The translations under genes and the position numbers were made by a program. The notes beneath the pieces were generated by a model. It did not search any database, was not told the origin of the DNA, and worked only from the letters and a program-made list of their open reading frames with translations. From Intrasporangiaceae bacterium URHB0013 (GTDB lineage: Bacteria > Actinomycetota > Actinomycetes > Actinomycetales > Dermatophilaceae), in the NCBI GenBank assembly GCA_000620545.1, contig KK211150.1:539423-603422 (forward strand): a DNA stretch of 64,000 bases. Direction: 5' to 3'. How positions within the stretch are numbered: position 1 is the stretch's first letter; every line of letters starts with the position of its first letter. Below are positions 1 to 64,000 of the stretch, one piece after another.

Positions 1-4
1 GTTC

Positions 5-268
5 ATGCTCATCCTCGGCATGATCCTCTTCGGCATGCTCGTCGGCGCTGCGGCCCAGCTCATCCTGGGCCGCGAGGGCAAGAGCGTCGACTGGACGATG
101 GCCATCGTGGCGGGCCTCGTCGGCTCGTTCGTCGGCGGCCTCCTCGCGAGCCTCATCGCGGGCGACGGGCTCACCCTGCGACCGAGCGGCATCATCGGCT
201 CGCTCGTCGGCGCCGTCATCGTCACGGCCGTGTGGCGTTGGAGCCGCACCCGCAGCGTCACCCGCTGA
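5..268 (+). CDS. GlsB/YeaQ/YmgE family small membrane protein
   Basis: An 87-residue, strongly hydrophobic protein made of three glycine-rich membrane segments (about residues 2-20, 29-52 and 60-77) ending in a short basic tail. The pattern, with an early GMLVGAAAQ and a G-rich middle helix, matches the transglycosylase-associated/GlsB family of small membrane proteins linked to general stress; the biochemical role is not established. The ATG lies only four bases from the window edge, so no ribosome binding site can be judged and a start further upstream cannot be excluded. It stops 46 bases before the convergent ABC-F gene. Confidence 0.8.
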   Translation: MLILGMILFGMLVGAAAQLILGREGKSVDWTMAIVAGLVGSFVGGLLASLIAGDGLTLRPSGIIGSLVGAVIVTAVWRWSRTRSVTR

Positions 269-313
269 GCCACCCGGCGCTGCCGCCGGGTGCTCGACCG
301 CGCACGCCCGACC

Positions 314-1972
314 TCAGAGCGTCTCGACACGGACCCGCCCTCGCGTCACGACCCACCGGTGGGTCAGGCGTATGCCGTCGAGCAGGCTCTCGTCGTGGCT
401 GACGACGAGCACGGTGCCACCGAAGGCCGCCACGGCGGCCTCGAGCTGCTCGATCGCGTCGACATCGAGGTGGTTGGTCGGCTCGTCGAGGACGAGGACG
501 TTGACCTCGCGCCCTTGGAAGAGGGCCATGAGGGCGCGCGTGCGCTCGCCCATCGACAGGCTCCGCGCGGGACGTGAGACGTGCTCGGACCCCAGACCGA
601 ACTTCGCGAGCAGGGTGCGCACGTCGGCGACTGGCCACTCCCGTCCGGTCCTCGGGTGGGACCCGAGCTCGCGCTGCACGACGTCGAGGACCGACGCGTC
701 GGCGTCGAGCAGGTGACGGCGCTGGTCGATGACCCCGACCGCCACCCGTGAGCCCAGCGACTGGCGGCCCGATGCGAGCGGCAGGTCGCCGAGCAGTGCG
801 CCGAGCAGGGTCGTCTTGCCGGAGCCGTTGTCGCCCACGAGGGCGACGCGGTCGCCACGACCGAGCACGAGGCTGACCGGTCCGAGCCGGAAGCCGGGCC
901 GCTCGACGACGGCGTCCGCCAGGGTGGCGACGACATCGGCCGAGGGCCGCCCCTCCGTGATGGCGTAGCGCAGCTGCCACTCCTTGCGCGGCTGCTCCAC
1001 GGCGTCGAGACGGTCGGCCGCACGCTCGAGGCGTCCGCCCTTCGCCGCCTGGCGATCCGCGCGAGCCTTGTGCTTCTCCCGGATGTGCTTGTCGGGCTCC
1101 TTGCCCAGGGCGACGTTGCGCCGACCTCGATCGGCCCAGTCGTGGCGCTGCCGGGACTGGGCGAGCAGCGCGTCCCGCTCGGCGGCATACCCCTCGTAGG
1201 CGTCCCACGCGTGGGCACGCGCGAGCTGCCGCTGGACGACGAAGGAACTCCAGCCGCCCGAGTAGTGGCCGATGCGCTGCTGCTTCACGTCGAGCTCGAC
1301 GACGCTGGTCGTGACCGCGTCGAGGAAGGCGCGGTCGTGGCTCGCCAGGAGGATGGGCCCCTCGTGGCCGCGGACGAAGCCGGCCATGACCGCGAGGCCC
1401 CGCGCGTCGAGGTCGTTCGTGGGCTCGTCGAGCAGGAGCACGTCGTACTGGCTGAGCAGCACGGCGACGAGGCACGCCCGAGCAGCCTGCCCACCGGACA
1501 GGGTCCCGAGCGGACGGTCCGGGGCGACGGCGAGCCCGACGTGGGCGGCGACCTCGGGCAGTCGCTCGTCGAGGTCGGCGGCGCCGAGCGCGAGCCACCG
1601 CTCGAGCGCGAGGGCGTAGCGGTCCTCGCTCCCCGCGTCGCCGGCGGCGATGGCGGCCGAGGCCGCCTCGAGCTCGACGTCCGCGGCCGTCACGCCCGTG
1701 CGGCGGCGGGCATACGTCAGCAGCGTCTCCGACGGGTCCGGCACGACCTGCGGGAGCCAGCCGATCGTCGCGTCGCGCGGGGACAGGCGGATGGAGCCCG
1801 CCTCGATCGGCAGCTCGCCCACGATGATGCGCATGAGCGTCGACTTGCCGGACCCGTTGGGGCCGACGACGGCCGTCACGTCGCCCTCGGCGAGCGTGAG
1901 GTCGAGACCGGAGAAGAGGGTGCGCGCCCCGAAGGCGACGTCGAGCCCGGTGATGGTGAGCGTGGAAGACAT
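314..1972 (-). CDS. ABC-F family ATP-binding protein
   Basis: A 552-residue soluble protein with two ABC cassettes and no membrane segments, the hallmark of ABC-F translation factors that act on the ribosome (EttA-like, or antibiotic target protection). The first Walker A is GPNGSGKST (37-45) and the second GDNGSGKTT (about 380); signatures LSGGQ and LSMGE and both Walker B/D-loops (LDEPTNDLD, LDEPTNHLD) are intact. Between the cassettes lies a long charged linker rich in Lys/Arg (about 250-330), the expected P-site tRNA interaction motif. The start is ATG at 1972, with AGGA upstream. It is transcribed divergently from the ABC exporter at 2261. Whether it is a housekeeping factor or a resistance protein cannot be decided from sequence. 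Confidence 0.93.
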   Translation of the reverse strand: MSSTLTITGLDVAFGARTLFSGLDLTLAEGDVTAVVGPNGSGKSTLMRIIVGELPIEAGSIRLSPRDATIGWLPQVVPDPSETLLTYARRRTGVTAADVELEAASAAIAAGDAGSEDRYALALERWLALGAADLDERLPEVAAHVGLAVAPDRPLGTLSGGQAARACLVAVLLSQYDVLLLDEPTNDLDARGLAVMAGFVRGHEGPILLASHDRAFLDAVTTSVVELDVKQQRIGHYSGGWSSFVVQRQLARAHAWDAYEGYAAERDALLAQSRQRHDWADRGRRNVALGKEPDKHIREKHKARADRQAAKGGRLERAADRLDAVEQPRKEWQLRYAITEGRPSADVVATLADAVVERPGFRLGPVSLVLGRGDRVALVGDNGSGKTTLLGALLGDLPLASGRQSLGSRVAVGVIDQRRHLLDADASVLDVVQRELGSHPRTGREWPVADVRTLLAKFGLGSEHVSRPARSLSMGERTRALMALFQGREVNVLVLDEPTNHLDVDAIEQLEAAVAAFGGTVLVVSHDESLLDGIRLTHRWVVTRGRVRVETL

Positions 1973-2143
1973 GAGAGGTCCTGGATGGTCGGCAGGGCCC
2001 CGCGGGTGACGTCAGACGCAGGTCGACAGGTCAGCGCGCGGGCGGGCTCGAGGCATCAGGAGATCCACACGGGAAGGAAGATACGGGCCGCCCTCGGGTG
2101 ACGTCCAGTGCGTTTCCACGACACCCGCAGCTCGCCGGCTCCG

Positions 2144-2186
2144 ACCCGACCCTGAGCACGGACCCTGAGTCCGGTCAGGGTCGGGT
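2144..2186. promoter_or_regulatory. 12-bp perfect inverted repeat with GACCCTGA motifs
   Basis: The arms ACCCGACCCTGA (2144-2155) and TCAGGGTCGGGT (2175-2186) are exact reverse complements. Inside lies a smaller stem CGGAC/GTCCG around a further CCCTGA. The octamer GACCCTGA thus occurs at 2148 and 2161, and inverted at 2175. It sits in the divergent gap between the ABC-F gene and the ABC exporter, so it may be an operator or an RNA hairpin; no regulator is identified. Confidence 0.5.
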
Positions 2187-2237
2187 GCGACTCAGGTAGG
2201 GGTCGGAATCAGGCTTGTGACGGATGTGCGGCCCCCT

Positions 2238-2251
2238 CCTCCTTCGGGAGG
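2238..2251 (+). promoter_or_regulatory. cUUCGg hairpin over the Shine-Dalgarno
   Basis: CCTCC-TTCG-GGAGG forms a perfect five-pair stem closed by the very stable C(UUCG)G tetraloop. The right arm is the GGAGG ribosome binding site ten bases before the ATG at 2261. A second, weaker purine run (GGTGGAG) follows outside the stem. The hairpin could lower or gate translation of the ABC ATPase; this is inferred from sequence only. Confidence 0.5.
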
Positions 2252-2260
2252 GTGGAGCCC

Positions 2261-3160
2261 ATGATCACAGTGGAACGACTCACCAAGCGCTACGGCCCGT
2301 TCACGGCCGTCGACGACGTCTCGTTCGAGGTCAAGCCCGGGCTCGTGACCGGCTTCCTCGGACCGAACGGTGCCGGCAAGACGACCGCGATGCGCGTCAT
2401 GGCCGGACTGACCCCCGCCACCTCCGGCCGTGCCACCGTGCTCGGCAGGCCGTATGCGGCCCTGCCGAACCCGGGTCGCCACGTCGGCCTCCTGCTCGAT
2501 GCGTCAGCGCAGCACGCCGGCCGCACCGGCCGCGAGGTGCTGACCCTCGGCGCGATCCTCATGGGCGTCGGCAAGCACCGCGTCGACGAGATGGTCGAGC
2601 TCGTCGGCCTCACCGAGAAGGAGGCGAACCGTCGAGTGCGCAACTACTCCCTCGGCATGCGCCAGCGCCTCGGCATCGCCCACGCGCTGCTCGGTGACCC
2701 GGAGGTGCTGATCCTCGACGAGCCGGCCAACGGCCTCGACCCGGCAGGCATCCGCTGGATGCGTGACCTGCTCCGCGGCTACGCCAACGAGGGCGGCACG
2801 GTGCTGCTCAGCTCCCACCTGCTCAACGAGATCGAGCGCGTCGCCGACGAGATCATCGTCATCGGCCACGGGAAGATCGTCGCCCAGGGCACCAAGGACG
2901 AGCTGCTCTCCGGCGCCGGCACCTTCACCCGTTCGACCGACGACGACGCCCTCCTCGCCGCGCTCGCCGCCGCGTCGATCGTCGCCCAGCGCACAGCCAC
3001 CGGGGGCCTCCAGGTCGAGGCCGAGCCGGTCGCCGTCGGCCGCGTCGCCGTCGCGCACCAGATCGTCCTGACCGAGCTGCGCGGTGCCGACAGCCGGGGG
3101 CTCGAGGAGATGTTCCTCGACCTCACGGCCGACGCCGCACGAGAGGAGGTGGCGGCATGA
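2261..3160 (+). CDS. ABC exporter ATP-binding subunit
   Basis: A 299-residue cytoplasmic ATPase of the ABC-2/drug exporter type. Walker A is GPNGAGKTT (34-42), the signature is degenerate (SLGMRQRL, near residue 132), Walker B is LILDEPANGLDP, and the switch His lies in LLSSH. The C-terminal ~90 residues form the usual accessory domain ending in the EEMFLDLT motif. I choose ATG 2261, which has a GGAGG/GGTGGAG leader, over the GTG nine bases upstream. It overlaps the permease gene by four bases (ATGA) and so forms a two-gene exporter. The substrate is unknown; the family covers lantibiotics, drugs and lipids. Confidence 0.92.
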   Translation: MITVERLTKRYGPFTAVDDVSFEVKPGLVTGFLGPNGAGKTTAMRVMAGLTPATSGRATVLGRPYAALPNPGRHVGLLLDASAQHAGRTGREVLTLGAILMGVGKHRVDEMVELVGLTEKEANRRVRNYSLGMRQRLGIAHALLGDPEVLILDEPANGLDPAGIRWMRDLLRGYANEGGTVLLSSHLLNEIERVADEIIVIGHGKIVAQGTKDELLSGAGTFTRSTDDDALLAALAAASIVAQRTATGGLQVEAEPVAVGRVAVAHQIVLTELRGADSRGLEEMFLDLTADAAREEVAA

Positions 3161-4011
3161 CCGCCACGACCACGACCACGACCCCGGGCCGCCCCGCGCC
3201 CGTCTCGAAGTCCGCCGAGTCGGCACTGCCCACGCACGCGAAGGTGCCGAGCCGCATCGCCGGGCCCCGCCCGACGACCGGAGTCGCGTTCACCCGGCTC
3301 GTCCACGTCGAGCTGCGCAAGATGCTCGACACCCGCGCCGGCCGCTGGCTGCTCATCGGCATCGCCGGCATCATCGCGGTCGCCCTGACGATCATGTTCT
3401 TCGACAACGGCGGTGAGCACAGCTTCGCGATGTACCTCCAGGCGACGACGATGCCCATGGCGCTGATCCTGCCCGTCGTCGGCATCCTCGCCGTCACCTC
3501 GGAGTGGAGCCAGCGCACCGGACTCGTCACCTTCGGCCTCGAGCCCCGCCGCATCCGGGTCGCCTGGGCCAAGCTCGTCTCGGCCCTGGTCGTCGGCCTC
3601 TGCGCCTTCGCCCTGTCGCTCGTCCTCGCCGGCATCGCCCACCAGGCGGCCATCACGTTCCGTGGCATCAACGGTGACTGGGCGACCGATGGGCTGGTGC
3701 TCCTCGGCGCCGGCGCCTACGTGCTGCTGGGCGTCGCCCAGGGCGTCGGCTTCGGCATGCTCTTCAAGAACACCCCGGCTGCGATCGTGGTCTTCTTCGT
3801 CCTGCCCACCGCCTGGTCGATCCTCGGGTCCATGGTCTCGTGGCTCGGCGACGCCGCGGTCTGGCTCGACATGAACCAGACGATGCAGCCGCTCTTCGAG
3901 GGTTCCCTGACGGGCGCCCAGTGGGCCCATCTCGCCACCTCGGTCGCCACCTGGGTCATCGCGCCGCTCGCCGTCGGCATCTGGCGCCTGACCCGCGCCG
4001 AGGTGAAGTAA
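3157..4011 (+). CDS. ABC-2 type exporter permease
   Basis: A 284-residue membrane protein translationally coupled to the preceding ATPase. It has an unusually long Thr/Pro-rich cytoplasmic N-terminus (about 55 residues) followed by about six hydrophobic segments, starting with a helix around residues 65-85. This is the ABC-2/NatB-like layout. The order ATPase then permease indicates a complete one-ATPase, one-permease exporter working as a homodimer of each subunit. The stop codon touches a 110-base foldback sequence. No substrate-specific motif is recognisable. Confidence 0.88.
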   Translation: MTATTTTTTPGRPAPVSKSAESALPTHAKVPSRIAGPRPTTGVAFTRLVHVELRKMLDTRAGRWLLIGIAGIIAVALTIMFFDNGGEHSFAMYLQATTMPMALILPVVGILAVTSEWSQRTGLVTFGLEPRRIRVAWAKLVSALVVGLCAFALSLVLAGIAHQAAITFRGINGDWATDGLVLLGAGAYVLLGVAQGVGFGMLFKNTPAAIVVFFVLPTAWSILGSMVSWLGDAAVWLDMNQTMQPLFEGSLTGAQWAHLATSVATWVIAPLAVGIWRLTRAEVK

Positions 4012-4120
4012 CCGTCGACAGGCCAAGGTTTGCGGCCTCGGCGCGTCGAGTGGCCAGACTTCGCGACGAAGTGTGGCCACTCGACCGGTCCGACCCCACA
4101 AACAGTGGCCTCTCGACGGT
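4011..4120. repeat. 110-bp foldback element with nested hairpin
   Basis: Almost the whole region after the permease stop folds on itself. The outer arms at 4011-4025 and 4106-4120 match at 14 of 15 positions. A middle GTTTG/CAAAC pairs. The inner arms GTCGAGTGGCCA (4045-4056) and TGGCCACTCGAC (4074-4085) are perfect complements and continue as ACTTCG-CGA-CGAAGT. There is no U-run, so it is larger and more elaborate than a simple terminator. It could be a terminator, a REP/MITE-like element or a structured RNA. Confidence 0.7.
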
Positions 4121-4259
4121 TCACCACGCACGGTCGGCGGCCCTCTCGTCCGGACGAAACGGGCCCAATCCGTCAGGTTCCCGCGTTTTCCTGAGACGTC
4201 CGTCCGGCCGTCCTAGCCTGTCGAGGGTCAGGGGACCGACTGAACACACAGGGAAGCCC

Positions 4260-5384
4260 ATGATCACGAGAAAGCTGATTCGTCGTATCGCAGGAATCGG
4301 AGCCGTGGCACTCGCCGCGAGCGCGGCCGGAAGCAGTTCCGGTGTCGCACACACGTCGCAGACATCGCACGTGCCGAAGGTGATCGCCTCCGGCCTCAAC
4401 AGTCCGCGCCAGCTCGCGTTCAGCCCGGGCGGCTCGCTCTACGTCGCGGAGGCCGGTACGACTGGTTCGACCGCCTGTCGCCCGAGCGCCCTCGACCCCA
4501 CCGTCGACGCCTGCGTGGGCCTCACCGGTTCGGTGGCCCGCATCGGCGCCAAGGGCTCGGTGACGAGGGTGGTGACCAAGCTCCCCTCGGTCGGGACAGC
4601 GGCCGAGCCGCTCGGCCCTGCCGACCTCGTCTTCACCGGAAACCACCGCTTCGCGCTCACGATCGGGCTCGGTGGCACGCCGGAGTACCGGGCCAGCTTC
4701 GGTCCCAAGGGCGCCCGGCTCGGCACGCTCGTCGACGTGGAGCTACGAGGTCACGGTTCACCGCGCGTGACGAAGATCGCGGACCTGGCGCGCTTCGAGG
4801 AGCGCACCAACCCGGACCAGACCGACATCGACAGCAACCCGGTTGGCGTCGCCCGCTCGGGCGGCGGCTACGTCTACGCCGACGCCGGCGCCAACGCCGT
4901 CAACTCGACCCGCCACGGCGGCTCGACGATCGCCGTGCTCGACCCGGTTCCCACGACCGTCCCGTCGCCCGTCGGGCCTCCCGGCTTCCCGGCCGACGCC
5001 GTCCCCACCGACGTCGTCAAGGGTCCCGACGGCGCCTGGTACATCTCCCAGCTGGTCGGCTTCCCCTTCGAGAAGGGTGCGTCGACGATCTGGCGCGTCG
5101 TGCCAGGGCACGCGCCGGCGGCATACGCCACCGGCCTGACGAACGTCACCTCGCTGGCGTTCGACAAGGGCGGTCGGCTCTATGCGGTGGAAGTCGCTGC
5201 GAACGGTCTGCTCAACGGGCCGATCGGTGCGCTGGTCCGCGTCCGTGCCGGGTCGACCTCACCCCAGGTCGTGGCAGGTGGCCTCTTCGCGCCCTACGGT
5301 CTCGCGCTGCGTGGCGGCCACGCCTATGTCACGACCCACAGCACGGAGGCAGGCGCCGGACAGGTCGTCAGGATCCACCTCTGA
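4260..5384 (+). CDS. Secreted ScyD/ScyE family beta-propeller protein
   Basis: A 374-residue protein with a basic N-terminus (ITRKLIRR) and a hydrophobic stretch with a likely signal cleavage site within the first 35 residues, so probably exported. The mature part has repeated propeller blades (SPRQLAFSPGGSLYVAEAG, GPADLVFTG, VTSLAFDKGGRLYAVE, APYGLALRGG) as in ScyD/ScyE family proteins, named after the scytonemin cluster but widespread in actinomycetes with unknown function. The ATG at 4260 has AGGGAAG just upstream; the reading frame is open further upstream but that part lacks coding character. It stands alone between a foldback element and a terminator. Confidence 0.85.
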   Translation: MITRKLIRRIAGIGAVALAASAAGSSSGVAHTSQTSHVPKVIASGLNSPRQLAFSPGGSLYVAEAGTTGSTACRPSALDPTVDACVGLTGSVARIGAKGSVTRVVTKLPSVGTAAEPLGPADLVFTGNHRFALTIGLGGTPEYRASFGPKGARLGTLVDVELRGHGSPRVTKIADLARFEERTNPDQTDIDSNPVGVARSGGGYVYADAGANAVNSTRHGGSTIAVLDPVPTTVPSPVGPPGFPADAVPTDVVKGPDGAWYISQLVGFPFEKGASTIWRVVPGHAPAAYATGLTNVTSLAFDKGGRLYAVEVAANGLLNGPIGALVRVRAGSTSPQVVAGGLFAPYGLALRGGHAYVTTHSTEAGAGQVVRIHL

Positions 5385-5422
5385 CGCGGGACAGCTGACC
5401 GCTCGACGGTCACCACGAACGG

Positions 5423-5463
5423 GAGGTATGCCGTGTGCCTGACGGGGGCACACGGCATACCTC
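5423..5463. terminator. Strong hairpin after the ScyD-like gene
   Basis: GAGGTATGCCGTGTGCC (5423-5439) and GGCACACGGCATACCTC (5447-5463) form a perfect 17-bp stem with a seven-base loop, 38 bases after the stop. There is no clear T-run, as is common in high-GC actinomycetes. Its arms contain the GTATGCC/GGCATAC word that is abundant in this window. Confidence 0.7.
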
Positions 5464-5493
5464 TGCGTGTGGCTGGCCACCTAGAGTCAGCAC

Positions 5494-6021
5494 ATGAGGC
5501 AACGCCGCGTCGTCGAGCTCGGGGGTGTGCTGGTTGCAGCCGCGCTCCTGGCGGCGTGCACGAGCGGCGACCCGAAGGCCGTCGCGCCCACGGGCTGGTT
5601 CTCGGCCGGACCCGTCGCGACCCCGAAGGTCTCCATGACGCCCGTCTACGCCGATCCGCTCGCGGTCGTGACCGTGCCGCCGCCGATCGTCGGAGAGGTG
5701 GCGCGGGTCGTCGTGACGAAGCAGGGCGCGGGCAGGGCGTTCCGCAACGTGCCCGGCGAGCCGGTCGCGCAGGGCCGCACGTACACCGTCGAGGTGGCGT
5801 GCGCGTCCGGTCGCCCCTCAGCGGGCGCCAGCTACGCCGTCTACGACGCCGCGCCCGGAACCTGGGGCCACGGCGAGCCGCTCTACTCGCGCCCCGTCAC
5901 CTGCGACGGCGCCATCCAGCGGACCGTGCACCTCGGCCTGCCGGCGGGACGGGTCCAGGTCGACCTGCGCGGTCTCCCCGCCGACGCCCTCACGGCCTAC
6001 GCCCTCATCCGCCCGGAGTAG
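5494..6021 (+). CDS. Putative lipoprotein of unknown function
   Basis: A 175-residue protein with a typical lipoprotein signal: basic MRQRR, a hydrophobic core, then the lipobox LLAAC with the lipidated cysteine at residue 22, so it should be anchored to the outer face of the cytoplasmic membrane. The mature part has no domain I recognise; two cysteines (around residues 98 and 137) may form a disulfide. The C-terminal half looks beta-rich (RTVHLGLPAGRVQVDLRG). It lies between the terminator at 5423 and serS, with no obvious functional partner. Confidence 0.8.
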   Translation: MRQRRVVELGGVLVAAALLAACTSGDPKAVAPTGWFSAGPVATPKVSMTPVYADPLAVVTVPPPIVGEVARVVVTKQGAGRAFRNVPGEPVAQGRTYTVEVACASGRPSAGASYAVYDAAPGTWGHGEPLYSRPVTCDGAIQRTVHLGLPAGRVQVDLRGLPADALTAYALIRPE

Positions 6022-6108
6022 TCGACTCCTGGATGGCCGATCGCCCGAGACGCGGGGCGGTGAGAACTCGGTCGAAGGCGTCGTCGCGTCGTGGATAGGC
6101 TGGCCCGC

Positions 6109-7434
6109 GTGATCGACATCAAGCTCGTGCGCGACGAACCCGACCGGGTCCGCGCCTCGCAACAGGCCCGTGGAGAGGACCCGGGGATCGTGGACGCGAT
6201 CCTCGCTGCCGACGAGCGCCGTCGATCGTCCCTCGGCCACTTCGAGGCCCTGCGCGCCGAGCAGAAGACCGTCAGCAAGTCGGTCGGCGCCGCCATGGGC
6301 GCCTTCCAGAAGGCGAAGAAGTCGGGGGCCGCCGACGCCGCTCAGCTCGAAGAGGTGGCTCACGAGGCGCGTACGCAGGCCGCCACCCTCAGCGACAAGG
6401 TCAAGTCGCTCGAGTCGGCGGCGGACGAGGCCGGCGCCGAGCTCGACACCCTGCTGCGCCGGGTCGGCAACGTCATCATCGACGGCGTGCCCGTCGGCGG
6501 TGAGGACGACTACGTCGTGCTCGAGACGGTGGGCACCCCCCGCGACTTCGACGCAGAGGGCTTCGAGCCGCTGGACCACCTGGCGCTCGGCGAGAGGCTC
6601 GGCGCGATCGACATGGAGCGCGGCGCCAAGGTCGGCGGGGCACGCTTCTACTACCTGACGGGTGTCGGCGCCATGCTCGAGCTCGCGCTGCTCAACATGG
6701 CGATGGCCCACGCCACCGCGCACGGGTTCACCCCGATGATCACGCCGACGCTCGCGCGCCCCGAGATCATGGTCGGCGCCGGCTTCATGGACGCGCATGC
6801 CGAGGAGGTCTACCGCCTCGAGGCCGACGACCTCTACCTCACCGGCACGTCGGAGGTCGCCCTCGCCGGCTACCACTCCGACGAGATCATCGACCTGACG
6901 AGCGGCCCCAAGAGGTATGCCGGGTGGTCGGCCTGCTACCGCCGCGAGGCCGGGTCGCACGGCAAGGACACCCGGGGCATCATCCGCGTGCACCAGTTCC
7001 ACAAGGTCGAGATGTTCAGCTACTGCCGTCCCGAGGACGCCGAGGCCGAGCACCAGCGCCTCCTCGGGTGGGAACGCGAGATGCTCGCCAAGATCGAGGT
7101 GCCCTACCGCATCATCGACACCGCGGCCGGCGACCTCGGAGGTCCGGCGGCGCGCAAGTTCGACTGCGAGGCGTGGGTCCCGACCCAGGGCAAGTACCGC
7201 GAGCTGACGTCGACCTCGAACTGCACGACGTTCCAGGCCCGCCGCCTCAACACCCGTGAGCGCGACCCCAACGGCTCGGGCACACGGGCGGTCGCGACGC
7301 TCAACGGCACGCTGGGCACGACCCGCTGGCTCGTCGCGATCCTCGAGAACCACCAGCAGCCGGACGGCTCGGTCCGCGTCCCCGAGGCCCTGCGCCCCTT
7401 CCTCGGCAGGGACGTCCTCACCCCGATCACCTGA
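6109..7434 (+). CDS. serS: Seryl-tRNA synthetase
   Basis: Charges tRNA-Ser with serine in the cytoplasm. The 441-residue length is normal. The N-terminal ~100 residues form the long antiparallel coiled coil that grips the variable arm of tRNA-Ser. The class II catalytic core follows, with the TGTSEVAL serine pocket, motif 2 ([20 protein letters not shown]) and motif 3 ([18 protein letters not shown]). I set the start at GTG 6109 because SerRS proteins begin with I-D-x-K-L-x-R, here reached exactly after this codon; an ATG-type start six codons earlier would add residues foreign to the family. Confidence 0.97.
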
Positions 7435-7462
7435 GCGACGACTCGACTGACGACGCACATCG

Positions 7463-7508
7463 GTTCGATGTGTTCGACGGTCCGAGGTGACCGCCGAACA
7501 CATCGAAC
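7463..7508. terminator. Bidirectional terminator between serS and the GntR gene
   Basis: The arms at 7463-7482 and 7489-7508 pair at 19 of 20 positions (GTTCGATGTGTTCGACGGTC against its complement) around a six-base loop. The hairpin sits between two convergent genes, so it can end transcription from both sides. Confidence 0.75.
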
Positions 7509-7535
7509 GGGGGTCGGCAGTGGGGGCGCGCGCGG

Positions 7536-8276
7536 TCAGCGCTCGTCGAGCATGACCTCGATGGAGTAGTCCTGGGCGCGGTAGCAGTGGTCGCCGTACT
7601 CGACCGGGCCGCCGACGGCGTCGAACGCGGTGCGTGACATCGTCAGGACCGGCTGGGACGGTGTGAGCCCCAGGTGCTTGCGCTCGGCGGCCGACGGCGG
7701 GCGGGCGCCGATGCGCTGGTGGGCGACGACGGGCTTGCCACCCCGCGCGCGGAGCAGGGAGTAGAGGCCGTCGCGCTCGAGGTCCTCACGGCTGATGTCG
7801 GAGTAGGCGGGCGGCAGCCAGTTGCGCAGGATCGCGAGCGGCCGGTCGCCGTCCAGACGGAGCCGGACGAGGCGCAGCAAGGGCGTGTCCGCCGAAACGC
7901 CCATCGCCGTCGCCGCCACCTCGTCGGTCGTCACCTCGTGCGCCAGCACCTCGGTCCGAGGGTCGCGCGAGCCCTCACGCCGAAGGTCGTCGTAGAGGCT
8001 CGTCAGTTCGGCCCGCCGATGGATCTGACGACCGGCCACCGTCGTGCCGAGACCACGTCGCCGGAGCAGCAGCCCCTGCCCGACGAGCTCCTGGATCGCC
8101 CGTCGTACCGTCGGCCGCGAGAGGCCGAGCCGGTCGGCCATCGCCACCTCGTTCTCGAACGGGTCACCGGGCTGGAGCGCGCCGCCCGTGATCGCCGCGC
8201 TCAGCTGCTCGGCCAGCTGGTGGTAGAGCGGGACGGGCGTCTCGCGGTCGATGCGGACGTCAACGGGCTCGGGCAT
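7536..8276 (-). CDS. GntR/UTRA family transcriptional regulator, probable inositol regulator
   Basis: A 246-residue HutC-type regulator. The N-terminal winged helix-turn-helix (about 10-75) contains the family core RLGLSRPTVRRAIQELVGQGL. The rest is a UTRA small-molecule-binding domain ending in the typical DHCYRAQDYSIEVML. Such proteins are usually repressors released by a sugar or metabolite. Its position next to an orphan sugar ABC ATPase and the divergent iol operon suggests that it controls inositol use, with an intermediate such as inosose or a phosphorylated product as effector; that assignment is inferred from context. Confidence 0.9.
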   Translation of the reverse strand: MPEPVDVRIDRETPVPLYHQLAEQLSAAITGGALQPGDPFENEVAMADRLGLSRPTVRRAIQELVGQGLLLRRRGLGTTVAGRQIHRRAELTSLYDDLRREGSRDPRTEVLAHEVTTDEVAATAMGVSADTPLLRLVRLRLDGDRPLAILRNWLPPAYSDISREDLERDGLYSLLRARGGKPVVAHQRIGARPPSAAERKHLGLTPSQPVLTMSRTAFDAVGGPVEYGDHCYRAQDYSIEVMLDER

Positions 8277-8334
8277 GGCCGCAGACTAACGAGACGGATC
8301 GGTCATGCATGGATGTGTTCATGTCAGCACACCC

Positions 8335-8367
8335 TCGTGTCATCACCTCGGTCTCGTGACGACACGA
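8335..8367. promoter_or_regulatory. Imperfect 12-bp inverted repeat upstream of the GntR gene
   Basis: TCGTGTCATCAC (8335-8346) and GTGACGACACGA (8356-8367) pair at 11 of 12 positions around a nine-base loop. It lies between the stop of the ABC ATPase gene and the start of the GntR gene on the minus strand. It may end the ATPase transcript or be an operator for the regulator. Confidence 0.45.
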
Positions 8368-8413
8368 ACCGCGTCGTCGCCCGGCGGCGACACTCATCAC
8401 CGACCCCCGCTCA

Positions 8414-9226
8414 CTACTGCAGCTCGTGCGAGAGCTCGGTGGGCTCGTCGCCTCCGACCATCTGGCGCGTGAGCTCGTCGAGACCCACGTCCGCGCGGTC
8501 CTTGTCGAGCACGGCCTGGCCGAGGTTGAGGATGACGAAGTGGTTGCCGACGAGGTAGGCGTGGTGCGGGTTGTGGGTGACGAAGACGACGCCGAGGCCG
8601 GCGTCCCGGGCGGCAGCGGTGTACTTGAGCACGACCCCGGACTGCTTGACGCCGAGGGCCGCGGTCGGTTCGTCGAGGATGAGCACGCGCGCGCCGAAGT
8701 GGACGGCCCGGGCGATGGCGACGCACTGCCGCTGGCCACCCGAGAGGGTGCCGATGGGCTGGTTGATGTCCGTGACCACGACCCCCATCCTGCGGAGCTC
8801 CTCGTCGGCGATGCGCTTCATGTCGGCGATCCGCAGGCTCGCGAACGGACCTCTGCCGCTCGTCAGCTCGCGGCCGAGGAAGAAGCTGCGCCACACCTCC
8901 ATGAGCGGCACGACGGCGAGGTCCTGGTGCACGGTCGCGATGCCGAGGTCGAGGGACTCGCGCGGCGAGCCGAACGACACCTCCTTGCCATCGACCTTCA
9001 TCGTGCCCTCGTCATGCGGGTGCAGGCCGGCCATGATCTTGATCAGCGTCGACTTGCCCGCGCCGTGGTCGCCGAGAACGCACGTCACCTCGCCGGCGCG
9101 CACCGTGAGGTTGATCCCCCTGAGCGCACGGATCGCGCCGTACCTCTTGCCGACATCCCTCAGCACGATGAGCGGCTCTCCCGGGTGGAGCTCCGGGTGC
9201 GCGTGCTCGGAAAGGGTGTCAGTCAT
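8414..9226 (-). CDS. Sugar-type ABC transporter ATP-binding protein (orphan)
   Basis: A 270-residue single-cassette ATPase of the carbohydrate uptake type 2 group (FrcA-like). The signature LSGGQRQCVAIARA, Walker B VLILDEPTAALG and the switch His (FVTHN) are present. Walker A reads GDHGAGKST, with His where most relatives have Asn. The start is ATG 9226, preceded by AAAGGTGGG; an in-frame ATG 54 bases upstream lacks this. Normal partners, a membrane permease and a periplasmic-type binding protein, are absent on both sides. Divergent location from the iol operon suggests myo-inositol or a related polyol as substrate. Confidence 0.88.
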   Translation of the reverse strand: MTDTLSEHAHPELHPGEPLIVLRDVGKRYGAIRALRGINLTVRAGEVTCVLGDHGAGKSTLIKIMAGLHPHDEGTMKVDGKEVSFGSPRESLDLGIATVHQDLAVVPLMEVWRSFFLGRELTSGRGPFASLRIADMKRIADEELRRMGVVVTDINQPIGTLSGGQRQCVAIARAVHFGARVLILDEPTAALGVKQSGVVLKYTAAARDAGLGVVFVTHNPHHAYLVGNHFVILNLGQAVLDKDRADVGLDELTRQMVGGDEPTELSHELQ

Positions 9227-9307
9227 GTCAGCCCACCTTTCGGCGGTCGAGAACCAGCGTCTGGAGGATGCTCCTCGCACGAAGCCTATGTCAAGGCGTG
9301 GTCAAAC

Positions 9308-9335
9308 ATCATAATGTCCTAACATTTGCTTGACA
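9308..9335. promoter_or_regulatory. Divergent promoter/operator region of the inositol island
   Basis: This is the only AT-rich patch of the 230-base gap. It contains the inverted repeat AATGT-CCTA-ACATT (9313-9326), a probable operator. On the minus strand a TATGAT -10-like box (complement of 9308-9313) with TGTCAA 16 bases upstream faces the ABC ATPase; the inverted repeat overlaps its core. On the plus strand TTGACA (9330-9335) faces iolG but has no convincing -10. Confidence 0.5.
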
Positions 9336-9456
9336 GGCGAACGCTGCGGCACGACGATCGTCCTCGAAGGGACGACGACGTCGAGGCGCTCGCCGTCCGG
9401 ACCTCGCGGCGACCACCCCGGCTCTCCGCCCCGCGACCACCCAAGGGAGTGTGCCC

Positions 9457-10461
9457 ATGCGCATCGGACTGGCTGGAGTCGGACGCATCGGGGCGTTCCA
9501 CGCCGAGACCCTCCGTGACCTGTCCGACGTCGACGAGGTCGTCGTCGCCGACCTCGATGCCGACGCTGCACGCGGCGTCGGCGACAAGCTCGACGTGGGC
9601 TTCGCGTCCTCTGCCGCCGAGCTGCTCGCCCGCGGTGTCGACGGCTTCGTCGTCTCCACCGCGACACCGGGCCATGCGCCGCTCCTCCGGCTCGGCCTCG
9701 CGGCCGGCGTGCCGACCTTCTGCGAGAAGCCCGTCGCGGCCACGCTCGACGAGACGTTGGAGCTCGCGCGGCTCGTCGCGGAGTCGAGCACCCCCGTGCA
9801 CGTCGGCTTCCAGCGCCGCTTCGACCTGGGCTACCAGCGCGCTCGGGCGGCCGTCGCCGGCGGCGAGCTCGGCTTCCTCCACAGCATCCGCGCCCAGACT
9901 CACGACCAGGCGCCGCCCCACGCCGCCTACGTCCCGACGAGCGGCGGCCTCTTCCGGGACTGCTCGATCCACGACTTCGACATCATCCGCTTCGTCACCG
10001 GCCGCGAGGTCGCCACCGTCTACGCGACCGGGGCCAACAAGGGCGCCGCGTTCTTCTTCGAGGCGGGAGACGTCGACACGGCCGCAGCCGTCCTCACCCT
10101 CGACGACGGCACCCTCGTCAACCTCTCGGCAACGCGGTACAACGGGGCGGGCCACGACGTGCGCATGGAGGTGCTCGGCAGCGACGGCACGATCGGCGTC
10201 GGCTACGACGACTCCCTGGCCGTCACCTCGGCCGAGCCCGGCGCGACCTACCCGTCCGGCCCGCGCCACTGGTCGTTCATGGAGCGCTTCCTCCCGGCCT
10301 ACCGCGCGGAGCTGACCGCCTTCGTCGCGGTCGCGCGCGGTGCACTCGCCTCGCCGTGCACGGTGGACGACGCCCTCCAGGCCTTCCGCGTGGCCGAGGC
10401 GTGCGAGCTCTCTCGGCGTGAGGCGCGCGTGGTCTCGCTCGACGAGATCCCGAGCCGGTGA
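9457..10461 (+). CDS. iolG: Gfo/Idh/MocA family inositol dehydrogenase
   Basis: A 334-residue NAD(P)-dependent oxidoreductase with the Rossmann motif GVGRIG near the N-terminus, the catalytic-region EKPVA (about 91-95) and the D-x3-H motif DCSIHDFDIIRF. It probably oxidises myo- or scyllo-inositol to the corresponding inosose, the first step of inositol breakdown. ATG 9457 follows GGGAG by seven bases; the GTG at 9451 would be too close. It leads a chain of overlapping genes (GTGA overlap with iolC). A second family member ends the operon, so the two may handle different inositol stereoisomers or redox cofactors. Confidence 0.88.
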   Translation: MRIGLAGVGRIGAFHAETLRDLSDVDEVVVADLDADAARGVGDKLDVGFASSAAELLARGVDGFVVSTATPGHAPLLRLGLAAGVPTFCEKPVAATLDETLELARLVAESSTPVHVGFQRRFDLGYQRARAAVAGGELGFLHSIRAQTHDQAPPHAAYVPTSGGLFRDCSIHDFDIIRFVTGREVATVYATGANKGAAFFFEAGDVDTAAAVLTLDDGTLVNLSATRYNGAGHDVRMEVLGSDGTIGVGYDDSLAVTSAEPGATYPSGPRHWSFMERFLPAYRAELTAFVAVARGALASPCTVDDALQAFRVAEACELSRREARVVSLDEIPSR

Positions 10462-11489
10462 CGGGCGTGGAGACCACGGACACGGTGAGCTCCGCAGCCG
10501 GCGACACGGCATACGCCACGGCTTTCGACGTCGTCGCGATCGGACGCACCGGCGTCGACATCTACCCGCTCCAGCACGGGGTCGGCCTCGAGAAGGTCCG
10601 CACCTTCGAGAAGTTCCTCGGCGGCAGCGCGACCAACGTCGCCGTGGCGGCGTCGCGCCACGGCCACCGTGTCGCGCTGATCACCCGCACGGGGCAGGAT
10701 CCGTTCGGTCGCTACATCCACGAGGCGCTGCGCGACTTCGGCGTCGACGACACCTTCGTCTCGGCCGTCGCCGGGCCGCCGACACCGGTCACCTTCTGCG
10801 AGGTCTTCCCACCCGACGACTTCCCGCTGTGGTTCTACCGCTACCCGATCGCCCCCGACCTCATGGTCGAGCCGGACGAGCTGCCGCTCGACGCGATCCG
10901 CGGTGCAGGCGTCTACTGGTCCACGGTGACGGGACTGTCGCAGGAGCCGAGCCGGTCTGCGCACTTCCGCGCCTGGCAGGCTCGCGGCCGACGCAGCCAC
11001 ACCGTGCTCGACCTCGACTACCGCCCAATGTTCTGGACCGGGCCGGCCGAGGCGCGGGAGCAGGTCCGACGCGCACTCGACCACGTCACCGTCGCGGTCG
11101 GCAACCGCGAGGAGTGCGAGGTCGCCGTCGGCGAGACGGACCCGCACCGGGCCGCCGACGCGCTCCTCGACCGCGGCGTGGAGCTCGCCGTCGTGAAGCA
11201 GGGTCCCAAGGGGGTCCTTGCGGTGACGCGCGAGGAACGTGTCGAGGTGCCGCCCCACCCCGTCGACGTCGTCAACGGACTCGGGGCCGGCGACGCCTTC
11301 GGCGGAGCACTGTGCCACGGGCTGCTCGAGGGCTGGGACCTGCGGCGCGTCCTCCGGTTCGCCAACGTCGCAGGTGCGATCGTCGCCGGCAAGCTCGAGT
11401 GCTCGACCGCGATGCCGACCTCCGCCGAGGTCGAGGAGCGCCTGGCCGGCGCTTCGCCGTTCGCCACCGTCGCCGAGGAGGCACGATGA
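10458..11489 (+). CDS. iolC: 5-dehydro-2-deoxygluconokinase
   Basis: A 343-residue PfkB-family sugar kinase. Residues after about 20 show the family N-terminal motif (GGSATNVAVAASRHG) and the C-terminal ATP/catalytic motif NGLGAGDAFGGAL with the base Asp. IolC phosphorylates 2-deoxy-5-keto-gluconate at O6. The assignment rests on family plus position between iolG and the aldolase and iolB. Start and stop overlap its neighbours by four bases on both sides (GTGA, ATGA), so translation is coupled. The start is a GTG, like several others in this operon. Confidence 0.92.
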   Translation: MTGVETTDTVSSAAGDTAYATAFDVVAIGRTGVDIYPLQHGVGLEKVRTFEKFLGGSATNVAVAASRHGHRVALITRTGQDPFGRYIHEALRDFGVDDTFVSAVAGPPTPVTFCEVFPPDDFPLWFYRYPIAPDLMVEPDELPLDAIRGAGVYWSTVTGLSQEPSRSAHFRAWQARGRRSHTVLDLDYRPMFWTGPAEAREQVRRALDHVTVAVGNREECEVAVGETDPHRAADALLDRGVELAVVKQGPKGVLAVTREERVEVPPHPVDVVNGLGAGDAFGGALCHGLLEGWDLRRVLRFANVAGAIVAGKLECSTAMPTSAEVEERLAGASPFATVAEEAR

Positions 11490-12433
11490 CCAGCACGCCG
11501 GTCACGTCGACCGCCACGTCGACCGCCACGTCGACCGCCACGTCGATCGTCCGTGTCGCCGACCTGACGGAGATCCGCGTGCGCGAGCCGGGACGCATCG
11601 TCGCCGCCTGGGCTGCCCGCCGGCGCCGTCCCCTCGTCGGTGAGGACGGCCGGATGCTCCTCGTCGCCGCCGACCACCCTGCGCGGGGCGCCCTGGGCGT
11701 CCGCGGCGCCGGCGCCGCCATGGCTAGTCGCAGCGAGCTGCTCGAGCGCCTCGTCACCGCGCTGCAGCGGCCCGGTGTCGACGGCGTGCTCGGCACCCCC
11801 GACGTCCTCGATGACCTGCTGCTCCTCGGCGCCCTCGACGGCAAGGTCGCCATCGGCTCGATGAACCGCGGCGGCCTGCAGGGTGCCAGCTTCGAGCTCG
11901 ACGACCGGTTCACCGCCTACACCGCGGACGAGATCGCCGCCCGCGGCATCGACGGCGGCAAGATGCTGACGCGCATCTGCCTCGAGGATGCCGGCACCGT
12001 GGCCACGCTCGAGGCGAGCGCCCGGGCGATCACGGAGCTGGCCGAGCACCAGCTCATGGCCATGGTGGAGCCGTTCCTCTCCACCTGCGAAGGTGGTCGG
12101 GTGGCCAACCAGCTCGATCCCGACTCCACGATCAGGTCGATCCACATCGCCGCTGGCCTGGGTGCCTCGAGCGCCTACACGTGGCTCAAGCTGCCCGTCG
12201 TCGACGAGCTCGACCGCGTCATGGACGCGACGACGCTGCCGACCCTCCTCCTCGGCGGCGACCCCCAGGGCGATCCGCAGGACACCTACGCGTCATGGGG
12301 TCGCGCGCTCGACCTGCCGGCCGTGCGAGGTCTCGTCGTCGGTCGCGCCCTCCTCTTCCCGCCCGACGGTGACGTCGCCGCGGCCGTCGACATCGCCGCC
12401 GGGCTCGTGCACGGGAACGGCGCCGCAGGGTGA
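11486..12433 (+). CDS. Cgl0158-type (beta/alpha)8 aldolase, probable IolJ substitute
   Basis: A 315-residue TIM-barrel protein related to class I DeoC/LacD-type aldolases. In actinomycete inositol operons a Cgl0158-family gene takes the place of classical iolJ, so it probably splits 2-deoxy-5-keto-6-phosphogluconate into dihydroxyacetone phosphate and malonate semialdehyde. Barrel strands such as RMLLVAADHP, GKVAIGSMNRGG, HQLMAMVEPF and YTWLKLPVV are visible; the lysine in the last is a candidate Schiff-base residue. The first 20 residues are a low-complexity T/S/A tract made by a 12-bp DNA repeat and are unlikely to belong to the fold. Confidence 0.8.
   Translation: MTSTPVTSTATSTATSTATSIVRVADLTEIRVREPGRIVAAWAARRRRPLVGEDGRMLLVAADHPARGALGVRGAGAAMASRSELLERLVTALQRPGVDGVLGTPDVLDDLLLLGALDGKVAIGSMNRGGLQGASFELDDRFTAYTADEIAARGIDGGKMLTRICLEDAGTVATLEASARAITELAEHQLMAMVEPFLSTCEGGRVANQLDPDSTIRSIHIAAGLGASSAYTWLKLPVVDELDRVMDATTLPTLLLGGDPQGDPQDTYASWGRALDLPAVRGLVVGRALLFPPDGDVAAAVDIAAGLVHGNGAAG
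11503..11546 (+). repeat. 12-bp in-frame tandem repeat
   Basis: The unit CACGTCGACCGC is repeated 3.7 times inside the start of the aldolase gene and encodes repeated Thr-Ser-Thr-Ala. Twelve bases keep the frame, so copy-number changes would alter only the length of the N-terminal tail. Confidence 0.85.
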
Positions 12434-13359
12434 GCGACAACGAGCGATGGGTGCGCCCGCTCGGGAGCGCCCGCACGACGCAGTGGTCGGTCGCCATCGA
12501 CGATGCGGTTCACGGCTGGTCGCACACGCGGTTGTATGCCGCCGACCTCGATCCCGGGCAGAGCCGCACCATCGCGGCGAGCGAGTGGGAGCACGTCGTC
12601 GTGCCGCTCTCGGGCTCCGTCACCGTCACGGCACGCGACCCCGACGGCGGGACGCACGAGGCGCATCTGGCTGGACGGGCGTCGGTCTTCGCGGGCCCGA
12701 CCGACGTCGCCTACGCCTCGCGTGACGCGGAGCTGACGGTGGCCGCCGAGGGCGGCCCCGCCCGAGTCGCGGTGTGCGGCGCCCGCGCGGCGGAGCGGCA
12801 CACGCCGCCGTTCCGCCACGTGGAGCGCGCCGACGTGCCTGTCGAGCTGCGCGGGGCGGGTGTGGCGTCGCGCGAGGTGCGCAACTTCGGCATCCCCGGT
12901 GTCCTCGACGCCGACGCGGTCATCGCGTGCGAGGTCATCACCCCGGGTGGCAACTGGAGCTCCTACCCACCGCACAAGCACGACGAGGACCGTCCCGGCG
13001 TGGAGAGCGAGCTCGAGGAGATCTACTACTTCGAGGTCGCGCCGTCGGCGGGCGCGCCCGAGGCTGCGAGCACGAGCGCCGTGGGCTACCAACGGGTCTA
13101 CGGCACCGACGAACGTCCCATCGACGTGTTCGCCGAGGTCCGCTCGGGTGACGTCGTCCTGGTACCGCACGGCTGGCACGGCCCGGCGATGGCCGCCCCG
13201 GGCTACGACCTGTACTACCTCAACGTCATGGCCGGCCCCGGCACCGGGAGCAACGGGCGGGCCTGGCTCATCTGCGACGACCCAGCACACGGCTGGGTCC
13301 GCGACACGTGGTCCGACCAGCCGGTCGACCCCCGACTCCCGTTTGGAGGCACTCGATGA
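12430..13359 (+). CDS. iolB: 5-deoxy-glucuronate isomerase
   Basis: A 309-residue bicupin that converts 5-deoxy-glucuronate to 2-deoxy-5-keto-gluconate, the IolC substrate. The second cupin carries the metal-site pattern YPPHKHDEDRPGVESELEEIYYFEV and a later VPHGWHGPA, with the expected His and Glu ligands. Length is normal. It starts with a GTG overlapping the aldolase stop (GTGA) and its own stop overlaps the iolD start (ATGA). Position and sequence agree, so the call is firm. Confidence 0.95.
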   Translation: MSDNERWVRPLGSARTTQWSVAIDDAVHGWSHTRLYAADLDPGQSRTIAASEWEHVVVPLSGSVTVTARDPDGGTHEAHLAGRASVFAGPTDVAYASRDAELTVAAEGGPARVAVCGARAAERHTPPFRHVERADVPVELRGAGVASREVRNFGIPGVLDADAVIACEVITPGGNWSSYPPHKHDEDRPGVESELEEIYYFEVAPSAGAPEAASTSAVGYQRVYGTDERPIDVFAEVRSGDVVLVPHGWHGPAMAAPGYDLYYLNVMAGPGTGSNGRAWLICDDPAHGWVRDTWSDQPVDPRLPFGGTR

Positions 13360-15344
13360 CGAGCGACACCCAGGCCGTGTCGGGCGGCACGAGCGTGCGC
13401 CTGACCGTGGCCCAGGCCGTGGTCCGCTTCCTCGCCAACCAGTGGAGCGAGCGCGACGGCGAGCGGCAGAAGCTCTTCGCCGGGTGCTTCGGCATCTTCG
13501 GCCACGGCAACGTCGCCGGGCTGGGTCAGGCGCTGCTCCAGAACGAGCTGGCCGACGGCGAGGAGCGCCTCAGGTACGTCCTCGCCCGCAACGAGCAGGC
13601 CATGGTCCACACGTCCGTCGCCTACGCCCGCCAGAAGGACCGCCTCCAGACGTGGGCGTGCACGGCGTCCGTCGGCCCGGGTTCGACGAACATGCTGACC
13701 GGTGCCGCGCTGGCGACGATCAACCGGATCCCCGTGCTGCTCCTGCCGTCGGGCACCTTCGCGACGCGCGTCAGCTCGCCGGTGCTCCAGGAGCTCGAGC
13801 TGCCGTATGCCGCGGACGTCACGGTCAACGACGCCTTCCGGCCGCTGTCGAAGTTCTTCGACCGGGTGAACCGTCCCGAGCAGCTGCCGTCGGCGCTGCT
13901 GGGCGCCATGCGGGTGCTCACCGATCCCGTCGAGACCGGCGCCGTGACGCTGGCGCTGCCCCAGGACGTGCAGGCCGAGGCTCACGACTGGCCGGCCCCG
14001 CTCTTCGCGCCCCGCGTGTGGCGCGTGGCCCGGCCGCTTCCCGAGGCGGTCGACGTGGCCGACGCCGCCGAGGTCATCCGTTCGGCGAGGCGCCCGCTCG
14101 TCGTCGCCGGTGGCGGCGTGCACTACTCCGGCGCGGAGGAGGCGCTGCGGGCGTTCTGCGAGCAGACCGGCATCCCCGTGGGGGAGTCACAGGCGGGCAA
14201 GGGCTCGCTCCCGCACGGGCACCCGCAGCAGATGGGCGCGGTCGGCTCGACCGGCACGACGGCTGCCAACGCCCTCGCCGCCGAGGCCGACGTCGTCATC
14301 GGCATCGGGACGCGCTGGAGCGACTTCACCACCGCGTCACGGACAGCATTCCAGGACAGCGGAATTCGCTTCGTCAACATCAACGTCGCGCGCTTCGACG
14401 CGGGCAAGCACTCCGGCCTCTCCGTCGTGGCCGATGCCCGCGAGGCGCTCACCGCCCTTGCGCGTGCCCTCGACGAGTATGCCGTCGACGACGCCTACCG
14501 CTCGCGCCAGGCTGCGCTGTGGGCTGAGTGGGACGCGTCTGTGGAGGCGGCCTTCCACCCGGGATCCGAGGTGACCGACCGGCTCGCCGACGGGCTGCTG
14601 ACCCAGGGCCAGGTGCTGGGAGCGGTCAACGAGCTCAGCGACCCCCGCGACGTCGTGCTCTGCGCGGCCGGCTCGATGCCCGGCGACATCCACAAGCTCT
14701 GGCGCGTGCGCGATCCCAAGGCGTACCACGTCGAGTACGGCTACTCCTGCATGGGCTACGAGGTGCCCGCCTCGATCGGCATCCGCCTCGCCGACGACAC
14801 GCGTGACGTCTTCGCCATGGTCGGTGACGGGGGATACCTCATGATGCCGACCGAGCTCGTCACGGCGGTGCAGGAGCGTGTCAAGGTCGTCGTCGTGCTC
14901 GTGCAGAACCACGGCTTCCACTCGATCGGATCGCTGTCCGAGTCGCTCGGCTCGCAGCGCTTCGGCACTAGCTACCGCTTCCGTGGTGAGTCGTCCGGGC
15001 GCCTCGACGGCGACGTCCTGCCCGTCGACCTCGCCGCCAACGCGCGCTCGCTCGGCGCGCACGTCATCGAGGTGCACTCGCTCGACGAGCTGCACCAGGC
15101 GATCAAGGAGGCCAAGGCCGCGCCGGCGGACGGTGGCCCCGTCGTCATCCACGTCGAGACCGACCCGCTCGTGCACGCGCCCGCCAGCGCGTCGTGGTGG
15201 GACGTGCCGGTCTCGGAGGTCAGCGACCTCGACACGACGCGGACGGCATACGCGGAGTACGTCGACCACAAGGCCACCCAGCGCCCCCTCATCACCCCCG
15301 CCCGTCGCTCGGGCGGCCACACCGACCCGGAGCCTTCGTCGTGA
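13356..15344 (+). CDS. iolD: 3D-(3,5/4)-trihydroxycyclohexane-1,2-dione hydrolase
   Basis: A 662-residue thiamine-diphosphate enzyme that opens the ring of the IolE product to give 5-deoxy-glucuronate. The N-terminal Pyr domain contains the catalytic-Glu region (RNEQAMVHTSVAYARQ). The C-terminal PP domain has the cofactor motif GDGGYLMMPTEL followed about 25 residues on by VQNHGFHSIG. Length is typical. The ATG at 13356 overlaps iolB by four bases; an in-frame codon further upstream lies inside iolB. A 70-base gap separates it from the next gene. Confidence 0.96.
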   Translation: MTSDTQAVSGGTSVRLTVAQAVVRFLANQWSERDGERQKLFAGCFGIFGHGNVAGLGQALLQNELADGEERLRYVLARNEQAMVHTSVAYARQKDRLQTWACTASVGPGSTNMLTGAALATINRIPVLLLPSGTFATRVSSPVLQELELPYAADVTVNDAFRPLSKFFDRVNRPEQLPSALLGAMRVLTDPVETGAVTLALPQDVQAEAHDWPAPLFAPRVWRVARPLPEAVDVADAAEVIRSARRPLVVAGGGVHYSGAEEALRAFCEQTGIPVGESQAGKGSLPHGHPQQMGAVGSTGTTAANALAAEADVVIGIGTRWSDFTTASRTAFQDSGIRFVNINVARFDAGKHSGLSVVADAREALTALARALDEYAVDDAYRSRQAALWAEWDASVEAAFHPGSEVTDRLADGLLTQGQVLGAVNELSDPRDVVLCAAGSMPGDIHKLWRVRDPKAYHVEYGYSCMGYEVPASIGIRLADDTRDVFAMVGDGGYLMMPTELVTAVQERVKVVVVLVQNHGFHSIGSLSESLGSQRFGTSYRFRGESSGRLDGDVLPVDLAANARSLGAHVIEVHSLDELHQAIKEAKAAPADGGPVVIHVETDPLVHAPASASWWDVPVSEVSDLDTTRTAYAEYVDHKATQRPLITPARRSGGHTDPEPSS

Positions 15345-15414
15345 ACCGGCCCGACGACCGACCAGCGTGCCCCTGAAACCCTTGGCCCGCACCACTTCTG
15401 AGAGGAACCGACCG

Positions 15415-16347
15415 ATGGCCGAGTCCAAGGCCCGCAATCCCGACGACCGCTACAGCAAGCTGACGATCGGCGTCTGTCCGGACCAGTGGGGCGTCTGGTT
15501 CCCGGAGGACGAGAAGCAGATCCACTGGGAGACCGCGCTCGACGAGATGGCCGAGGCCGGCTTCTCGGTGATGGAGACGGGGCCGTTCGGCTACTTCCCC
15601 AAGGACCCGAACCGGCTGCAGGAGGAGATGGACCGGCGCGGCTTCACGGTCGTCGCCGGCACCGGCTGGGGCATCCTGCACAAGCCGGAGGCCTGGTCCG
15701 ACACGGAGAAGACGTTCCGCGAGATCGCCGAGACGCACGCCGCCGTCGGGGCGCAGTACATCGTGCACCTGCCCCCGATGTTCCGCGACGAGAAGACGTG
15801 GGCCTACACGGACGACCGCGTGCTCTTGACGCAGGCGTGGAACGCCTACATCCGCAACGCCGACAGGCTCGGCCGCATCATGAAGGAGGACTACGGACTC
15901 CAGATGGTGCTGCACCCGCACGGCGACAGCCACATCGAGACGCCCGAGGACATCGATCGCGTCTTCCAGGCGACCGACCCCGACTACGTCGGCTTCTGCC
16001 TCGACACGGGCCACATCGTCTACGGCGGCGGCGACCCGGTGGAGCTGTGCCGCACGTACCCGGAGCGGATCTCCTACGTCCACATCAAGGCGATGGACGA
16101 GGGCCTCGTCAAGCAGGCCCACGACGAGGACTGGCCGTTCGGCCTGGCCGTCGCCAAGGGCTGCTCGGTCGCGCCACCCGCCGGCGCCCCCGACATGCCT
16201 ACCTTCGTCGAGGCGCTCGCCGACCTCGACAAGGAGCTCTACGTCGTGTGCGAGCAGGACATGTATCCCTGCGACCCGTCGGTCCCCCTGCCCAACGCCA
16301 TCCAGACCCGCGAGTACCTCGCGTCCATCGGCCTCGGCCTCGAGTGA
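15415..16347 (+). CDS. Sugar phosphate isomerase/epimerase-fold protein, probable inosose dehydratase
   Basis: A 310-residue xylose-isomerase-like TIM barrel. Metal-binding strands are visible: [46 protein letters not shown] and ELYVVCEQD, giving the usual Glu/Asp/His/Glu site. In this operon the expected missing step is 2-keto-myo-inositol dehydration (IolE), which uses this fold, but the sequence is not close enough for me to exclude an IolH/IolI-type isomerase. ATG 15415 has AGAGGAA eight bases upstream. It is followed 16 bases later by iolG2. Confidence 0.8.
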
Positions 16348-16363
16348 CCGAGGAGTCACGCAG

Positions 16364-17368
16364 ATGACCGTTCGCATCGGCATGATCGGCCCCGGGGGCA
16401 TGGGACAGGCGCACATCGACCGCATCCACAGCGTCATCGCCGGGGGGCGGGTCGTCGCGGTGTCGGACGTCGACGAGACCCGGGCCAAGGAGGTGGCAGA
16501 CCGCATCGGCGGCACGGCCTACGCGGACTCGGCCGGCCTCATCGCGTCCGAGGAGGTCGACGCGCTCATGATCTGCAGCTACGGCCCGGCCCACGAGGTC
16601 GACGTGCTCGCCACCATCGCGGCCGGCAAGCCCGTCTTCTGCGAGAAGCCGCTGACGCCGACGGCTTCGGGCGCGATGCGCATCATGGAGGCCGAGGAGG
16701 CGGGCGGTCGCCGACTCGTCACGGTCGGCTTCATGCGGCGCTTCGACCGGAGCTACCGCGAGATGAAGGCGCTGCTCGACTCGGGCGACCTCGGCGAGAC
16801 GCTCATGGTCCACTGCGCCCACCGCAACCCGACCGCGCCCGAGACCTACACGTGGGACATGGCGATCAACGACACCGCGATCCACGAGGTCGACACGATG
16901 CGCTGGCTCCTCGGGGAGGAGTTCGTCTCGGCGCGCGTCGACAAGCCGAAGAAGACGTCGCTGCGCTTCGAGCACCTCCAGGACCCCCTGGTGCTGATCC
17001 TCGAGACCGAGTCGGGCGTGCGTGTCGACGACGAGATCTTCGTCAACTGCCAGTTCGGCTACGACATCCGCTGCGAGGCCGTCGCCGAGAAGGGCACGGT
17101 GTCGTTGAGCGACCAGAACGCGGTCGTCGTGCGCGACGGCGCCGGCGTGCGCAACGCGATCGCGCGCGACCACAACGACCGCTTCTGGGGCGCCTTCGTC
17201 ACCGAGGTGCAGGAGTGGGTCAGCGCCGTCGCCGTCGGCGAGCACACGGGGCCGACGTCATGGGACGGGTATGCCGCCGCGTGCGTCTGTGACGCCGGTG
17301 TCCGCGCGCTCACCGACGAGGGCGTCGTCAAGGTCGAGATGGCGGCGAAACCGGCCTTCTACGCCTGA
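16364..17368 (+). CDS. iolG: Gfo/Idh/MocA family inositol 2-dehydrogenase
   Basis: A 334-residue NAD-dependent dehydrogenase: Rossmann motif GPGGMG (9-14), EKPLTPT near residue 95, and the catalytic D/H pair in [17 protein letters not shown]. It resembles myo-inositol 2-dehydrogenases of actinomycete iol operons and may be the main enzyme making 2-keto-myo-inositol, with the copy at 9457 acting on another isomer. AGGAG lies eight bases before the ATG. It is the last gene of the operon and ends 17 bases before a convergent VOC gene. No iolA/mmsA gene follows. Confidence 0.9.
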
Positions 17369-17385
17369 TCCTCCAGGTGCGATGT

Positions 17386-18135
17386 TCAGACGGCAGGCTG
17401 GTCGACCGGGTGTCGGGTGACGCAGTAGATGCGGCCGCTCGGGTCCTGCAGCGTGACCCAGTGCGGCGTGCGGCGCACCTCGGTGGCACCCAGAGACCGG
17501 TGCCGGTCGGTCTCGGCCAGGTAGTCGTCACTGCCGAGGTCGAGATGTCCCACCACCTCGGGCCGCTCGTTCTCGAGCCGCTGGAGCAAAACCTGGAGCG
17601 CGAGGCCCTCGGGTCGTCGGAGCCGGCGGAACTCGTCCTCGGGGTCCTGGTCGACCAGCTCCCACGCCGTGAGGTCGGCCCAGAACCTGCACTCCTCCTC
17701 CCAGCGCGACGGCGGGATGTCGAGGCAGACCTGGTCGACCATGCTGCGGCCGCCCGGCCAGCTGGCCGGCGCTGCCGCGCGGGACGGGCCGGAGCCCACC
17801 ACGCAGAACGTCATGCCACCCGGTGACCGGTACTCCACCCGCCCGGCGGAAAGCTCGGTCGCGCTCGCTCCCGCGCCTTCGGCTCTCGCGACGAGAACTC
17901 CGTGGTCGTGGGTGTGCAGGTCCAGGTGCAGCCCGCCGGGGGACTGCCGGGCGACCGTCTGCACGTGCAGGTGGGGATCACCGGCGCTGGGCAGGAGCGA
18001 GGCGACCTCGCCATGGGCGCCCCGGCGCGGCGAGAGCCGGTATCCGGTGACGCGGGCCCAGAACGACTCCGTTTCTCCGGCGTGCTCAGGCGCCGTGTCC
18101 AAGGAGGCCGTGACCCAGCTGACCGAGCCGCTCAT
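17386..18135 (-). CDS. VOC superfamily protein (glyoxalase-like)
   Basis: A 249-residue protein with two tandem glyoxalase-like halves (about 5-115 and 130-245), the second starting SMVDQVCLDIPPSRWEEECRFW and ending in the typical LQDPSGRIYCVTRHP. The first half lacks an obvious set of metal ligands. I chose ATG 18135 (GSVSWVTASLD) because the 19 upstream residues are basic and unlike the family. Function is unknown; such proteins include resistance proteins and small-molecule isomerases. It lies 72 bases downstream of the patatin-like gene on the same strand. Confidence 0.75.
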   Translation of the reverse strand: MSGSVSWVTASLDTAPEHAGETESFWARVTGYRLSPRRGAHGEVASLLPSAGDPHLHVQTVARQSPGGLHLDLHTHDHGVLVARAEGAGASATELSAGRVEYRSPGGMTFCVVGSGPSRAAAPASWPGGRSMVDQVCLDIPPSRWEEECRFWADLTAWELVDQDPEDEFRRLRRPEGLALQVLLQRLENERPEVVGHLDLGSDDYLAETDRHRSLGATEVRRTPHWVTLQDPSGRIYCVTRHPVDQPAV

Positions 18136-18207
18136 GCGCTGGCCGCGCCGACGAGCGGCGCGCGGGCCGACGAGGTGGTCACGAGCCGACACTAGCGCCG
18201 GCCGGGG

Positions 18208-19227
18208 TCAGCGCCAGAAGTCGGCGAGCAGCTCCCCGAGGGCACGGCCCTGGCCGTGGCCTCCGCGCGCAGCCTGCGGGCGCGTCGACGGATCCAACGC
18301 GTTGGCGTCGAAGACGTCGCCCGCGCCGGCGTCCGGGAACACCGTTTCCACCGTGCTGCCGCCTGCGCGCAGCTCGTCGACCTGGGTCGCCAGATCCATG
18401 CCCCACGCCAGCGGCATCCGCGTCCTGCCGCCGAACGGTGACATCACGAGCACCCGCCCGTACCCGGCCGCCAGGTCGGCATTCTCGCTGCGCCGGTAGC
18501 CCCCGTTGAGATACCAGTTCTCGCCGATGCGGTAGGGCGTCATCGCCGAGGTGCTGGCGGCGACGGCGTCCACCAGATCGACTCCGCTGTGGCGGTCGAA
18601 CACGACCGGTTCACCGGTGCGCGCATCGACAGCCACGACGAGTACGGGCTGTTGCGGCCACTCGGTGCCGGGAAGCCGCGCCGCGACGATGTCGCGCCAG
18701 CGCCGCCGGCCGGAGCCGTCGGAATCATCCAGCGCGAGCGCCGCGGCGCCCATCCTGCGCCGCATGTCGGAGGCGTCGCGAGCGGAACCGATGATGGAGT
18801 TCGACCACTCCAGGTAGCTCTGTCCCGAGAACGGCCGAGCGCGCCCTCGGTCGGACCCCACCGCGCCCGCCTGTCGTCGAGGCGCCTCGGCGAGGACGGC
18901 GGCATACAGGTCCGCGACCCGTGCGTCGCTGGTGATCTGGGCGGCCACCGTCGATCCCGCCGACGTCCCGATGATGAGGTCAGCCCCGGTCACGTCGACG
19001 CCGGCATCGGACAGGCCGGCGACGAGACCGAGCTCCCACGCGTTGCCTGCCGCTCCGCCTCCCGCGAGAACGAGGGCTCGCTTGTCGGAGGTGCCCGCGC
19101 GTCCGGTGGCGTCGATCTGCGGACCGGGCAACGGCCGGCTCCCGTGCCGTGAAGTCGGGGTCACCGGGGTGCCATCTGACCGGGTCGTCGAGCTGCTGGG
19201 CGGTGTCGGAGAAGATGTGGTGTTCAT
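18208..19227 (-). CDS. Patatin-like phospholipase family protein with altered dyad
   Basis: A 339-residue protein. After a ~45-residue Ser/Thr/Pro-rich leader it shows the patatin glycine loop LAGGGAAGNAWELG and the nucleophile elbow GTSAGS (catalytic Ser). The position of the catalytic aspartate, normally D-G-G/A, reads LNGGYRRSENADLA: the codon is AAC, so Asn replaces Asp. If this is the true second dyad residue, hydrolase activity should be weak or lost. The start ATG 19227 is preceded by AAAGGCAG. No signal peptide is visible. The downstream neighbour is a VOC protein, the upstream one a membrane protein. Confidence 0.85.
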   Translation of the reverse strand: MNTTSSPTPPSSSTTRSDGTPVTPTSRHGSRPLPGPQIDATGRAGTSDKRALVLAGGGAAGNAWELGLVAGLSDAGVDVTGADLIIGTSAGSTVAAQITSDARVADLYAAVLAEAPRRQAGAVGSDRGRARPFSGQSYLEWSNSIIGSARDASDMRRRMGAAALALDDSDGSGRRRWRDIVAARLPGTEWPQQPVLVVAVDARTGEPVVFDRHSGVDLVDAVAASTSAMTPYRIGENWYLNGGYRRSENADLAAGYGRVLVMSPFGGRTRMPLAWGMDLATQVDELRAGGSTVETVFPDAGAGDVFDANALDPSTRPQAARGGHGQGRALGELLADFWR

Positions 19228-19314
19228 GGGAGCTGCCTTTCGCGAGTTGCCTGTCCGGCGCTCCTCGCGAGTGACCTCGGGGCACGCTCGACCACTGGCA
19301 GGGTCCGAGGCCGG

Positions 19315-19893
19315 CTAGCCCAGCCTCGGCCAGCCCTTGGCGCCGATGTACCAGACGGCTGATGTCATGACGGCGCTGATGAGGAGGGCGAAGAGCACAC
19401 CACCGGCCACGGGCAGGAACCACCCGGGGGACCGCCTCGACCGCACCGCGACCACCTTGACCACCAAGGCGCCGACGACGGCGCAGCCGAGCACACCGTG
19501 AACGACCGTCCGCGTCGACACGGGCTCTCCGTTCGCCAGCGTCCCCGACTCGAGACCCAGCGCCCAGAGACAGTGGTACGTGACGAAGACGGTGAGCAGG
19601 ACCGCGATCGCGCCGGAGATCCGGTGTGCGGTTCCGAGCCACTCAGGCGCCGTGACGCCGAGCTTGCCGTACATCCAGAGGGCTCCGAGAAGCTGGAGCA
19701 GCGCGAGCACTCCGATGACGACGGAGAGCACGACCTTCATGTCGATGACCGTGCGGAAGCCGAACGCCGTCGTACCGGCGAGGGTCGGGTCGTGCACCTT
19801 GCCGAACACCCCGACGAGCAGGGCAACGACTGCACCTGCGGCGAACGCGGTCAGGGGGACCGACATGCTCCTCGTCGGCGTGCTCTCAGCCAT
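19315..19893 (-). CDS. DUF6529-like membrane protein
   Basis: A 192-residue integral membrane protein with about five hydrophobic segments, beginning PLTAFAAGAVVALLVGVFG. Histidines within helices (TAHRISGAIAVLL, YHCLWALG, VVHGVLGCAVVG) recall heme-ligand spacing in cytochrome b561-like proteins, and the family I associate with it (DUF6529) is uncharacterised; a heme role is speculation. The start is set at ATG 19893 with GAGG upstream. The frame is open further upstream only because it runs through a 13-bp tandem repeat. It is co-oriented with the patatin-like gene, 87 bases away. Confidence 0.75.
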   Translation of the reverse strand: MAESTPTRSMSVPLTAFAAGAVVALLVGVFGKVHDPTLAGTTAFGFRTVIDMKVVLSVVIGVLALLQLLGALWMYGKLGVTAPEWLGTAHRISGAIAVLLTVFVTYHCLWALGLESGTLANGEPVSTRTVVHGVLGCAVVGALVVKVVAVRSRRSPGWFLPVAGGVLFALLISAVMTSAVWYIGAKGWPRLG

Positions 19894-20069
19894 GGCCTCA
19901 GGATGCTCCCGCCCCGGCTCCTTGGGGAGGAAACGTCCCAACCACTGAGGACGCGGTATGCCGTCGCGGCGCTGTGAGCGGATGCCGCGAGCTCCGACTG
20001 TGGGAGGAGGCCCTGCGGGGAACGAGGTGAAGGCGAGGCGCGTCCTGAGCCGAGGCTCGTCGTTCGCTG

Positions 20070-20133
20070 CACGACGGCACCGCACGACGGCACCGCACGA
20101 CGGCACCGCACGACGGCACCGCACGACGGCACG
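20070..20133. repeat. 13-bp tandem repeat, 4.9 copies
   Basis: The unit CACGACGGCACCG is repeated four times exactly from 20070 to 20121, followed by a near-complete fifth copy. It lies in a 314-base intergenic stretch (19894-20207) between divergent genes, in which I see no gene or clear promoter. Being 13 bp, it would shift any reading frame, which supports a non-coding status. Confidence 0.9.
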
Positions 20134-20207
20134 ACGACCCGGCGCAGCGGCATACGCGCGGACTGACGGGGCGTCGCCCGACGGGTGCAGCGGGCTACGG
20201 TCGGGTC

Positions 20208-20867
20208 ATGGCCGACAAGCTCTCACGCCAGACGGCGTCCGACGCCCTGCCCTCGTGGCGCGTCCTGCTCCAGCGCCTGCACCTCACGGTGCGGGCTCCC
20301 GACGTCGCCACCGCCTTCGAGTTCGTCGCGCGGGTCGGCGCCGTGGTGACTCCTCTGGGTCGCCAGCCCGACCTCGACGTCCGCGGCGACGTCGTGCACC
20401 TTGCCGTGTCGACCGAGCAGGCTGGTGGCGTGACCGAGGCGGACATCGCCGTGGGCCGCGCCGTCGAAGGCGTCGTCACCGAGATGGGTCTGACGTCCGC
20501 TCCCGGCACTCTGACCGTGATCGAGATCGCCATCGACGCCATGGACATCGACGCCGTGCGCCCGTTCTGGGACGCCGTGCTCGGCTGGGACGTCATCGCC
20601 CGCAACGATGTGCAGGACCCCCTTCGCCTCGGCCCCGCCGTGTGGTTCCAGCAGATGGACGAGCCGCGACCGCAGCGCAACCGGATACACCTCGACGTCA
20701 CGGTCGCCCACGACGAGGCGGCCGGTCGCATCGAGCGGGCCCTCGCCGCGGGAGGGCACCTCGTGTCGGACGCCGAGGCGCCGGCCTTCTGGATCCTCGC
20801 CGATGCCGAGGGCAACGAGGCGTGCGTGTGCACGTGGCAGGGTCGAGACCCCGTCGGCGCCGACTGA
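20208..20867 (+). CDS. Pterin-4a-carbinolamine dehydratase-like / VOC fusion
   Basis: A 219-residue two-domain protein. Residues about 1-100 resemble pterin-4a-carbinolamine dehydratase (FEFVARVGAVV, then QPDLDVRGDVVHLAVSTEQAGGVTEADIAVG), but the catalytic His-His-Pro is Arg-Gln-Pro, so dehydratase activity is doubtful. Residues about 108-215 form a VOC domain (VIEIAIDAMDIDAVRPFWDAVLGW, RIHLDVTV, EGNEACVCTWQG). Fusions of this type occur in actinomycetes, with unknown function; the first half may now only bind a ligand. It stands alone between a tandem repeat and a convergent hydrolase gene. Confidence 0.8.
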   Translation: MADKLSRQTASDALPSWRVLLQRLHLTVRAPDVATAFEFVARVGAVVTPLGRQPDLDVRGDVVHLAVSTEQAGGVTEADIAVGRAVEGVVTEMGLTSAPGTLTVIEIAIDAMDIDAVRPFWDAVLGWDVIARNDVQDPLRLGPAVWFQQMDEPRPQRNRIHLDVTVAHDEAAGRIERALAAGGHLVSDAEAPAFWILADAEGNEACVCTWQGRDPVGAD

Positions 20868-20917
20868 CCCCGGCGTGAGCGCAACCCCTGGGCACTCCGT
20901 CGTGGTGGTGCTCGTCG

Positions 20918-21706
20918 TCAGCCGGTCATCGCATCCGCCCCGGCGAGGCACACGAGGTCGGCGACCTCGTCCGGATGGGTGAAGAGGTTGTTGTGGGAGC
21001 CACCGAGCAGAGAGGTGCGCACCGTCGGCGCGAGGACCGCAGAGGTCGCGAGCAGGTCGAGCCACTCGACCGGGTTGAAGGAGTCGTGGATGCCCGCGGT
21101 GATGGTGACCGGGACGCGCAGGTGCCTGATCCGGTCCTCGGGGGCGTCGCGCAGGCCGGAGCGCAGGATCGCGACGATGGCCGATCCGCCCCGGACGAGC
21201 TGGGCCGGGTCCAGCTCGTCCGGCCGGTCGTGGCGGTAGGCCGACGGTGTCGCTGTCGCGAGCCCGATCAGGCCGCGCTGCCGGGGGGCGAAGGTGGTGC
21301 CGGCGAGCACGAGCGACAGGAATGGCCGGCCGGCGCCGAGGGCGAGCGCCGCCGTGAGGGCTGCTTGGGCGCCGGTCGAGTGCCCGAGCAGGACGACGGG
21401 CCGGTCGGAGGCCTGTGCCTCGACCCAGCGGGCAGTCGCCAGCCCGATGGCATGGATGTTCGGCGGCGTGGAGCACAGCCGGTCCGAGCCGAAGCCCGGA
21501 AGGTCGAGCACCGTGCAGCTCATGCCGCGTTCGACGAGCGCCCGCGCTGTCGCCAGCGTGTAGAACGGCAGGCCGAGGCCGGGCACGACGACGACGAGGG
21601 GGCCGTCCCTCGATGAGCCGTCGCCGACCGCCAGCGAGCGCACCACGCGACCGCGGACGGTGGTGAGCCGCTCGTGCACGTCGGGGCCGGGACGTCGGCC
21701 CCTCAT
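20918..21706 (-). CDS. Alpha/beta hydrolase
   Basis: A 262-residue alpha/beta-fold hydrolase. The oxyanion region is VVPGLGLPFYT, the nucleophile elbow is GHSTG (Ser about 111), a candidate acid is the Asp of TAGIHDSFNP (about 208), and the catalytic His lies in LGGSHNNLFTHPDEV. The substrate is unknown; the fold serves esterases, haloperoxidases and lactonases alike. There is no signal peptide, so it is cytoplasmic. It ends just before the convergent VOC fusion and starts 146 bases from the glycan locus; that gap holds no recognisable element. Confidence 0.85.
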   Translation of the reverse strand: MRGRRPGPDVHERLTTVRGRVVRSLAVGDGSSRDGPLVVVVPGLGLPFYTLATARALVERGMSCTVLDLPGFGSDRLCSTPPNIHAIGLATARWVEAQASDRPVVLLGHSTGAQAALTAALALGAGRPFLSLVLAGTTFAPRQRGLIGLATATPSAYRHDRPDELDPAQLVRGGSAIVAILRSGLRDAPEDRIRHLRVPVTITAGIHDSFNPVEWLDLLATSAVLAPTVRTSLLGGSHNNLFTHPDEVADLVCLAGADAMTG

Positions 21707-21852
21707 CGGGCTCTGCTGTCCGTGTCGGCTCCCACGTCGGTGACTGTAGGTTGCGCCCGGGGCCCGGGCCAGCGCTGTGCAGCGTGTCGCCGGCCGCGGC
21801 GAGGCGTGTTGCGGCCCCGCGGTCCGTGGTCCGTGCGCGTCCGGCGGCTGGC

Positions 21853-22713
21853 TCAGTGGCTCGGCGGTGCCGTGTCGAGCAGACGCCGTGACGCCTCCAC
21901 GTGGGGCGGCAGGCGCCGTCTGGCCCGCAACGCGGCCGGGATCCTCGGCACGGCTGCGAGCAGGCCGCGCCTACCGTGGGGGCCGCGCGCCGTCCGCGCG
22001 GCGGTGCGGACCACCTGACTCACGGGGCGACGCATGATGGCCGTCAGCATCTGGTTGCGGGCGATGACGACATGACGTCCTGGCACGTCACGGACCACCG
22101 AGGGCACGTGTCGGGCCACCACCTCTGGCACGTAGCAGAGCGACCACCCGTGGGCGGCGAGGTCGAGTGCGAGCCGCTCCTCCTCGCCGGCGAAGAAGAC
22201 GACCGGGTCGAAGCCACCGGCCTGGAGGTAGGCCGACCGTCGCACGACCGCGCCGCAGGCGATGAAGCCCAGCACGCGCATGCCCGGCTCGCCGGGGTGG
22301 GTGCCGAGGGCGGACTGGGACATCTCGGCACAGACAGGCTCGAGCGAGCCCGCGGCGCCCACGAGGATGCGGGCTGCGATCAGGCCGACCCGAGGGTGGG
22401 CGTCGAGCAGGTCGGCGGCGCGGTCGAGCGCGCCCGGCTCCCACCACGAGTCGTCGTCGGCGAACGCGACGTACGGGGTCTCGACCGCGGCCAGACCGAC
22501 GTTGCGGCCCACCGCTCCGGCGTTGCGTGGCAGCCGGATCACGGTGACGTCGGGGAACGCGTCGGCCACGCGCGCCGGGGTCGAGTCCGTCGACCCGTTG
22601 TCCACGAGCACGACCGGCGCCGGGTCGTGACGCGGCAGGCTCTGCCGGAGGTCCTCCCAGCGGTCTCGTGTGGCGACGACGACGGTCACACGCCCGCCGT
22701 GGTCGGGGTTCAC
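21853..22713 (-). CDS. Family 2 glycosyltransferase
   Basis: A 286-residue GT-A fold glycosyltransferase: TVVVATRDRWEDLRQSLPRH, the nucleotide-binding VLVDNGSTDST, PRNAGAVGRNVG and the metal-binding AFADDDSWWEPG, then FFAGEEERLALDLAAHGW as the likely catalytic-base region. The start is GTG 22713, overlapping the stop of the upstream GT4 gene (GTGA); GTG 22689 is an alternative. It is the last gene of the minus-strand trio ugd-GT4-GT2, so it probably adds a sugar (possibly GlcA or xylose) to the glycan made by the locus. The C-terminal ~50 residues are basic and may contact the membrane. Confidence 0.88.
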   Translation of the reverse strand: MNPDHGGRVTVVVATRDRWEDLRQSLPRHDPAPVVLVDNGSTDSTPARVADAFPDVTVIRLPRNAGAVGRNVGLAAVETPYVAFADDDSWWEPGALDRAADLLDAHPRVGLIAARILVGAAGSLEPVCAEMSQSALGTHPGEPGMRVLGFIACGAVVRRSAYLQAGGFDPVVFFAGEEERLALDLAAHGWSLCYVPEVVARHVPSVVRDVPGRHVVIARNQMLTAIMRRPVSQVVRTAARTARGPHGRRGLLAAVPRIPAALRARRRLPPHVEASRRLLDTAPPSH

Positions 22714-23765
22714 GAGGCGTCCACCGGGAGCGCGCCGGAGCCAGCGGATGCGTGTGGCGCACGGGTCGGGTTCACGTCGGGGGCGACCTCCGCGTCTCGG
22801 ACGACGTCGCTGAGGACGGCGTCCCAGTCGCGCAGGAAACGGCGCAGGTCGAAGCGGCGCAGTGCGTGAGCGCGGGCGTCCTCGCCGACCGCGCGAGCCA
22901 GGTCGACGTCGTGGCACAGCTTCCGCAGGCCGGCCGCCAGCTCGTCCGGCCGGGTGCTCACGATGCCGGTGCCTGCGGGCACGGCCACCGCGCTCTCCGT
23001 GCTCGCCACCACGACGACGGGCATGCCGAGGAGCATCGCCTCGACGAGCGACAGGCCCAGGGAGGTCCACCGGTTGGGGTGGAGGTACACCCGCCGTCTC
23101 GCCATCTCGGCGTGGAGCCGCTCCTGGTCGAGACCCTCGACGGTTGTCAGCTCGGGAGGCACGCCCGGCAGCGTCCGGAGCAGGTGCGCGTCGATGCCGA
23201 ACACGTCGATCGGTTGGTGGCGCGCGAACCCCAGCACGAGGTCGGTCCCGACCGCCCTCCCACGACGGACGGGTTCGTTGACGACGACGGCCGCGTGGGC
23301 GAGTTCGCCGGTGTAGCGGTGACCTGGGTCCGGCACGCCGTGCTCGATCACCCTGAAGGGCGCCGAGCCGTTGTCCCAGAGCAGGGCGTTGAAGTGGGTC
23401 ACGTGGACCAGCGGGATGCGGCGTTGCTCCGCCATCGGGTGTCGGTCGAAGGGCACCCGGCCCCCGGGCACGTTGTGCTCGAGGTAGACGGCTGGCACGT
23501 CACGTCCGGGCACCCGACCGGTCCACGCCCGCACGAGCTCCGCCTCGTGCGGGCGCTGCAGCACGACGACGTCGATCTCCTCCTCCCGCAGGCGTTCGGT
23601 GGAGACCTCGCGGGCCCGTGACGGCCAGTCCCAGGACTGAGCCCGGCCGGCGCCGTCCGGGCCCCGGCCGGGAAGGACCGGCAGGACGTAGTCGTGTGGT
23701 CCCTGGACGAATCCCGTCGTCCAGGATCCGTGCACGTGCCAGATCAGGATGCGCACGGCGGTCAC
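22710..23765 (-). CDS. GT-B glycosyltransferase (GT4 type)
   Basis: A 351-residue GT-B fold transferase. The N-terminal half starts VRILIWHVHGSW and contains VYLEHNVPGG; the C-terminal half has the donor-binding region YLHPNRWTSLGLSLVEAMLLGMPVVVVASTE, in which the usual E-x7-E is partly recognisable. The GTG start at 23765 overlaps the ugd stop by four bases. The extreme C-terminus (about 320-351) is Ala/Pro-rich and probably disordered. Translational coupling to ugd suggests use of, or coupling to, UDP-glucuronate-derived donors; acceptor unknown. Confidence 0.85.
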   Translation of the reverse strand: MTAVRILIWHVHGSWTTGFVQGPHDYVLPVLPGRGPDGAGRAQSWDWPSRAREVSTERLREEEIDVVVLQRPHEAELVRAWTGRVPGRDVPAVYLEHNVPGGRVPFDRHPMAEQRRIPLVHVTHFNALLWDNGSAPFRVIEHGVPDPGHRYTGELAHAAVVVNEPVRRGRAVGTDLVLGFARHQPIDVFGIDAHLLRTLPGVPPELTTVEGLDQERLHAEMARRRVYLHPNRWTSLGLSLVEAMLLGMPVVVVASTESAVAVPAGTGIVSTRPDELAAGLRKLCHDVDLARAVGEDARAHALRRFDLRRFLRDWDAVLSDVVRDAEVAPDVNPTRAPHASAGSGALPVDAS

Positions 23766-25117
23766 CCGGCCCTTCGGGCGGTGTCGGCCGGCGGCCACGG
23801 GTCACCCCGTCCGAGGGCATGCACGGTCCAGCCGGCGCGCGTCCACCGATGCGGGTCGAGGACGAGCCGCCCGTCGACGACGACGCGTCGGGCCACCACG
23901 CTGCCCAGCGCGACGGGGTCGAGCGCGGCGAACTGCGCCCACTCCGTCAGCACCAGCGTGAGCTCCGCGCCGTCACAGGCGGACTCGACGGTGTCTCGGG
24001 TCTCGAGGTCCGACCTTCCGGACAGGTGTCGCCCGGCCTCTGGGTCGTGGACACGGACGCGTGCGCCCACGGCGGCGAGCGAGGTCGCGACCGAGAGCGC
24101 CGGGGAGTCGCGGATGTCGTCGGAGTCCGCCTTGAAGGCGGCCCCCAGCGCGGCGACCCGCCTGCCCCGTGGGCGCCCGTCCAGCAGCCGCGTCGCCAGG
24201 TCGACGGTGCGCTGGCGCTGATAGGTGTTGACGTCGTCGACGGCTCCGAGGAGCTGGGCGGCCGTGTCGACGCCGAGCTCCCCGGCCCGGCTCGAGAAGG
24301 CCCGCAGGTCCTTGGGGAGGCAGCCACCTCCGAACCCGATGCCCGGGGAGAGGTACTGGGGCCCGATGCGGGAGTCGAGCCCGAGGATCTCGGTCAGGCG
24401 CCCGATGTCGGCGTTCGCCGCCTCGCACACCTGCGCGAGGACGTTGACCACGGAGATCCGGCTCGCCAGCATGACGTTCGCCGAAGCCTTGGCGAGCTCT
24501 GCCGTCTGCAGGTCAGTCCTGACGACGGGCACGCCGTCGGCGAGGAGGCGGCAGTAGACGGCCCGTAGGCGGGCCTCGGCTGCATCGGAGGCGGTCCCGA
24601 GGACGAGGCGGTCCGGCCGCAGCGAGTCCTCGACCGCATGGCCCTCGCGGAGGAACTCCGGGTTCCAGGCCACCTCCACGCCATGGTTCGGTGGGGTCAG
24701 GTCGTCGATGCGCTCCTGCAGCAGCGCCGCCGTGCCCACCGGTACGGTCGACTTGCCGACGACCAGGGCATCGCGGCCCAGCTCCGGCGCCAGCGCCTCC
24801 ACGGCCGCCCAGAGGGCGCTGAGGTCTGCGCCGTCGGCACCGTCGAGCTGCGGGGTGCCGACACAGAGGAAGTGCACGTCGGCACCGTCCACCGCGGCGA
24901 CGTCCGTGCTGAAGGTGAGCCGCCCGGAGGCGACGCCCTCGCGCAGCAGGTCGGCGAACCCCGGTTCATGGAAGGGCGCCACGCCCCGGGAGAGCAGGTC
25001 GACACGGTGCGGGTCGACGTCGACCCCCGAGACGATGTGTCCCCACCGTGCCAGCGCCGCCGCATGCGTCGCGCCGAGATAGCCGGTTCCGAGCACTGAG
25101 ATGCGCACGGAGAACAC
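23762..25117 (-). CDS. ugd: UDP-glucose 6-dehydrogenase
   Basis: Oxidises UDP-glucose to UDP-glucuronate with two NAD+. The protein has 451 residues, a Rossmann motif GTGYLG, the TVPVGT loop, the NPEFLREG substrate motif, the central helix with AELAKASANVMLASRIS, and the catalytic cysteine in FGGGCLPKD. GTG 25117 is the longest plausible start; GTG 25108 (giving MRISVLGTG) fits the family equally well and neither has a strong ribosome binding site. It is the first gene of the minus-strand trio. The product feeds the UDP-glucuronate decarboxylase at 34550, giving UDP-xylose. Confidence 0.95.
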   Translation of the reverse strand: MFSVRISVLGTGYLGATHAAALARWGHIVSGVDVDPHRVDLLSRGVAPFHEPGFADLLREGVASGRLTFSTDVAAVDGADVHFLCVGTPQLDGADGADLSALWAAVEALAPELGRDALVVGKSTVPVGTAALLQERIDDLTPPNHGVEVAWNPEFLREGHAVEDSLRPDRLVLGTASDAAEARLRAVYCRLLADGVPVVRTDLQTAELAKASANVMLASRISVVNVLAQVCEAANADIGRLTEILGLDSRIGPQYLSPGIGFGGGCLPKDLRAFSSRAGELGVDTAAQLLGAVDDVNTYQRQRTVDLATRLLDGRPRGRRVAALGAAFKADSDDIRDSPALSVATSLAAVGARVRVHDPEAGRHLSGRSDLETRDTVESACDGAELTLVLTEWAQFAALDPVALGSVVARRVVVDGRLVLDPHRWTRAGWTVHALGRGDPWPPADTARRAG

Positions 25118-25210
25118 ATGCCCGGTGAGCCGAGAGCCAAACGTGGCGGCTCCGCAACGGCCGTTCGCGACGTGCCGTCGAGCGTGGATCTCGTGTCAAA
25201 GCATCCGAAG

Positions 25211-25280
25211 CCACGCGTGGAGAACCACTTCTCCGCCGAGAAGCGGTTTGACGAGCCGAGAAGTGGGCACCGCTTCTCCG
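25211..25280. promoter_or_regulatory. Cluster of four inverted 11-bp motifs plus a palindrome
   Basis: In the divergent gap between ugd and the carbamoyltransferase gene, a motif close to CCGCTTCTCGG occurs four times in alternating orientation: CCACTTCTCCG (25225-25235), CCGAGAAGCGG (25236-25246), CCGAGAAGTGG (25256-25266) and CCGCTTCTCCG (25270-25280). The perfect palindrome CCACGCGTGG (25211-25220) precedes them. The copies can pair in several ways as RNA, or serve as operator sites for a dimeric regulator of the whole glycan locus. Confidence 0.6.
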
Positions 25281-25311
25281 AGACGACCATCCTCGCTGAC
25301 ATCGGAGGCCC

Positions 25312-26943
25312 ATGAAGGTACTCGGGATCAACGCGCTCTTCCACGACCCGGCGGCTGCCCTCGTCGTGAACGGGGTCACGGTCGCCGCCCTCGAGGAGGA
25401 GCGGCTCACGCGACGCAAGCACGGTCATCGGCCGGTTCCGTTCGCCGCCTGGGAGCTTCCCGAGCTGGCGGCGCGATGGTGCCTGGAGAGTGCCGGCATC
25501 GAGCCGGCCGACCTCGATGCCGTTGCGTACTCGTACGATCCGGCCCTTGCCGAGCCGAGTGACCAATTGGGTCTGGACGACCCGTGGGACCATCTGCGTC
25601 AGACCTATGCCCGGCGTGCACCCGGTTTCATCGCGAGCGCCCTCCCGGGCCTCGACCCGGAACGAGTGCACTTCGTGCCCCATCACGTCGCGCATGCCGC
25701 CTCCGCCGCCCTGGCCGGACCCGCAGCGGACACGGACGTTCTGGTGCTCGACGGGCGCGGGGAGTGTGCCAGTCACCTCGCGGGACACTATGCCGATGGG
25801 CAACTGAAAACGCTTGCGACGCAACGACTTCCACACTCCTTGGGTCTGCTCTATGAGGACGTGACCCAGCACCTCGGCTTCCTCCGCAGCAGCGACGAGT
25901 ACAAGGTCATGGCGTTGGCGTCCTACGGCACACCCACGTTCGCCGACGTGCTGCGCCGCGCTGTGACCGCGGCACCCGACGGCGGGTTCCGCACCGAGCC
26001 GGTGGAATGGGACGCGTTGGCGCCGCGACTGCGACCGGGTGACCCGTGGACGCAGCAGCATGCCGACCTGGCCGCGAGCGTGCAGGTCCGCCTCGAGGAG
26101 GTGCTGCTCGAGCTGGTCGGCTGGCTGCAGGACCGCACGGGCGCCCGGCAGCTCGCACTGGCGGGCGGCGTCGCGCTCAACTGCGTCGCGAACTCCCGGC
26201 TGCACGCGGACGGGCCGTACGACGACGTGTGGGTGCAGCCGGCTGCCGGCGACGCAGGCACGGCCCTCGGCGCGGCGCTGACCGTGGCGACCGACGGCGG
26301 TGACCGGTGCGCACCCATGCCCGGCGCCGACCTGGGCCGCTCGTGGGACGACGACGACCTCGAAACGGTCCTCCGGACGGCACGCCTGCCCTACGAGCGC
26401 TCGGGTGACGTCGCCGGTGCGGTGGCGTCGGTTCTCGCAGCAGACGGCATCGTCGCCTGGTTCCAGGGCCGCAGCGAGTACGGTCCTCGTGCCCTCGGGC
26501 ACCGGTCGCTGCTGGCGCACCCGGGTCGGGCCGAGAACCTCGAAAGGCTCAACGACGTCAAGGGGCGCGAGCAGTTCCGCCCTGTGGCCCCCATGGTCCG
26601 AGTCGAGCGGGCGGCAGAGATCTTCGGACGCGGTCCGCTCCCCTCGCCCTACATGCTCTTTGTCCACGACGTGAATCCCGAGTGGCGCCAACGCATCCCA
26701 GCCGTGGTGCATGTCGACGGGACGGCCCGGGTCCAGACGGTCGACGCGGCACAGGAACCGCTCGTGGCACGGATGTTGGAGGCCTTCGAGAGCCTGACGG
26801 GTGTCCCGGTCGTCGTCAACACCAGCCTCAACACCGCAGGGCGGCCCATGGTCGACAGCCCTCGCGACGCCCTCGAGTGCTTCGGTTCCGCGCCGGTGGA
26901 CCTCCTCGCGCTGGGACCGTTCGTCGTGAGGCGGCCCCGGTGA
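25312..26943 (+). CDS. NodU/CmcH family carbamoyltransferase
   Basis: A 543-residue enzyme of the family that moves a carbamoyl group from carbamoyl phosphate, via carbamoyl-AMP, to a hydroxyl of a sugar or antibiotic. The N-terminal Kae1/TsaD-like domain has VLGINALFHDPAAAL, the metal site HHVAHAASA and the nucleotide motif LALAGGVALNCVANS. The C-terminal domain has YGPRALGHRSLLAHP and VVVNTSLNTAGRPMV. GGAGG precedes the ATG. It opens the eight-gene coupled operon (GTGA overlap with the next gene), so the acceptor is most likely a sugar of the heptose-containing glycan. Confidence 0.93.
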   Translation: MKVLGINALFHDPAAALVVNGVTVAALEEERLTRRKHGHRPVPFAAWELPELAARWCLESAGIEPADLDAVAYSYDPALAEPSDQLGLDDPWDHLRQTYARRAPGFIASALPGLDPERVHFVPHHVAHAASAALAGPAADTDVLVLDGRGECASHLAGHYADGQLKTLATQRLPHSLGLLYEDVTQHLGFLRSSDEYKVMALASYGTPTFADVLRRAVTAAPDGGFRTEPVEWDALAPRLRPGDPWTQQHADLAASVQVRLEEVLLELVGWLQDRTGARQLALAGGVALNCVANSRLHADGPYDDVWVQPAAGDAGTALGAALTVATDGGDRCAPMPGADLGRSWDDDDLETVLRTARLPYERSGDVAGAVASVLAADGIVAWFQGRSEYGPRALGHRSLLAHPGRAENLERLNDVKGREQFRPVAPMVRVERAAEIFGRGPLPSPYMLFVHDVNPEWRQRIPAVVHVDGTARVQTVDAAQEPLVARMLEAFESLTGVPVVVNTSLNTAGRPMVDSPRDALECFGSAPVDLLALGPFVVRRPR

Positions 26944-28463
26944 CGAGAGACCGCGCGGAGGACGGACCCACCCGGACGACGATCGTCGTGCCGACGGTCG
27001 GACGCGAGAGCCTGCAGACCTTGCTCGAGAGCCTGGCGGCGCAGTCCACGCGCGTCACCGCGCCCGTCCTGCTCGTCGACGACCGCCCGGGAGGGCACGA
27101 CCTGGGCCCGCCGGCGCGGCTCCGCGAGCTGCCCTTCGACGCCACGGTGCTCACCAGCGGTGGACGTGGCCCCGCCGCGGCGCGCAACCTCGGCTGGCGG
27201 CATGCCCGTACCCCGTGGGTCTCCTTCCTCGACGACGACGTCCTGCCCGGACCGACCTGGTACGCGGACCTGCTCGAGGACCTTGCCGCCTCGGGGCCCG
27301 AGGTCGTTGGCAGCCAAGGGCACGTTCAGGTGCCGCTGCCGACCGACCGCAGGCCCGACGACTGGGAACGCTCGACGGCCGGCCTCCAGGGGGCGCCGTG
27401 GATCACGGCCGATCTGTCGTACCGGCGCTCGGCGCTCGCCTCCGTGGGAGGCTTCGACGAGCGCTTCCCACGGGCCTACCGGGAGGACGTCGACCTCGGG
27501 CTCCGGGTCACCGCCTCGACGGGACGCATCGACTGGGGGCGCCGTCAGGTCCTCCACCCCGTCCGGCCGGCCGACGGCTGGGTGAGTGTGCGGCGGCAGG
27601 TCGGAAACGTCGACGACGCGCTCATGCGCCGGCTGCACGGCCGGGACTGGCGAGTGCGCGGACACGCACCGCGGGGCCGGCTGCGTCTGCACTCCGTCAC
27701 GGCGGCCGCCGGCGTCACGGCCCTGGTCGCGACGCTGGCCGGTCGACGCCGTGCGGCTGCCGTCGCGGGGCTCGGCTGGGCAGCGCTGACAGCCCAGTTC
27801 GCGGTCGCTCGCGTGCGTCCCGGACCGCGCCATGCCGCCGAGGTCGTCCGCATGACCCTCACCAGCGTCGTCATCCCCTTCGCCGCCGTGACGTATGCCG
27901 TCCGTGGACGGGTGCGGCACCGTCGGGCCGGGCCGTGGTGCGGGGCGCCCGACCTCGTCCTGCTCGACCGTGACGGCACCATCGTGCACGACGTCCCCTA
28001 CAACACCGACCCCGAGGCGGTACGGGCCATGAGCGGTGCCCGTGAGTCACTGGACCGCCTGCGTCACAACGGAATTCGTGTCGGTGTCGTGACCAACCAG
28101 TCCGGCGTGGGGCGGGGGATGATCAGCCCTGAGGAGCTCGACGCGGTGAACGCCCGGGTGCGAGAGCTGCTCGGACCGTTCGACGTCTGGTGCGAGTGCG
28201 TGCATGCGCCCGAGGAGGGATGCGCCTGCCGCAAGCCGGAGCCGGGCCTCGTCCTGGAGGCGTGCGCCCGGATGGACGTCGAGCCGCGTCGTACCGTCGT
28301 GGTGGGCGACATCGCCGGCGACGTCGCCGCGGCCCGCGCCGCGGGCGCCAGGGGCGTGCTCGTGCCCACCGGTGCCACTCGACGCGACGAGGTGGCTCGC
28401 GCTGCCGTGGTGAGGAGCGACCTCGGCTCCGTCGTCGACGACCTGCTGGGGGGTCGCTGGTGA
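26940..28463 (+). CDS. GT2 glycosyltransferase fused to GmhB-like HAD phosphatase
   Basis: A 507-residue fusion. Residues about 10-260 are a GT2 glycosyltransferase (TIVVPTVGRESLQTLLESL, GRGPAAARNLGW, metal-binding DDD at 98-100, YREDVDLGLRV). Residues about 262-320 hold hydrophobic stretches that may sit in the membrane. Residues about 335-507 are a D-glycero-D-manno-heptose-1,7-bisphosphate phosphatase: LDRDGT (342-347), VVTNQSG and the zinc motif CECVHAPEEGCACRKPEPG. It removes the C7 phosphate between the kinase and adenylyltransferase steps of HldE. The GTG start overlaps the upstream stop. Fusion of sugar-nucleotide synthesis and transfer is unusual. Confidence 0.9.
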   Translation: MTRDRAEDGPTRTTIVVPTVGRESLQTLLESLAAQSTRVTAPVLLVDDRPGGHDLGPPARLRELPFDATVLTSGGRGPAAARNLGWRHARTPWVSFLDDDVLPGPTWYADLLEDLAASGPEVVGSQGHVQVPLPTDRRPDDWERSTAGLQGAPWITADLSYRRSALASVGGFDERFPRAYREDVDLGLRVTASTGRIDWGRRQVLHPVRPADGWVSVRRQVGNVDDALMRRLHGRDWRVRGHAPRGRLRLHSVTAAAGVTALVATLAGRRRAAAVAGLGWAALTAQFAVARVRPGPRHAAEVVRMTLTSVVIPFAAVTYAVRGRVRHRRAGPWCGAPDLVLLDRDGTIVHDVPYNTDPEAVRAMSGARESLDRLRHNGIRVGVVTNQSGVGRGMISPEELDAVNARVRELLGPFDVWCECVHAPEEGCACRKPEPGLVLEACARMDVEPRRTVVVGDIAGDVAAARAAGARGVLVPTGATRRDEVARAAVVRSDLGSVVDDLLGGRW

Positions 28464-29551
28464 CCCACGTGCTCGTCGTGAGACTGGACAACGCCGGTGA
28501 CGTGCTCCTGGCGGGGCCGGCCGTGCGCGCCGTGGCGGGCGGCGCCGAGCGCGTCACCCTCCTGTGCGGGCCCCATGGCGCCGACGCGGGCCGGCTGCTG
28601 CCGGGCGTCGACTCGGTCGTGCAGTGGTCCTGCCCCTGGATCGACCCGGCACCGGCGCCCGTGGGGAACGAGGACGTGGACCGGATCATCGCCTCGGTCC
28701 GCGAGCTGGCCCCCGACCGGGCCCTCGTGCTCACGTCGTTCCACCAGTCCCCCCTGCCGACGGCACTGCTCCTGCGGTTGGCGGGAGTGCCGTGGATCGG
28801 CGCGGCGAGCGAGGACTATCCCGGCAGCCTCCTCGACCTGCGGCACCGTCCCCGCGACGGCCTGCACGAGGTCGAGCGTGCGCTCTCCCTCGTAGAGGCC
28901 GCCGGGTACGCCCTGCCCGTCGGCGACGACGGGCGCCTCGCCGTTCGGTCCCAGCCGCACCCACGGCCGCCGTGGTCCGCCGAGTTCGTCGTGCTGCACC
29001 CGGGGGCCTCGGTCCCCGCCCGGGCCTGGCCCGAGCACCACTGGCGCGACCTGGCCCGGCTGTTGGCCGAGCGGGGCGCACGGGTGGTCGTGACCGGAGG
29101 CCCCGGCGACTGCGCACTCACGCGCGGCGTGGCGGCGGCATACGGCAGCGGCGACGTCGTCGACCTCGGCGGGCGCACGTCGTTCGCCGAGCTCGCCGGG
29201 GTGCTGCGGGCCGCGTCCGTCGTGGTGGCGGCCAACACGGGCCCCGCCCACCTCGCGGCGGCCGTCGGCACCCCCGTCGTGTCACTCTTCGCGCCCACGG
29301 TGCCCTTCGAGAGGTGGCGCCCGTGGGGGGTCCCGGTCGTTGCCCTCGGGCGCGGTGACTCCCCCTGTCGTGGCACCCGGGTCACCGAGTGCCCGTTCCC
29401 CGGCCATCCGTGCCTGTCGGGGGTGAGCGCCGCCGACGTCGTGCACGCCCTCGACTCCCTCGCGCCTCGGGCGCGTACGTCCCACTCCTTCCCCGGCGCG
29501 TCGGCTGACGCCCCCACGCTTGTCCGGGCCATCCCAGGAGGTATCAGATGA
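28460..29551 (+). CDS. GT9 family (heptosyltransferase-like) glycosyltransferase
   Basis: A 363-residue GT-B protein related to ADP-heptose:LPS heptosyltransferases. The N-terminus VTHVLVVRLDNAGDVLLAGPAVRAV carries the acidic catalytic residue after a leucine-rich strand. VVLHPGASVPARAWPEHHWRDLARLL and the VVAANTGPAHLAAAVGTPVVSLFAP block are diagnostic for GT9. It is one of two GT9 proteins in the operon, consistent with a two-heptose or heptose-repeat structure. The GTG start overlaps the fusion gene stop, and its own stop overlaps the GT4 start (ATGA). The last ~25 residues look disordered. Confidence 0.9.
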   Translation: MTHVLVVRLDNAGDVLLAGPAVRAVAGGAERVTLLCGPHGADAGRLLPGVDSVVQWSCPWIDPAPAPVGNEDVDRIIASVRELAPDRALVLTSFHQSPLPTALLLRLAGVPWIGAASEDYPGSLLDLRHRPRDGLHEVERALSLVEAAGYALPVGDDGRLAVRSQPHPRPPWSAEFVVLHPGASVPARAWPEHHWRDLARLLAERGARVVVTGGPGDCALTRGVAAAYGSGDVVDLGGRTSFAELAGVLRAASVVVAANTGPAHLAAAVGTPVVSLFAPTVPFERWRPWGVPVVALGRGDSPCRGTRVTECPFPGHPCLSGVSAADVVHALDSLAPRARTSHSFPGASADAPTLVRAIPGGIR

Positions 29552-30750
29552 GGATCGCGATGGTGTCCGAGCACGCCAACCCGCTGGCCCTGCTCGGCGG
29601 CGCCGACGCCGGCGGCCAGAACGTCCACGTCGGTGCCCTGTCGGCGCAGCTCGCCGAACGCGGGCACGACGTGACGGTCTACAGCAGGTGGACCGCACCG
29701 GACGTGGCCGAGCGCGTGCGGACCCCCGAGGGGTACGTGGTCGAGCACGTGCCGGTGGGACCTCCGGAGGACGTGCCCAAGGACCACCTCCTGCCGTACA
29801 TGCCGGCCTTCGCCCGCTACCTCGAGGCGCGCTGGCGCGAGCATCCCGTCGACGTCGTCCATGCGCACTTCTGGATGAGCGGCGTGGCGAGCACCCGCGC
29901 TGCCAGGCACGTCGACGTCCCCGTCGTGCAGACCTTCCATGCGCTCGGGACGGTGAAGCGCCGCCAGCAGGGTGACCGCGACACGAGCCCGCCGGAGCGG
30001 CTCGGCATCGAGCGACGGCTCTGCCGACAGGTGGACCACGTGGTCGCGACTTGTACCGACGAGGTCGAGGAGCTCGGCCGGATGGGGCTGCCGGCGCGGC
30101 GCGCGACCGTCGTGCCGTGCGGCGTGGACACCGACCTCTTCCGGCCGTATGCCGTCGACCCCGCCCCGCGACCGAGGCTGCTCTCCGTGGGGCGGCTCGT
30201 CGAGCGCAAGGGCGTCGGCAACGCGATCGAGGCGCTCGCCGCCCTGCCGGACGTCGACCTCGTCGTCGCAGGCGGGCCGGAGCCGACCCGCCTCGACGAG
30301 GACCCGGAGATCCGACGCCTGCGCGAGGTCGCCCACCGTTGCGGTGTCGTGGACCGGGTCCGCTTCATCGGCGCTGTCGGCCGTGACGACGTGCCGCGCC
30401 TGATGAACGAGGCCGACGTCGTCGTGGCAGTGCCGTGGTACGAGCCGTTCGGGATCGTGCCGGTCGAGGCCATGGCCTGCGGGCGGCCCATCGTGGGGTC
30501 CGCCGTGGGCGGCCTGCTCGACACGGTGCTGCCAGGGCTGACCGGCGAGCTCGTGCCCCCGCGTCGTCCGGACCTGCTGGCGGGCGCGGTGCGCCGGCTC
30601 GTCGAGGACCCGGAACGTCGCGCGGCCTACGGGCGTGCGGGCCGCGACCGGGCGGTGGCGCTCTACCGCTGGTCCTGCGTGGCCGAGCGCACGGAGGACG
30701 TGTACGCCCGAGTCGCTGCTGCCGCGTCGCGACGGGCGGTCGCACCGTGA
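29548..30750 (+). CDS. GT4 family glycosyltransferase
   Basis: A 400-residue retaining GT-B enzyme. The N-terminal domain starts MRIAMVSEHANPL and has GGADAGGQNVHVGALSAQLAERGH, as in MshA/sucrose synthase-like GT4 enzymes, then HAHFWMSG. The C-terminal donor domain has the start LLSVGRLVERKGV and the E-x7-E motif in PWYEPFGIVPVEAMACGRP. A nucleotide-sugar donor is certain from the fold but its identity is not. It is coupled by four-base overlaps to GT9 and gmhA. Within the operon it probably adds a non-heptose sugar or a D,D-heptose. Confidence 0.9.
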   Translation: MRIAMVSEHANPLALLGGADAGGQNVHVGALSAQLAERGHDVTVYSRWTAPDVAERVRTPEGYVVEHVPVGPPEDVPKDHLLPYMPAFARYLEARWREHPVDVVHAHFWMSGVASTRAARHVDVPVVQTFHALGTVKRRQQGDRDTSPPERLGIERRLCRQVDHVVATCTDEVEELGRMGLPARRATVVPCGVDTDLFRPYAVDPAPRPRLLSVGRLVERKGVGNAIEALAALPDVDLVVAGGPEPTRLDEDPEIRRLREVAHRCGVVDRVRFIGAVGRDDVPRLMNEADVVVAVPWYEPFGIVPVEAMACGRPIVGSAVGGLLDTVLPGLTGELVPPRRPDLLAGAVRRLVEDPERRAAYGRAGRDRAVALYRWSCVAERTEDVYARVAAAASRRAVAP

Positions 30751-31382
30751 ACGCCGGCCGGACGACCTTCACGCCGTGCGACCACGAGCACCTGGCGGCG
30801 CTCATCGCCGCGACGGCGACCTTCAGCCCCTGCGTCGAGCTCGCCGACCGCTGGGGAGCCCGACTCGGCGAGGTGCTCGACCACGGGTCCCGACTGCTGG
30901 CTGCCGGCAACGGGGGCAGCGCCGCGCAGGCCCAGCACCTGACGGCCGAGCTCGTCGGGCGGTACCGCCTCGACCGCAGACCGTTCTCGGCGATCTGTCT
31001 GAGCGCCGAGACCTCCACCCTGACCGCCGTGGTCAACGACTATCCACCGGAGGAGCTCTTCGCGAGGCAGGTGGAGGCGCACGGCCGGGAGGGTGACGTG
31101 CTCGTCCTGCTGTCCACGAGCGGACGCAGCCCCAACGTCGTCGAGGCAGCCCGCCGAGGCCGTGAGCACGGCCTGACCGTCTGGGCCCTGACGGGGCCAG
31201 CTCCCAACCCGCTCGCCGAGGCCGCCCACGAGGCGCTCACCGTCGACGCCGAGTACACGGCCACCGTCCAGGAGCTGCACCTCGTCGCGGTCCACATCCT
31301 GTGCGCCGGCCTCGACCGGTTCCTCGGCGTGCTTCCCGCGCGCACGTCAGAGGACGTGCCACCCGTCAGGAGGCCCGCATGA
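30747..31382 (+). CDS. gmhA: Phosphoheptose isomerase
   Basis: A 211-residue SIS-domain enzyme that converts sedoheptulose 7-phosphate to D-glycero-D-manno-heptose 7-phosphate, the first committed heptose step. Conserved GmhA blocks are present: AAGNGGSAAQAQHLTAELVGRY (about 52-73, including the zinc-site His), NDYPPEELFARQVEAHG, LLSTSGRSPNVVEAA and the C-terminal TVQELHLVAVHILC with the catalytic Glu/His. The frame is open upstream, but GTG 30747 overlaps the GT4 stop and gives the normal length. The stop overlaps the hldE start. Confidence 0.92.
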   Translation: MNAGRTTFTPCDHEHLAALIAATATFSPCVELADRWGARLGEVLDHGSRLLAAGNGGSAAQAQHLTAELVGRYRLDRRPFSAICLSAETSTLTAVVNDYPPEELFARQVEAHGREGDVLVLLSTSGRSPNVVEAARRGREHGLTVWALTGPAPNPLAEAAHEALTVDAEYTATVQELHLVAVHILCAGLDRFLGVLPARTSEDVPPVRRPA

Positions 31383-32830
31383 GAGCGCCGCTCGTTCTCA
31401 TCGGCGACGCCCTCCTCGACGTCGACATCGAGGGCCACGCGAGCCGGCTGAGCCCCGACGCGCCGGTGCCCGTGCTCGACGACCTCGTCGAGCGGGCCCG
31501 CCCCGGCGGAGCCGCCCTGGCCGCCGCCCTGGCGCACCGCGACGGTGTGGACGTCGTGCTCGTCACGGCGCTCGGCGACGATGAGGCAGGCCGGCGCCTG
31601 CGACACCTGCTGGACGGCGTCGAGGTGGTCGCCCTCGACGCCCGCGGCGCGACGCCCGTCAAGCGCAGGGTCCGTGCGGACGGCCAGTCCCTCGTCCGCC
31701 TCGACTCCGGCGGTGTCCCGGGCGGAGTCGCAGCGGCACCGCAGCGGGCGCTCGACGCGGTGCGCGCAGGCGGCGCCGTGCTCGTGTCCGACTACGGCCG
31801 CGGTTCCGTGGATGCCGAGGGCCTGCGTGACGTGCTCGTCGACGTCGCGGGTGACATCCCCGTCGTCTGGGACCCGCACCCCCGCGGTGGGGAACCGACG
31901 CGCGGTGCCCGGCTCGTCACACCCAACGAGGACGAGGCAGCGGTCCTGGCCGCCCGCCGGGGGCTCGAGACGCAGGGCCCGCGTCACTCGCTCGTCAGCG
32001 TCCGTCGGCGTGCGGAGGCGCTGGGACGGGTGTGGCAGTCACGCGGCGTCGCCGTGACGCTCGGCGCCCGCGGCGCGCTCCTGACCTACGGCGCGGGCAC
32101 CCCGGTGCTGGTCCCCGCCCCGGACGTGCCGTGCGTCGACGCGTGCGGGGCGGGGGACCGCTTTGCCGTGTCCGCGGCGGTCGCCCTCGGCTCGGGCGCG
32201 GTCATCGCCGACGCCGTGGCCGAGGGCGTGCGTCGCGCGGCCCGGTACGTCGCCGGAGGCGGCCCGGCCGTGCTCGACCAGCACACCGGTGCCTCGCCCG
32301 CCTGGCAGACCCTGGGCGATGCCGGAACGGGCGCCACCGGCGGCACGGGAGACCGGGAGGATCGCCGGCCGACCGTCGTCGCGACCGGCGGCTGCTTCGA
32401 CCTGCTGCACACGGGTCACGTCGAGACCCTGCGGGCGGCCCGCGCCCTGGGCGACCGGCTCGTGGTGTGCCTCAACTCCGACGCCTCGGTCCGCCGCCTC
32501 AAGGGACCGGGACGCCCGATCGTTTCCGAGGCCGATCGTGCGCGCGTGCTGCTGGCCCTGGAGTGCGTCGACGAGGTCGTCCTCTTCGACGAGGACACGC
32601 CCGTCGAGGTGCTGCGCCGCGTGCGCCCTGCGATCTGGACGAAGGGCGGCGACTACGCGGGCGCCGAGGTGCCGGAGCTGGCCGTCCTCGAGGAGTGGGA
32701 CGGACAGGCCGTCGTGCTGCCGTACGTCGAGGGCCGCTCGACGACGGCCATGGTGGCGGCGGCCTCGGGGCCGGGTGCCGCACCGCTAGGAGCGGCTTCT
32801 GCCGCACGAACCGAGAGGAGTGACGCATGA
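31379..32830 (+). CDS. hldE: Bifunctional heptose 7-phosphate kinase / heptose 1-phosphate adenylyltransferase
   Basis: A 483-residue two-domain enzyme. Residues about 1-315 are a PfkB-type kinase (LIGDALLDVDIEG, ARPGGAALAAALA, catalytic DACGAGDRFAVSAA) that makes heptose 1,7-bisphosphate. Residues about 335-480 are a nucleotidyltransferase with the HxGH motif in TGGCFDLLHTGHVETLRAA, then NSDASVRRLKG and the C-terminal VEGRSTTAMV, making ADP-heptose. With gmhA and the gmhB domain it completes the route to ADP-D-glycero-D-manno-heptose. The epimerase HldD, which makes the L,D form, is not seen, so the D,D form may be used directly. Confidence 0.93.
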   Translation: MRAPLVLIGDALLDVDIEGHASRLSPDAPVPVLDDLVERARPGGAALAAALAHRDGVDVVLVTALGDDEAGRRLRHLLDGVEVVALDARGATPVKRRVRADGQSLVRLDSGGVPGGVAAAPQRALDAVRAGGAVLVSDYGRGSVDAEGLRDVLVDVAGDIPVVWDPHPRGGEPTRGARLVTPNEDEAAVLAARRGLETQGPRHSLVSVRRRAEALGRVWQSRGVAVTLGARGALLTYGAGTPVLVPAPDVPCVDACGAGDRFAVSAAVALGSGAVIADAVAEGVRRAARYVAGGGPAVLDQHTGASPAWQTLGDAGTGATGGTGDREDRRPTVVATGGCFDLLHTGHVETLRAARALGDRLVVCLNSDASVRRLKGPGRPIVSEADRARVLLALECVDEVVLFDEDTPVEVLRRVRPAIWTKGGDYAGAEVPELAVLEEWDGQAVVLPYVEGRSTTAMVAAASGPGAAPLGAASAARTERSDA

Positions 32831-33537
32831 CGACGTCGACAGTGGGGACCGTGCTCGTGACGGGCGGGGCCTCGGGCCTAGGGGCCGCCGTGGCGCGTGC
32901 GGTGGCCCGGGAAGGCGGTCGGCCGCTCGTCCTCGACCGGCGGATGCCGGAGCCGGGCACCGTGGACCTTCCGGAGGGGGACGTCGGCATCGTCGACCTG
33001 GCCGACCCGCGGGCGGCCGAGACGGCGGTGCGAGAGCTCGTCGAACGTGCCGGAGGGCTCGACGCCGTGGTGACGTGCGCCGGAACCGACGCGTGCGGCC
33101 GTTTCGACGAGGTGGCGGCGGCTGACTGGGAGCGCGTCGTCCAGGTCAACCTCATCGGCACGGCCGCCGTCGTCCGCGCCGCCCTCCCGTGGTTGCTCTC
33201 CGGCGGCGGGCGCGTCGTCACGGTCGCCTCGACCTTGGGGCTCCGGGTGCTCAGCGACGCAACCGCCTACTGCGCCTCGAAGTTCGGGGTCATCGGCTTC
33301 TCCCGGGCGCTCGCCGTCGAGACCCAGGGCCGCCTGGGCGTGACGACCCTCGTGCCGGGAGGCATGCACACGGCCTTCTTCGACGGCCGGCCCGAGCAGT
33401 ACCGGCCGGGACCTGACGCCAAGCTCAACCGGCCGGAGGACGTCGCGACGGCAGTCCTGTTCGCCCTTCGCCAGCCCCCGGGGTGCGAGATCCGTGAGCT
33501 CGTCGTCACGCCCTCGGTCGAGGGGTCGTGGCCCTGA
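32827..33537 (+). CDS. Short-chain dehydrogenase/reductase
   Basis: A 236-residue classical SDR: NAD(P)-binding TGGASGLGAAVA (about 14-25), the NNAG equivalent TCAGTDACG, a catalytic Ser in TVASTLG and the YCASK (Tyr/Lys) pair. There is no extended-SDR C-terminus, so it is not a standard HldD or epimerase. Being coupled to hldE (ATGA) and overlapping the next GT9 gene by ten bases, it probably oxidises or reduces a sugar nucleotide or sugar residue of the glycan; the substrate is not readable from sequence. Confidence 0.88.
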   Translation: MTTSTVGTVLVTGGASGLGAAVARAVAREGGRPLVLDRRMPEPGTVDLPEGDVGIVDLADPRAAETAVRELVERAGGLDAVVTCAGTDACGRFDEVAAADWERVVQVNLIGTAAVVRAALPWLLSGGGRVVTVASTLGLRVLSDATAYCASKFGVIGFSRALAVETQGRLGVTTLVPGGMHTAFFDGRPEQYRPGPDAKLNRPEDVATAVLFALRQPPGCEIRELVVTPSVEGSWP

Positions 33538-34553
33538 GCGGACGGGTCGTCGTCCTCCGGGCCCTCGGACTCGGGGACGTCCTGACGGCCGTGCCCGCGC
33601 TCCGTGCGGTCCGGCGCGCGCTGCCCGGTCACGAGGTCGTCCTCGCCGCTCCGGCGGTGTTCGCCGACCTCGTCGTGGCGCCCGACCTCGTCGACCGGGT
33701 GCAGCCCAGCCGGGGACTCGCGCCGGTCGAGTGGTCCGGCCCGCCACCGGACGTGGCCGTCAACCTGCACGGGTGCGGACCGCAGAGCCACCGTGTGCTG
33801 CTGGCGCTGAAACCGGCCCGTCTCGTGGCGTTCGCCTGCGCCGACGTGCACGTCCCGGGACCGCAGTGGGACCCCGGTGAGCACGAGACCCGTCGATGGT
33901 GCCGGCTCCTCGACGAGGCCGGCTGGCCGGCGGACCCGGGGCGGCTGGACCTGCCACCGACGCAGATCCCCAGCCCCGCGCCGGGCGCCGTCGTCATCCA
34001 CCCGGGTGCTGCTCACCCTTCGCGACGGTGGCCCGTCGAGCGCTTCGCCGCCGTGGCCCACTGGGCCCGACGGCAGGGTCACCGGGTCGTCGTCACCGGC
34101 TCGCCCGACGAGGTCAGCCTCGCTCGTGACGTGGCTCGCGCGAGCGGCCTCGGCAGCGGTGCCGTGCTCGCCGGACGGACCGACCTCGCGGGCCTCTCTG
34201 CGCTCGTCGCCGAGGCGCGGCTCGTCATCTGCGGCGACACGGGCGTCGCGCACCTGGCGTCGGCCCACGCGACCCCGTCGGTGGTCCTCTTCGGCCCGGT
34301 GCCACCCGCCGAGTGGGGACCGCCGAGGGCAGGCCCGCACACCGTGATCTGGCACGGCGCCGAACGGGCGCGGCAGGGTGGCCGGGGCGACCCGCTCGGT
34401 GCGGTCGTGGACCCGGCGCTCCTGCGGACGACCGTCGACGAGGTCGTCGAGGCGGCCCGTCAGCGACTCGTGACGTCGTCCTTCACCTCTGGGCAGGACG
34501 TCGGGCGGCACCCCGCCGGTCGGCGACGTGCCGAGGTGGTCTCGGACAGCTAG
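33528..34553 (+). CDS. Second GT9 family (heptosyltransferase-like) glycosyltransferase
   Basis: A 341-residue GT9 protein: VVVLRALGLGDVLTAVPALRAVRRALPG at the N-terminus with the catalytic-site Asp, then VIHPGAAHPSRRWPVERFAAVA and VICGDTGVAHLASAHATPSVVLFGP. It differs clearly from the GT9 at 28460, so the two presumably act on different acceptors. The GTG start lies within the SDR gene (10-base overlap). It is the last gene of the operon; its TAG stop shares the palindrome CTAG with the stop of the convergent decarboxylase gene, leaving no room for a terminator. Confidence 0.88.
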   Translation: MALSGRVVVLRALGLGDVLTAVPALRAVRRALPGHEVVLAAPAVFADLVVAPDLVDRVQPSRGLAPVEWSGPPPDVAVNLHGCGPQSHRVLLALKPARLVAFACADVHVPGPQWDPGEHETRRWCRLLDEAGWPADPGRLDLPPTQIPSPAPGAVVIHPGAAHPSRRWPVERFAAVAHWARRQGHRVVVTGSPDEVSLARDVARASGLGSGAVLAGRTDLAGLSALVAEARLVICGDTGVAHLASAHATPSVVLFGPVPPAEWGPPRAGPHTVIWHGAERARQGGRGDPLGAVVDPALLRTTVDEVVEAARQRLVTSSFTSGQDVGRHPAGRRRAEVVSDS

Positions 34554-35602
34554 GCGGCCGAGCGCAGCTGGTCCTCGAACCAGTCGAGGGTGCGACGCAG
34601 TCCCTCCTCGACCCCGACCCGCGGCCGCCAGCCGAGCAGCTCCTCGGCGCGGGAGGTGTCCGGTCGCCGTACGCGTGGGTCGTCCTCGGGCAGGTCCACG
34701 AACGTGATGGACGAGGTCGAGCCGGCCAGACGGCACACGGTCCGGGCCAGCTCGAGGACGGTGACCTCCTGCGTGCCGCCGAGGTTGACGGGACCGGGGT
34801 GGCCGCTCGCGGCGAGCGCGCGCAGGCCCTCGGTGGTGTCGCTGACGAAGCACAGCGACCGCGTCTGGCTGCCGTCACCCGTGACGGTGATCGGCTCGCC
34901 CTTGAGCGCCTGGGTCATGAACGCCGGGATCATCCGGCCGTCGTCGGCGCGCATGCCGGGCCCGTACGTGTTGAAGATCCGGGCGATGCCGGTGTCCACT
35001 CCGCGGCTGGTGCGGTAGGCCATCGTGAGGGCCTCTGCGAAGCGCTTGGACTCGTCGTAGACACTGCGCGGTCCGACGGGGTTGACGTTGCCCCAGTAGG
35101 TCTCGGGCTGCGGGTGGACGAGAGGGTCCCCGTAGACCTCTGAGGTGGAGGCCAGGACGAACCGGGCACCGTGGGCCTGGGCGAGGTCGAGTGCGTTCAT
35201 CGTGCCGACGCTCCCGACGAGCATGGTCTCGACGGGCAGGGCCGCGTAGTGGACCGGGGAGGCGGGAGAGGCCAGGTGCATGACCTGGTCGACGCGGCCG
35301 GGGACGTCGAGCGCCTGGGTGATGTCGGCCTGCACGAAGGTGAAGGCCGGGTGGGCGGCGAGCTCGTCCACCACCGACTGGCTGCCCGTGACGAAGTTGT
35401 CGACGGCGACCACCTCACAGCCGTCCCGCAGCAGCTGACGACACAGCCAGGCGCCGAGGAAACCGGCGCCACCGGTCACGATCACGCGCTGCGGTGACCG
35501 CTCACGCGGCTGGCCGGCGACCGCCTCGACGGGTGGAGCCGCACTCTGGGCCTGTTGCCGCAACGCGGGAGTGGCGTCCTGACCCACCGGTTCGTCTTCC
35601 AC
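34550..35602 (-). CDS. UDP-glucuronate decarboxylase (UDP-xylose synthase)
   Basis: An extended SDR of 350 residues that converts UDP-glucuronate to UDP-xylose using bound NAD+. It has TGGAGFLGAWLCRQLL, the DNFVTGS loop, the UXS-specific block around HPQPETYWGNVNPVG, catalytic YDESK, ARIFNTYGPGMRADDGRM and GSQTRSLCFVSD. With ugd it forms a UDP-Glc to UDP-GlcA to UDP-Xyl branch for the locus. The start is uncertain: the family core begins near 35500; I chose GTG 35602, which avoids the TauE gene, though it lacks a good ribosome binding site. It is convergent with the GT9 gene, sharing CTAG. Confidence 0.9.
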   Translation of the reverse strand: MEDEPVGQDATPALRQQAQSAAPPVEAVAGQPRERSPQRVIVTGGAGFLGAWLCRQLLRDGCEVVAVDNFVTGSQSVVDELAAHPAFTFVQADITQALDVPGRVDQVMHLASPASPVHYAALPVETMLVGSVGTMNALDLAQAHGARFVLASTSEVYGDPLVHPQPETYWGNVNPVGPRSVYDESKRFAEALTMAYRTSRGVDTGIARIFNTYGPGMRADDGRMIPAFMTQALKGEPITVTGDGSQTRSLCFVSDTTEGLRALAASGHPGPVNLGGTQEVTVLELARTVCRLAGSTSSITFVDLPEDDPRVRRPDTSRAEELLGWRPRVGVEEGLRRTLDWFEDQLRSAA

Positions 35603-35688
35603 CCCGAACGCGTACCCGACCCCCTTGCCGCCAAACGCCGCGGTCTCGGTGATCGCCGGACACCTCGCATCGACCGAGTTGGCGCGGA

Positions 35689-36423
35689 TCAGCGGACGAC
35701 GAGCGCCAGCGCCGAGACGACGGTCGCGGCGAGCACCGCCTGGTCGAAACGGGTCTGGCTCAGGCGGCGGGCCGTGTGCAGCCCGATCCACGTGCCGACC
35801 AGCACCAGCGGAGCGAGCAGCGCTGTGCGCCAAAGGGTTTCAGTGCTGAAAAGGCCGAGCCCGGCACTGAGGGGCACCTTGCAGAGGTTGAGGCCGAAGA
35901 AGAAGAGCGCGCCCGTGCCGAGGAAGCGCCGCTTCTCGACGCCCTGCGCGACGAGGTAGAGCGTCATGACGGGGCCGGCCGCATTCGCCGTCATCGTCGC
36001 GAAGCCGGCGGCAGCCCCCGTGCCGAGTGCGGCGGCGCGTGACGACCCCAGGCGGCTGGCGTCGGGGGAGCGCAAGGTCAGGAGCAGCTGGAGTGCGGCG
36101 AGGACGAGGAGCAGGCCACCGATGGCGCGGCGCAGCGTCGTGTCGTCGACCCAGGACAGGAAGAGGGCTCCGAGTGCGAGCCCCGGGAGCACGGCCGGGA
36201 TGAGCCGCCGGAGCAGCCCGAGGTCTGCGTCGCGGCGGTAGTGCCAGACCGCGACGACGTCACCGATCAGCAGCAGCAGGAGGATCGCGGCCGTCGACTC
36301 CTTCGTCGGCAGGACGAAGGCGAAGATCGCGATGGCGATGCTGGCCACGCCGCCGATGGCGGTCTTGGCGAAGCCGACGAGCAGCGCGGCGACGCCCAGC
36401 AGCACCAGCGACGTGACGGTCAT
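35689..36423 (-). CDS. TauE/SafE family permease
   Basis: A 244-residue membrane protein with about eight hydrophobic segments in two repeats, each opening with a glycine-rich motif (LLGVAALLVGFAKTAIGGVASIAIA and LGTGAAAGFATMTANAAGPVMTLYL). That is the signature of the TauE/SafE group, which exports sulfite, sulfoacetate or other small anions. ATG 36423 gives the normal family start; upstream residues are basic and non-conserved. It lies directly upstream, on the same strand, of the UDP-glucuronate decarboxylase gene (86-base gap), which may be coincidence. Substrate unknown. Confidence 0.88.
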   Translation of the reverse strand: MTVTSLVLLGVAALLVGFAKTAIGGVASIAIAIFAFVLPTKESTAAILLLLLIGDVVAVWHYRRDADLGLLRRLIPAVLPGLALGALFLSWVDDTTLRRAIGGLLLVLAALQLLLTLRSPDASRLGSSRAAALGTGAAAGFATMTANAAGPVMTLYLVAQGVEKRRFLGTGALFFFGLNLCKVPLSAGLGLFSTETLWRTALLAPLVLVGTWIGLHTARRLSQTRFDQAVLAATVVSALALVVR

Positions 36424-36508
36424 GCCAGCGGAGCGTAGGCCGACGGGGCGGCGCGCGTCCGGCCGTCCACGGCCGCCTCGCGCTCGGACGAGGCGGCACG
36501 GCATACGA

Positions 36509-36539
36509 ACCTGCTCTTCCCAGCGGGGCCCGAGCAGGT
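36509..36539. promoter_or_regulatory. 8-bp inverted repeat before the flavin oxidoreductase
   Basis: ACCTGCTC (36509-36516) and GAGCAGGT (36532-36539) are perfect complements 15 bases apart, ending 11 bases before the ATG at 36551. The right arm touches the AGGTAAGGG ribosome binding region, so the element could be an operator or affect translation. Confidence 0.4.
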
Positions 36540-36550
36540 AAGGGTGGGGC

Positions 36551-37918
36551 ATGGCATCCGACACCGACCACACGTTCGACGTCATCGTCATCGGGCTCGG
36601 GCCGGGCGGTGAGCACGTCGCCGGGAGCCTCGCCGAGCGCGGCCTGCGCGTGCTCGGCGTCGACCGCGGACTCGTGGGCGGCGAGTGCCCCTACTGGGGC
36701 TGCATCCCGTCGAAGATGATGATCCGGGCCGCGAACGCACTCGCGGAGGGCCGCAGGATCGGCGGGCTCGCGGGGTCGGTGGGCGAGGTCACGCCGGACT
36801 GGTCGGTCGTCGCGAAGCGGATCCGCGTGGAGGCCACCGACAACTGGGACGACCGCGTCGCCGTCGACCGGCTGACGGGCAAGGGCGCGACCTTCGTCCG
36901 TGGCGCCGGCCGTATCTCGGGGCCCGGACGGGTTGACGTCGACGGCACCGCCTACACCGCGACGAGGGGAATCGTGGTCAACACGGGGACGACCGCCGCG
37001 ATCCCGCCGATCGAGGGACTCGCGGACACGCCCTACTGGACCAACCACGACATCATCGAGGCCACCGAGCTGCCCACCTCCATCGTCGTCCTCGGCGGCG
37101 GCGCGATCGGCTGCGAGCTGAGCCAGGTCATGGCCCGCTTCGGCGTCAAGGTGACGATCGTCGAGGTCGCCGACCGCATCCTCGCGCTCGAGGAGCCCGA
37201 GGCCTCGGAGAAGCTCACGACGGCGCTCGAGGCCGACGGCATCACGGTGCGCCACGGTGTCGGAGCCGACCGCGTGAGCCACGACGGCTCCGTCTTCAGC
37301 GTCACCCTCGGCGACGGCTCGGGGCTGACGGCCGAGAAGCTCCTCGTCGCCACCGGCCGCCGCGCCGACCCCGCAGCCGTAGGGCTCGACGCGGTCGGTG
37401 TCGCCCGGGACGCGCGCACGGCCCCCGTCGACGACCGCTGTCGCGTCACCGACGGCGTGTGGGCGGTGGGTGACATCACCGGCAAGGGCGCCTTCACGCA
37501 CGTCTCGATGTACCAGGCCGGCGTGGTCATCCGTGACGTCCTCGGCGACGACGGACCGCCGGCGGAGTATGCCGCCCTCCCGCGCGTCACCTTCACCGAT
37601 CCCGAGGTCGGTGCCGTCGGGATGACCGAGCAGCAGGCCCGCGAGACGCTGGCCAACGTCCGCGTGGGTGTCACGCCGCTCGGCGAGACGACGCGTGGCT
37701 GGATCGCCCAGGCGGACGGTCTCATCAAGGTCGTCGCCGACGCCGACCGCGGGGTGCTCGTCGGGGCCACGACGATGGGCCCGGCCGGGGGAGAGGTCCT
37801 CGGGGCCCTGGCGGTCGCCGTGCACGGCGAGGTCCCGATCGAGCGGCTCCGCTCGATGATCTACGCCTACCCCACCCTGCACCGCGGCATCGAGGACGCG
37901 CTCGGCCGGCTCGCCTGA
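36551..37918 (+). CDS. Pyridine nucleotide-disulfide oxidoreductase (FAD-dependent)
   Basis: A 455-residue flavoprotein of the lipoamide dehydrogenase/mercuric reductase family. It has an FAD motif VIVIGLGPGGEHVAG, the redox-active disulfide in GGECPYWGCIPSK, an NAD(P) motif VVLGGGAIGCELSQV, and the second FAD motif VWAVGDITGKGAFTH. The C-terminal motif that carries the His-Glu base in lipoamide dehydrogenase (HxHPTxxE) here reads YAYPTLHRG, with Tyr at the His site as in mercuric reductase and soluble transhydrogenase. It is therefore probably not a lipoamide dehydrogenase. The substrate is unknown. Confidence 0.88.
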   Translation: MASDTDHTFDVIVIGLGPGGEHVAGSLAERGLRVLGVDRGLVGGECPYWGCIPSKMMIRAANALAEGRRIGGLAGSVGEVTPDWSVVAKRIRVEATDNWDDRVAVDRLTGKGATFVRGAGRISGPGRVDVDGTAYTATRGIVVNTGTTAAIPPIEGLADTPYWTNHDIIEATELPTSIVVLGGGAIGCELSQVMARFGVKVTIVEVADRILALEEPEASEKLTTALEADGITVRHGVGADRVSHDGSVFSVTLGDGSGLTAEKLLVATGRRADPAAVGLDAVGVARDARTAPVDDRCRVTDGVWAVGDITGKGAFTHVSMYQAGVVIRDVLGDDGPPAEYAALPRVTFTDPEVGAVGMTEQQARETLANVRVGVTPLGETTRGWIAQADGLIKVVADADRGVLVGATTMGPAGGEVLGALAVAVHGEVPIERLRSMIYAYPTLHRGIEDALGRLA

Positions 37919-37940
37919 CGGCGGCGACCTGCGGCGCTGG

Positions 37941-38105
37941 CTACGTCAGTGACCCGGGGAGTGGGTCAGTGACGTAGGGAGGGCCGGATGACTTGGGTCG
38001 CTGGTTACGTCAGTGACCCGGGGAGTGGGTCAGTGACGTAGGGAGGGCCGAGTGGCCCGCGCCGTCGGCTACGTCAGTGACCCGGGGAGCGGGTCAGTGA
38101 CGTAG
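37941..38105. repeat. Three-unit 64-bp repeat, each with a long hairpin
   Basis: A 37-base near-palindrome occurs at 37941-37977, 38005-38041 and 38069-38105, with an exact 64-base period. Each consists of CTACGTCAGTGACCC, a seven-base loop and GGGTCAGTGACGTAG; one G-G mismatch breaks the 15-bp stem. The pseudo-palindrome GTCAGTGAC therefore occurs six times. The 27-base spacers share only GGAGGGCCG at their start. It fills most of the gap between the flavin oxidoreductase and HAD genes. It could be a cluster of operators, a structured RNA or an extragenic repeat. Confidence 0.9.
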
Positions 38106-38203
38106 CAACCTCCGCATGACCTCCGTGTGACCAGTCGAAGGCGCGCAGGCGACGGCGAGACGCGCCTGCGTGGCCGCGCTGAGCCGGGCGATACGGTGAG
38201 CGC

Positions 38204-39061
38204 ATGGCACAGCGACTGCTCGCCCTCGACCTCGACGGCACGACCCTCAACCACATGGGCGAGCTGTCCGATCCCGTGCGCGACGCCGTACTGGCCCTGC
38301 CCGACGACGTCGCCGTCGTCATCGCGACGGGTCGCTCGATCATCGCCACGACGCCGATCCTCGAGACCCTCGGCCTGCGGCAGGGCTATGCCATCTGCTC
38401 TAACGGCGCGCTGACCCTCGAGCTGGATCCGTCTGCGCCGGAGGGCTATTCGATCATCGACATGGTGACCTTCGACCCGCAGTCGGTGCTAGAGAAGATG
38501 CGGGTCGCACTACCCCACGCCCTCATCGCCGTCGAGGAGCCGGGGGTCGGCTTCAAGGTGAGCAAGCACTTCCCGGACGGCGAGCTCATGGGTGAGTCGC
38601 GCGAGGTCGAGTGGGACGAGCTCATCGCCCACCCGGTCACCCGAGTCACCCTCCGGCAGCCCGAGGCGACCGCCGAGGAGTTCATGGAGATGGTCGAGCG
38701 CGCGGGTCTCCACGGGGTGTCGTACGCCGTCGGGTGGTCCGCGTGGCTGGACATCAACCCCGAGGGCGTGTCCAAGGCGAGCGCGCTGGAGCTCGTCCGG
38801 CGACGGCTGCGCGTCGAGCCGACTCACACCGTCGCCTGCGGGGACCAGCGCAACGACGTCGAGATGCTGCACTGGGCCGCGTGGGGCGTCGCCATGGGCA
38901 ACGCCCCGGACGAGGTCAAGGCCATCGCCGACGAGGTCACCGGTCACGTCGACGACGACGGACTCGTCCCGATCCTCGAGGCCGTGGCGCAGGCCGCACG
39001 TGACGGCCGTCCCTTCCGTGACGGGATCGAGTCGGCCGCGACTGCCCGGCTCGAGCTGTAG
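38204..39061 (+). CDS. HAD superfamily (Cof type) phosphatase
   Basis: A 285-residue HAD-IIB hydrolase. Motif I is LALDLDGTTLN (catalytic Asp pair at 8 and 10), motif II VIATGRS, motif III the Lys in GVSKASAL, and motif IV ACGDQRNDVEML. A C2-type cap lies between about 85 and 185. Members dephosphorylate sugar phosphates, nucleotides or flavin precursors; the specific substrate cannot be read. In other actinomycetes a gene like this often sits beside serS; here serS is 31 kb away. Confidence 0.9.
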   Translation: MAQRLLALDLDGTTLNHMGELSDPVRDAVLALPDDVAVVIATGRSIIATTPILETLGLRQGYAICSNGALTLELDPSAPEGYSIIDMVTFDPQSVLEKMRVALPHALIAVEEPGVGFKVSKHFPDGELMGESREVEWDELIAHPVTRVTLRQPEATAEEFMEMVERAGLHGVSYAVGWSAWLDINPEGVSKASALELVRRRLRVEPTHTVACGDQRNDVEMLHWAAWGVAMGNAPDEVKAIADEVTGHVDDDGLVPILEAVAQAARDGRPFRDGIESAATARLEL

Positions 39062-39131
39062 CCCGGACGGCAGCACCTGGATCGGAGGTCGGAGTCCTGC
39101 GCAACCCTCGCCGACAGTTCTGCGGTGGCCG

Positions 39132-39158
39132 TGTCGAGACGCGGTCGACCCGTTCGAC
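39132..39158 (+). promoter_or_regulatory. Probable ECF42-type promoter
   Basis: TGTCGA (39132-39137) is followed, after a 17-base spacer, by CGAC (39155-39158), 59 bases before the DGPF gene. As I recall it, the target motif reported for ECF42 sigma factors is a TGTCGA -35 with a CGA-based -10. The sigma factor encoded at 39720 would therefore be expected to drive its own operon from here. Confidence 0.55.
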
Positions 39159-39217
39159 GTAGGGGTGAGCGAGCCCACGACCTCGCACGACATCGACCCC
39201 ACACCGAGGAGACCGCC

Positions 39218-39658
39218 ATGCGCTTCATGATCATCGTCCCGGCCACCGCCGACTCAGAGCAGGGGTCGACCGGCACCGAGCAGCAGTTCGCCGACATGCA
39301 GGCCTACAACGAGGAGATGCTCCGGGCCGGTGTCTTCGTCGACGGACAAGGCCTGCACCCGACCGGCAAGGGCGCCCGCGTCACGTGGCAGGACGGCGAC
39401 TGGGCCGTCACCGACGGGCCGTTCGCCGAGACCAAGGAGCTCATCGCCGGCTTCACGATCATCGACGTCAGCTCGCGCGAGGAAGCGCTCGAGTGGCTCA
39501 GGAAGTGGCCCGTCTCCTGCGTGCCCGATCCCGGCCAGGCACTCGAGCTGCGCCAGGTCTACGCGCCCGAGGACTTCGGCGACGAGTTCACTCCCGAGCT
39601 GCGCGAGCGCGAGGAGCAGATGCGCGCCGAGGCCGCCCGCAACGCGGCCCAGGGCTGA
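39218..39658 (+). CDS. DGPF/YCII-related protein
   Basis: A 146-residue YCII-superfamily protein: MRFMIIVPATADSE at the N-terminus and the signature TDGPFAETKELIAGFTIID, from which DGPF proteins take their name. The C-terminus is an acidic helix. DGPF genes are the conserved neighbours and targets of ECF42 sigma factors; their enzymatic role is unknown. ATG 39218 has GAGGAG upstream. The sigma gene starts 61 bases after its stop, and the pair is probably one operon. Confidence 0.9.
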   Translation: MRFMIIVPATADSEQGSTGTEQQFADMQAYNEEMLRAGVFVDGQGLHPTGKGARVTWQDGDWAVTDGPFAETKELIAGFTIIDVSSREEALEWLRKWPVSCVPDPGQALELRQVYAPEDFGDEFTPELREREEQMRAEAARNAAQG

Positions 39659-39719
39659 ACGCCACTGACTCTCGTCAGGGTGCCCCGGTCCTGACACCGT
39701 TTCGTGCCAGAGTGTCGGG

Positions 39720-41045
39720 GTGTCATCCAGCGCCGACCAGACCGACCGCAGCCCTGCGCGAGAGCACGGCCTGACGCCACGCGGCGACGTCCAGCGCACG
39801 CTGGAGGCCGTGTGGCGGATGGAGGCCGCCAAGGTGACGGCGATCGTGGCGCGGGTCGTCGGGGACGTGGGCCTCGCCGAGGACCTGGCCCAGGACGCTT
39901 TCGTGCAGGCGCTGGAGCAGTGGCCCCGCGACGGCATGCCCACGAAGCCGGGCGCCTGGCTCACGGCGACGGCGCGACGACGGGCGATCGACCGCATCCG
40001 GCGCGACGTCAACCTCGCGCGCAAGCTGCAGCAGGTGGGACACATGGAGGAGCTGAGGGTGGCCGAGCTGGCCGAGGGCGACTTCGATGCTGCCCTCGAG
40101 GACATCGACGACGACGTCCTCGGCCTCGTGTTCGCCGCCTGCCACCCCATCCTCACCGCCCAGGCCCGGATCTCCCTGACGCTGAGGATGATCGGTGGCC
40201 TCACGACGCGCGAGATCGCCCGCGCCTTCCTCACCACTGAGCCGACCATCGCGCAGCGCATCTCGCGGGCCAAGAAGTCCCTCAGCCAGGACGGTGTGAC
40301 CATCGAGGTGCCGTCGGGGAGCGAGCTCGCTGCGCGGCTCGCGTCGGTGCTCGAGGTCGTCTACCTCATCTTCAACGAGGGGTACGCCGCGACGTCCGGG
40401 CGCGATTGGGTGCGTGGCGATCTCATGGAGGAGGCGATCCGGCTCGGGCGCGTGCTGTCGGCGCTGGCGCCCCACGAGCCCGAGGTCCACGGTCTGTTGG
40501 CACTCATGGAGATCCAGGCCTCCCGCACCCGCGCCCGCATCGGCCGTGACGGCGAACCGGTCCTGCTCCTCGACCAGGACCGCACGAGATGGGACTGGGC
40601 GCTGATCCGGCACGCGCTCGCCTCCCTCGAGCGGGCCGTGTCGCTCGTCGAGGCGTCCCGGGACGCCACCGGTCCCTACGTGCTGCAGGCGGCGATCGCC
40701 GCCTGCCACGCCCGCGCCCGCACCGCCGACGCCACCGACTGGGCGCGCATCGCGTCCCTCTACGCGCAGCTGGGCGCCCTCCGCCCGTCGCCGGTCATCG
40801 AGCTCAACCGAGCCGTCGCGCTCTCCTACGCCGAGGGCCCTGCGGCGGCGCTCGACGTCGTCGACGGCATCGTCGCGGCCGGTGCGCTCGCCGACTACCA
40901 CCTCCTGCCCAGCGTCCGTGGCGACCTGCTCGCCCGCCTCGGCCGAGACGTCGAGGCGCGGGCGGAGTTCGAGCGCGCGGCGGGCATGACCCAGAACGAC
41001 GCCGAGAGGGCGCTCCTCCTGCGACGAGCCGCCGAGCACCCCTGA
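39720..41045 (+). CDS. ECF42 family RNA polymerase sigma factor with C-terminal extension
   Basis: A 441-residue sigma factor. The sigma2 region (about 28-100) has GLAEDLAQDAFVQALEQWP; sigma4 (about 150-205) has LTTREIARAFLTTEPTIAQRISRAKK. A ~230-residue C-terminal domain follows (GYAATSGRDWVRGDLMEEAIRLGR, then TPR-like helices such as PSPVIELNRAVALSYAEGPAAAL). This domain is diagnostic of ECF42, in which it, rather than an anti-sigma factor, controls activity. The start is GTG 39720 with only a weak ribosome binding site. The DGPF gene lies just upstream. Confidence 0.92.
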   Translation: MSSSADQTDRSPAREHGLTPRGDVQRTLEAVWRMEAAKVTAIVARVVGDVGLAEDLAQDAFVQALEQWPRDGMPTKPGAWLTATARRRAIDRIRRDVNLARKLQQVGHMEELRVAELAEGDFDAALEDIDDDVLGLVFAACHPILTAQARISLTLRMIGGLTTREIARAFLTTEPTIAQRISRAKKSLSQDGVTIEVPSGSELAARLASVLEVVYLIFNEGYAATSGRDWVRGDLMEEAIRLGRVLSALAPHEPEVHGLLALMEIQASRTRARIGRDGEPVLLLDQDRTRWDWALIRHALASLERAVSLVEASRDATGPYVLQAAIAACHARARTADATDWARIASLYAQLGALRPSPVIELNRAVALSYAEGPAAALDVVDGIVAAGALADYHLLPSVRGDLLARLGRDVEARAEFERAAGMTQNDAERALLLRRAAEHP

Positions 41046-41046
41046 A

Positions 41047-41087
41047 CGGGCTCGGCGGAGCAAACCACTGATCCGCCGACGAGCCCG
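41047..41087 (+). terminator. Terminator-like hairpin after the sigma factor gene
   Basis: CGGGCTCG (41047-41054) pairs with CGAGCCCG (41080-41087), and an inner GCGGA pairs with TCCGC, with a small bulge on one side. It lies directly after the stop of the sigma gene and 66 bases before the next gene. Confidence 0.6.
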
Positions 41088-41153
41088 GTGTATCAGGACT
41101 ACCGTCGAACCACCCTGCACTGACAACGGCTGTCGATCGGGTGGAGGTCTGCC

Positions 41154-41987
41154 ATGGCCGTGGTGCACCAGAGCTGCGTCGGCTACGGCGCCGAGCCCTT
41201 CGCGTCGCTCGTCGCGGAACATCCCGGTGACGACGTCTACCCCCAGGCGGACTTCCGAACCGAGTGGGGCCCGGTCTTCCACCGCGGCCGTCTGGACGGC
41301 ACCGCGCGCGTGCTCGTCCTCGGGCAGGATCCGGCGACGCACGAGGCGATCTCGCGTCGAATCCTCGTCGGTGAGGCCGGCCAGCGCGTCCAGGGGCTAC
41401 TGGCCAAGGTCGGCATCCACACGGCATACGTCATGCTCAACGTCTACCTCTACAGCGTCTTCGGCCAGGCCGCCGGAAGCCGTCACGCGAAGGACGAGTC
41501 CATCGCCGCCTACCGGAACCGCTGGCTCGACGCGCTGCTCGTCGACTCCGGCGTCACGGCCGTGGTTGCACTCGGTGACCTCGCCGCCAAGGCCTACGCC
41601 GGTTGGGCCAGGACCCAGCCGGGCACGGCCGCGTCGCTGCACCTCGCCGCGATCCGGCACCCCACCTATGCAGAGGGATTCGCGCGCGCGTCGGGCAAGC
41701 CGCTCGCCGAGACGACGGCCTCGCAGCTCGAGAACTGGAACGAGCACCTGGCCGAGCTCGCCGCTCACGTGAGCCCTGAGGGGGCGACCGACCTGACGCC
41801 GTATGCCGCCACGTGGGGACCCACGGACCTGGTGCCGATCCCGGAGGTCGACCTCCCACCCGGGGCCCCGGCGTGGTGGCGCGACGTCGATGCCTGGGCC
41901 GCCCGCACCGGTGACGACAGGCAGACCAAGCGAGCGACGATCAGCGTCGTGGTCCCGAAGGGGGCTCGCACATGGCCAGCCCTGTGA
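41154..41987 (+). CDS. Uracil-DNA glycosylase superfamily protein
   Basis: A 277-residue protein. The first part matches the UDG fold: VLVLGQDPATHEAISRRILVGEAGQRVQGLLAKVG holds the catalytic-loop region (motif A-like GQDP) and NVYLYSVFG follows. AIRHPT is the probable motif B His. The remaining ~90 residues are not conserved in classical UDG. It lacks the four cysteines of iron-sulfur family 4/5 enzymes, so it is a divergent member; whether it removes uracil or acts on another base or nucleic acid is unclear. It overlaps the next gene by 16 bases. Confidence 0.7.
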   Translation: MAVVHQSCVGYGAEPFASLVAEHPGDDVYPQADFRTEWGPVFHRGRLDGTARVLVLGQDPATHEAISRRILVGEAGQRVQGLLAKVGIHTAYVMLNVYLYSVFGQAAGSRHAKDESIAAYRNRWLDALLVDSGVTAVVALGDLAAKAYAGWARTQPGTAASLHLAAIRHPTYAEGFARASGKPLAETTASQLENWNEHLAELAAHVSPEGATDLTPYAATWGPTDLVPIPEVDLPPGAPAWWRDVDAWAARTGDDRQTKRATISVVVPKGARTWPAL

Positions 41988-43414
41988 CCCGCCCGGCCCG
42001 GCACGGCGCCGGCACGAGATCAGGGACCGAGCACGGTGAGCGCGACGGGTCGCGCGGTGGCCCGGGGCCCTTCGCGAGGGCGTACACCCGGGGCATCACC
42101 GAGGAGCTGCCCGAGCCGACGCGACGGTCCCGTGCGCTGCCCTCGGCACCGTTCGCTCTGCACGGCGCCGTCGTCACGCCCGACGGGGCGTGGTCGAGCG
42201 GCTACGTCACGGTCGCCGACGGCGTCATCGACCGCGTCTCGAAGCGCAAGCCGGCAGATGTCGCCGTGCTCGAGACCGACGGCGTCATCCTGCCGGGCCT
42301 GCTCGACCTCCACGGGCACCCGGAGTTCAACGTCTTCGCTGCCTGGGAGCCGCCCAAGGTCTACGACAACCGCTATGCGTGGCGTCGGTCCAAGCCCTAC
42401 CAGGCGCTCGTCCGCGACCCGCAGAACATCCTGCTGACGAAGGTCCCGCCGAAGACCCAGACCCGCTACGCGGAGGTGCGGGCTCTCGTCGGTGGCGTCA
42501 CAGGCGTCCAGGGCGCCTCGGGCGCGAGCAGCGCGTCGTCCGAGCCACTCGTGCGCAACATCGACCAGTGGGCCTTCGGTGCGCACCGCGCGCGCTCGAT
42601 GATCGACCTGCCCTCCGGCTCCTTCGGGCTGCCGAGCTTCGAGGCGGTCATGGCGCGGATCGCTGCCGGCGACGTCAACGCTTTCTACCTTCACCTCTCG
42701 GAGGGCCGGCGCGGCGATGCCGTGAGCGCGAAGGAGTTCCAGCGCTTCCTCAGCCTCGGCGGGGCCACCCCGGTGACGAACATCATCCACGGCACCGCCC
42801 TGACGGCCGACGACCTGCACACCGTCGCCGGCCTCGGCTGCCGCCTGGTGTGGTCGCCGCAGTCCAACCTCCGTCTCTACGGCGAGACGACCCTCGCCGG
42901 CGAGGCCATCGCGGCTGGGATGCCCGTCGCGCTCGGGGCGGACTGGCTGCCGTCCGGCTCGACCAGCCTCCTCGCCGAGATGAAGGTCGCCCGCCGTGAG
43001 CTCGCCCGCCAGGGCCACCCGATTGCGGCGGCGGACCTCGTCGCCATGGTGACCTCGGTCGCGGCCCGGCTCGCCGGCCTCGACGAGCACCTCGGCTCGG
43101 TCGCCGTGGGGCGGCCGGCCGACCTCGTCGTCCTGGAGCGGCACCACTCCGACCCCTACGAGAACGTGTGCCTCGCCGACCCGTCGTGGGTCGACCTCGT
43201 CTGCATCGGCGGCGACGTCACCTACGCACGGGCCGACTGGTTCGGGCAGCTCTCCGGTGCGGCGACGGGCGCGACGATCGAGGACCTCACCGCGTGGGGC
43301 AAGCCGATGCGCCTCGACACCGGCTTCCAGGGCGGCAGCGAGGTGCCCTCGCTCTCGGCGGTGCGCGCGGCCCTCACCACGGCCTACCCCGCGGTGGGTC
43401 CGATCTTCGCCTGA
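41972..43414 (+). CDS. Amidohydrolase family protein
   Basis: A 480-residue metal-dependent hydrolase. The first metal site is LLDLHGHPEFN (H-x-H), later ligands lie in YLHLSEG, NIIHGTALT and ALGADWLPSG, and a small beta-sandwich is formed by both ends (LHGAVVTPDGAWSSGYVTVADGVID and ADLVVLERHHSD). This is the ATZ/TRZ-cytosine deaminase-like layout. The first ~55 residues are polar, basic and variable; a start further in is possible. It overlaps the UDG-like gene by 16 bases, which suggests joint expression and perhaps a role in damaged-nucleobase handling, but that is inference. Confidence 0.85.
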   Translation: MASPVTRPARHGAGTRSGTEHGERDGSRGGPGPFARAYTRGITEELPEPTRRSRALPSAPFALHGAVVTPDGAWSSGYVTVADGVIDRVSKRKPADVAVLETDGVILPGLLDLHGHPEFNVFAAWEPPKVYDNRYAWRRSKPYQALVRDPQNILLTKVPPKTQTRYAEVRALVGGVTGVQGASGASSASSEPLVRNIDQWAFGAHRARSMIDLPSGSFGLPSFEAVMARIAAGDVNAFYLHLSEGRRGDAVSAKEFQRFLSLGGATPVTNIIHGTALTADDLHTVAGLGCRLVWSPQSNLRLYGETTLAGEAIAAGMPVALGADWLPSGSTSLLAEMKVARRELARQGHPIAAADLVAMVTSVAARLAGLDEHLGSVAVGRPADLVVLERHHSDPYENVCLADPSWVDLVCIGGDVTYARADWFGQLSGAATGATIEDLTAWGKPMRLDTGFQGGSEVPSLSAVRAALTTAYPAVGPIFA

Positions 43415-43557
43415 CGGCGCACACGGTCGTCCGCGAGTCGTCCCTTGAGCACGGCACGGCGTCGACGCGTCCGCCCGTGGGCTCAGGGGAGGCTCCGGGG
43501 CCCTCGTGTCCTCGGCGACGAACCCGAGGGCGCCCGTGGGCGTCTTCAGTGTTGTGA

Positions 43558-43604
43558 CGTCCCGGCCCGTCGGCCCACCCTCCCCGAGCCGACGGGCCGG
43601 GACG
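43558..43604. terminator. Bidirectional terminator between amidohydrolase and TerC genes
   Basis: A perfect 17-bp stem (43558-43574 with 43588-43604; core CCCGGCCCGTCGGC) with a 13-base loop separates the two convergent genes. The remaining part of the 196-base gap shows a second, weaker GCCCTCG/CGAGGGC pairing and no gene. Confidence 0.8.
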
Positions 43605-43610
43605 CCTCCT

Positions 43611-44633
43611 TCATGACGCGACGACGTCGAGCTCCTCCCGCGCCTCGGCCCGCTTGGTGGCGAGCAGGCTGGTCAGGGTGACCACGGCCAGGATGCCGAT
43701 GATGACGCCGAGCGAGAGCAGGGTGGGGATCTCGGGCACGCCCGGCCACACCCCGTGCGCCCAGTGCAGGACGAGCTTGACGCCGATGAACGCGAGGATG
43801 AGCGACAGGCCGTGGCCGAGGTGCACGAGCTTCGCGAGGGCTCCCTCGAGGACGAAGTAGAGCGCGCGGAGACCGAGCAGTGCGAAGGCGTTCGTCGCGA
43901 AGACGAGGTAGGGGTCGCCGGTGATGCCGTAGACGGCGGGCACCGAGTCGATGGCGAAGACGATGTCGGTGCCGAGGATCGCGACGGCGACGAGGGCCAG
44001 TGGTGTCAGGGCCAGCCTGCCGCCGAGGCGGACCCAGAGGTTGGTGCCTGCATAGGTGTCGGTGACGGGGCAGATGCGGCGGATCAGCCGGACGCTGCGG
44101 AGCTGGTCGACGTCGATGCTGTGGTCGGTGTGCGACAGGGCGTCGCGACCGACCTTGACGGCGGTCGCGAGCAGGATCGCGCCGAAGAGCAGGAAGGTCC
44201 ATGCGAAGCTCGCGATCATCTGCGCACCCAGCGCGATGAAGATGCCGCGCAGCACGAGCGCGCCGCCGACGCCGATGAGCAGCACGCGCTGACGCAGCTC
44301 TCGCGGCACCGCGAACGCCGACAGCAGGATGATGAAGACGAAGAGGTTGTCGACCGACAGCGACTTCTCGACGATGTAGCCGGTGTAGTACTCGACGCCC
44401 TGCTGGGAGCCGTACTGCCACCAGAGCCAGCCGCCGAAGGCGACGGGGATGGCGATGTAGAAGGCCGACCAGCCGACCGCCTCGCGCATGCTCGGGTCGT
44501 GCGGACGGCGGGTGATGAGGAAGTCGACGACGAAGAGCGCGGCGACGCCGGCGATCGTCGCGATCCACAGCATCGGCGAACCGATGGACTCGGTCGGCGG
44601 CGCCGGGGTGGCGGCGGACAGGCCAGTGAGCAT
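43611..44633 (-). CDS. TerC family membrane protein, probable manganese exporter
   Basis: A 340-residue TerC/Alx-type protein with about nine membrane segments. It has conserved acidic membrane motifs: VVDFLITRR, EKSLSVDNLFVFIILLSAF and ILGTDIVFAIDSVPAVYGITGDPYLVFATNAFALLGLRALYF. Family members MeeF/MeeY and Alx export Mn2+, partly to metallate exported enzymes. The upstream leader carries a probable manganese-sensing yybP-ykoY riboswitch, which supports this role. GAGGAG lies before ATG 44633. The name TerC refers to tellurium resistance, but no other ter gene is present. Confidence 0.93.
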   Translation of the reverse strand: MLTGLSAATPAPPTESIGSPMLWIATIAGVAALFVVDFLITRRPHDPSMREAVGWSAFYIAIPVAFGGWLWWQYGSQQGVEYYTGYIVEKSLSVDNLFVFIILLSAFAVPRELRQRVLLIGVGGALVLRGIFIALGAQMIASFAWTFLLFGAILLATAVKVGRDALSHTDHSIDVDQLRSVRLIRRICPVTDTYAGTNLWVRLGGRLALTPLALVAVAILGTDIVFAIDSVPAVYGITGDPYLVFATNAFALLGLRALYFVLEGALAKLVHLGHGLSLILAFIGVKLVLHWAHGVWPGVPEIPTLLSLGVIIGILAVVTLTSLLATKRAEAREELDVVAS

Positions 44634-44657
44634 GGAACTCCTCAGAACATGATGTCT

Positions 44658-44748
44658 GAGGTCTCCTTCACCGACTGCCGCCGGCCGCGGACCGGGGTGG
44701 TCGTGGGACCACCGTACTGACCGGAGCGCGCGAGGAAGTACTCCCCTC
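44658..44748 (-). ncRNA. Probable yybP-ykoY manganese riboswitch
   Basis: The leader of the TerC gene contains, in order, GAGGGGAGTAC, then GTCAGTACGGTGGTC, a complementary GACCACCCCGGT, a GC-rich stem CCGCGGCCGGCGG, and AAGGAGACCTC closing the first helix (GAGG with CCTC). This matches the yybP-ykoY order GGGGAGUAG, GUCA hairpin, CCGG and the terminal GACCU. The family senses Mn2+ and controls Mn exporters, including TerC-type genes. The ribosome binding site of terC follows about 15 bases downstream, so control of translation is likely. I compared this by eye only. Confidence 0.72.
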
Positions 44749-44819
44749 GTCTCCCAGTCTAGGTGGACCCGGGCCGGGCCTCAAATGCCGTCCAGGGCCG
44801 GGCCCTGCGGGTTGCCCGG

Positions 44820-45380
44820 TCAGACCGGGCCGAAGTCGACCTCGGCCGCAGGTGCGACGTCCCCCTTGCGCCCCGGCGCCTTGGACCAGGACCAGTACAC
44901 GTTGGTGTGGGCGATGACCTGCTCCGGTGAGACCGGAACACCCCACTGCCGCAGGTCCTCGGTGGTGTGGGCGTCCTCGACGAGAGTCGCGTCGTAGCCG
45001 CGGACGAGGGCGCCGTGCAGCGTCGACCGGATGCACGCGTCCGTCTGCGCGCCGGTGACGACGAGCCGCCCCACCTGGCGCTCGGCGAGGAGCGACTCGA
45101 GGTCGGTGTCCTCGAACGAGTCGCCGTAGCGCTTGTGCACGAGCGGCTCGGACTCGTCACGCGTCAGCTCGGGGACGTACTGCCACCCGTCGCTGTCGAT
45201 GGGCATGTCGTCGTCCGAGTGCTGCACCCAGATGACGGGCACGTTCTCGGTGCGCGCCTTGTCGACGAGGGTGTTGATGCGGCCGATGACGCCCTCCCGG
45301 TCCCACGCGCCCGAGACGACGTCGTTCTGGACGTCGATGACGAGCAGCGCGGTGTTGGGGCGTCCTTCCAGCGTGGTCAT
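44820..45380 (-). CDS. Isochorismatase-like cysteine hydrolase
   Basis: A 186-residue cysteine hydrolase. The catalytic triad is visible: Asp in LLVIDVQNDVVSG, Lys in VHKRYGDSFEDTDLE and Cys in VVTGAQTDACIRSTLHGALVRGYDATLVEDAHTT. The family includes nicotinamidase, isochorismatase and N-carbamoylsarcosine amidase; I cannot tell the substrate. There are two adjacent ATG codons; the second (45380) is four bases from GGAGG, the first only one, so I choose the second. It is transcribed toward the TerC leader and divergent from the methyltransferase gene. Confidence 0.88.
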   Translation of the reverse strand: MTTLEGRPNTALLVIDVQNDVVSGAWDREGVIGRINTLVDKARTENVPVIWVQHSDDDMPIDSDGWQYVPELTRDESEPLVHKRYGDSFEDTDLESLLAERQVGRLVVTGAQTDACIRSTLHGALVRGYDATLVEDAHTTEDLRQWGVPVSPEQVIAHTNVYWSWSKAPGRKGDVAPAAEVDFGPV

Positions 45381-45536
45381 CATGCCTCCTGGTTCCGGGT
45401 CTGCGTCCCGAGGTCTCCGTCGTCCGATCCCCTGACGCTACGCCGACGCACCGACAGCCGGGCGCTCAAGACGCGACGAGAACGGCGGCAACGCGTGACT
45501 CGGGAGCAGCCAGCGGGATGGGATGCTGGCCCTGTC

Positions 45537-46394
45537 ATGACGAACCCGACGCACCTCGCCCACGAGCCCACCATCACGTCCGCGTCCAACCCCCGCGTCA
45601 AGGGGCTGCTCGCCCTTCGCCGCCGCCGCACCCGCGAGGAGACGGGCCAGACGCTCGTCGAGGGGTACGAGGAGATCGGCCTCGCCCTGTCGGCCGGGGT
45701 GCGGCCCGGCACCGTCTACGTCTGCGAGGAGCTCTTCAGCCCCGCCGGCCGCGCCGGTTCGCAGGACATCGGTCACCAGAGCGACCTGCTGGCCCGCCTG
45801 CGCCACGACCGCGTCGAGGTCGTCCACCTCAGCCGCACTGCCTTCGAGAAGGTCTCCTACCGCGAGGGCCCCGACGGACTCGTCGCCGTCGTCGACCGCA
45901 TCGGCTTCTCGTTGGGCGACCTGCGCGTCGACGGACCCGACCACCTCACCCTGCTCAGCCAGGGGGTCGAGAAGCCCGGCAACCTCGGCGCCATGCTCCG
46001 CACCGCCGACGCGGCCGGGGTCGACTCGGTCGTCGCGGCCGACCCGGTCACGGACTGGGGCAACCCCAACGTCGTGCGCGCGAGCAAGGGCACCGTCTTC
46101 GCCGTCCCTGCCGCGAGCGCGACGACGACCGAGGCGCTCGAGTGGCTCACCGCGCACGAGATCCGCCTCGTCGTCACGACGCCCGAGACCGACCTGCTGC
46201 ACACCGACGTCGACTACACCGGCCGGGTCGCCATCGCGGTCGGCAGCGAGAAGCACGGTGCCGACCGCGCCCTCCTGGACGCAGCCAGCCACCGGGTCCG
46301 GATTCCCATGCATGGCAAGGCGAACAGCCTCAACGTCGCCGCGTCGGCCGCGATCGTGCTCTACGAGGCCGTCCGTCAACGCGACGCCCGCTGA
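45537..46394 (+). CDS. TrmH/SpoU family RNA 2-O-methyltransferase
   Basis: A 285-residue SPOUT methyltransferase that would 2-O-methylate ribose in rRNA or tRNA. The N-terminal L30e-like substrate-binding domain (about 10-110) starts ITSASNPRVKGLLALRRRRTREETG. The knotted catalytic domain has motif 1 EKPGNLGAMLRTADAAG, motif 2 VAIAVGSEKHG and motif 3 IPMHGKANSLNVAASAAIVLYE. The frame is open far upstream, but ATG 45537 fits the family start. The target site is unknown. Confidence 0.93.
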   Translation: MTNPTHLAHEPTITSASNPRVKGLLALRRRRTREETGQTLVEGYEEIGLALSAGVRPGTVYVCEELFSPAGRAGSQDIGHQSDLLARLRHDRVEVVHLSRTAFEKVSYREGPDGLVAVVDRIGFSLGDLRVDGPDHLTLLSQGVEKPGNLGAMLRTADAAGVDSVVAADPVTDWGNPNVVRASKGTVFAVPAASATTTEALEWLTAHEIRLVVTTPETDLLHTDVDYTGRVAIAVGSEKHGADRALLDAASHRVRIPMHGKANSLNVAASAAIVLYEAVRQRDAR

Positions 46395-46545
46395 GCGGCG
46401 GCGAGCTGGGCGGGCTGCACGAGCCCGCCGGACGGCATACGAGATGACCGTCGGAGTTCCATCCGCGGTGACGGCTGTGAGGCCGCGGAAAGCGAGGGAG
46501 AGGGGTGGTCAAGAGCACCCCTTGGCGTGTGTCACGATGTTCTGT

Positions 46546-47181
46546 ATGCGAGTTGACCACGTCTCCTATGCAGCAGAGGCCGGTGGCCTCAAGGCCACGG
46601 CCGCCCGGCTGTCCGAGCTCATCGGCGTCGCGCCGGTCGACGGCGGGGTGCATCCCCGGTTCGGCACGCGCAACGTGATCTTCCCCCTGGCCAAGGACCA
46701 CTACCTCGAGGTCGTCGAGGTGCTGGACCACCCGGCCTCCGACAAGGCGCCCTTCGGTCAGGCCGTCCGCGCCGCCTCCGAGGCCGGCGGCGGCTGGCTC
46801 GGCTGGGTCGTCGCCGTCGACGACATCAGCGTGGTCGAGCAGCGCCTCGGTCGTGAGTCGGTCCCGGGCAACCGCCACCGCCCAGACGGCACCGAGCTCA
46901 AGTGGCGCCAGCTCGGCATCAAGGGCCTCATGGCGGACCCCCAGGTCCCCTACTTCATCGAGTGGGACGACATGACGGTGCACCCCTCCGCGCGCGCCGA
47001 CACGTCGGTCTCCATCGACAACCTCCAGATCGCCGGTGACCCGAAGCGCGTGCGCGCGTGGCTCGGCCCGGAGGACACCTTCGACAAGGGTGGCATCGAC
47101 TTCACCTTCGTCGCCCCGCACGGCACGCCGGGTCTGTTGTCGGTCACGTTCGACACCCCGGCCGGCAAGGTCACCATCTGA
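46546..47181 (+). CDS. VOC superfamily protein (glyoxalase-like)
   Basis: A 211-residue protein of the glyoxalase-like group (PF13468 type): MRVDHVSYAAEAGGLKATAARLSELIGV, GGVHPRFGTRNVIFPL, HYLEVVEVLDHP and PYFIEWDDMTVHP, then a second half with ISIDNLQIAGDP-like strands. Function unknown. ATG 46537 (MFCMRV) is an alternative start; neither has a good ribosome binding site. A small hairpin (AGGGGTG at 46501, CACCCCT at 46516) lies just upstream and might influence translation. Confidence 0.8.
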   Translation: MRVDHVSYAAEAGGLKATAARLSELIGVAPVDGGVHPRFGTRNVIFPLAKDHYLEVVEVLDHPASDKAPFGQAVRAASEAGGGWLGWVVAVDDISVVEQRLGRESVPGNRHRPDGTELKWRQLGIKGLMADPQVPYFIEWDDMTVHPSARADTSVSIDNLQIAGDPKRVRAWLGPEDTFDKGGIDFTFVAPHGTPGLLSVTFDTPAGKVTI

Positions 47182-47199
47182 CCCGGTTCCCAGCTCGCA

Positions 47200-47242
47200 G
47201 ACGAGACGGCGGTCATCCCTCGGGGATGGCCGCCGTCTCGTC
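47200..47242. terminator. Bidirectional terminator between VOC and copA genes
   Basis: GACGAGACGGCGG (47200-47212) and CCGCCGTCTCGTC (47230-47242) are perfect complements and the stem continues with CATCC/GGATG after one mismatch. It lies between convergent genes. Confidence 0.8.
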
Positions 47243-47289
47243 GTCCCGATGGCGTATGCCGTGTGGTGGCCCCGTCGACGCGGTGCGGG

Positions 47290-49761
47290 TCAGCGGCCCC
47301 AGCGCTTGAGGCGCAGGGAGTTGCTGACGACGAGTACCGACGACAGGGCCATCGTCGCTCCGGCGATCATCGGGTTGAGCAGGCCGAAGGCGGCCAGCGG
47401 GATCGCGGCGGTGTTGTAGCCGAAGGCCCAGGCGAGGTTCTGCTTGATGATGCGGAGCGTCGCGCGCGAGAGACCGATCGCGTCACCGACGGCGTCGAGG
47501 TCGGTGCGCACGAGGACGATGTCGGCCGAGTCCATGGCGACGTCGGTGCCGGAGCCCATCGCGAGACCCAGGTCGGCCTGGGCCAGTGCCGCCGCGTCGT
47601 TGACGCCGTCACCGACCATCGCGACGACCCGGCCGGACCTCTGCAGCTCGGTGACGACCTCGTGCTTCTGGGCCGGGAGCACGTCGGCACGCACGTTGGA
47701 GGCCTCGATGCCGACCTGCTCGGCGACGCTGCGTGCGTTGGAGGCGTGGTCGCCGGTGAGCAGGTAGGGCGTCAGGCCGAGGTCTCGCAGCCGGGCGATG
47801 GCGTCACGCGACGAGTCGCGCACGGTGTCCTCGACGGTGAGGGCCGCCTGCGCGACGCCGTCCCAGCCGACGAAGACCGTCGTGCCGGCCCGGGCACGGG
47901 CGTGCGCGAGCAGCTCGGGGTCGACCTTCTCGAAGAGCACGGCCTTGCCGACGGTGACCTCGGTGTCCTTGATCCGGGCGGTCGCACCCTCGCCCGGATT
48001 GGCCTCGAAGTCGTGGATGCGTGGCAGCTCGAGGCGGGCCAGACGGGCTCCGTCTACGACGGCGCGCGCGATGGGGTGCTCGCTGCCCTGCTCGACGGCC
48101 GCGGCTGCCGTGAGCGCGGCCTTCTTCGACAGCGTGCCGCGCACGGCGATGCTCCGGAGCCGCAGCTCGCCGGTGGTCACCGTGCCGGTCTTGTCGAGTA
48201 CGACGGTGTCGACGCGGCGGGTGTCCTCGAGCACCTGCGGGCCCTTGATGAGGGTCCCGAGCTGGGCGCCGCGTCCGGTCCCGACGAGCAGGGCCGTCGG
48301 GGTCGCCAGACCGAGGGCGCAGGGGCAGGCGATGATGAGGACCGTCACGGCGACGGCGAGCGCCGTCGCGACGTCGTGGCCCGTCGCGAGCCAGGCGACG
48401 AACGTGACGAGGGCGACGACGAGGACGACGGGGACGAAGACGGCCGAGACGCGGTCGGCGAGCCTCTGGACGTCCGCCTTGCCGGTCTGGGCGGTCTCGA
48501 CGAGACGCTGGATGCCCGCGAGCATCGTGTCGGCGCCGACCTTGGAGGCCTCGACGACGATGCGTCCGGTCGTGTTGATCGAGCCGCCCGTGACGTCGTC
48601 CCCGCGGGAGACGTCGACCGGGGTGGACTCGCCGGTGACGAGGCTCGCGTCCACGGCGCTCGACCCGTCGCGCACGACGCCGTCGGTCGCGACCTTCTCA
48701 CCCGGCCGGACGATGAACTGGTCGCCGACGACGAGCGCGTCGACGGGGATGCGCGTCTCGCTCGTGATCCGTGACTGCGGGTCGATGCGTAGGACCGACA
48801 CGTCCTTGGCGCCCAGGTCGAGCAGCGCGCGCAGGGCGTCCCTGCCCGAGTCCTTGGCGCGTGCCTCGAGGAAGCGGCCCACGAGCAGGAACGTCGTGAC
48901 GACCGAGGCCACCTCGAAGTAGAGGTGGATGCCGCCCTGGAGCAGGTCGACGACGGAGTAGCCCCACGCCGCGAGCACCCCGATCGACACGAGGGTGTCC
49001 ATCGTCGAGGCGAGGTGACGAGCGTTGACGGCCGCAGCCCGGTGGAAGGGCCACGCGCACCAGAAGACGACGGGCGTCGCGAGGAGCAGCTGGAGCCACG
49101 GGCTGGCACCGAACGACGGGAGCACCATGGACAGGAGCAGCACCGGGACGGTCAGCGCGACGGCGACGACGAGCCGCGGCTTGAGGACGTCCTGGGCGGG
49201 CGTGTGGTCGAGGTGGTTCTCGTCCGTGCGGGCGCCGCCGTCGCCGCCCGCGCCACCCGCGTGGTGGGTGTGGGTCGCGGTCGCGCCGGCGTCAGCCGGG
49301 CGGACGTGAGCCGGTCCCGGACGGGCGTGCCCCGTGGCGGTCCCGGCGTCTCGGACCTTCTGCCGGGCCAGCTCCTGGACCCGCAGCTTCGCGAGCAGGG
49401 CGCCTGCCGCCGGCTTCGCCGCCTCACCACCCGTGGTCCCGGGGCCCTGCGGCGAGGCGGCAGACGTCGTGCGGGTGGTGGGGCCGCCCGTCCGCGTCGG
49501 ACGCGAGCCGTCGATGACGCTGGCGCCGTAGCCGGTCTTCTTCACCTCGGCGAGGATCTGGTCGACCGTGACCGGGGCGGTGAACGAGACGAGGGCCTTC
49601 TCGGTGGCGAGGTTGACGGTCGCCGACTCGACGCCCGTGACCTTCGACAGCTTGCGCTCGATGCGGGCCGAGCACGAGGCGCAGGTCATGCCGGTGATGG
49701 CGAGGCGGACCTCGTCGGGAGTCGCCTCGGCCGTGGTCACCGGTGCCTGGCCCTCGGTCAT
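47290..49761 (-). CDS. copA: Copper-translocating P-type ATPase
   Basis: An 823-residue P1B-type ATPase that pumps Cu+ out of the cell. An N-terminal metal-binding domain has GMTCASC (about 24-30). A long linker (about 110-190) is rich in Pro, Gly and His (HTHHAGG). Eight membrane segments follow. Conserved motifs are the transmembrane CPC in IIACPCALGLATPTA, phosphorylation site VVLDKTGTVTTGEL, SEHPIARA, TGDHASNA and GDGVNDAAALAQAD. The ATG at 49761 overlaps the copZ stop (ATGA). It is the third gene of csoR-copZ-copA, expected to be induced by copper through CsoR. Confidence 0.95.
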   Translation of the reverse strand: MTEGQAPVTTAEATPDEVRLAITGMTCASCSARIERKLSKVTGVESATVNLATEKALVSFTAPVTVDQILAEVKKTGYGASVIDGSRPTRTGGPTTRTTSAASPQGPGTTGGEAAKPAAGALLAKLRVQELARQKVRDAGTATGHARPGPAHVRPADAGATATHTHHAGGAGGDGGARTDENHLDHTPAQDVLKPRLVVAVALTVPVLLLSMVLPSFGASPWLQLLLATPVVFWCAWPFHRAAAVNARHLASTMDTLVSIGVLAAWGYSVVDLLQGGIHLYFEVASVVTTFLLVGRFLEARAKDSGRDALRALLDLGAKDVSVLRIDPQSRITSETRIPVDALVVGDQFIVRPGEKVATDGVVRDGSSAVDASLVTGESTPVDVSRGDDVTGGSINTTGRIVVEASKVGADTMLAGIQRLVETAQTGKADVQRLADRVSAVFVPVVLVVALVTFVAWLATGHDVATALAVAVTVLIIACPCALGLATPTALLVGTGRGAQLGTLIKGPQVLEDTRRVDTVVLDKTGTVTTGELRLRSIAVRGTLSKKAALTAAAAVEQGSEHPIARAVVDGARLARLELPRIHDFEANPGEGATARIKDTEVTVGKAVLFEKVDPELLAHARARAGTTVFVGWDGVAQAALTVEDTVRDSSRDAIARLRDLGLTPYLLTGDHASNARSVAEQVGIEASNVRADVLPAQKHEVVTELQRSGRVVAMVGDGVNDAAALAQADLGLAMGSGTDVAMDSADIVLVRTDLDAVGDAIGLSRATLRIIKQNLAWAFGYNTAAIPLAAFGLLNPMIAGATMALSSVLVVSNSLRLKRWGR

Positions 49762-49979
49762 CGGAGGCTGTAACCGGCCTCGGCGACGGCATCCGCGACG
49801 ACGGACGGGTCGAGGGGAGCCTCGCTCGTGATGGTGACGGGCGAGTCCTCGCCGGGGTGCAGGTCGACGGTGACCGCGACGACGCCGGGCAGGGTCGACA
49901 GCTCGCCGCTCACGGCGGCGCTGCAGTGGCCGCACGTCATACCGGCGACCGTGATCTCGGTCTGGGTGGTCTGGCTCAT
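49758..49979 (-). CDS. copZ: Copper chaperone (heavy-metal-associated domain)
   Basis: A 73-residue ferredoxin-like metallochaperone: TEITVAGMTCGHCSAAVSGELSTLPGV carries the GMTCGHC metal loop (Cys about 15 and 18). The rest is a single HMA fold, ending AVAEAGYSLR. It should bind Cu+ in the cytoplasm and hand it to CopA, whose gene it overlaps by four bases. GGAGG lies before the ATG. It starts 35 bases after csoR. Confidence 0.95.
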   Translation of the reverse strand: MSQTTQTEITVAGMTCGHCSAAVSGELSTLPGVVAVTVDLHPGEDSPVTITSEAPLDPSVVADAVAEAGYSLR

Positions 49980-50014
49980 CGGGTGCCTCCTCTGGCGGGT
50001 GGTCGGTGGGGTGC

Positions 50015-50296
50015 TCAGCTGCGGACGAGGCGTGCGATGGCCTCCGACGCCTCGCGGACCTTCTCGGAGGCAGCCTCGTCCGACTCGCGGGCGGCGTCGA
50101 CGACGCAGTGCGCGACGTGGTCCTCGAGCAGGCCGAGGCTGACGGCCTGCAGCGCCTTGGTGATCGCGCTGACCTGGGTGAGGATGTCGATGCAGTAGGT
50201 GTCGCTGTCGACCATCTTCTGCACGCCCCGCACCTGCCCCTCGATGCGGCGCAGCCGCTTCAGGTAGTCGTCCTTGCTGCCGGTGTATCCAGCCAT
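50015..50296 (-). CDS. csoR: Copper-sensing transcriptional repressor
   Basis: A 93-residue all-helical CsoR/RcnR-family repressor. The Cu+ site is the Cys-His-Cys set: Cys in DTYCIDILTQ, then His and Cys in EDHVAHCVVDAA. RLRRIEGQVRGVQKM provides DNA-contact residues. ATG 50296 with an AGGAGG-type site is chosen over one 18 bases upstream. Apo-CsoR would bind the palindrome at 50321 and repress csoR-copZ-copA; copper binding releases it. Gene order, operator and residues all agree. Confidence 0.95.
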   Translation of the reverse strand: MAGYTGSKDDYLKRLRRIEGQVRGVQKMVDSDTYCIDILTQVSAITKALQAVSLGLLEDHVAHCVVDAARESDEAASEKVREASEAIARLVRS

Positions 50297-50320
50297 GGCA
50301 CCTCCTTCTCTCACGACATC

Positions 50321-50337
50321 ATACCCCTATGGGGTAT
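50321..50337. promoter_or_regulatory. CsoR operator
   Basis: ATACCCCTATGGGGTAT is a perfect palindrome with TACCCC/GGGGTA half-sites, the known CsoR operator form. It lies 24 bases upstream of the csoR start and overlaps the AT-rich promoter zone, so it should control csoR-copZ-copA. The gene at 50346 ends nine bases away. Confidence 0.9.
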
Positions 50338-50345
50338 TTCGTCGC

Positions 50346-50753
50346 TCACGACCCGTCGAGCAGCTGCTTGGCCAGTCGCTTCGGCGCCTTGACCAGCCAC
50401 GCGTCGGTGACGACCTCCCGTACCTCCTCGACGGTGAGTCGACCGAGGTCGCGCTCGAGCAGGAGCACGGCGTTGTAGCCGTTCCAGTGCGGCGTGGTGA
50501 ACCATGGCGAGTCCGGGTCGGAGACCATCGACTCCTTGTCCTCGGCCGTGCACGAGAACGCGAGGACGTCGTCGTAGGGCTTCCCGGTCTTGGGGTCGTG
50601 GGCGTCCTTGCGCGGGCCCCGGGCGAATGCGAAGGTCCTGCCGCGCACCTGGAACGTAGGACGTCCGCCCGAGGGCGGGTCGCGGGTCACCTCGGGCAGC
50701 GCGGCAGCTGCCTCGTCGATGTCGCGGAGCCTGGCGGATCGCGAGCGGGCCAT
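50346..50753 (-). CDS. MmcQ/YjbR family protein
   Basis: A 135-residue CyaY-like (MmcQ/YjbR) protein: SARLRDIDEAAAALPEVTRDPP, GRPTFQVRGRTFAFARGP and the C-terminal YNAVLLLERDLGRLTVEEVREVVTDAWLVKAPKRLAKQLL. The family is often described as DNA-binding but its function is not settled. ATG 50753 gives the family start. It ends nine bases from the CsoR operator, so copper genes and this gene are arranged head-to-tail; no functional link is evident. Confidence 0.88.
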   Translation of the reverse strand: MARSRSARLRDIDEAAAALPEVTRDPPSGGRPTFQVRGRTFAFARGPRKDAHDPKTGKPYDDVLAFSCTAEDKESMVSDPDSPWFTTPHWNGYNAVLLLERDLGRLTVEEVREVVTDAWLVKAPKRLAKQLLDGS

Positions 50754-50975
50754 GCCCTCGCACGTTAGCCCGCCTGGCGGCATACCTGAAGGGGCCACGC
50801 TCAGCGCGGGGCGGATCCGGCGCAAGCCGCCCGGAATGTCAGCTTCGGCGGGATGTCGCTGCCCTGTCCCCGGCCTTGTGGCAGGCAGCGGGGCCGGCCA
50901 CGTGGTCTCGTGGCTCGAGGACCTGACGGCCGGACGACTGGACCGCCCCGTGGAGGAGGACGAGACGGACCGGCC

Positions 50976-52388
50976 TCAGACGAGGTAGTCGTCGACGAGC
51001 CGGCTCGCGAGCGCGGTGTAGGTCTGCGGCGTCAGCGCGACGAAGCGTGCCTCGACGTCGGCGGGCAGGCCCAGCCCTCGGACGAACTCGTGGAGGTCGT
51101 CACCGTTGATGCGCCGGCCGCGGGTCAGCTCCTTGAGTCGCTCGTAAGGTTCCTCCATCCCCGGAACGCCCTGTGCGCCAAGGGCCCTCATCGCCGACTG
51201 GATCGGCTCACCGAGGACCTCCCAGTTCGACTCTAGGTCAGCGGCCATCGCGGCCGGCACGGCATCGAGGCCGGCGAGACCGCGGGCGACGTTGTCGAGC
51301 GCCAGCATCGAGTGGCCGAAGGCCGTGCCGATGTTGCGTTGCATGCTGGAGTCGGTCAGGTCGCGCTGGAGCCGGCTCTGCACGAGCGTGCCGCCGAGCA
51401 CGTCGAGGAGGGCGTTGCTCACCTCGAGGTTGGCCTCGGCGTTCTCGAAGCGGATCGGGTTGACCTTGTGCGGCATCGTGCTCGAGCCGACGGTGCCGTG
51501 CCCTCGCACCTGCGCGAAGTAGCCCATCGAGATGTAGGTCCACACGTCGGTGCACAGGTTGTGCAGGATGCGGTTGAAGCGCGCGACGTCGGCGTAGAGC
51601 TCGGCCTGCCAGTCGTGGCTCTCGATCTGCGTCGTCAGCGGGTTCCACGACAGGCCCAGCCCCTCGACGAACGCACGCGACACCGCCGGCCAGTCGACGT
51701 CCGGCAGCGCGAGCGCGTGGGCGCCGAACGTGCCCGTGGCACCGTTGAACTTGCCGAGGTACTCCTGCCCCTCGATGCGGCGGAGCTGCCGACGCAGACG
51801 GTGCGCGAGGACGGCGAGCTCCTTGCCCATCGTCGTCGGCGTCGCGGGCTGGCCGTGCGTGTGCGCGAGCAGCGGCACGTCCTTGAGCTCGCGAGCCATG
51901 TCGGACACCTGCGCGACGAGCGCCTGCGCCCTGGGCAGCCACACCTGCTCGACCGCGCCCTGGACCATGAGGGCGTAGGAGAGGTTGTTGACGTCCTCGC
52001 TCGTGCAGCCGAAGTGGATGAGCTCCGCCAGTCCCTGGTCGTCGTCCGCCGGGGCGATCGCGGTCAGGCGCTTCTTGAGGAAGTACTCGACGGCCTTGAC
52101 GTCGTGGACCGTGACGCGCTCGATGTCGGCCAGCTCCGCGACCTCGGCGGGGCCGAAGTCGTCGACGACCGCTCGCAGGGCTGCGATCTCGTCGTCGGTG
52201 AGCCGGCGCACGCCGGGCACGACGCCGTGGGAAGTCTGGTGGATCAGCCACTCGATCTCGACGTGCACCCGCTGCCGGTTGAGGGCCGCCTCCGACAGGT
52301 GGTCGACGAGGGGCGCGACGGCGCCGCGGTAGCGGCCGTCGAGCGCCCCGAGCGCAATGGGCGGGTTTGCGTCAGCAAGCGAGACCAT
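50976..52388 (-). CDS. purB: Adenylosuccinate lyase
   Basis: A 470-residue fumarase-superfamily enzyme acting twice in purine synthesis (SAICAR to AICAR, adenylosuccinate to AMP). Conserved blocks are IALGALDGRYRGAV at the N-terminus, FGCTSEDVNNLSYAL, HTHGQPATPTTMGKELA and the family signature GSSTMPHKVNPIRFENAEAN with the catalytic Ser loop. GGGAGGAT precedes ATG 52388. Length is normal. It is preceded by a terminator hairpin, so it is transcribed on its own. Confidence 0.97.
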   Translation of the reverse strand: MVSLADANPPIALGALDGRYRGAVAPLVDHLSEAALNRQRVHVEIEWLIHQTSHGVVPGVRRLTDDEIAALRAVVDDFGPAEVAELADIERVTVHDVKAVEYFLKKRLTAIAPADDDQGLAELIHFGCTSEDVNNLSYALMVQGAVEQVWLPRAQALVAQVSDMARELKDVPLLAHTHGQPATPTTMGKELAVLAHRLRRQLRRIEGQEYLGKFNGATGTFGAHALALPDVDWPAVSRAFVEGLGLSWNPLTTQIESHDWQAELYADVARFNRILHNLCTDVWTYISMGYFAQVRGHGTVGSSTMPHKVNPIRFENAEANLEVSNALLDVLGGTLVQSRLQRDLTDSSMQRNIGTAFGHSMLALDNVARGLAGLDAVPAAMAADLESNWEVLGEPIQSAMRALGAQGVPGMEEPYERLKELTRGRRINGDDLHEFVRGLGLPADVEARFVALTPQTYTALASRLVDDYLV

Positions 52389-52420
52389 GCCGACATCCTC
52401 CCAGAGCGCGAGGAGTGGTC

Positions 52421-52486
52421 CGTATGCCGTCCGCCGCACCCGGGCGTTCGCGCGCGCTCCCCGGGCCGGGCGGCATACGGCATACG
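52421..52486 (-). terminator. Hairpin between the VOC gene and purB
   Basis: CGTATGCCGT (52421-52430) pairs perfectly with ACGGCATACG (52477-52486), and an inner CCCGGG pairing is possible around a GC-rich loop. It lies after the stop of the minus-strand VOC gene. Both arms contain the recurrent GTATGCC/GGCATAC word. Confidence 0.55.
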
Positions 52487-52493
52487 CCCTCGG

Positions 52494-53285
52494 TCAGTCG
52501 GTCGGGGCGTCGGGGAGCTGCATGATCGAGAACGTCTCGCCCTGGGGGCCCGCGACGAGCGCCATCCGGCCGTACGGGGTGTCGAACGGCTCCTGCCTGA
52601 CCGAGCCGCCGAGAGCCGTGACCCGGTCGGCCGCTGCGTCGGCGTCCGGCACGGCGAAGTAGACCATCCAGTGCGACGGCACGTCGGCGGGCGCCGCGGC
52701 GGGGATGGCGCCGATGCCGCCGATGGGCGCCCCGCCCTCGAGCGTCGCCACCGAGTACTGGAAGCCGCCCTCGCCGATCTCGCTCAGCCGGAAGTCGAAC
52801 ACCTCCGAGTAGAACGCCTTGCTCGCCTCGTAGTCGCGGCTCATCGACTCGGCCCAGCAGAGCGCGCCGGGCTCGCCGACGAGGTCGGCACCGGTGTGCT
52901 CCCTGCCCTGCCACAGGCCGTAGGCGGCCCCGGCCGGGTCGGCGCCGACGGCGATGCGGCCGACCTGCAGGACGTCCATCGGCTCGAGGAAGAAGACGCC
53001 ACCCGCGGCCCTGGCCCGGTCCGCCGCGGCGTCGACGTCGTCGGTCGCGAGGTAGACCGTCCACGCACTGACCTGGCTGGGGTCGTTCGGGTTCTTGGCC
53101 ATGGCTCCCGCCACGACGTGGTCGTCCTTGCGAGCCATGACGTAGCCACCGGCCTCCGGCGGGAGGTCGTGGAAGGTCCAGCCGAAGAGGCTCCCGTAGA
53201 AGTCGCGGGCCCGGTCGAGGTCGTCGACCATGACGTCGGCCCAGCAAGGCGTGCCGGGCGGGAACGCCTCCTCGTGGACGGGCAT
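52494..53285 (-). CDS. VOC family protein with two glyoxalase-like domains
   Basis: A 263-residue protein of two VOC modules (about 10-125 and 140-258): PCWADVMVDDLDRARDFYGSLFGWTF and ALCWAESMSRDYEASKAFYSEVFDF begin each. The closing strands GADPAGAAYGLWQGREH and GPQGETFSIMQLP follow the expected pattern. Actinomycetes have many such proteins of unknown role; some act in antibiotic or hydroxyneurosporene synthesis. AGGAGG precedes ATG 53285. It follows a related gene by 23 bases, so the two form a likely operon from one duplication. Confidence 0.88.
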   Translation of the reverse strand: MPVHEEAFPPGTPCWADVMVDDLDRARDFYGSLFGWTFHDLPPEAGGYVMARKDDHVVAGAMAKNPNDPSQVSAWTVYLATDDVDAAADRARAAGGVFFLEPMDVLQVGRIAVGADPAGAAYGLWQGREHTGADLVGEPGALCWAESMSRDYEASKAFYSEVFDFRLSEIGEGGFQYSVATLEGGAPIGGIGAIPAAAPADVPSHWMVYFAVPDADAAADRVTALGGSVRQEPFDTPYGRMALVAGPQGETFSIMQLPDAPTD

Positions 53286-53308
53286 GGGTCCTCCTGTGGT
53301 CGTCGGGG

Positions 53309-54079
53309 TCACTCCAGGTCCGGCACGAGGAGCGAGAACACTTCTCCCTCAGGGCCGCCCAGTACCGCTCCGACGCCGTAGGGCCCGTCGAACGGTTCCT
53401 GCAGCAGCGTCGCACCGAGGTCGAGGGCCTGGGCCACGCAGGAGACGACATCACGGGTCGCGAAGGCGGCGACCCAGTGCGGCGGGATCTCGGCCGGCCA
53501 CTCTGCGTCGATCTCCGCCAGCCCGTAGGCCGGGTTGCCGTCGCCGGTGTGCGCCGTCGCCCAGCGCGGCCCGTCGGGCTCGGTCTCATCGGTGAACTCG
53601 TGGCCGAAGACACCGAGGTGGAAGCTCTGCACCCTGTCGTAGTCACGGGTCAGCAGCTCGTTCCACGTGAGCGACCCCGGCTCGTCGAGGACGCCGCTGC
53701 CCGGCAGGTCGCCCGGCTCCCAGACGCCGAAGTACGAACCACCGGGGTCCACGGCGATGAGCGTCCGGGACAGGGCGCCGATGGAGACGGGCCGGCCGAG
53801 GGTGCGGCCGCCGTACGCGTTGATGGCCCGCGCGGCGACCTCGATGTCACCGACGCGCAGGTAGGTCGTCCACTGGCTGGGGATCGGCGCCGTCCCGGGC
53901 TTGCGGCTGATGCCGGCGACGGGGTGGCCGTCCAGGAGCGCCATCGTGTAGCCGCCGGTCGCGGGGTCGCCGGCCAGCCACCGCCAGCCGAAGAGCTCGG
54001 TGTAGAAGGTCTGGGCCCGCGGGACGTCGCTGACGAGCAGGTCGACCCAGCACGGGGAGCCATAGGGATAGTCGGGCAC
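53309..54079 (-). CDS. VOC family protein, paralogue of the neighbour
   Basis: A 256-residue two-module VOC protein: PCWVDLLVSDVPRAQTFYTELFGWRWL and LTWNELLTRDYDRVQSFHLGVFGHEF start the halves, ending GGPEGEVFSLLVPD. It is clearly homologous to the gene at 52494 but more divergent. Start: GTG 54079 gives the family N-terminus (PDYPYGSPCW); a GTG at 54100 is possible, and neither has a clear ribosome binding site. It lies 25 bases after the LMW phosphatase gene. Confidence 0.82.
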   Translation of the reverse strand: MPDYPYGSPCWVDLLVSDVPRAQTFYTELFGWRWLAGDPATGGYTMALLDGHPVAGISRKPGTAPIPSQWTTYLRVGDIEVAARAINAYGGRTLGRPVSIGALSRTLIAVDPGGSYFGVWEPGDLPGSGVLDEPGSLTWNELLTRDYDRVQSFHLGVFGHEFTDETEPDGPRWATAHTGDGNPAYGLAEIDAEWPAEIPPHWVAAFATRDVVSCVAQALDLGATLLQEPFDGPYGVGAVLGGPEGEVFSLLVPDLE

Positions 54080-54104
54080 GGTCAGATCCGGGTCTCGCAC
54101 AGGG

Positions 54105-54656
54105 TCAGGTCCGGTCCCCGCCGCGCTGGTCCTGCAGCTGGGCCAGCCGGCCGTCCAGCTGGTCCCTGACGTGCTGAAGGATGCCACGACAGGCGGCCTC
54201 CACCTCCGCGAAACACCGGGTGAAGTGCTCTTCTCGGCCGTACCACGGGTCGCCGGTCTCGAGGGTGCCCGCGGCCACCGCCTCCGGGTCGAACTCGCGT
54301 ACCAGCCGGATCTTTCCGCGGTTGTTCGGCGTGCGCGCGAGACGCTGCAGGGTGCGCACGTGCCCTTCGTCGGACGCGAGGACGAGGTCGAGGTCGTCGA
54401 ACTCGTCGGGGTCGAACTCGCGGGCCCGGTGCCTCGACCCGTCGTAGCCGTGTCGGGCGAGCACCTCGACGGTGCGTGGGTCGGCCTGCTCGCCGACGTG
54501 CCAGTCGCCGGTCCCGCTCGAGCTCACCCGGACGCGGTCGGCGATGCCGGCGTCCTCGACCAGGTGCTGGAGGATCACGTGACCCATGGGAGACCTGCAG
54601 ATGTTGCCGCTGCACACGAAGGTGACGTGGAGTGGGCGAGACGACATGGTGCCCAT
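54105..54656 (-). CDS. Low molecular weight protein-tyrosine phosphatase
   Basis: A 183-residue LMW-PTP. The active-site loop is VCSGNICRSPMG (C-x5-R-S) and the general acid Asp lies in ETGDPWYGREE. Roughly 20 residues at the C-terminus extend beyond the fold. In actinomycetes such enzymes (PtpA-like) act on phosphotyrosine proteins, in polysaccharide export control or in secretion. No bacterial tyrosine kinase is nearby and the glycan locus is 19 kb away, so a link is only possible. ATG 54647 is an alternative start. Confidence 0.9.
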   Translation of the reverse strand: MGTMSSRPLHVTFVCSGNICRSPMGHVILQHLVEDAGIADRVRVSSSGTGDWHVGEQADPRTVEVLARHGYDGSRHRAREFDPDEFDDLDLVLASDEGHVRTLQRLARTPNNRGKIRLVREFDPEAVAAGTLETGDPWYGREEHFTRCFAEVEAACRGILQHVRDQLDGRLAQLQDQRGGDRT

Positions 54657-54842
54657 TGAACACCGCGGACCGCGCCCCGAGGCCCGAAGCGAGGTGCCAC
54701 CTCGTCACGGTGTCGTCACGGCGTCGGTGGGGCGGCCGGCGCCCCGGCCGGCGCCCGGGCTCGGTGCGGTGGTCCCGCCCGTCTCGCGGCCGGATCTGCT
54801 GTGGTTGCTGGGGCTGTCGGTGGCCAGTGGGACGGTGTGGCC

Positions 54843-55271
54843 ATGACGACGACTGCGCAACGGTCAGGGGTGGGGGCGAGTGTCCCCGAGGCCCTCGAGT
54901 CCGGTTTCGCCGCCTGTGTCGCGGCTGGTGACCTGGAGGGCATCGTGCGGTTGTATGCCGCCGACGCCGTCGTGAGCCTTCCGCGCGGTCGCGAGGCGGC
55001 GGGCTCGGCCGCCATCCGCGCCGCCTTCGCCGCCGCTCTGGCGGCGGGCGCCCTCGGTCCGGTCGGCGTCCCCGCTCCTGCTGTCACCGCCCGTGTCGTC
55101 GTGACCGGCGGCCTGGCGATGACGACGTCCACCACGGCCGACGGCACGGTGCACACCCAGGTCGCCCGTCGCACGGACGACGGCCGCTGGGTGTGGGTCC
55201 GCGACGGCTCGCGGCTGCGCGACGTCGAGGCGTGCTTCCCCGCGCCGTCGGGCGATCTCGCGGTGGCGTAG
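54843..55271 (+). CDS. NTF2-like/SnoaL-like protein
   Basis: A 142-residue alpha+beta barrel protein: LESGFAACVAAGDLEGIVRLYAADAVVSLPRGREAAGSAAIRAAFAAAL is the typical helix-helix-strand start of the SnoaL/NTF2-like fold, followed by beta strands (TARVVVTGGLAMTTSTTADG and WVWVRDGSRLRD). There is no certain catalytic residue. The fold serves ketosteroid isomerase, small-molecule binding and many unknown functions. It ends ten bases before the MFS gene and may be co-transcribed with it. Confidence 0.75.
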   Translation: MTTTAQRSGVGASVPEALESGFAACVAAGDLEGIVRLYAADAVVSLPRGREAAGSAAIRAAFAAALAAGALGPVGVPAPAVTARVVVTGGLAMTTSTTADGTVHTQVARRTDDGRWVWVRDGSRLRDVEACFPAPSGDLAVA

Positions 55272-55280
55272 TTTCGCTCT

Positions 55281-56636
55281 GTGACCGACGTACCTCCAGG
55301 CCCCCGGGCACCCGCCCCCGCGCCCGCCCCGGCCACTCGTCGGTCGCACCTCATCGACCTGACGCCGTTGCGGGTCAGCCCGCCCTTCGCCCGGCTCTGG
55401 TTCGGCAACACCCTCGCCGGCATCGGCACGTTCGTCACCAACACGGCCGTCGGCCTGCACATCTACGACCTGACGCACTCGACCTTCATGGTCTCGCTCG
55501 TCGCGTGGTTCTCACTGCTGCCGATGATCGTCGCCGGTCTCTACGGCGGCGCGATCGCCGACCGCTTCGACCGGCGGGCCGTCGCCCTCTCGGCCTCGAC
55601 GGTCGCGTGGGCGTCCACCGTGGTCCTGGCCTCGATCACCTGGGCGGGCGCCGAGGCGGTCTGGATCTTCTACGTCATCACCACCGTCAACGCCGTGGCG
55701 GCGACCATCGCCTCGGCGACGCGTCAGGCGATCACGCCACGGCTGCTGCCCACGGCGCAGCTGCCCAAGGCGGCGGCACTTCTCGGCATCTCCGCAGGGG
55801 TCATGGTGACGGTCGGCCCCGGCCTCGCGGGCGTGCTCGTCGCGCGGGCCGGCTATGCGTGGACGTACACCGTCGACGTCGTCCTCTTCTTCGCCGGCTT
55901 CTTCGGCCTCTGGACCCTGCCCCGCATCCGACCTGAGGGGGAGCGCCCGACCACCGGCGGCTTCCGCTCGGTCCTCGACGGGCTCGCGCACCTGCGCCGC
56001 GCCCCCAACGTGCGGATGAGCTTCGTCGTCGACATCATCGCCATGACGTTCGGCCAGCCGATGGTGCTCTTCCCCGCCGTCGGGGCGATCGTCATCGGCG
56101 GGGGATCGGTCACGGCCGGCGTCCTGCTCGCGTCCTTCGCCGTCGGCGGGATCGTCTCGAGCCTCGGCTCCGGTCGCGTCACCGGGCTGCGCTGGCAGGG
56201 CCTCGCCATCCGCAACGCGATCGTCTCGTACGGCCTGGCCATCCTCGGTTTCGGCATCGTGCTCGCCGTCACCGAGCTCGGCGGCCATGCCGTCGAGTCG
56301 ATGGACTTCGGCGACGCCAACGCGTGGGCGCTGGGCCTGGCGGCCCTCTGCCTCGCTGTTGCCGGTGGGTCCGACAACATCAGCGCGATCTTCCGGCAGT
56401 CCATCCTGCAGGCAGCGGTGCCCGACCACCTGCGCGGCCGCACCCAGGGCGTCTTCACGGTCGTCGTGACCGGTGGGCCCCGGCTGGGACAGATGTTCGC
56501 GGGCACGCTCGCGACGCTGACGGCCACCTGGGTGCCCCCTGTCGTCGGGGGCGTCCTCGTCGTCGTGCTCGTCGTCGTCGCGGTGGCGCGGGTGACGTCG
56601 TTCAGGGACTACGACGCCCTTGACCCGCGACCCTGA
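55281..56636 (+). CDS. MFS transporter
   Basis: A 451-residue membrane protein with about eleven or twelve hydrophobic segments after a 20-residue Pro/Ala-rich N-terminus. The MFS loop motif GGAIADRFDRRAVAL follows helix 2. The overall pattern resembles EntS-type (enterobactin exporter, PF05977) exporters, including the late DNISAIFRQSILQAAVPDHLRGRTQGVF. It is likely an exporter of a drug or siderophore-like molecule; substrate unknown. The start is GTG 55281. The stop codon lies within a 14-bp tandem repeat. Confidence 0.9.
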   Translation: MTDVPPGPRAPAPAPAPATRRSHLIDLTPLRVSPPFARLWFGNTLAGIGTFVTNTAVGLHIYDLTHSTFMVSLVAWFSLLPMIVAGLYGGAIADRFDRRAVALSASTVAWASTVVLASITWAGAEAVWIFYVITTVNAVAATIASATRQAITPRLLPTAQLPKAAALLGISAGVMVTVGPGLAGVLVARAGYAWTYTVDVVLFFAGFFGLWTLPRIRPEGERPTTGGFRSVLDGLAHLRRAPNVRMSFVVDIIAMTFGQPMVLFPAVGAIVIGGGSVTAGVLLASFAVGGIVSSLGSGRVTGLRWQGLAIRNAIVSYGLAILGFGIVLAVTELGGHAVESMDFGDANAWALGLAALCLAVAGGSDNISAIFRQSILQAAVPDHLRGRTQGVFTVVVTGGPRLGQMFAGTLATLTATWVPPVVGGVLVVVLVVVAVARVTSFRDYDALDPRP

Positions 56637-56670
56637 GGTGCAGACCCTGAGGTCCAGACCCTGGGGGTCG
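56629..56670. repeat. 14-bp tandem repeat across the MFS stop codon
   Basis: Three units with a 14-base period begin with GACCCTG at 56629, 56643 and 56657; the first two read GACCCTGAGGT and the third is diverged. The first copy supplies the TGA stop of the MFS gene. The same octamer GACCCTGA is repeated upstream of the exporter at 2261. Confidence 0.8.
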
Positions 56671-56708
56671 CCGGAGAGTCACGCCGCTCCCGGACGCCTC
56701 GGGTGGGC

Positions 56709-57386
56709 TCAGGGCCCTCGGGACGGCGCGCCCCGTGGCTGCACGAGGCCCGACTCGTAGGCGTGGATGACGAGGTGCACGCGGTCGTGGACGCACAGCT
56801 TGACGAGGAGGTGTCCGATGTGGGTCTTGACGCTGCTCTCGGCGACGTAGAGCTCCGCAGCGATCTGGGCGTTGGTCTCGCCCCGGGCAACCAGCCTGAG
56901 CACCTCGAGCTCGCGAGGCGTGAGGTCGACCTCTGGCGTCCCGGGAGTCGGCGCGGGAAGGAACCGGGCATACCGGTCCAGCAACCTCCGCGTCACTCCC
57001 GGCGCGAGCAGGGCCTCGCCCCCGGCGACCGTGCGAACGGCGTGCACGAGCTCCTCGGCCGTGGCGTCCTTCAGCAGGAAACCGCTGGCGCCGGCGCGCA
57101 GGGCACTGACGATGTAGTCGTCGAGGTCGAACGTCGTCATGACGATCACCCTCGGCGACGCCGGGCCACCTTCGACGATGCGCCGAGTCGCCTCGACGCC
57201 GTCCATCACGGGCATGCGGATGTCGACGATCGCCACGTCGGGGGAGTGGACGCGAGCCTGCTCGACGGCCTGCTCGCCGTTGCAGGCCTCGGCGACGACC
57301 TCGATCTCGGGCACCGTGCTGAGGCAGTCGCGAAGCGCGCCACGCATGAGCGGCTGGTCCTCGGCGATGAGTACCCGGATCGTCAC
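56709..57386 (-). CDS. NarL-type response regulator
   Basis: A 225-residue regulator. The receiver domain (1-120) has LIAEDQPL, the phospho-acceptor Asp in VAIVDIRMPVMDG, the Thr in VIVMTTFD and the Lys in GFLLKDA. The LuxR-type helix-turn-helix (about 155-215) contains LTPRELEVLRLVARGETNAQIAAELYVAESSVKTHI. The GTG start overlaps the kinase gene stop by four bases. It should bind DNA when phosphorylated; the divergent RND operon at 58820 is the most likely target. Confidence 0.93.
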   Translation of the reverse strand: MTIRVLIAEDQPLMRGALRDCLSTVPEIEVVAEACNGEQAVEQARVHSPDVAIVDIRMPVMDGVEATRRIVEGGPASPRVIVMTTFDLDDYIVSALRAGASGFLLKDATAEELVHAVRTVAGGEALLAPGVTRRLLDRYARFLPAPTPGTPEVDLTPRELEVLRLVARGETNAQIAAELYVAESSVKTHIGHLLVKLCVHDRVHLVIHAYESGLVQPRGAPSRGP

Positions 57387-58624
57387 GTCACCGCCTCGCA
57401 GTCCAACGGGAGCAGGGCATCGACGAGGAAGCCACCGCCTCGTCCCGGACCGACGTAGATGCAGCCGCCGACCGACGAGACGCGCTGGCGCATGCCGAGC
57501 AGGCCACGTCCCGAGGATTCCGCCTGGCTGCGACCTCCACCGAAGTCGCGCACCGCGATCCGGAGCGCGTCGGCGCCGAAGTCGACGCGCACGACGACGG
57601 CCGACCCCGTGGCGTGCTTGAGGGCGTTGCTGAGCCCTTCCTGGACGATCCGGAAGGCGTTGAGCTCGATGGCCGGCGGCAGCAGCCGGCGGTCACCGGT
57701 GATCTCGAGCTCCACCGAGGTGCCGGCCTCGACGATGCTGGCCACGAGGATCTCGAGCTGGCCCAGGTGCGGTGGCCTCATCGGCAGGGCGTCCCCGTCG
57801 TCGGTGTGCAACACCCCGACGAGCCGGCGCATGTCGGCCAGGGCGCTCTTGCCGAGCCCCTCGATCGAGGCGAGTGCGTCGCGCACGGACGCAGGTGCAT
57901 CACCCGCGCCGCGACGCGCGGTGGACGCCCGGAGAACGATGACGCCGACGTTGCCCGAAACGATGTCGTGCAGCTCCCGGGCGATGGACGCGCGCTCGCG
58001 TGCGGCCGAGAGCGCCGCGAGGGCCTCCTGCTCGTGCGCGAAGCGTTCCGTGCGGTCCTCGAGGAGCCGCGCGTGCTGCTCGAGGAGCTGGGTGCGGCCC
58101 CTCTCCAGCCGGACGCCGCGACCGAGCGACCAGGCACACACGAGGGTGATGACCTCCGTCAGCCCCTCGTCGTACTCGCCCGGGTTGAGGAAGACGAGGG
58201 CCCCGAAGGCCATCACCACGCAGACGAGGAGCAGGCACCAGGCCGAGCGGGCGAGGGGCCACAGCTGGGCCACGGTGTAGATGGCGACGACGACGGCGAA
58301 CGGCAGGGCGGCCACCGGGTAGCGCTGCCGGTACCTGATGAACTGGGACGTGACGCAGATCAGCAGGACCGTGCCCGGCGCGATGCGACGCCAGGCGAGC
58401 GCCGAGGTGCCCACGAGGACCTCCACGGCGCCGAAGGGGTCCGGATCGGTGTAGTGGAGGTCGTCCCCGTCATCGGTGATGACGACGAGCGATGCACGCT
58501 CGAGGAAGCTGACGAGCGACAGGGCTGTCACGAGGGCCGCCAGCGCGACGTCGGCCATCGGCGGACGCCATCTCGGCCGTCCGGGGGGCCCCACCGGCGG
58601 GGTCCCACGGCGCGAGGTGACCAT
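57383..58624 (-). CDS. Sensor histidine kinase (HisKA_3 type)
   Basis: A 413-residue membrane kinase. There are about five hydrophobic segments in residues 20-170. A HisKA_3 dimerisation domain follows, with the phospho-accepting His in ARERASIARELHDIVSGNVGVIVLRA, and an HATPase domain with the N box EGLSNALKHA and G boxes GGGRSQ and GRGLLGMRQRV. There is no extracellular sensor domain, so it probably senses the membrane itself, as in LiaS/DesK-like kinases. ATG 58624 is chosen although its ribosome binding site is weak. It lies 195 bases from the divergent RND operon. Confidence 0.9.
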   Translation of the reverse strand: MVTSRRGTPPVGPPGRPRWRPPMADVALAALVTALSLVSFLERASLVVITDDGDDLHYTDPDPFGAVEVLVGTSALAWRRIAPGTVLLICVTSQFIRYRQRYPVAALPFAVVVAIYTVAQLWPLARSAWCLLLVCVVMAFGALVFLNPGEYDEGLTEVITLVCAWSLGRGVRLERGRTQLLEQHARLLEDRTERFAHEQEALAALSAARERASIARELHDIVSGNVGVIVLRASTARRGAGDAPASVRDALASIEGLGKSALADMRRLVGVLHTDDGDALPMRPPHLGQLEILVASIVEAGTSVELEITGDRRLLPPAIELNAFRIVQEGLSNALKHATGSAVVVRVDFGADALRIAVRDFGGGRSQAESSGRGLLGMRQRVSSVGGCIYVGPGRGGGFLVDALLPLDCEAVT

Positions 58625-58819
58625 GGCCGCGTAGTCAGTCGGCTCATCCTCGGGGAGGAGGCCGTCCTCCACCCCTCCACCGTCGTGGCGTCCCCCCAGT
58701 GCCAGTGGGACACGCGTGCGCAGGAGATGAAGTCGGTCCCCAAGCCGGACGACCACGTGATCCTCCCCTCACTAGCGTCCCTCTCAAGGTAAGACGTCTC
58801 TGACCTTGGAGGGTTCGAT

Positions 58820-61800
58820 ATGGGCGCGGGACTGCCGGGAGGCCGACGGAGGACTCTGGCGCCCTGGCGCACGACCGGCGACTCCGAGCCCGGGACCGAC
58901 CAGCCCGCCGGGAGCGGCGGGGGGAGCCCTCGCTTCGGTCGCCTCGCCATCGCGGCCTCGCTCGGCGTCCTCATCTTCGCGGGCGCCCAGCTGGGGTCGG
59001 CCAAGGTCGACTTCCTGCCTGAGTTCATGCCCCCGTCGGTGCAGGTGCAGACCGAGGCGCTGGGACTGTCCGCCGCAGAGGTGGAACAGCTCGTGACCGT
59101 CCCGCTCGAGCAGGACCTGCTCAACGGCGTCCCGTGGCTCGAGCGGATCCACTCCCGCTCCCAGCCGGGCCTGTCCGCCATCGATGTCGTGTTCGAGCCG
59201 GGCACCGACCTGTATGCCGCCCGCCAGATGGTGCAGGAACGGCTCACCCAGGCGCACGCGCTGCCCAACGTCGGCAGCCCTCCGATCATGGTGGAGCCGT
59301 TGGCATCGGCCAGCCGGGTCTCGATGATCGCTCTCTCGTCGCGAGACGTCTCTCTCATCGACATGTCCGTCCTGGCGCGGTGGAAGGTGCGCCCGCGGCT
59401 GATGGGCATCCCCGGCGTCGCCAACGTGGCGGTCTACGGCATGCGGGACCGGCAGCTGCAGATCCAGGCGGACCCCGCGACCCTCAGCGCCAAGGGAGTG
59501 ACCCTCACACAGGTCATCGAGACCGCGGGCAACGCCCTCTGGGTCTCGCCGTTGACCTTCGTGGAGGCCTCGACGCCGGGTACCGGCGGTTTCGTCGAGG
59601 GCCACAACCAGCGGCTGGCCGTGCAGCACGTCCTGCCCATCACGACGGCGGACACCCTCGGACAGGTCACCATCGAGGACACGTCCCCGCCCCTGCGCCT
59701 CAGTGACGTCACGCGAGTCATCGAGGACCACCAGCCGCTCATCGGGGATGCCGTGAACGCCGACCCGACGCTCTTCCTCGTGGTCCAGAAGTTCCCGGGA
59801 GCGGACACCGCCGCGGTGACCCGCTCGGTCGAGGAGGCGATGGGCAGCCTTGCCCCCGGCCTGGGCGGCATCCGGATCGACACCTCGGTGTACCGACCGG
59901 CCACCTACCTCGAGAGCGCCAGCCGCACGCTGGGCCTGACGGGTGGGCTCGCCCTGCTCGTGCTCGTGCTCGCGACCTGGGCGTTGTTCCGGTCGTGGCG
60001 CGCGGCCCTCGTGGTGGGTGCGGCCGTCACGGTCACCGTCGCAGGCACGTTCACCGTGCTCTTCCTCGCCGGCGTGACGCTGACGAGCATGACGCTGTCC
60101 GCGCTTCTGGTCGCGGCCGTGCTCACGGTCGCCGTCGCCACGGCGAACATCGATGCCGTGCGGGCGCAGGCCCGCGCGCAGCAGCAGTCGCCCCACCGGC
60201 TGCCGCCCGAGGAGCTCATCTCGCGCACGTTGCGCCACACCTCGCGCGATGCCGCCGTGGCCCTGCTGGCCGGTGTCGTGGTGATGGCGCCGACCCTGGC
60301 GCTCGGGCCCGCGGCCGCGGCCTTCAGCCGGCCTGTCGTCACCGCCTTCGCGCTGGCCCTGGGGGTCGGCCTGCTCGTGTCGGTCGGGCTGACCCCGGCA
60401 CTGACCCACGTCCTCATGCGCGGCGTGCCGCGGGGGGCGGTGGCCCCCGGATCGGTCGGGCCTGTCGCCGCTGCGCTCAGGCGGCTGGTGGACCGCTTCA
60501 CCGGCTCCCGCGTCCTGTCCTGGTCCGCCGCCGCCGTCATGCTCGTCATCGCGCTCACCGCCCTGCCCCAGCTGTCGAGCACCTCGCTGGTGCCCACCGC
60601 ACGGGACCTCAACGTGCTCCTGGCCCTCGAGGCGGCCCCCGGCACGTCGCTCACCGAGATGAACCGCCTGGCGGGCCTCATGTCCACGCGCCTGCAAGCC
60701 GTCGACGGCGTGGCCCGCGTGGGTGGCCACAACGGTCGTGCAGTGACCTCGGACCAGCTCGGCGACGTCAACGCGGGCGAGCTGTGGCTCACCCTCGACG
60801 AGTCCGCCGACTACGCCGCGACGCGGTCGGCGATCGACGCCGTGGCGCACGGCTATCCCGGTGTGCGGGTCGACGTGCTCGACTACACCCAGAACCGGGT
60901 GCAGGCTGCGACGGCTGGGGCGCAGCACGACCTCGTCGTGCGCGTGCTCGGGCAGGACCTGCCGACGCTCCAGCAGGCCGCCGAGCAGGTGTCGGACCAG
61001 ATGTCGGAGGTGTCGGGGGTCTCGGCTGCGCGGGTGCTGCCGATCCCGATGCAGCCCACCGTCCGGGTCGAAGTCGACCTCGCAGCCGCACGGCGCTACG
61101 GGCTGCGCCCGGGCGACGTGAGGCGGGAGGCCACGACGCTGGTCTCCGGCCTGACCGTGGGCAACCTCTACGAGGAGGCCAAGGTCTTCGACGTCGTCGT
61201 GCTCGGCACCCCGGCCGCCCGGGCGAACCTCTCGAGCCTGGCCGACGTCCGGATCGACACGCCGTCGGGCACGCAGGTGCGGCTCGGCGACGTCGCCAAG
61301 GTCAGTGTGGGACCCGAGCCCGCCTCCATCGTCCACGACCAGGTCATGCGGTCCGTGGAGGTCGTCGCAGACGTGACCGGCGCCGACGCGTCGGCGGTCG
61401 TGGCCGACGTGCGCGCCGCCGTCGCCGCGGTACCGATGCCGTCGGAGGCCCACCTGCAGGTCCTCAGCAGCGCGGTGGACCGTCAGTCCGACGCCCGCCG
61501 CGTGGGGCTCGTGGCGCTCGGCGCGCTCATCGTCATCGTCCTGATCCTGCAGGCGTCGATCGGACGCTGGCGGCCCGCGATGGCCCTCGTGCTGCTGGCC
61601 CCGCTCGGCGGAGCAGGAAGCATCGCCGTCGCTCCCCTCGTCGGCGGGCTGGGCACGCTGGGACCCCTCCTCGGCTTCTTCACGACAGCCCTCCTGACGC
61701 TCCTCGGCGGTCTGGGGTCGGTGCGCGCCGACCGTCTGCAGGTCGCGGAGGCGCGCACCTCTCCATCGGACGGATCGCCCACCGGGGCGTCGGGACCCGG

Positions 61801-62017
61801 AAGGGCAGACCTGACGCGGGACCGGATCGTGCCCGTCCTGCGCACCGCGGCCATCACGGCGCTCGCCCTCGTGCCTGCGATCGCCTTCGGCGACCGGGCG
61901 GGTTCGGAGGTCTTCCGGCCGTTCGCCGTCACGGTCGTGGGCGGCCTCGTCACGAGCGTCATCGTCCTGCTCCTCGTCGTCCCCACCCTGTGTCTCCCCA
62001 AGGAGGTGGACCGATGA
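58820..62017 (+). CDS. RND permease subunit lacking the TM4 Asp-Asp pair
   Basis: A 1065-residue RND transporter of the CusA/CzcA type. After a ~40-residue Gly/Pro-rich cytoplasmic tail comes the first helix (RFGRLAIAASLGVLIFAGAQL) and porter loop VDFLPEFMPPSVQVQTEA. Normal HME-RND pumps carry D-D in helix 4 for proton transfer; here the aligned segment LVAAVLTVAVATANIDAV (residues about 430-447) has Val-Ala. Most remaining architecture is intact, so this looks like a non-conducting partner of the second permease at 62454. GGAGGG precedes the ATG. Its stop overlaps the adaptor start. Confidence 0.85.
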   Translation: MGAGLPGGRRRTLAPWRTTGDSEPGTDQPAGSGGGSPRFGRLAIAASLGVLIFAGAQLGSAKVDFLPEFMPPSVQVQTEALGLSAAEVEQLVTVPLEQDLLNGVPWLERIHSRSQPGLSAIDVVFEPGTDLYAARQMVQERLTQAHALPNVGSPPIMVEPLASASRVSMIALSSRDVSLIDMSVLARWKVRPRLMGIPGVANVAVYGMRDRQLQIQADPATLSAKGVTLTQVIETAGNALWVSPLTFVEASTPGTGGFVEGHNQRLAVQHVLPITTADTLGQVTIEDTSPPLRLSDVTRVIEDHQPLIGDAVNADPTLFLVVQKFPGADTAAVTRSVEEAMGSLAPGLGGIRIDTSVYRPATYLESASRTLGLTGGLALLVLVLATWALFRSWRAALVVGAAVTVTVAGTFTVLFLAGVTLTSMTLSALLVAAVLTVAVATANIDAVRAQARAQQQSPHRLPPEELISRTLRHTSRDAAVALLAGVVVMAPTLALGPAAAAFSRPVVTAFALALGVGLLVSVGLTPALTHVLMRGVPRGAVAPGSVGPVAAALRRLVDRFTGSRVLSWSAAAVMLVIALTALPQLSSTSLVPTARDLNVLLALEAAPGTSLTEMNRLAGLMSTRLQAVDGVARVGGHNGRAVTSDQLGDVNAGELWLTLDESADYAATRSAIDAVAHGYPGVRVDVLDYTQNRVQAATAGAQHDLVVRVLGQDLPTLQQAAEQVSDQMSEVSGVSAARVLPIPMQPTVRVEVDLAAARRYGLRPGDVRREATTLVSGLTVGNLYEEAKVFDVVVLGTPAARANLSSLADVRIDTPSGTQVRLGDVAKVSVGPEPASIVHDQVMRSVEVVADVTGADASAVVADVRAAVAAVPMPSEAHLQVLSSAVDRQSDARRVGLVALGALIVIVLILQASIGRWRPAMALVLLAPLGGAGSIAVAPLVGGLGTLGPLLGFFTTALLTLLGGLGSVRADRLQVAEARTSPSDGSPTGASGPGRADLTRDRIVPVLRTAAITALALVPAIAFGDRAGSEVFRPFAVTVVGGLVTSVIVLLLVVPTLCLPKEVDR

Positions 62018-62457
62018 GCATCGCCCGGTCCCTGTCGTCCCTCGTCGGTGGGCTCCTCCTCGCCGTCGCCGTCACCGGCTGCACGGCCGAGGCCGAGGAG
62101 CCCTCGACGGACCCCCCGGCCGTGGTGGAGGACGTTCCCGGCAGCGAGGTCAAGTCCGTGAAGCTGCGCCCGGATGCCGCTGAGGCCGTCGGCATCCGCA
62201 CGGCGGCAGTGGCCATGGGCGGGGCGGGCGGCCGGCTCACGATCCCGTATGCCGCCGTCGTCTACTACCTGGACGGGACGACCTGGGCCTACACGGAGAC
62301 CGACCCCCACACGTTCCAGCGCGCCCCGATCACGGTGGCCTCGATCGCCGGCGACGTCGCCACGCTCTCGGCCGGCCCCGCGGTCGGCACCCCCGTCGTG
62401 GTCGTCGGCGCCCCCGAGGTCTTCGGTGCGGAGCTGGAGATAGACGGTGAGCAGTGA
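62014..62457 (+). CDS. Minimal RND adaptor lipoprotein
   Basis: A 147-residue lipoprotein: MSIARSLSSLVGGLLLAVAVTGC, lipidated Cys at 23. The mature part corresponds only to the beta-barrel end and membrane-proximal domain of CusB-like adaptors (AVGIRTAAV, IPYAAVVYYLDGTTWAYTETDPHTFQRAPI, GTPVVVVGAPEVFGAELE). The lipoyl domain and long alpha-hairpin that reach an outer-membrane channel are missing, which suits a cell without an outer membrane. It is coupled to both permease genes by four-base overlaps, so the three products are probably made in fixed ratio. Confidence 0.85.
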   Translation: MSIARSLSSLVGGLLLAVAVTGCTAEAEEPSTDPPAVVEDVPGSEVKSVKLRPDAAEAVGIRTAAVAMGGAGGRLTIPYAAVVYYLDGTTWAYTETDPHTFQRAPITVASIAGDVATLSAGPAVGTPVVVVGAPEVFGAELEIDGEQ

Positions 62458-64000
62458 GACCCCGACGCTCTCCCATCGCCTGGATCGTCCGGACCAGCCT
62501 CAACCTGCGCTTCCTCGTCGTGGCGGCCTCGGTGGCGCTGATGGTCATCGGCATCACCTCGCTGCCACGGATGCGGGTCGACGTCTTCCCCGAGTTCGCG
62601 CCGCCGCGCGTCGTGATCCAGACCGCGAGCGTCGGACTGTCCACATCTGACGTCGAGGAGCTCGTCACCGTCCCGCTCGAGCAGGGGCTCAACGGGCTCC
62701 AGGGCCTCGAGGACATGCGGTCCCGGTCGGTTCCCCAGCTCTCGTCGATCGAGCTGCTCTTCTCGGCCGACACGGACCTGCTCCACGCCCGTCAGCTCGT
62801 GCAGGAGCGGCTCGCGATCGTCTCGCCGAGCCTGCCGACGTGGGCCGCGCCTCCGGTCATCCTGGCACCGGTCTCGGCCACGGGCCGCGCCATGCAGATC
62901 GGGATGACCTCCTCGAAGCAGTCCATCATCCAGATGTCGATGGCCGCCTACTGGAACATCCGGGCCCGTCTGCTCCAGGTGCCGGGGGTGGCCAACGTCG
63001 CGATCTGGAACGAGCGCCTCCAGCTCATGACGGTGCAGGCCGAACCGGCCCTCATGGCCGGGCGCGACGTCAGCCTCGACCAGGTGATGGAGACGACCGC
63101 GGCCGCTGTCGACTCGGGCCTGCTCCGGTTCTCGACGGGAAGCGTCATCGGCACGGGCGGGATGATCGAGTCGCAGAACCAGCGCATGCCGATCCGCAAC
63201 GTTCTGCCCATCGTGACGCCCGCGGACCTGGCCGAGGTCCCGATCGACGGGGCCGCCGCGCCGACGACGCTCGGCGACGTCGCCACGGTCGCCGAGGACC
63301 ACCAGCCGCTCATCGGGAGCGCCGTGGTCAACGGCGCCCCGGGTGTGCTCCTCGTCGTCGAGAAGCTTCCCTGGGCCAACACCATCGACCTCACCGCCGG
63401 GGTCGAGCGGGCCATCGACGAGCTGAAGCCGGGGCTGCCTGACGTCGTCTTCGACACCCACGTCTTCCAGCAGGCCGACTTCGTCAAGCTCGCGATCTCC
63501 AACCTCTCCCAGGCCCTGCTCCTCGGCTTCCTCCTGGTCGTCGTCATCCTCATGCTCTTCCTCTTCGAGTGGCGGGTGGCGCTGATCAGCCTCCTGACCA
63601 TCCCACTGTCACTCGTGGTGACGATGCTCGTCCTCCACTGGCGCGAGGCCACGATCAACACGATGACGCTGGCCGGTCTCGTCATCGCGCTCGGCGCGGT
63701 GGTCGACGACGCGATCATCGACGCCGAGAACATCGTGAGGAGGCTGAGGGAGTCGAGGCTCGCCGGCAGCGACGAGCCGGTGGCCTCGGTCATCCTGCGC
63801 GCCTCGCTCGAGGTGCGCAGTCCCATCGTCTACGCGACGTTCATCATCGTCGCGGCCTCGCTCCCGGTCTTCCTGCTGACCGGCTTGACGGGTGCCTTCT
63901 TCCGCCCGTTGGCCGTGTCCTACACGCTCGCCATCGTCGCGTCGATGCTCGTCGCCCTGACGCTGACGCCCGCCCTCTGTCTCATCCTCCTGCGCAAGGC
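62454..64000 (+). CDS. RND permease subunit (3-prime end beyond window)
   Basis: The first ~515 residues of an RND permease of the CusA/CzcA type, truncated by the window edge. The GTG start overlaps the adaptor stop. The first helix (LRFLVVAASVALMVIGITSLP) and the porter segment VDVFPEFAPPRVVIQTASVG are followed by helix 4, GAVVDDAIIDAENIVRRLRESR, with the proton-relay pair D418-D419 intact, unlike its partner at 58820. The two permeases are homologous along the visible length and probably assemble together. Substrate unknown; the CusA-like sequence hints at metal or envelope-active compounds. Confidence 0.9.
   Translation, partial: MRPRRSPIAWIVRTSLNLRFLVVAASVALMVIGITSLPRMRVDVFPEFAPPRVVIQTASVGLSTSDVEELVTVPLEQGLNGLQGLEDMRSRSVPQLSSIELLFSADTDLLHARQLVQERLAIVSPSLPTWAAPPVILAPVSATGRAMQIGMTSSKQSIIQMSMAAYWNIRARLLQVPGVANVAIWNERLQLMTVQAEPALMAGRDVSLDQVMETTAAAVDSGLLRFSTGSVIGTGGMIESQNQRMPIRNVLPIVTPADLAEVPIDGAAAPTTLGDVATVAEDHQPLIGSAVVNGAPGVLLVVEKLPWANTIDLTAGVERAIDELKPGLPDVVFDTHVFQQADFVKLAISNLSQALLLGFLLVVVILMLFLFEWRVALISLLTIPLSLVVTMLVLHWREATINTMTLAGLVIALGAVVDDAIIDAENIVRRLRESRLAGSDEPVASVILRASLEVRSPIVYATFIIVAASLPVFLLTGLTGAFFRPLAVSYTLAIVASMLVALTLTPALCLILLRK

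Follow-up and report, generated by a model that had tools for sequence, protein, structure and literature searches.

A rearranged relative of the Streptomyces cwg operon in an Intrasporangiaceae bacterium, with a predicted heptose-, xylose- and carbamoyl-containing product

Genes for nucleotide-heptose supply, an O-carbamoyltransferase and UDP-sugar enzymes lie together in a 64,000-nucleotide stretch of DNA from Intrasporangiaceae bacterium URHB0013 (the window), raising the question of which system they belong to and what they make. A sequence-only reading had found no described system to match them. We estimate a probability of roughly 80% that the locus is homologous, in rearranged form, to the Streptomyces coelicolor cwg operon, with a product containing heptose, xylose and carbamoyl groups.

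Enzymes encoded by the locus

The enzyme-coding stretch (21853-35485) falls into three strand blocks: 21853-25108 on the minus strand, 25312-34553 on the plus strand and 34550-35485 on the minus strand. Every entry of the earlier gene list (gmhA, hldE, a gmhB domain, two GT9 genes, a carbamoyltransferase, ugd, a decarboxylase, glycosyltransferases and an SDR) was matched by profile search, and the coordinates of the eight plus-strand genes give successive overlaps of 4, 4, 4, 4, 4, 4 and 10 bases, within the 4-10 bases read from the letters. By profile the enzyme families are clear, though several NCBIfam equivalog cut-offs were unreached, and solved-structure relatives were found for GmhA, both HldE domains, GmhB, the carbamoyltransferase and the first GT9 protein.

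The predicted ADP-heptose pathway set, GmhA, HldE and GmhB, is complete and aligns over the catalytic regions. GmhA, the sedoheptulose-7-phosphate isomerase (30747..31382, plus strand), scored 155 bits with TIGR00441, below the curated cut-off of 209, and 131 bits with the structure 1tk9. HldE, the heptose-7-P kinase/heptose-1-P nucleotidyltransferase (31379..32830, plus), has both domains and scored 241 bits with NF008454 (cut-off 521). The GmhB-type HAD heptose bisphosphatase is fused to a GT2 domain (26940..28463, plus), as judged from profiles and a solved-structure match. Two heptosyltransferase-like proteins, GT9a (28460..29551, plus) and GT9b (33528..34553, plus), exceeded the PF01075 cut-off, and GT9a matched a heptosyltransferase I structure at 54 bits; membership of GT9 is in itself no proof that heptose is the donor. 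The same nucleotide-heptose enzyme families and the GT9 family serve the LPS-core heptose pathway (GmhA-HldE-GmhB, WaaC/WaaF), but the host here is Gram-positive and its whole genome held no TIGR02197 (HldD epimerase) match over the cut-off (best 110.6 vs 274.6 bits), so that the heptose is expected to have the D,D and not the L,D form. The novelty first attached to heptose genes in a Gram-positive is weaker than stated, as enzymes for NDP-heptose have been described across kingdoms (PMC11461863) and the available text of PMC5839063 already annotates S. coelicolor sco6186 as a phosphoheptose isomerase.

The remaining genes encode further sugar-modifying enzymes. The NodU/CmcH-type O-carbamoyltransferase (25312..26943, plus; PF16861/PF02543) opens the plus-strand block. 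At the other end lies a UDP-glucuronate decarboxylase (UDP-xylose synthase, UXS; 34550..35485, minus), a strong call by similarity, with 328 bits to human UXS1 (4gll) and 149 bits to the next different enzyme; its start may lie at 35485, where homology begins, rather than at 35602, itself still a possible start. A UDP-glucose 6-dehydrogenase type protein, Ugd (23762..25108, minus), scored 375 bits with TIGR03026 (nucleotide-sugar dehydrogenase) and adjoins GT4a (22710..23765, minus; PF00534), beyond which lies GT2a (21853..22713, minus; PF00535). A second GT4 enzyme, GT4b, is MshA-like by profile (29548..30750, plus), and a short-chain dehydrogenase (SDR; 32827..33537, plus; PF00106) separates HldE from GT9b. 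A plain hydropathy scan gave peaks in GT4a, GmhA, HldE and GT9b, which we read as buried strands of soluble folds.

Relationship to the cwg operon

The literature searched gave nothing on heptose with a carbamoyltransferase in the actinobacterial cell wall, nor on a heptosyltransferase with a carbamoyltransferase linked to bleomycin, and matches for heptose in an actinomycete cell wall or glycopolymer, or for Streptomyces cell-wall heptose with carbamoyl, were off topic by title. Outside its reach lay Hong et al. 2002, said to be the founding paper on cwg, which has reportedly been named as a sigma-E target since 2002. The cwg ("cell wall glycan") operon is a 12-gene operon of S. coelicolor (sco6179-6190); the available part of PMC6767563 gives its promoter (Table 1) and describes sigma-E control and vancomycin induction. 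In the accessible portions of PMC6767563 and PMC5839063 its product is only a predicted cell wall glycan in S. coelicolor, and those of the latter name cwgH as a phosphoheptose isomerase and cwgI as a bifunctional synthase/transferase.

The published cwg promoter was found exactly in genome G776 (locus L161; genus of G479). This genus is Streptomyces, since the promoter of G725, of the same genus, lies at C12:158872, the contig position computed for L101, Streptomyces sp. DH41. In G776 the promoter is followed by a UXS-like gene whose first start codon is 147 bp away, the distance published for cwg. When L161 was searched by tblastn with the window proteins, twelve blocks matched (45-72% identity), the single window GT2a accounting for two; they run in the order UXS, CARB, GT2, GmhB, GT9, GT4, GT4, GmhA, HldE, GT9, GT2, GT2, which is the order published for cwg. 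By position GmhA, the eighth, is cwgH and HldE, the ninth, is cwgI, and the published names fit; in S. coelicolor numbering the UXS, carbamoyltransferase and hldE types are sco6179, sco6180 and sco6187. Promoters with one or two mismatches, followed by the same gene order, were found in S. tendae (L106), Streptomyces sp. DH41 and S. violaceorubidus (L097). The locus is thus a relative of the sigma-E-controlled cwg operon, by 45-72% protein identity to an operon that has the published promoter and gene order, and the claim that no described system matches it falls.

Eleven of the twelve cwg-type genes have a window counterpart of their own, the twelfth being a repeat of the GT2 type represented just once in the window. 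Identities to the L161 genes were 62% for UXS (cwgA type, gene 1), 72% for the carbamoyltransferase (cwgB type, gene 2), 58% for GT9a (cwgE type, gene 5), 56% for GT4a (cwgF type, gene 6), 57% for GT4b (cwgG type, gene 7), 59% for GmhA (cwgH type, gene 8), 53% for HldE (cwgI type, gene 9), 57% for GT9b (cwgJ type, gene 10), and 49% and 45% for GT2a against the last two genes (cwgK/cwgL type). Several features set the window apart. Its cwgC-type GT2 and cwgD-type GmhB are fused, whereas in Streptomyces they are separate; among the loci compared, 29 carried this pair as a single open frame, none of them Streptomyces, and 30, all Streptomyces, as two frames. The cwgF-type GT4, whose place in Streptomyces and at several further loci is between GT9a and GT4b, is relocated beside an added ugd, and an SDR is added as well (homologues at ≥55% in 19 of 80 named loci, none Streptomyces). 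Finally, UXS stands last and on the opposite strand, whereas cwg starts with UXS and forms one co-directional 12-gene run; because the window has three strand blocks and no such run, we class it as a cwg variant and not as the operon itself. A further relative lies on plasmid p65_CHABEC of Streptomyces sp. CA-256286, where an epimerase, carbamoyltransferase, glycosyltransferase, HAD protein, GT9, two glycosyltransferases, SIS protein, rfaE2, GT9 and two glycosyltransferases are annotated in one run; unlike the window, this cluster is plasmid-borne and keeps the Streptomyces gene order, and its run has no ugd or SDR.

Distribution and control of the gene set

Comparison with other actinomycetes, where the sequence-only reading had proposed a search for the same gene order, showed that the set recurs, which places it above chance: when the carbamoyltransferase alone was used to retrieve loci, 50 of the 80 named ones had seven core genes together. 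The set is conserved in Streptomyces, Nocardioidaceae, Streptosporangiaceae-type genera and Actinomadura, and the window locus is accessory within its genus. At another 12 of the 80 loci, which bear Geodermatophilaceae-type names and include one Bacillus-labelled record, the carbamoyltransferase stands without any other window gene in reach, so the link between carbamoylation and heptose is not universal.

This range bears on whether the genes form a secreted antibiotic-type metabolite cluster. Hygromycin B production uses ADP-heptose. In Streptomyces, ADP-heptose feeds septacidin (PMC11461863). What these systems share with the window is that an actinomycete supplies ADP-heptose. Antibiotic enzymes (9s2t, TobZ, GdmN) are the nearest PDB relatives of the carbamoyltransferase, which scored 330 bits with the novobiocin carbamoyltransferase 9s2t, and a cytochrome P450 gene lies within reach of some loci. 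However, unlike the septacidin and hygromycin B systems, the locus and flank proteins scanned included no scaffold-forming gene (nucleoside, aminocyclitol, PKS or NRPS), the range is wider than usual for an antibiotic, and S. coelicolor cwg has an envelope-stress promoter in the available text of PMC6767563. We therefore regard an antibiotic as very improbable.

Clustering of neighbours covered 1491 ORFs from 104 loci, with ORF calling noisy in this high-GC DNA. Xanthine dehydrogenase parts, a permease, XdhC and a polysaccharide deacetylase occurred only at Streptomyces-named loci and L161; acyl-CoA dehydrogenase, RecQ, LytR-CpsA-Psr and a solute-binding protein occurred only at carbamoyltransferase-only loci, with the LytR-CpsA-Psr gene beside 9 of those 12. 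Cross-genus extras were few among the 104 loci (GT2 at 7, an epimerase at 6, a sigma factor with regions 2-4 at 6, an ABC ATPase at 5 and an alcohol dehydrogenase at 5), and no extra neighbour appears general enough to be a core part. No transport gene occurred in more than 5 of the 104 loci, apart from the carbamoyltransferase-only group and the Streptomyces-only purine-type permease.

Ugd raises the alternative of a polymeric product, either a capsule or a wall polymer resembling teichuronic acid, since Ugd beside glycosyltransferases is typical of such loci. Window Ugd adjoins glycosyltransferases and scored 305 bits with the TuaD profile (cut-off 700). Yet of 103 compared loci only 11 have a homologue of it within reach, seven at ≥55% (two from the same Humibacillus genome) and four at 42-43% (L084, L099, L103, L120), and no polymerase, flippase, ABC exporter or LytR-CpsA-Psr ligase was found among the window proteins scanned. 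A polymer is, in our judgement, distinctly unlikely.

Ahead of the plus-strand genes lies a candidate promoter/operator (25220..25271, plus) with a near-palindrome GAGAACCACTTCTC at 25220-25233 and GAGAAGTGGGCACC at 25258-25271; read by eye, it also holds GTTT (25246-25249) and, after a 16-base gap, GGCA (25266-25269). For this palindrome-bearing element, GAGAAGCGCTTCTC occurred within two mismatches at 22 of 48 non-Streptomyces loci (0.05 expected) but before none of 33 Streptomyces UXS genes at the same tolerance. From the form of the palindrome we would guess at a LacI-type regulator. In the window's own genome the only exact GAGAAGTGGGCACC site was the window's own, and sites within two mismatches stood near reversed-control counts (GAGAAGTGGGCACC, 60 vs 71; GAGAAGCGCTTCTC, 38 places vs 34), so no regulon that would add pathway genes through a shared operator was seen there. 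Across 12 other genomes, 11 with sites within one mismatch, 51 places were counted against 10 for the control, and for this reason some of them probably carry further sites. In genome G032 a tandem set precedes a solute-binding protein gene (PF01547).

The cwg promoter was recognisable (≤7 mismatches, before UXS) in only 9 of 34 Streptomyces loci, so that, within reach of this promoter test, the homologues are not generally under sigma-E control. In the window, a sigma-E pattern occurred nowhere before ugd or UXS and, before the carbamoyltransferase, once in looser and never in stricter form, by a test that is insensitive (control: 1 (looser) and 8 (stricter) of 33 Streptomyces loci).

Predicted product and its significance

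The heptose, carbamoyl and xylose or glucuronate chemistry proposed from the letters holds at the level of enzyme family, by profile and structure matches. From these genes we would expect a discrete oligosaccharide, carbamoylated and built with NDP-heptose and UDP-xylose. The two GT9 enzymes would add heptose, the GT2 and GT4 enzymes would add xylose and other sugars, and the carbamoyltransferase would O-carbamoylate one residue; a carbamoylated heptose is present in the Pseudomonas LPS core (WapO). Assembly on an acceptor would take place in the cytosol and yield an oligosaccharide of about 5-6 sugars, which machinery from genes outside the locus would bring to the cell envelope. We infer all of these enzymatic steps, together with sugar order, acceptor, export and surface location.

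The profile scan of locus and flank proteins turned up no gene for a flippase, polymerase, ligase or lipid carrier, and with no recurrent transport gene either, the surface destination is put forward conditionally. The product might instead be a soluble intracellular or cofactor-like glycoside, as are mycothiol or mycofactocin glycans: GT4b resembles MshA at 218 bits and the GT2 domain resembles MftF at 76 bits, neither reaching its curated cut-off, and the profile scan found the locus to be without a transport gene. Sigma-E control and vancomycin induction of S. coelicolor cwg, as given in the available part of PMC6767563, point instead to the envelope, and we consider such a glycoside rather unlikely. 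Taken alone, an envelope location is somewhat favoured.

It is conceivable, though we would not yet wager on it, that cwg-type clusters make an envelope oligosaccharide of a class as yet undescribed in Gram-positives, based on D,D-heptose and bearing O-carbamoyl and xylose, in many actinomycete families, under sigma-E control in S. coelicolor and near relatives and elsewhere under a palindrome-bearing, perhaps SigB/SigF-type stress, promoter. On this view HldE might couple heptose to several nucleotides; the arginine in YVEGRSTT would predict CDP/UDP-heptose in addition.

The comparison gives the cwg operon a concrete, testable chemistry of NDP-heptose, UDP-xylose and O-carbamoyl. It also shows the cwg gene set to be widespread in Actinomycetota and no peculiarity of Streptomyces, and hints at lineage-specific differences in its control. 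Since NDP-heptoses are immune agonists (PMC11461863), Gram-positive producers of them matter beyond cell-wall chemistry.

Relation of the locus to the Streptomyces cwg operon

Every gene that the sequence-only reading had listed at 21853-35602 was recovered in the window by profile searches and matches to solved structures, and its eight closely joined plus-strand genes indeed overlap by 4, 4, 4, 4, 4, 4 and 10 bases. Its statement that the locus matched no described system did not stand: by homology and a promoter link, this is a real, conserved biosynthetic locus, a variant with rearranged genes of the named "cell wall glycan" (cwg) operon of Streptomyces coelicolor (sco6179-6190). No description of the cwg product was found in the literature searched.

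The published sigma-E promoter of cwg (PMC6767563; a 29-mer with its gap removed) occurred with ≤2 mismatches in 7 of 392 genomes of one genus, that of genome G479, and exactly only in genome G776. This genus is Streptomyces, because the promoter in genome G725 (C12:158872) coincides with the promoter position in the locus of Streptomyces sp. DH41. In G776, 147 bases lie between the promoter end (2577) and the start (2725) of an open reading frame resembling the window's UDP-glucuronate decarboxylase (UXS; 62% identity). Behind it follow a NodU/CmcH-type carbamoyltransferase (72% identity to the window), GT2 (54%), GmhB (57%), GT9 (58%), GT4 (56%), GT4 (57%), GmhA (59%), HldE (53%), GT9 (57%), GT2 (49%) and GT2 (45%), making twelve homologous blocks with UXS; a gap of ~750 bp separates the HldE and GT9 matches. 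PMC5839063 names sco6180, 6181, 6183, 6185 and 6188 as transferases, 6182 as a dehydratase, 6186 as a phosphoheptose isomerase and 6187 as a bifunctional synthase/transferase, and these names fit the block order in G776. G776 itself, we infer, is either S. coelicolor or very closely related to it. The promoter precedes the same gene order with one mismatch in S. tendae, where the sequence stops short of the second terminal GT2, and in strain DH41, and with two in S. violaceorubidus.

The window version differs from that of Streptomyces in its genes. GT2 and GmhB share a single open frame in 29 loci (0 Streptomyces) and occupy two frames in 30 (all Streptomyces); 20 further loci, some ending at contig edges, had no GmhB match beside GT2. 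The SDR (32827-33537) was found at ≥55% identity in 19 of 80 named loci (best of 579), none from Streptomyces. The Ugd reached ≥55% in 7 of 103 compared loci, with four more at 42-43%.

Distribution and accessory status

Genome contigs were scanned with a carbamoyltransferase alignment and the best 80 of 579 loci kept, so that totals are lower bounds. The gene set recurs in other actinomycetes: the carbamoyltransferase, GT2, GmhB, GT9 (28460-29551), GT4 (29548-30750), GmhA and HldE occur together in 50 of these 80, and hldE and/or gmhA lie in reach in 57; the carbamoyltransferase stands alone in 12, and the remaining 11 are incomplete in other ways, several of them lying on short contigs. Of the named organisms with a complete locus among the matches listed, Humibacillus xanthopallidus (carbamoyltransferase 85% identical), assigned to Intrasporangiaceae by NCBI, is the closest; genera represented among the loci also include Streptomyces, Nocardioides, Jiangella, Nonomuraea, Microbispora, Actinomadura, Actinosynnema and Rhodococcus. 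The same alignment exceeded 850 bits in 34 genomes of a 396-genome phylum draw (next best 595 bits).

The twelve carbamoyltransferase-only loci (L076, L079-L082, L086, L104, L107, L112, L129, L132 and L133) bear Geodermatophilaceae-type names save one record labelled Bacillus. Their enzyme is 70-73% identical, matching at ~10001-11629 in most, with no other window gene in reach; an acyl-CoA dehydrogenase adjoins it in 12/12, and RecQ and LytR-CpsA-Psr each lie near 9. Among 20 HldE stretches in the family, 11 carry the carbamoyltransferase, 5 are partial and 4 (L031, L032, L033 and L038) have a different HldE (33-39% identity to that of the window) and no carbamoyltransferase in the stretch; there thus seems to be a second type of heptose locus in the family. 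In L084, L089 and L103 an SDR match splits the HldE match into two pieces, which would be the picture if the kinase and the nucleotidyltransferase each had a gene of their own.

Among nine genomes of the window's genus in the family draw, only the source genome (4.57 Mb) and G148 have an HldE above 180 bits. In five of eight sister stretches (L226-L230; the other three carry one flank only), no match above 45% identity to GT2 (21853-22713), carbamoyltransferase, HldE or UXS lay within the stretch, and the hydrolase-TauE spacing is 3.9-5.3 kb versus 14 kb in the window. GC content (72% for the window) is 74-76% over 26000-35000, 70% in the 25000-27000 step and ~70-73% in the surroundings. Spacing and GC fit gain or loss of the locus as a block. 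The nearby genes serve other functions. On one side lie genes for KduI/IolB, a TPP enzyme and a MocA-type oxidoreductase (12430-17365), together with patatin, DUF6529 and alpha/beta hydrolase genes; the opposite side has, among others, TauE and a pyridine-nucleotide disulphide oxidoreductase. An ARAGORN tRNA call at 2609-2697, with an odd four-base anticodon (ggcg) and within a coding-like stretch, is probably spurious.

Upstream sequences and control

When 28 sequences upstream of non-Streptomyces carbamoyltransferase genes were inspected by eye, a palindrome close to GAGAAGCGCTTCTC stood out, as did elements resembling GTTT-N16-GG(T/C)A. At ≤2 mismatches within 200 bp, the palindrome precedes 22 of 48 non-Streptomyces loci versus 0.05 expected from dinucleotide shuffles, a set that includes the 28 from which it was picked, one genome counted twice (L042, also in the family of the source genome, and L055, the Humibacillus locus) and near relatives (L039, L040); the 20 previously unseen loci contribute 5. 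The window copy, with 2 mismatches, lies at 25220-25233. At this threshold the palindrome was absent from 26 of the 48 (Humibacillus included), from Streptomyces (0/33 before UXS, 0/34 before the carbamoyltransferase) and from the carbamoyltransferase-only loci (0/12).

The putative GTTT/GG(T/C)A elements, as read by eye, resemble SigB/SigF-type promoters. Of 104 loci, 6 belonging to several genera (L037, L052, L065, L073, L093, L114) have within reach a gene for a sigma factor that comprises regions 2, 3 and 4; that of L052 is recorded as SigB/SigF/SigG family, beside PP2C, STAS and CsbD genes. Such a factor may fit the elements upstream of the operons, which offers a lead. Sigma-E itself may also act in the window. 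A sigma-E pattern, insensitive in that of 33 Streptomyces loci its looser form recovers 1 and its stricter form 8, gave one looser match before the window carbamoyltransferase and none before ugd or UXS; by direct comparison, the cwg 29-mer precedes UXS with ≤7 mismatches in 9 of 34 Streptomyces loci.

In genome G032, tandem GAGAAGCGTTTCTC-like sites at L211:5660-5760 precede a gene for a solute-binding protein (PF01547). They lie within a few kb of the cwg-type locus, and the two may share a regulator. The source genome holds clusters of GGGAAGTGGGCACT-like repeats, often ~32 bases apart (C12:179694-179866, C14:110365-110508, C17:181584-182025).

Predicted product

The catalytic regions of GmhA and GmhB align to solved enzymes, the GmhB alignment spanning the C-x-H...C-x-C segment. 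Both domains of HldE are present, and its motif is YVEGRSTT, with tyrosine at the first place. PMC11461863 reports that arginine at the fifth place of (F/L)xxGxSTT enables the enzyme to accept other NTPs too; 35 of 46 sequences with an xxxGxSTT motif, a few of them from the other locus type, have this arginine.

With no HldD over the cut-off in the whole source genome, GmhA, HldE and GmhB would be expected to yield a D,D-heptose donor, and UXS with Ugd, judged from their sequences, UDP-xylose. The locus encodes six glycosyltransferase domains, and neither a polymerase nor a transporter was seen in the window proteins scanned, which suggests that the transferases would build a short, defined oligosaccharide. 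Because the S. coelicolor cwg operon is under envelope-stress control, the envelope would, by analogy, be the most likely destination of the predicted glycan.
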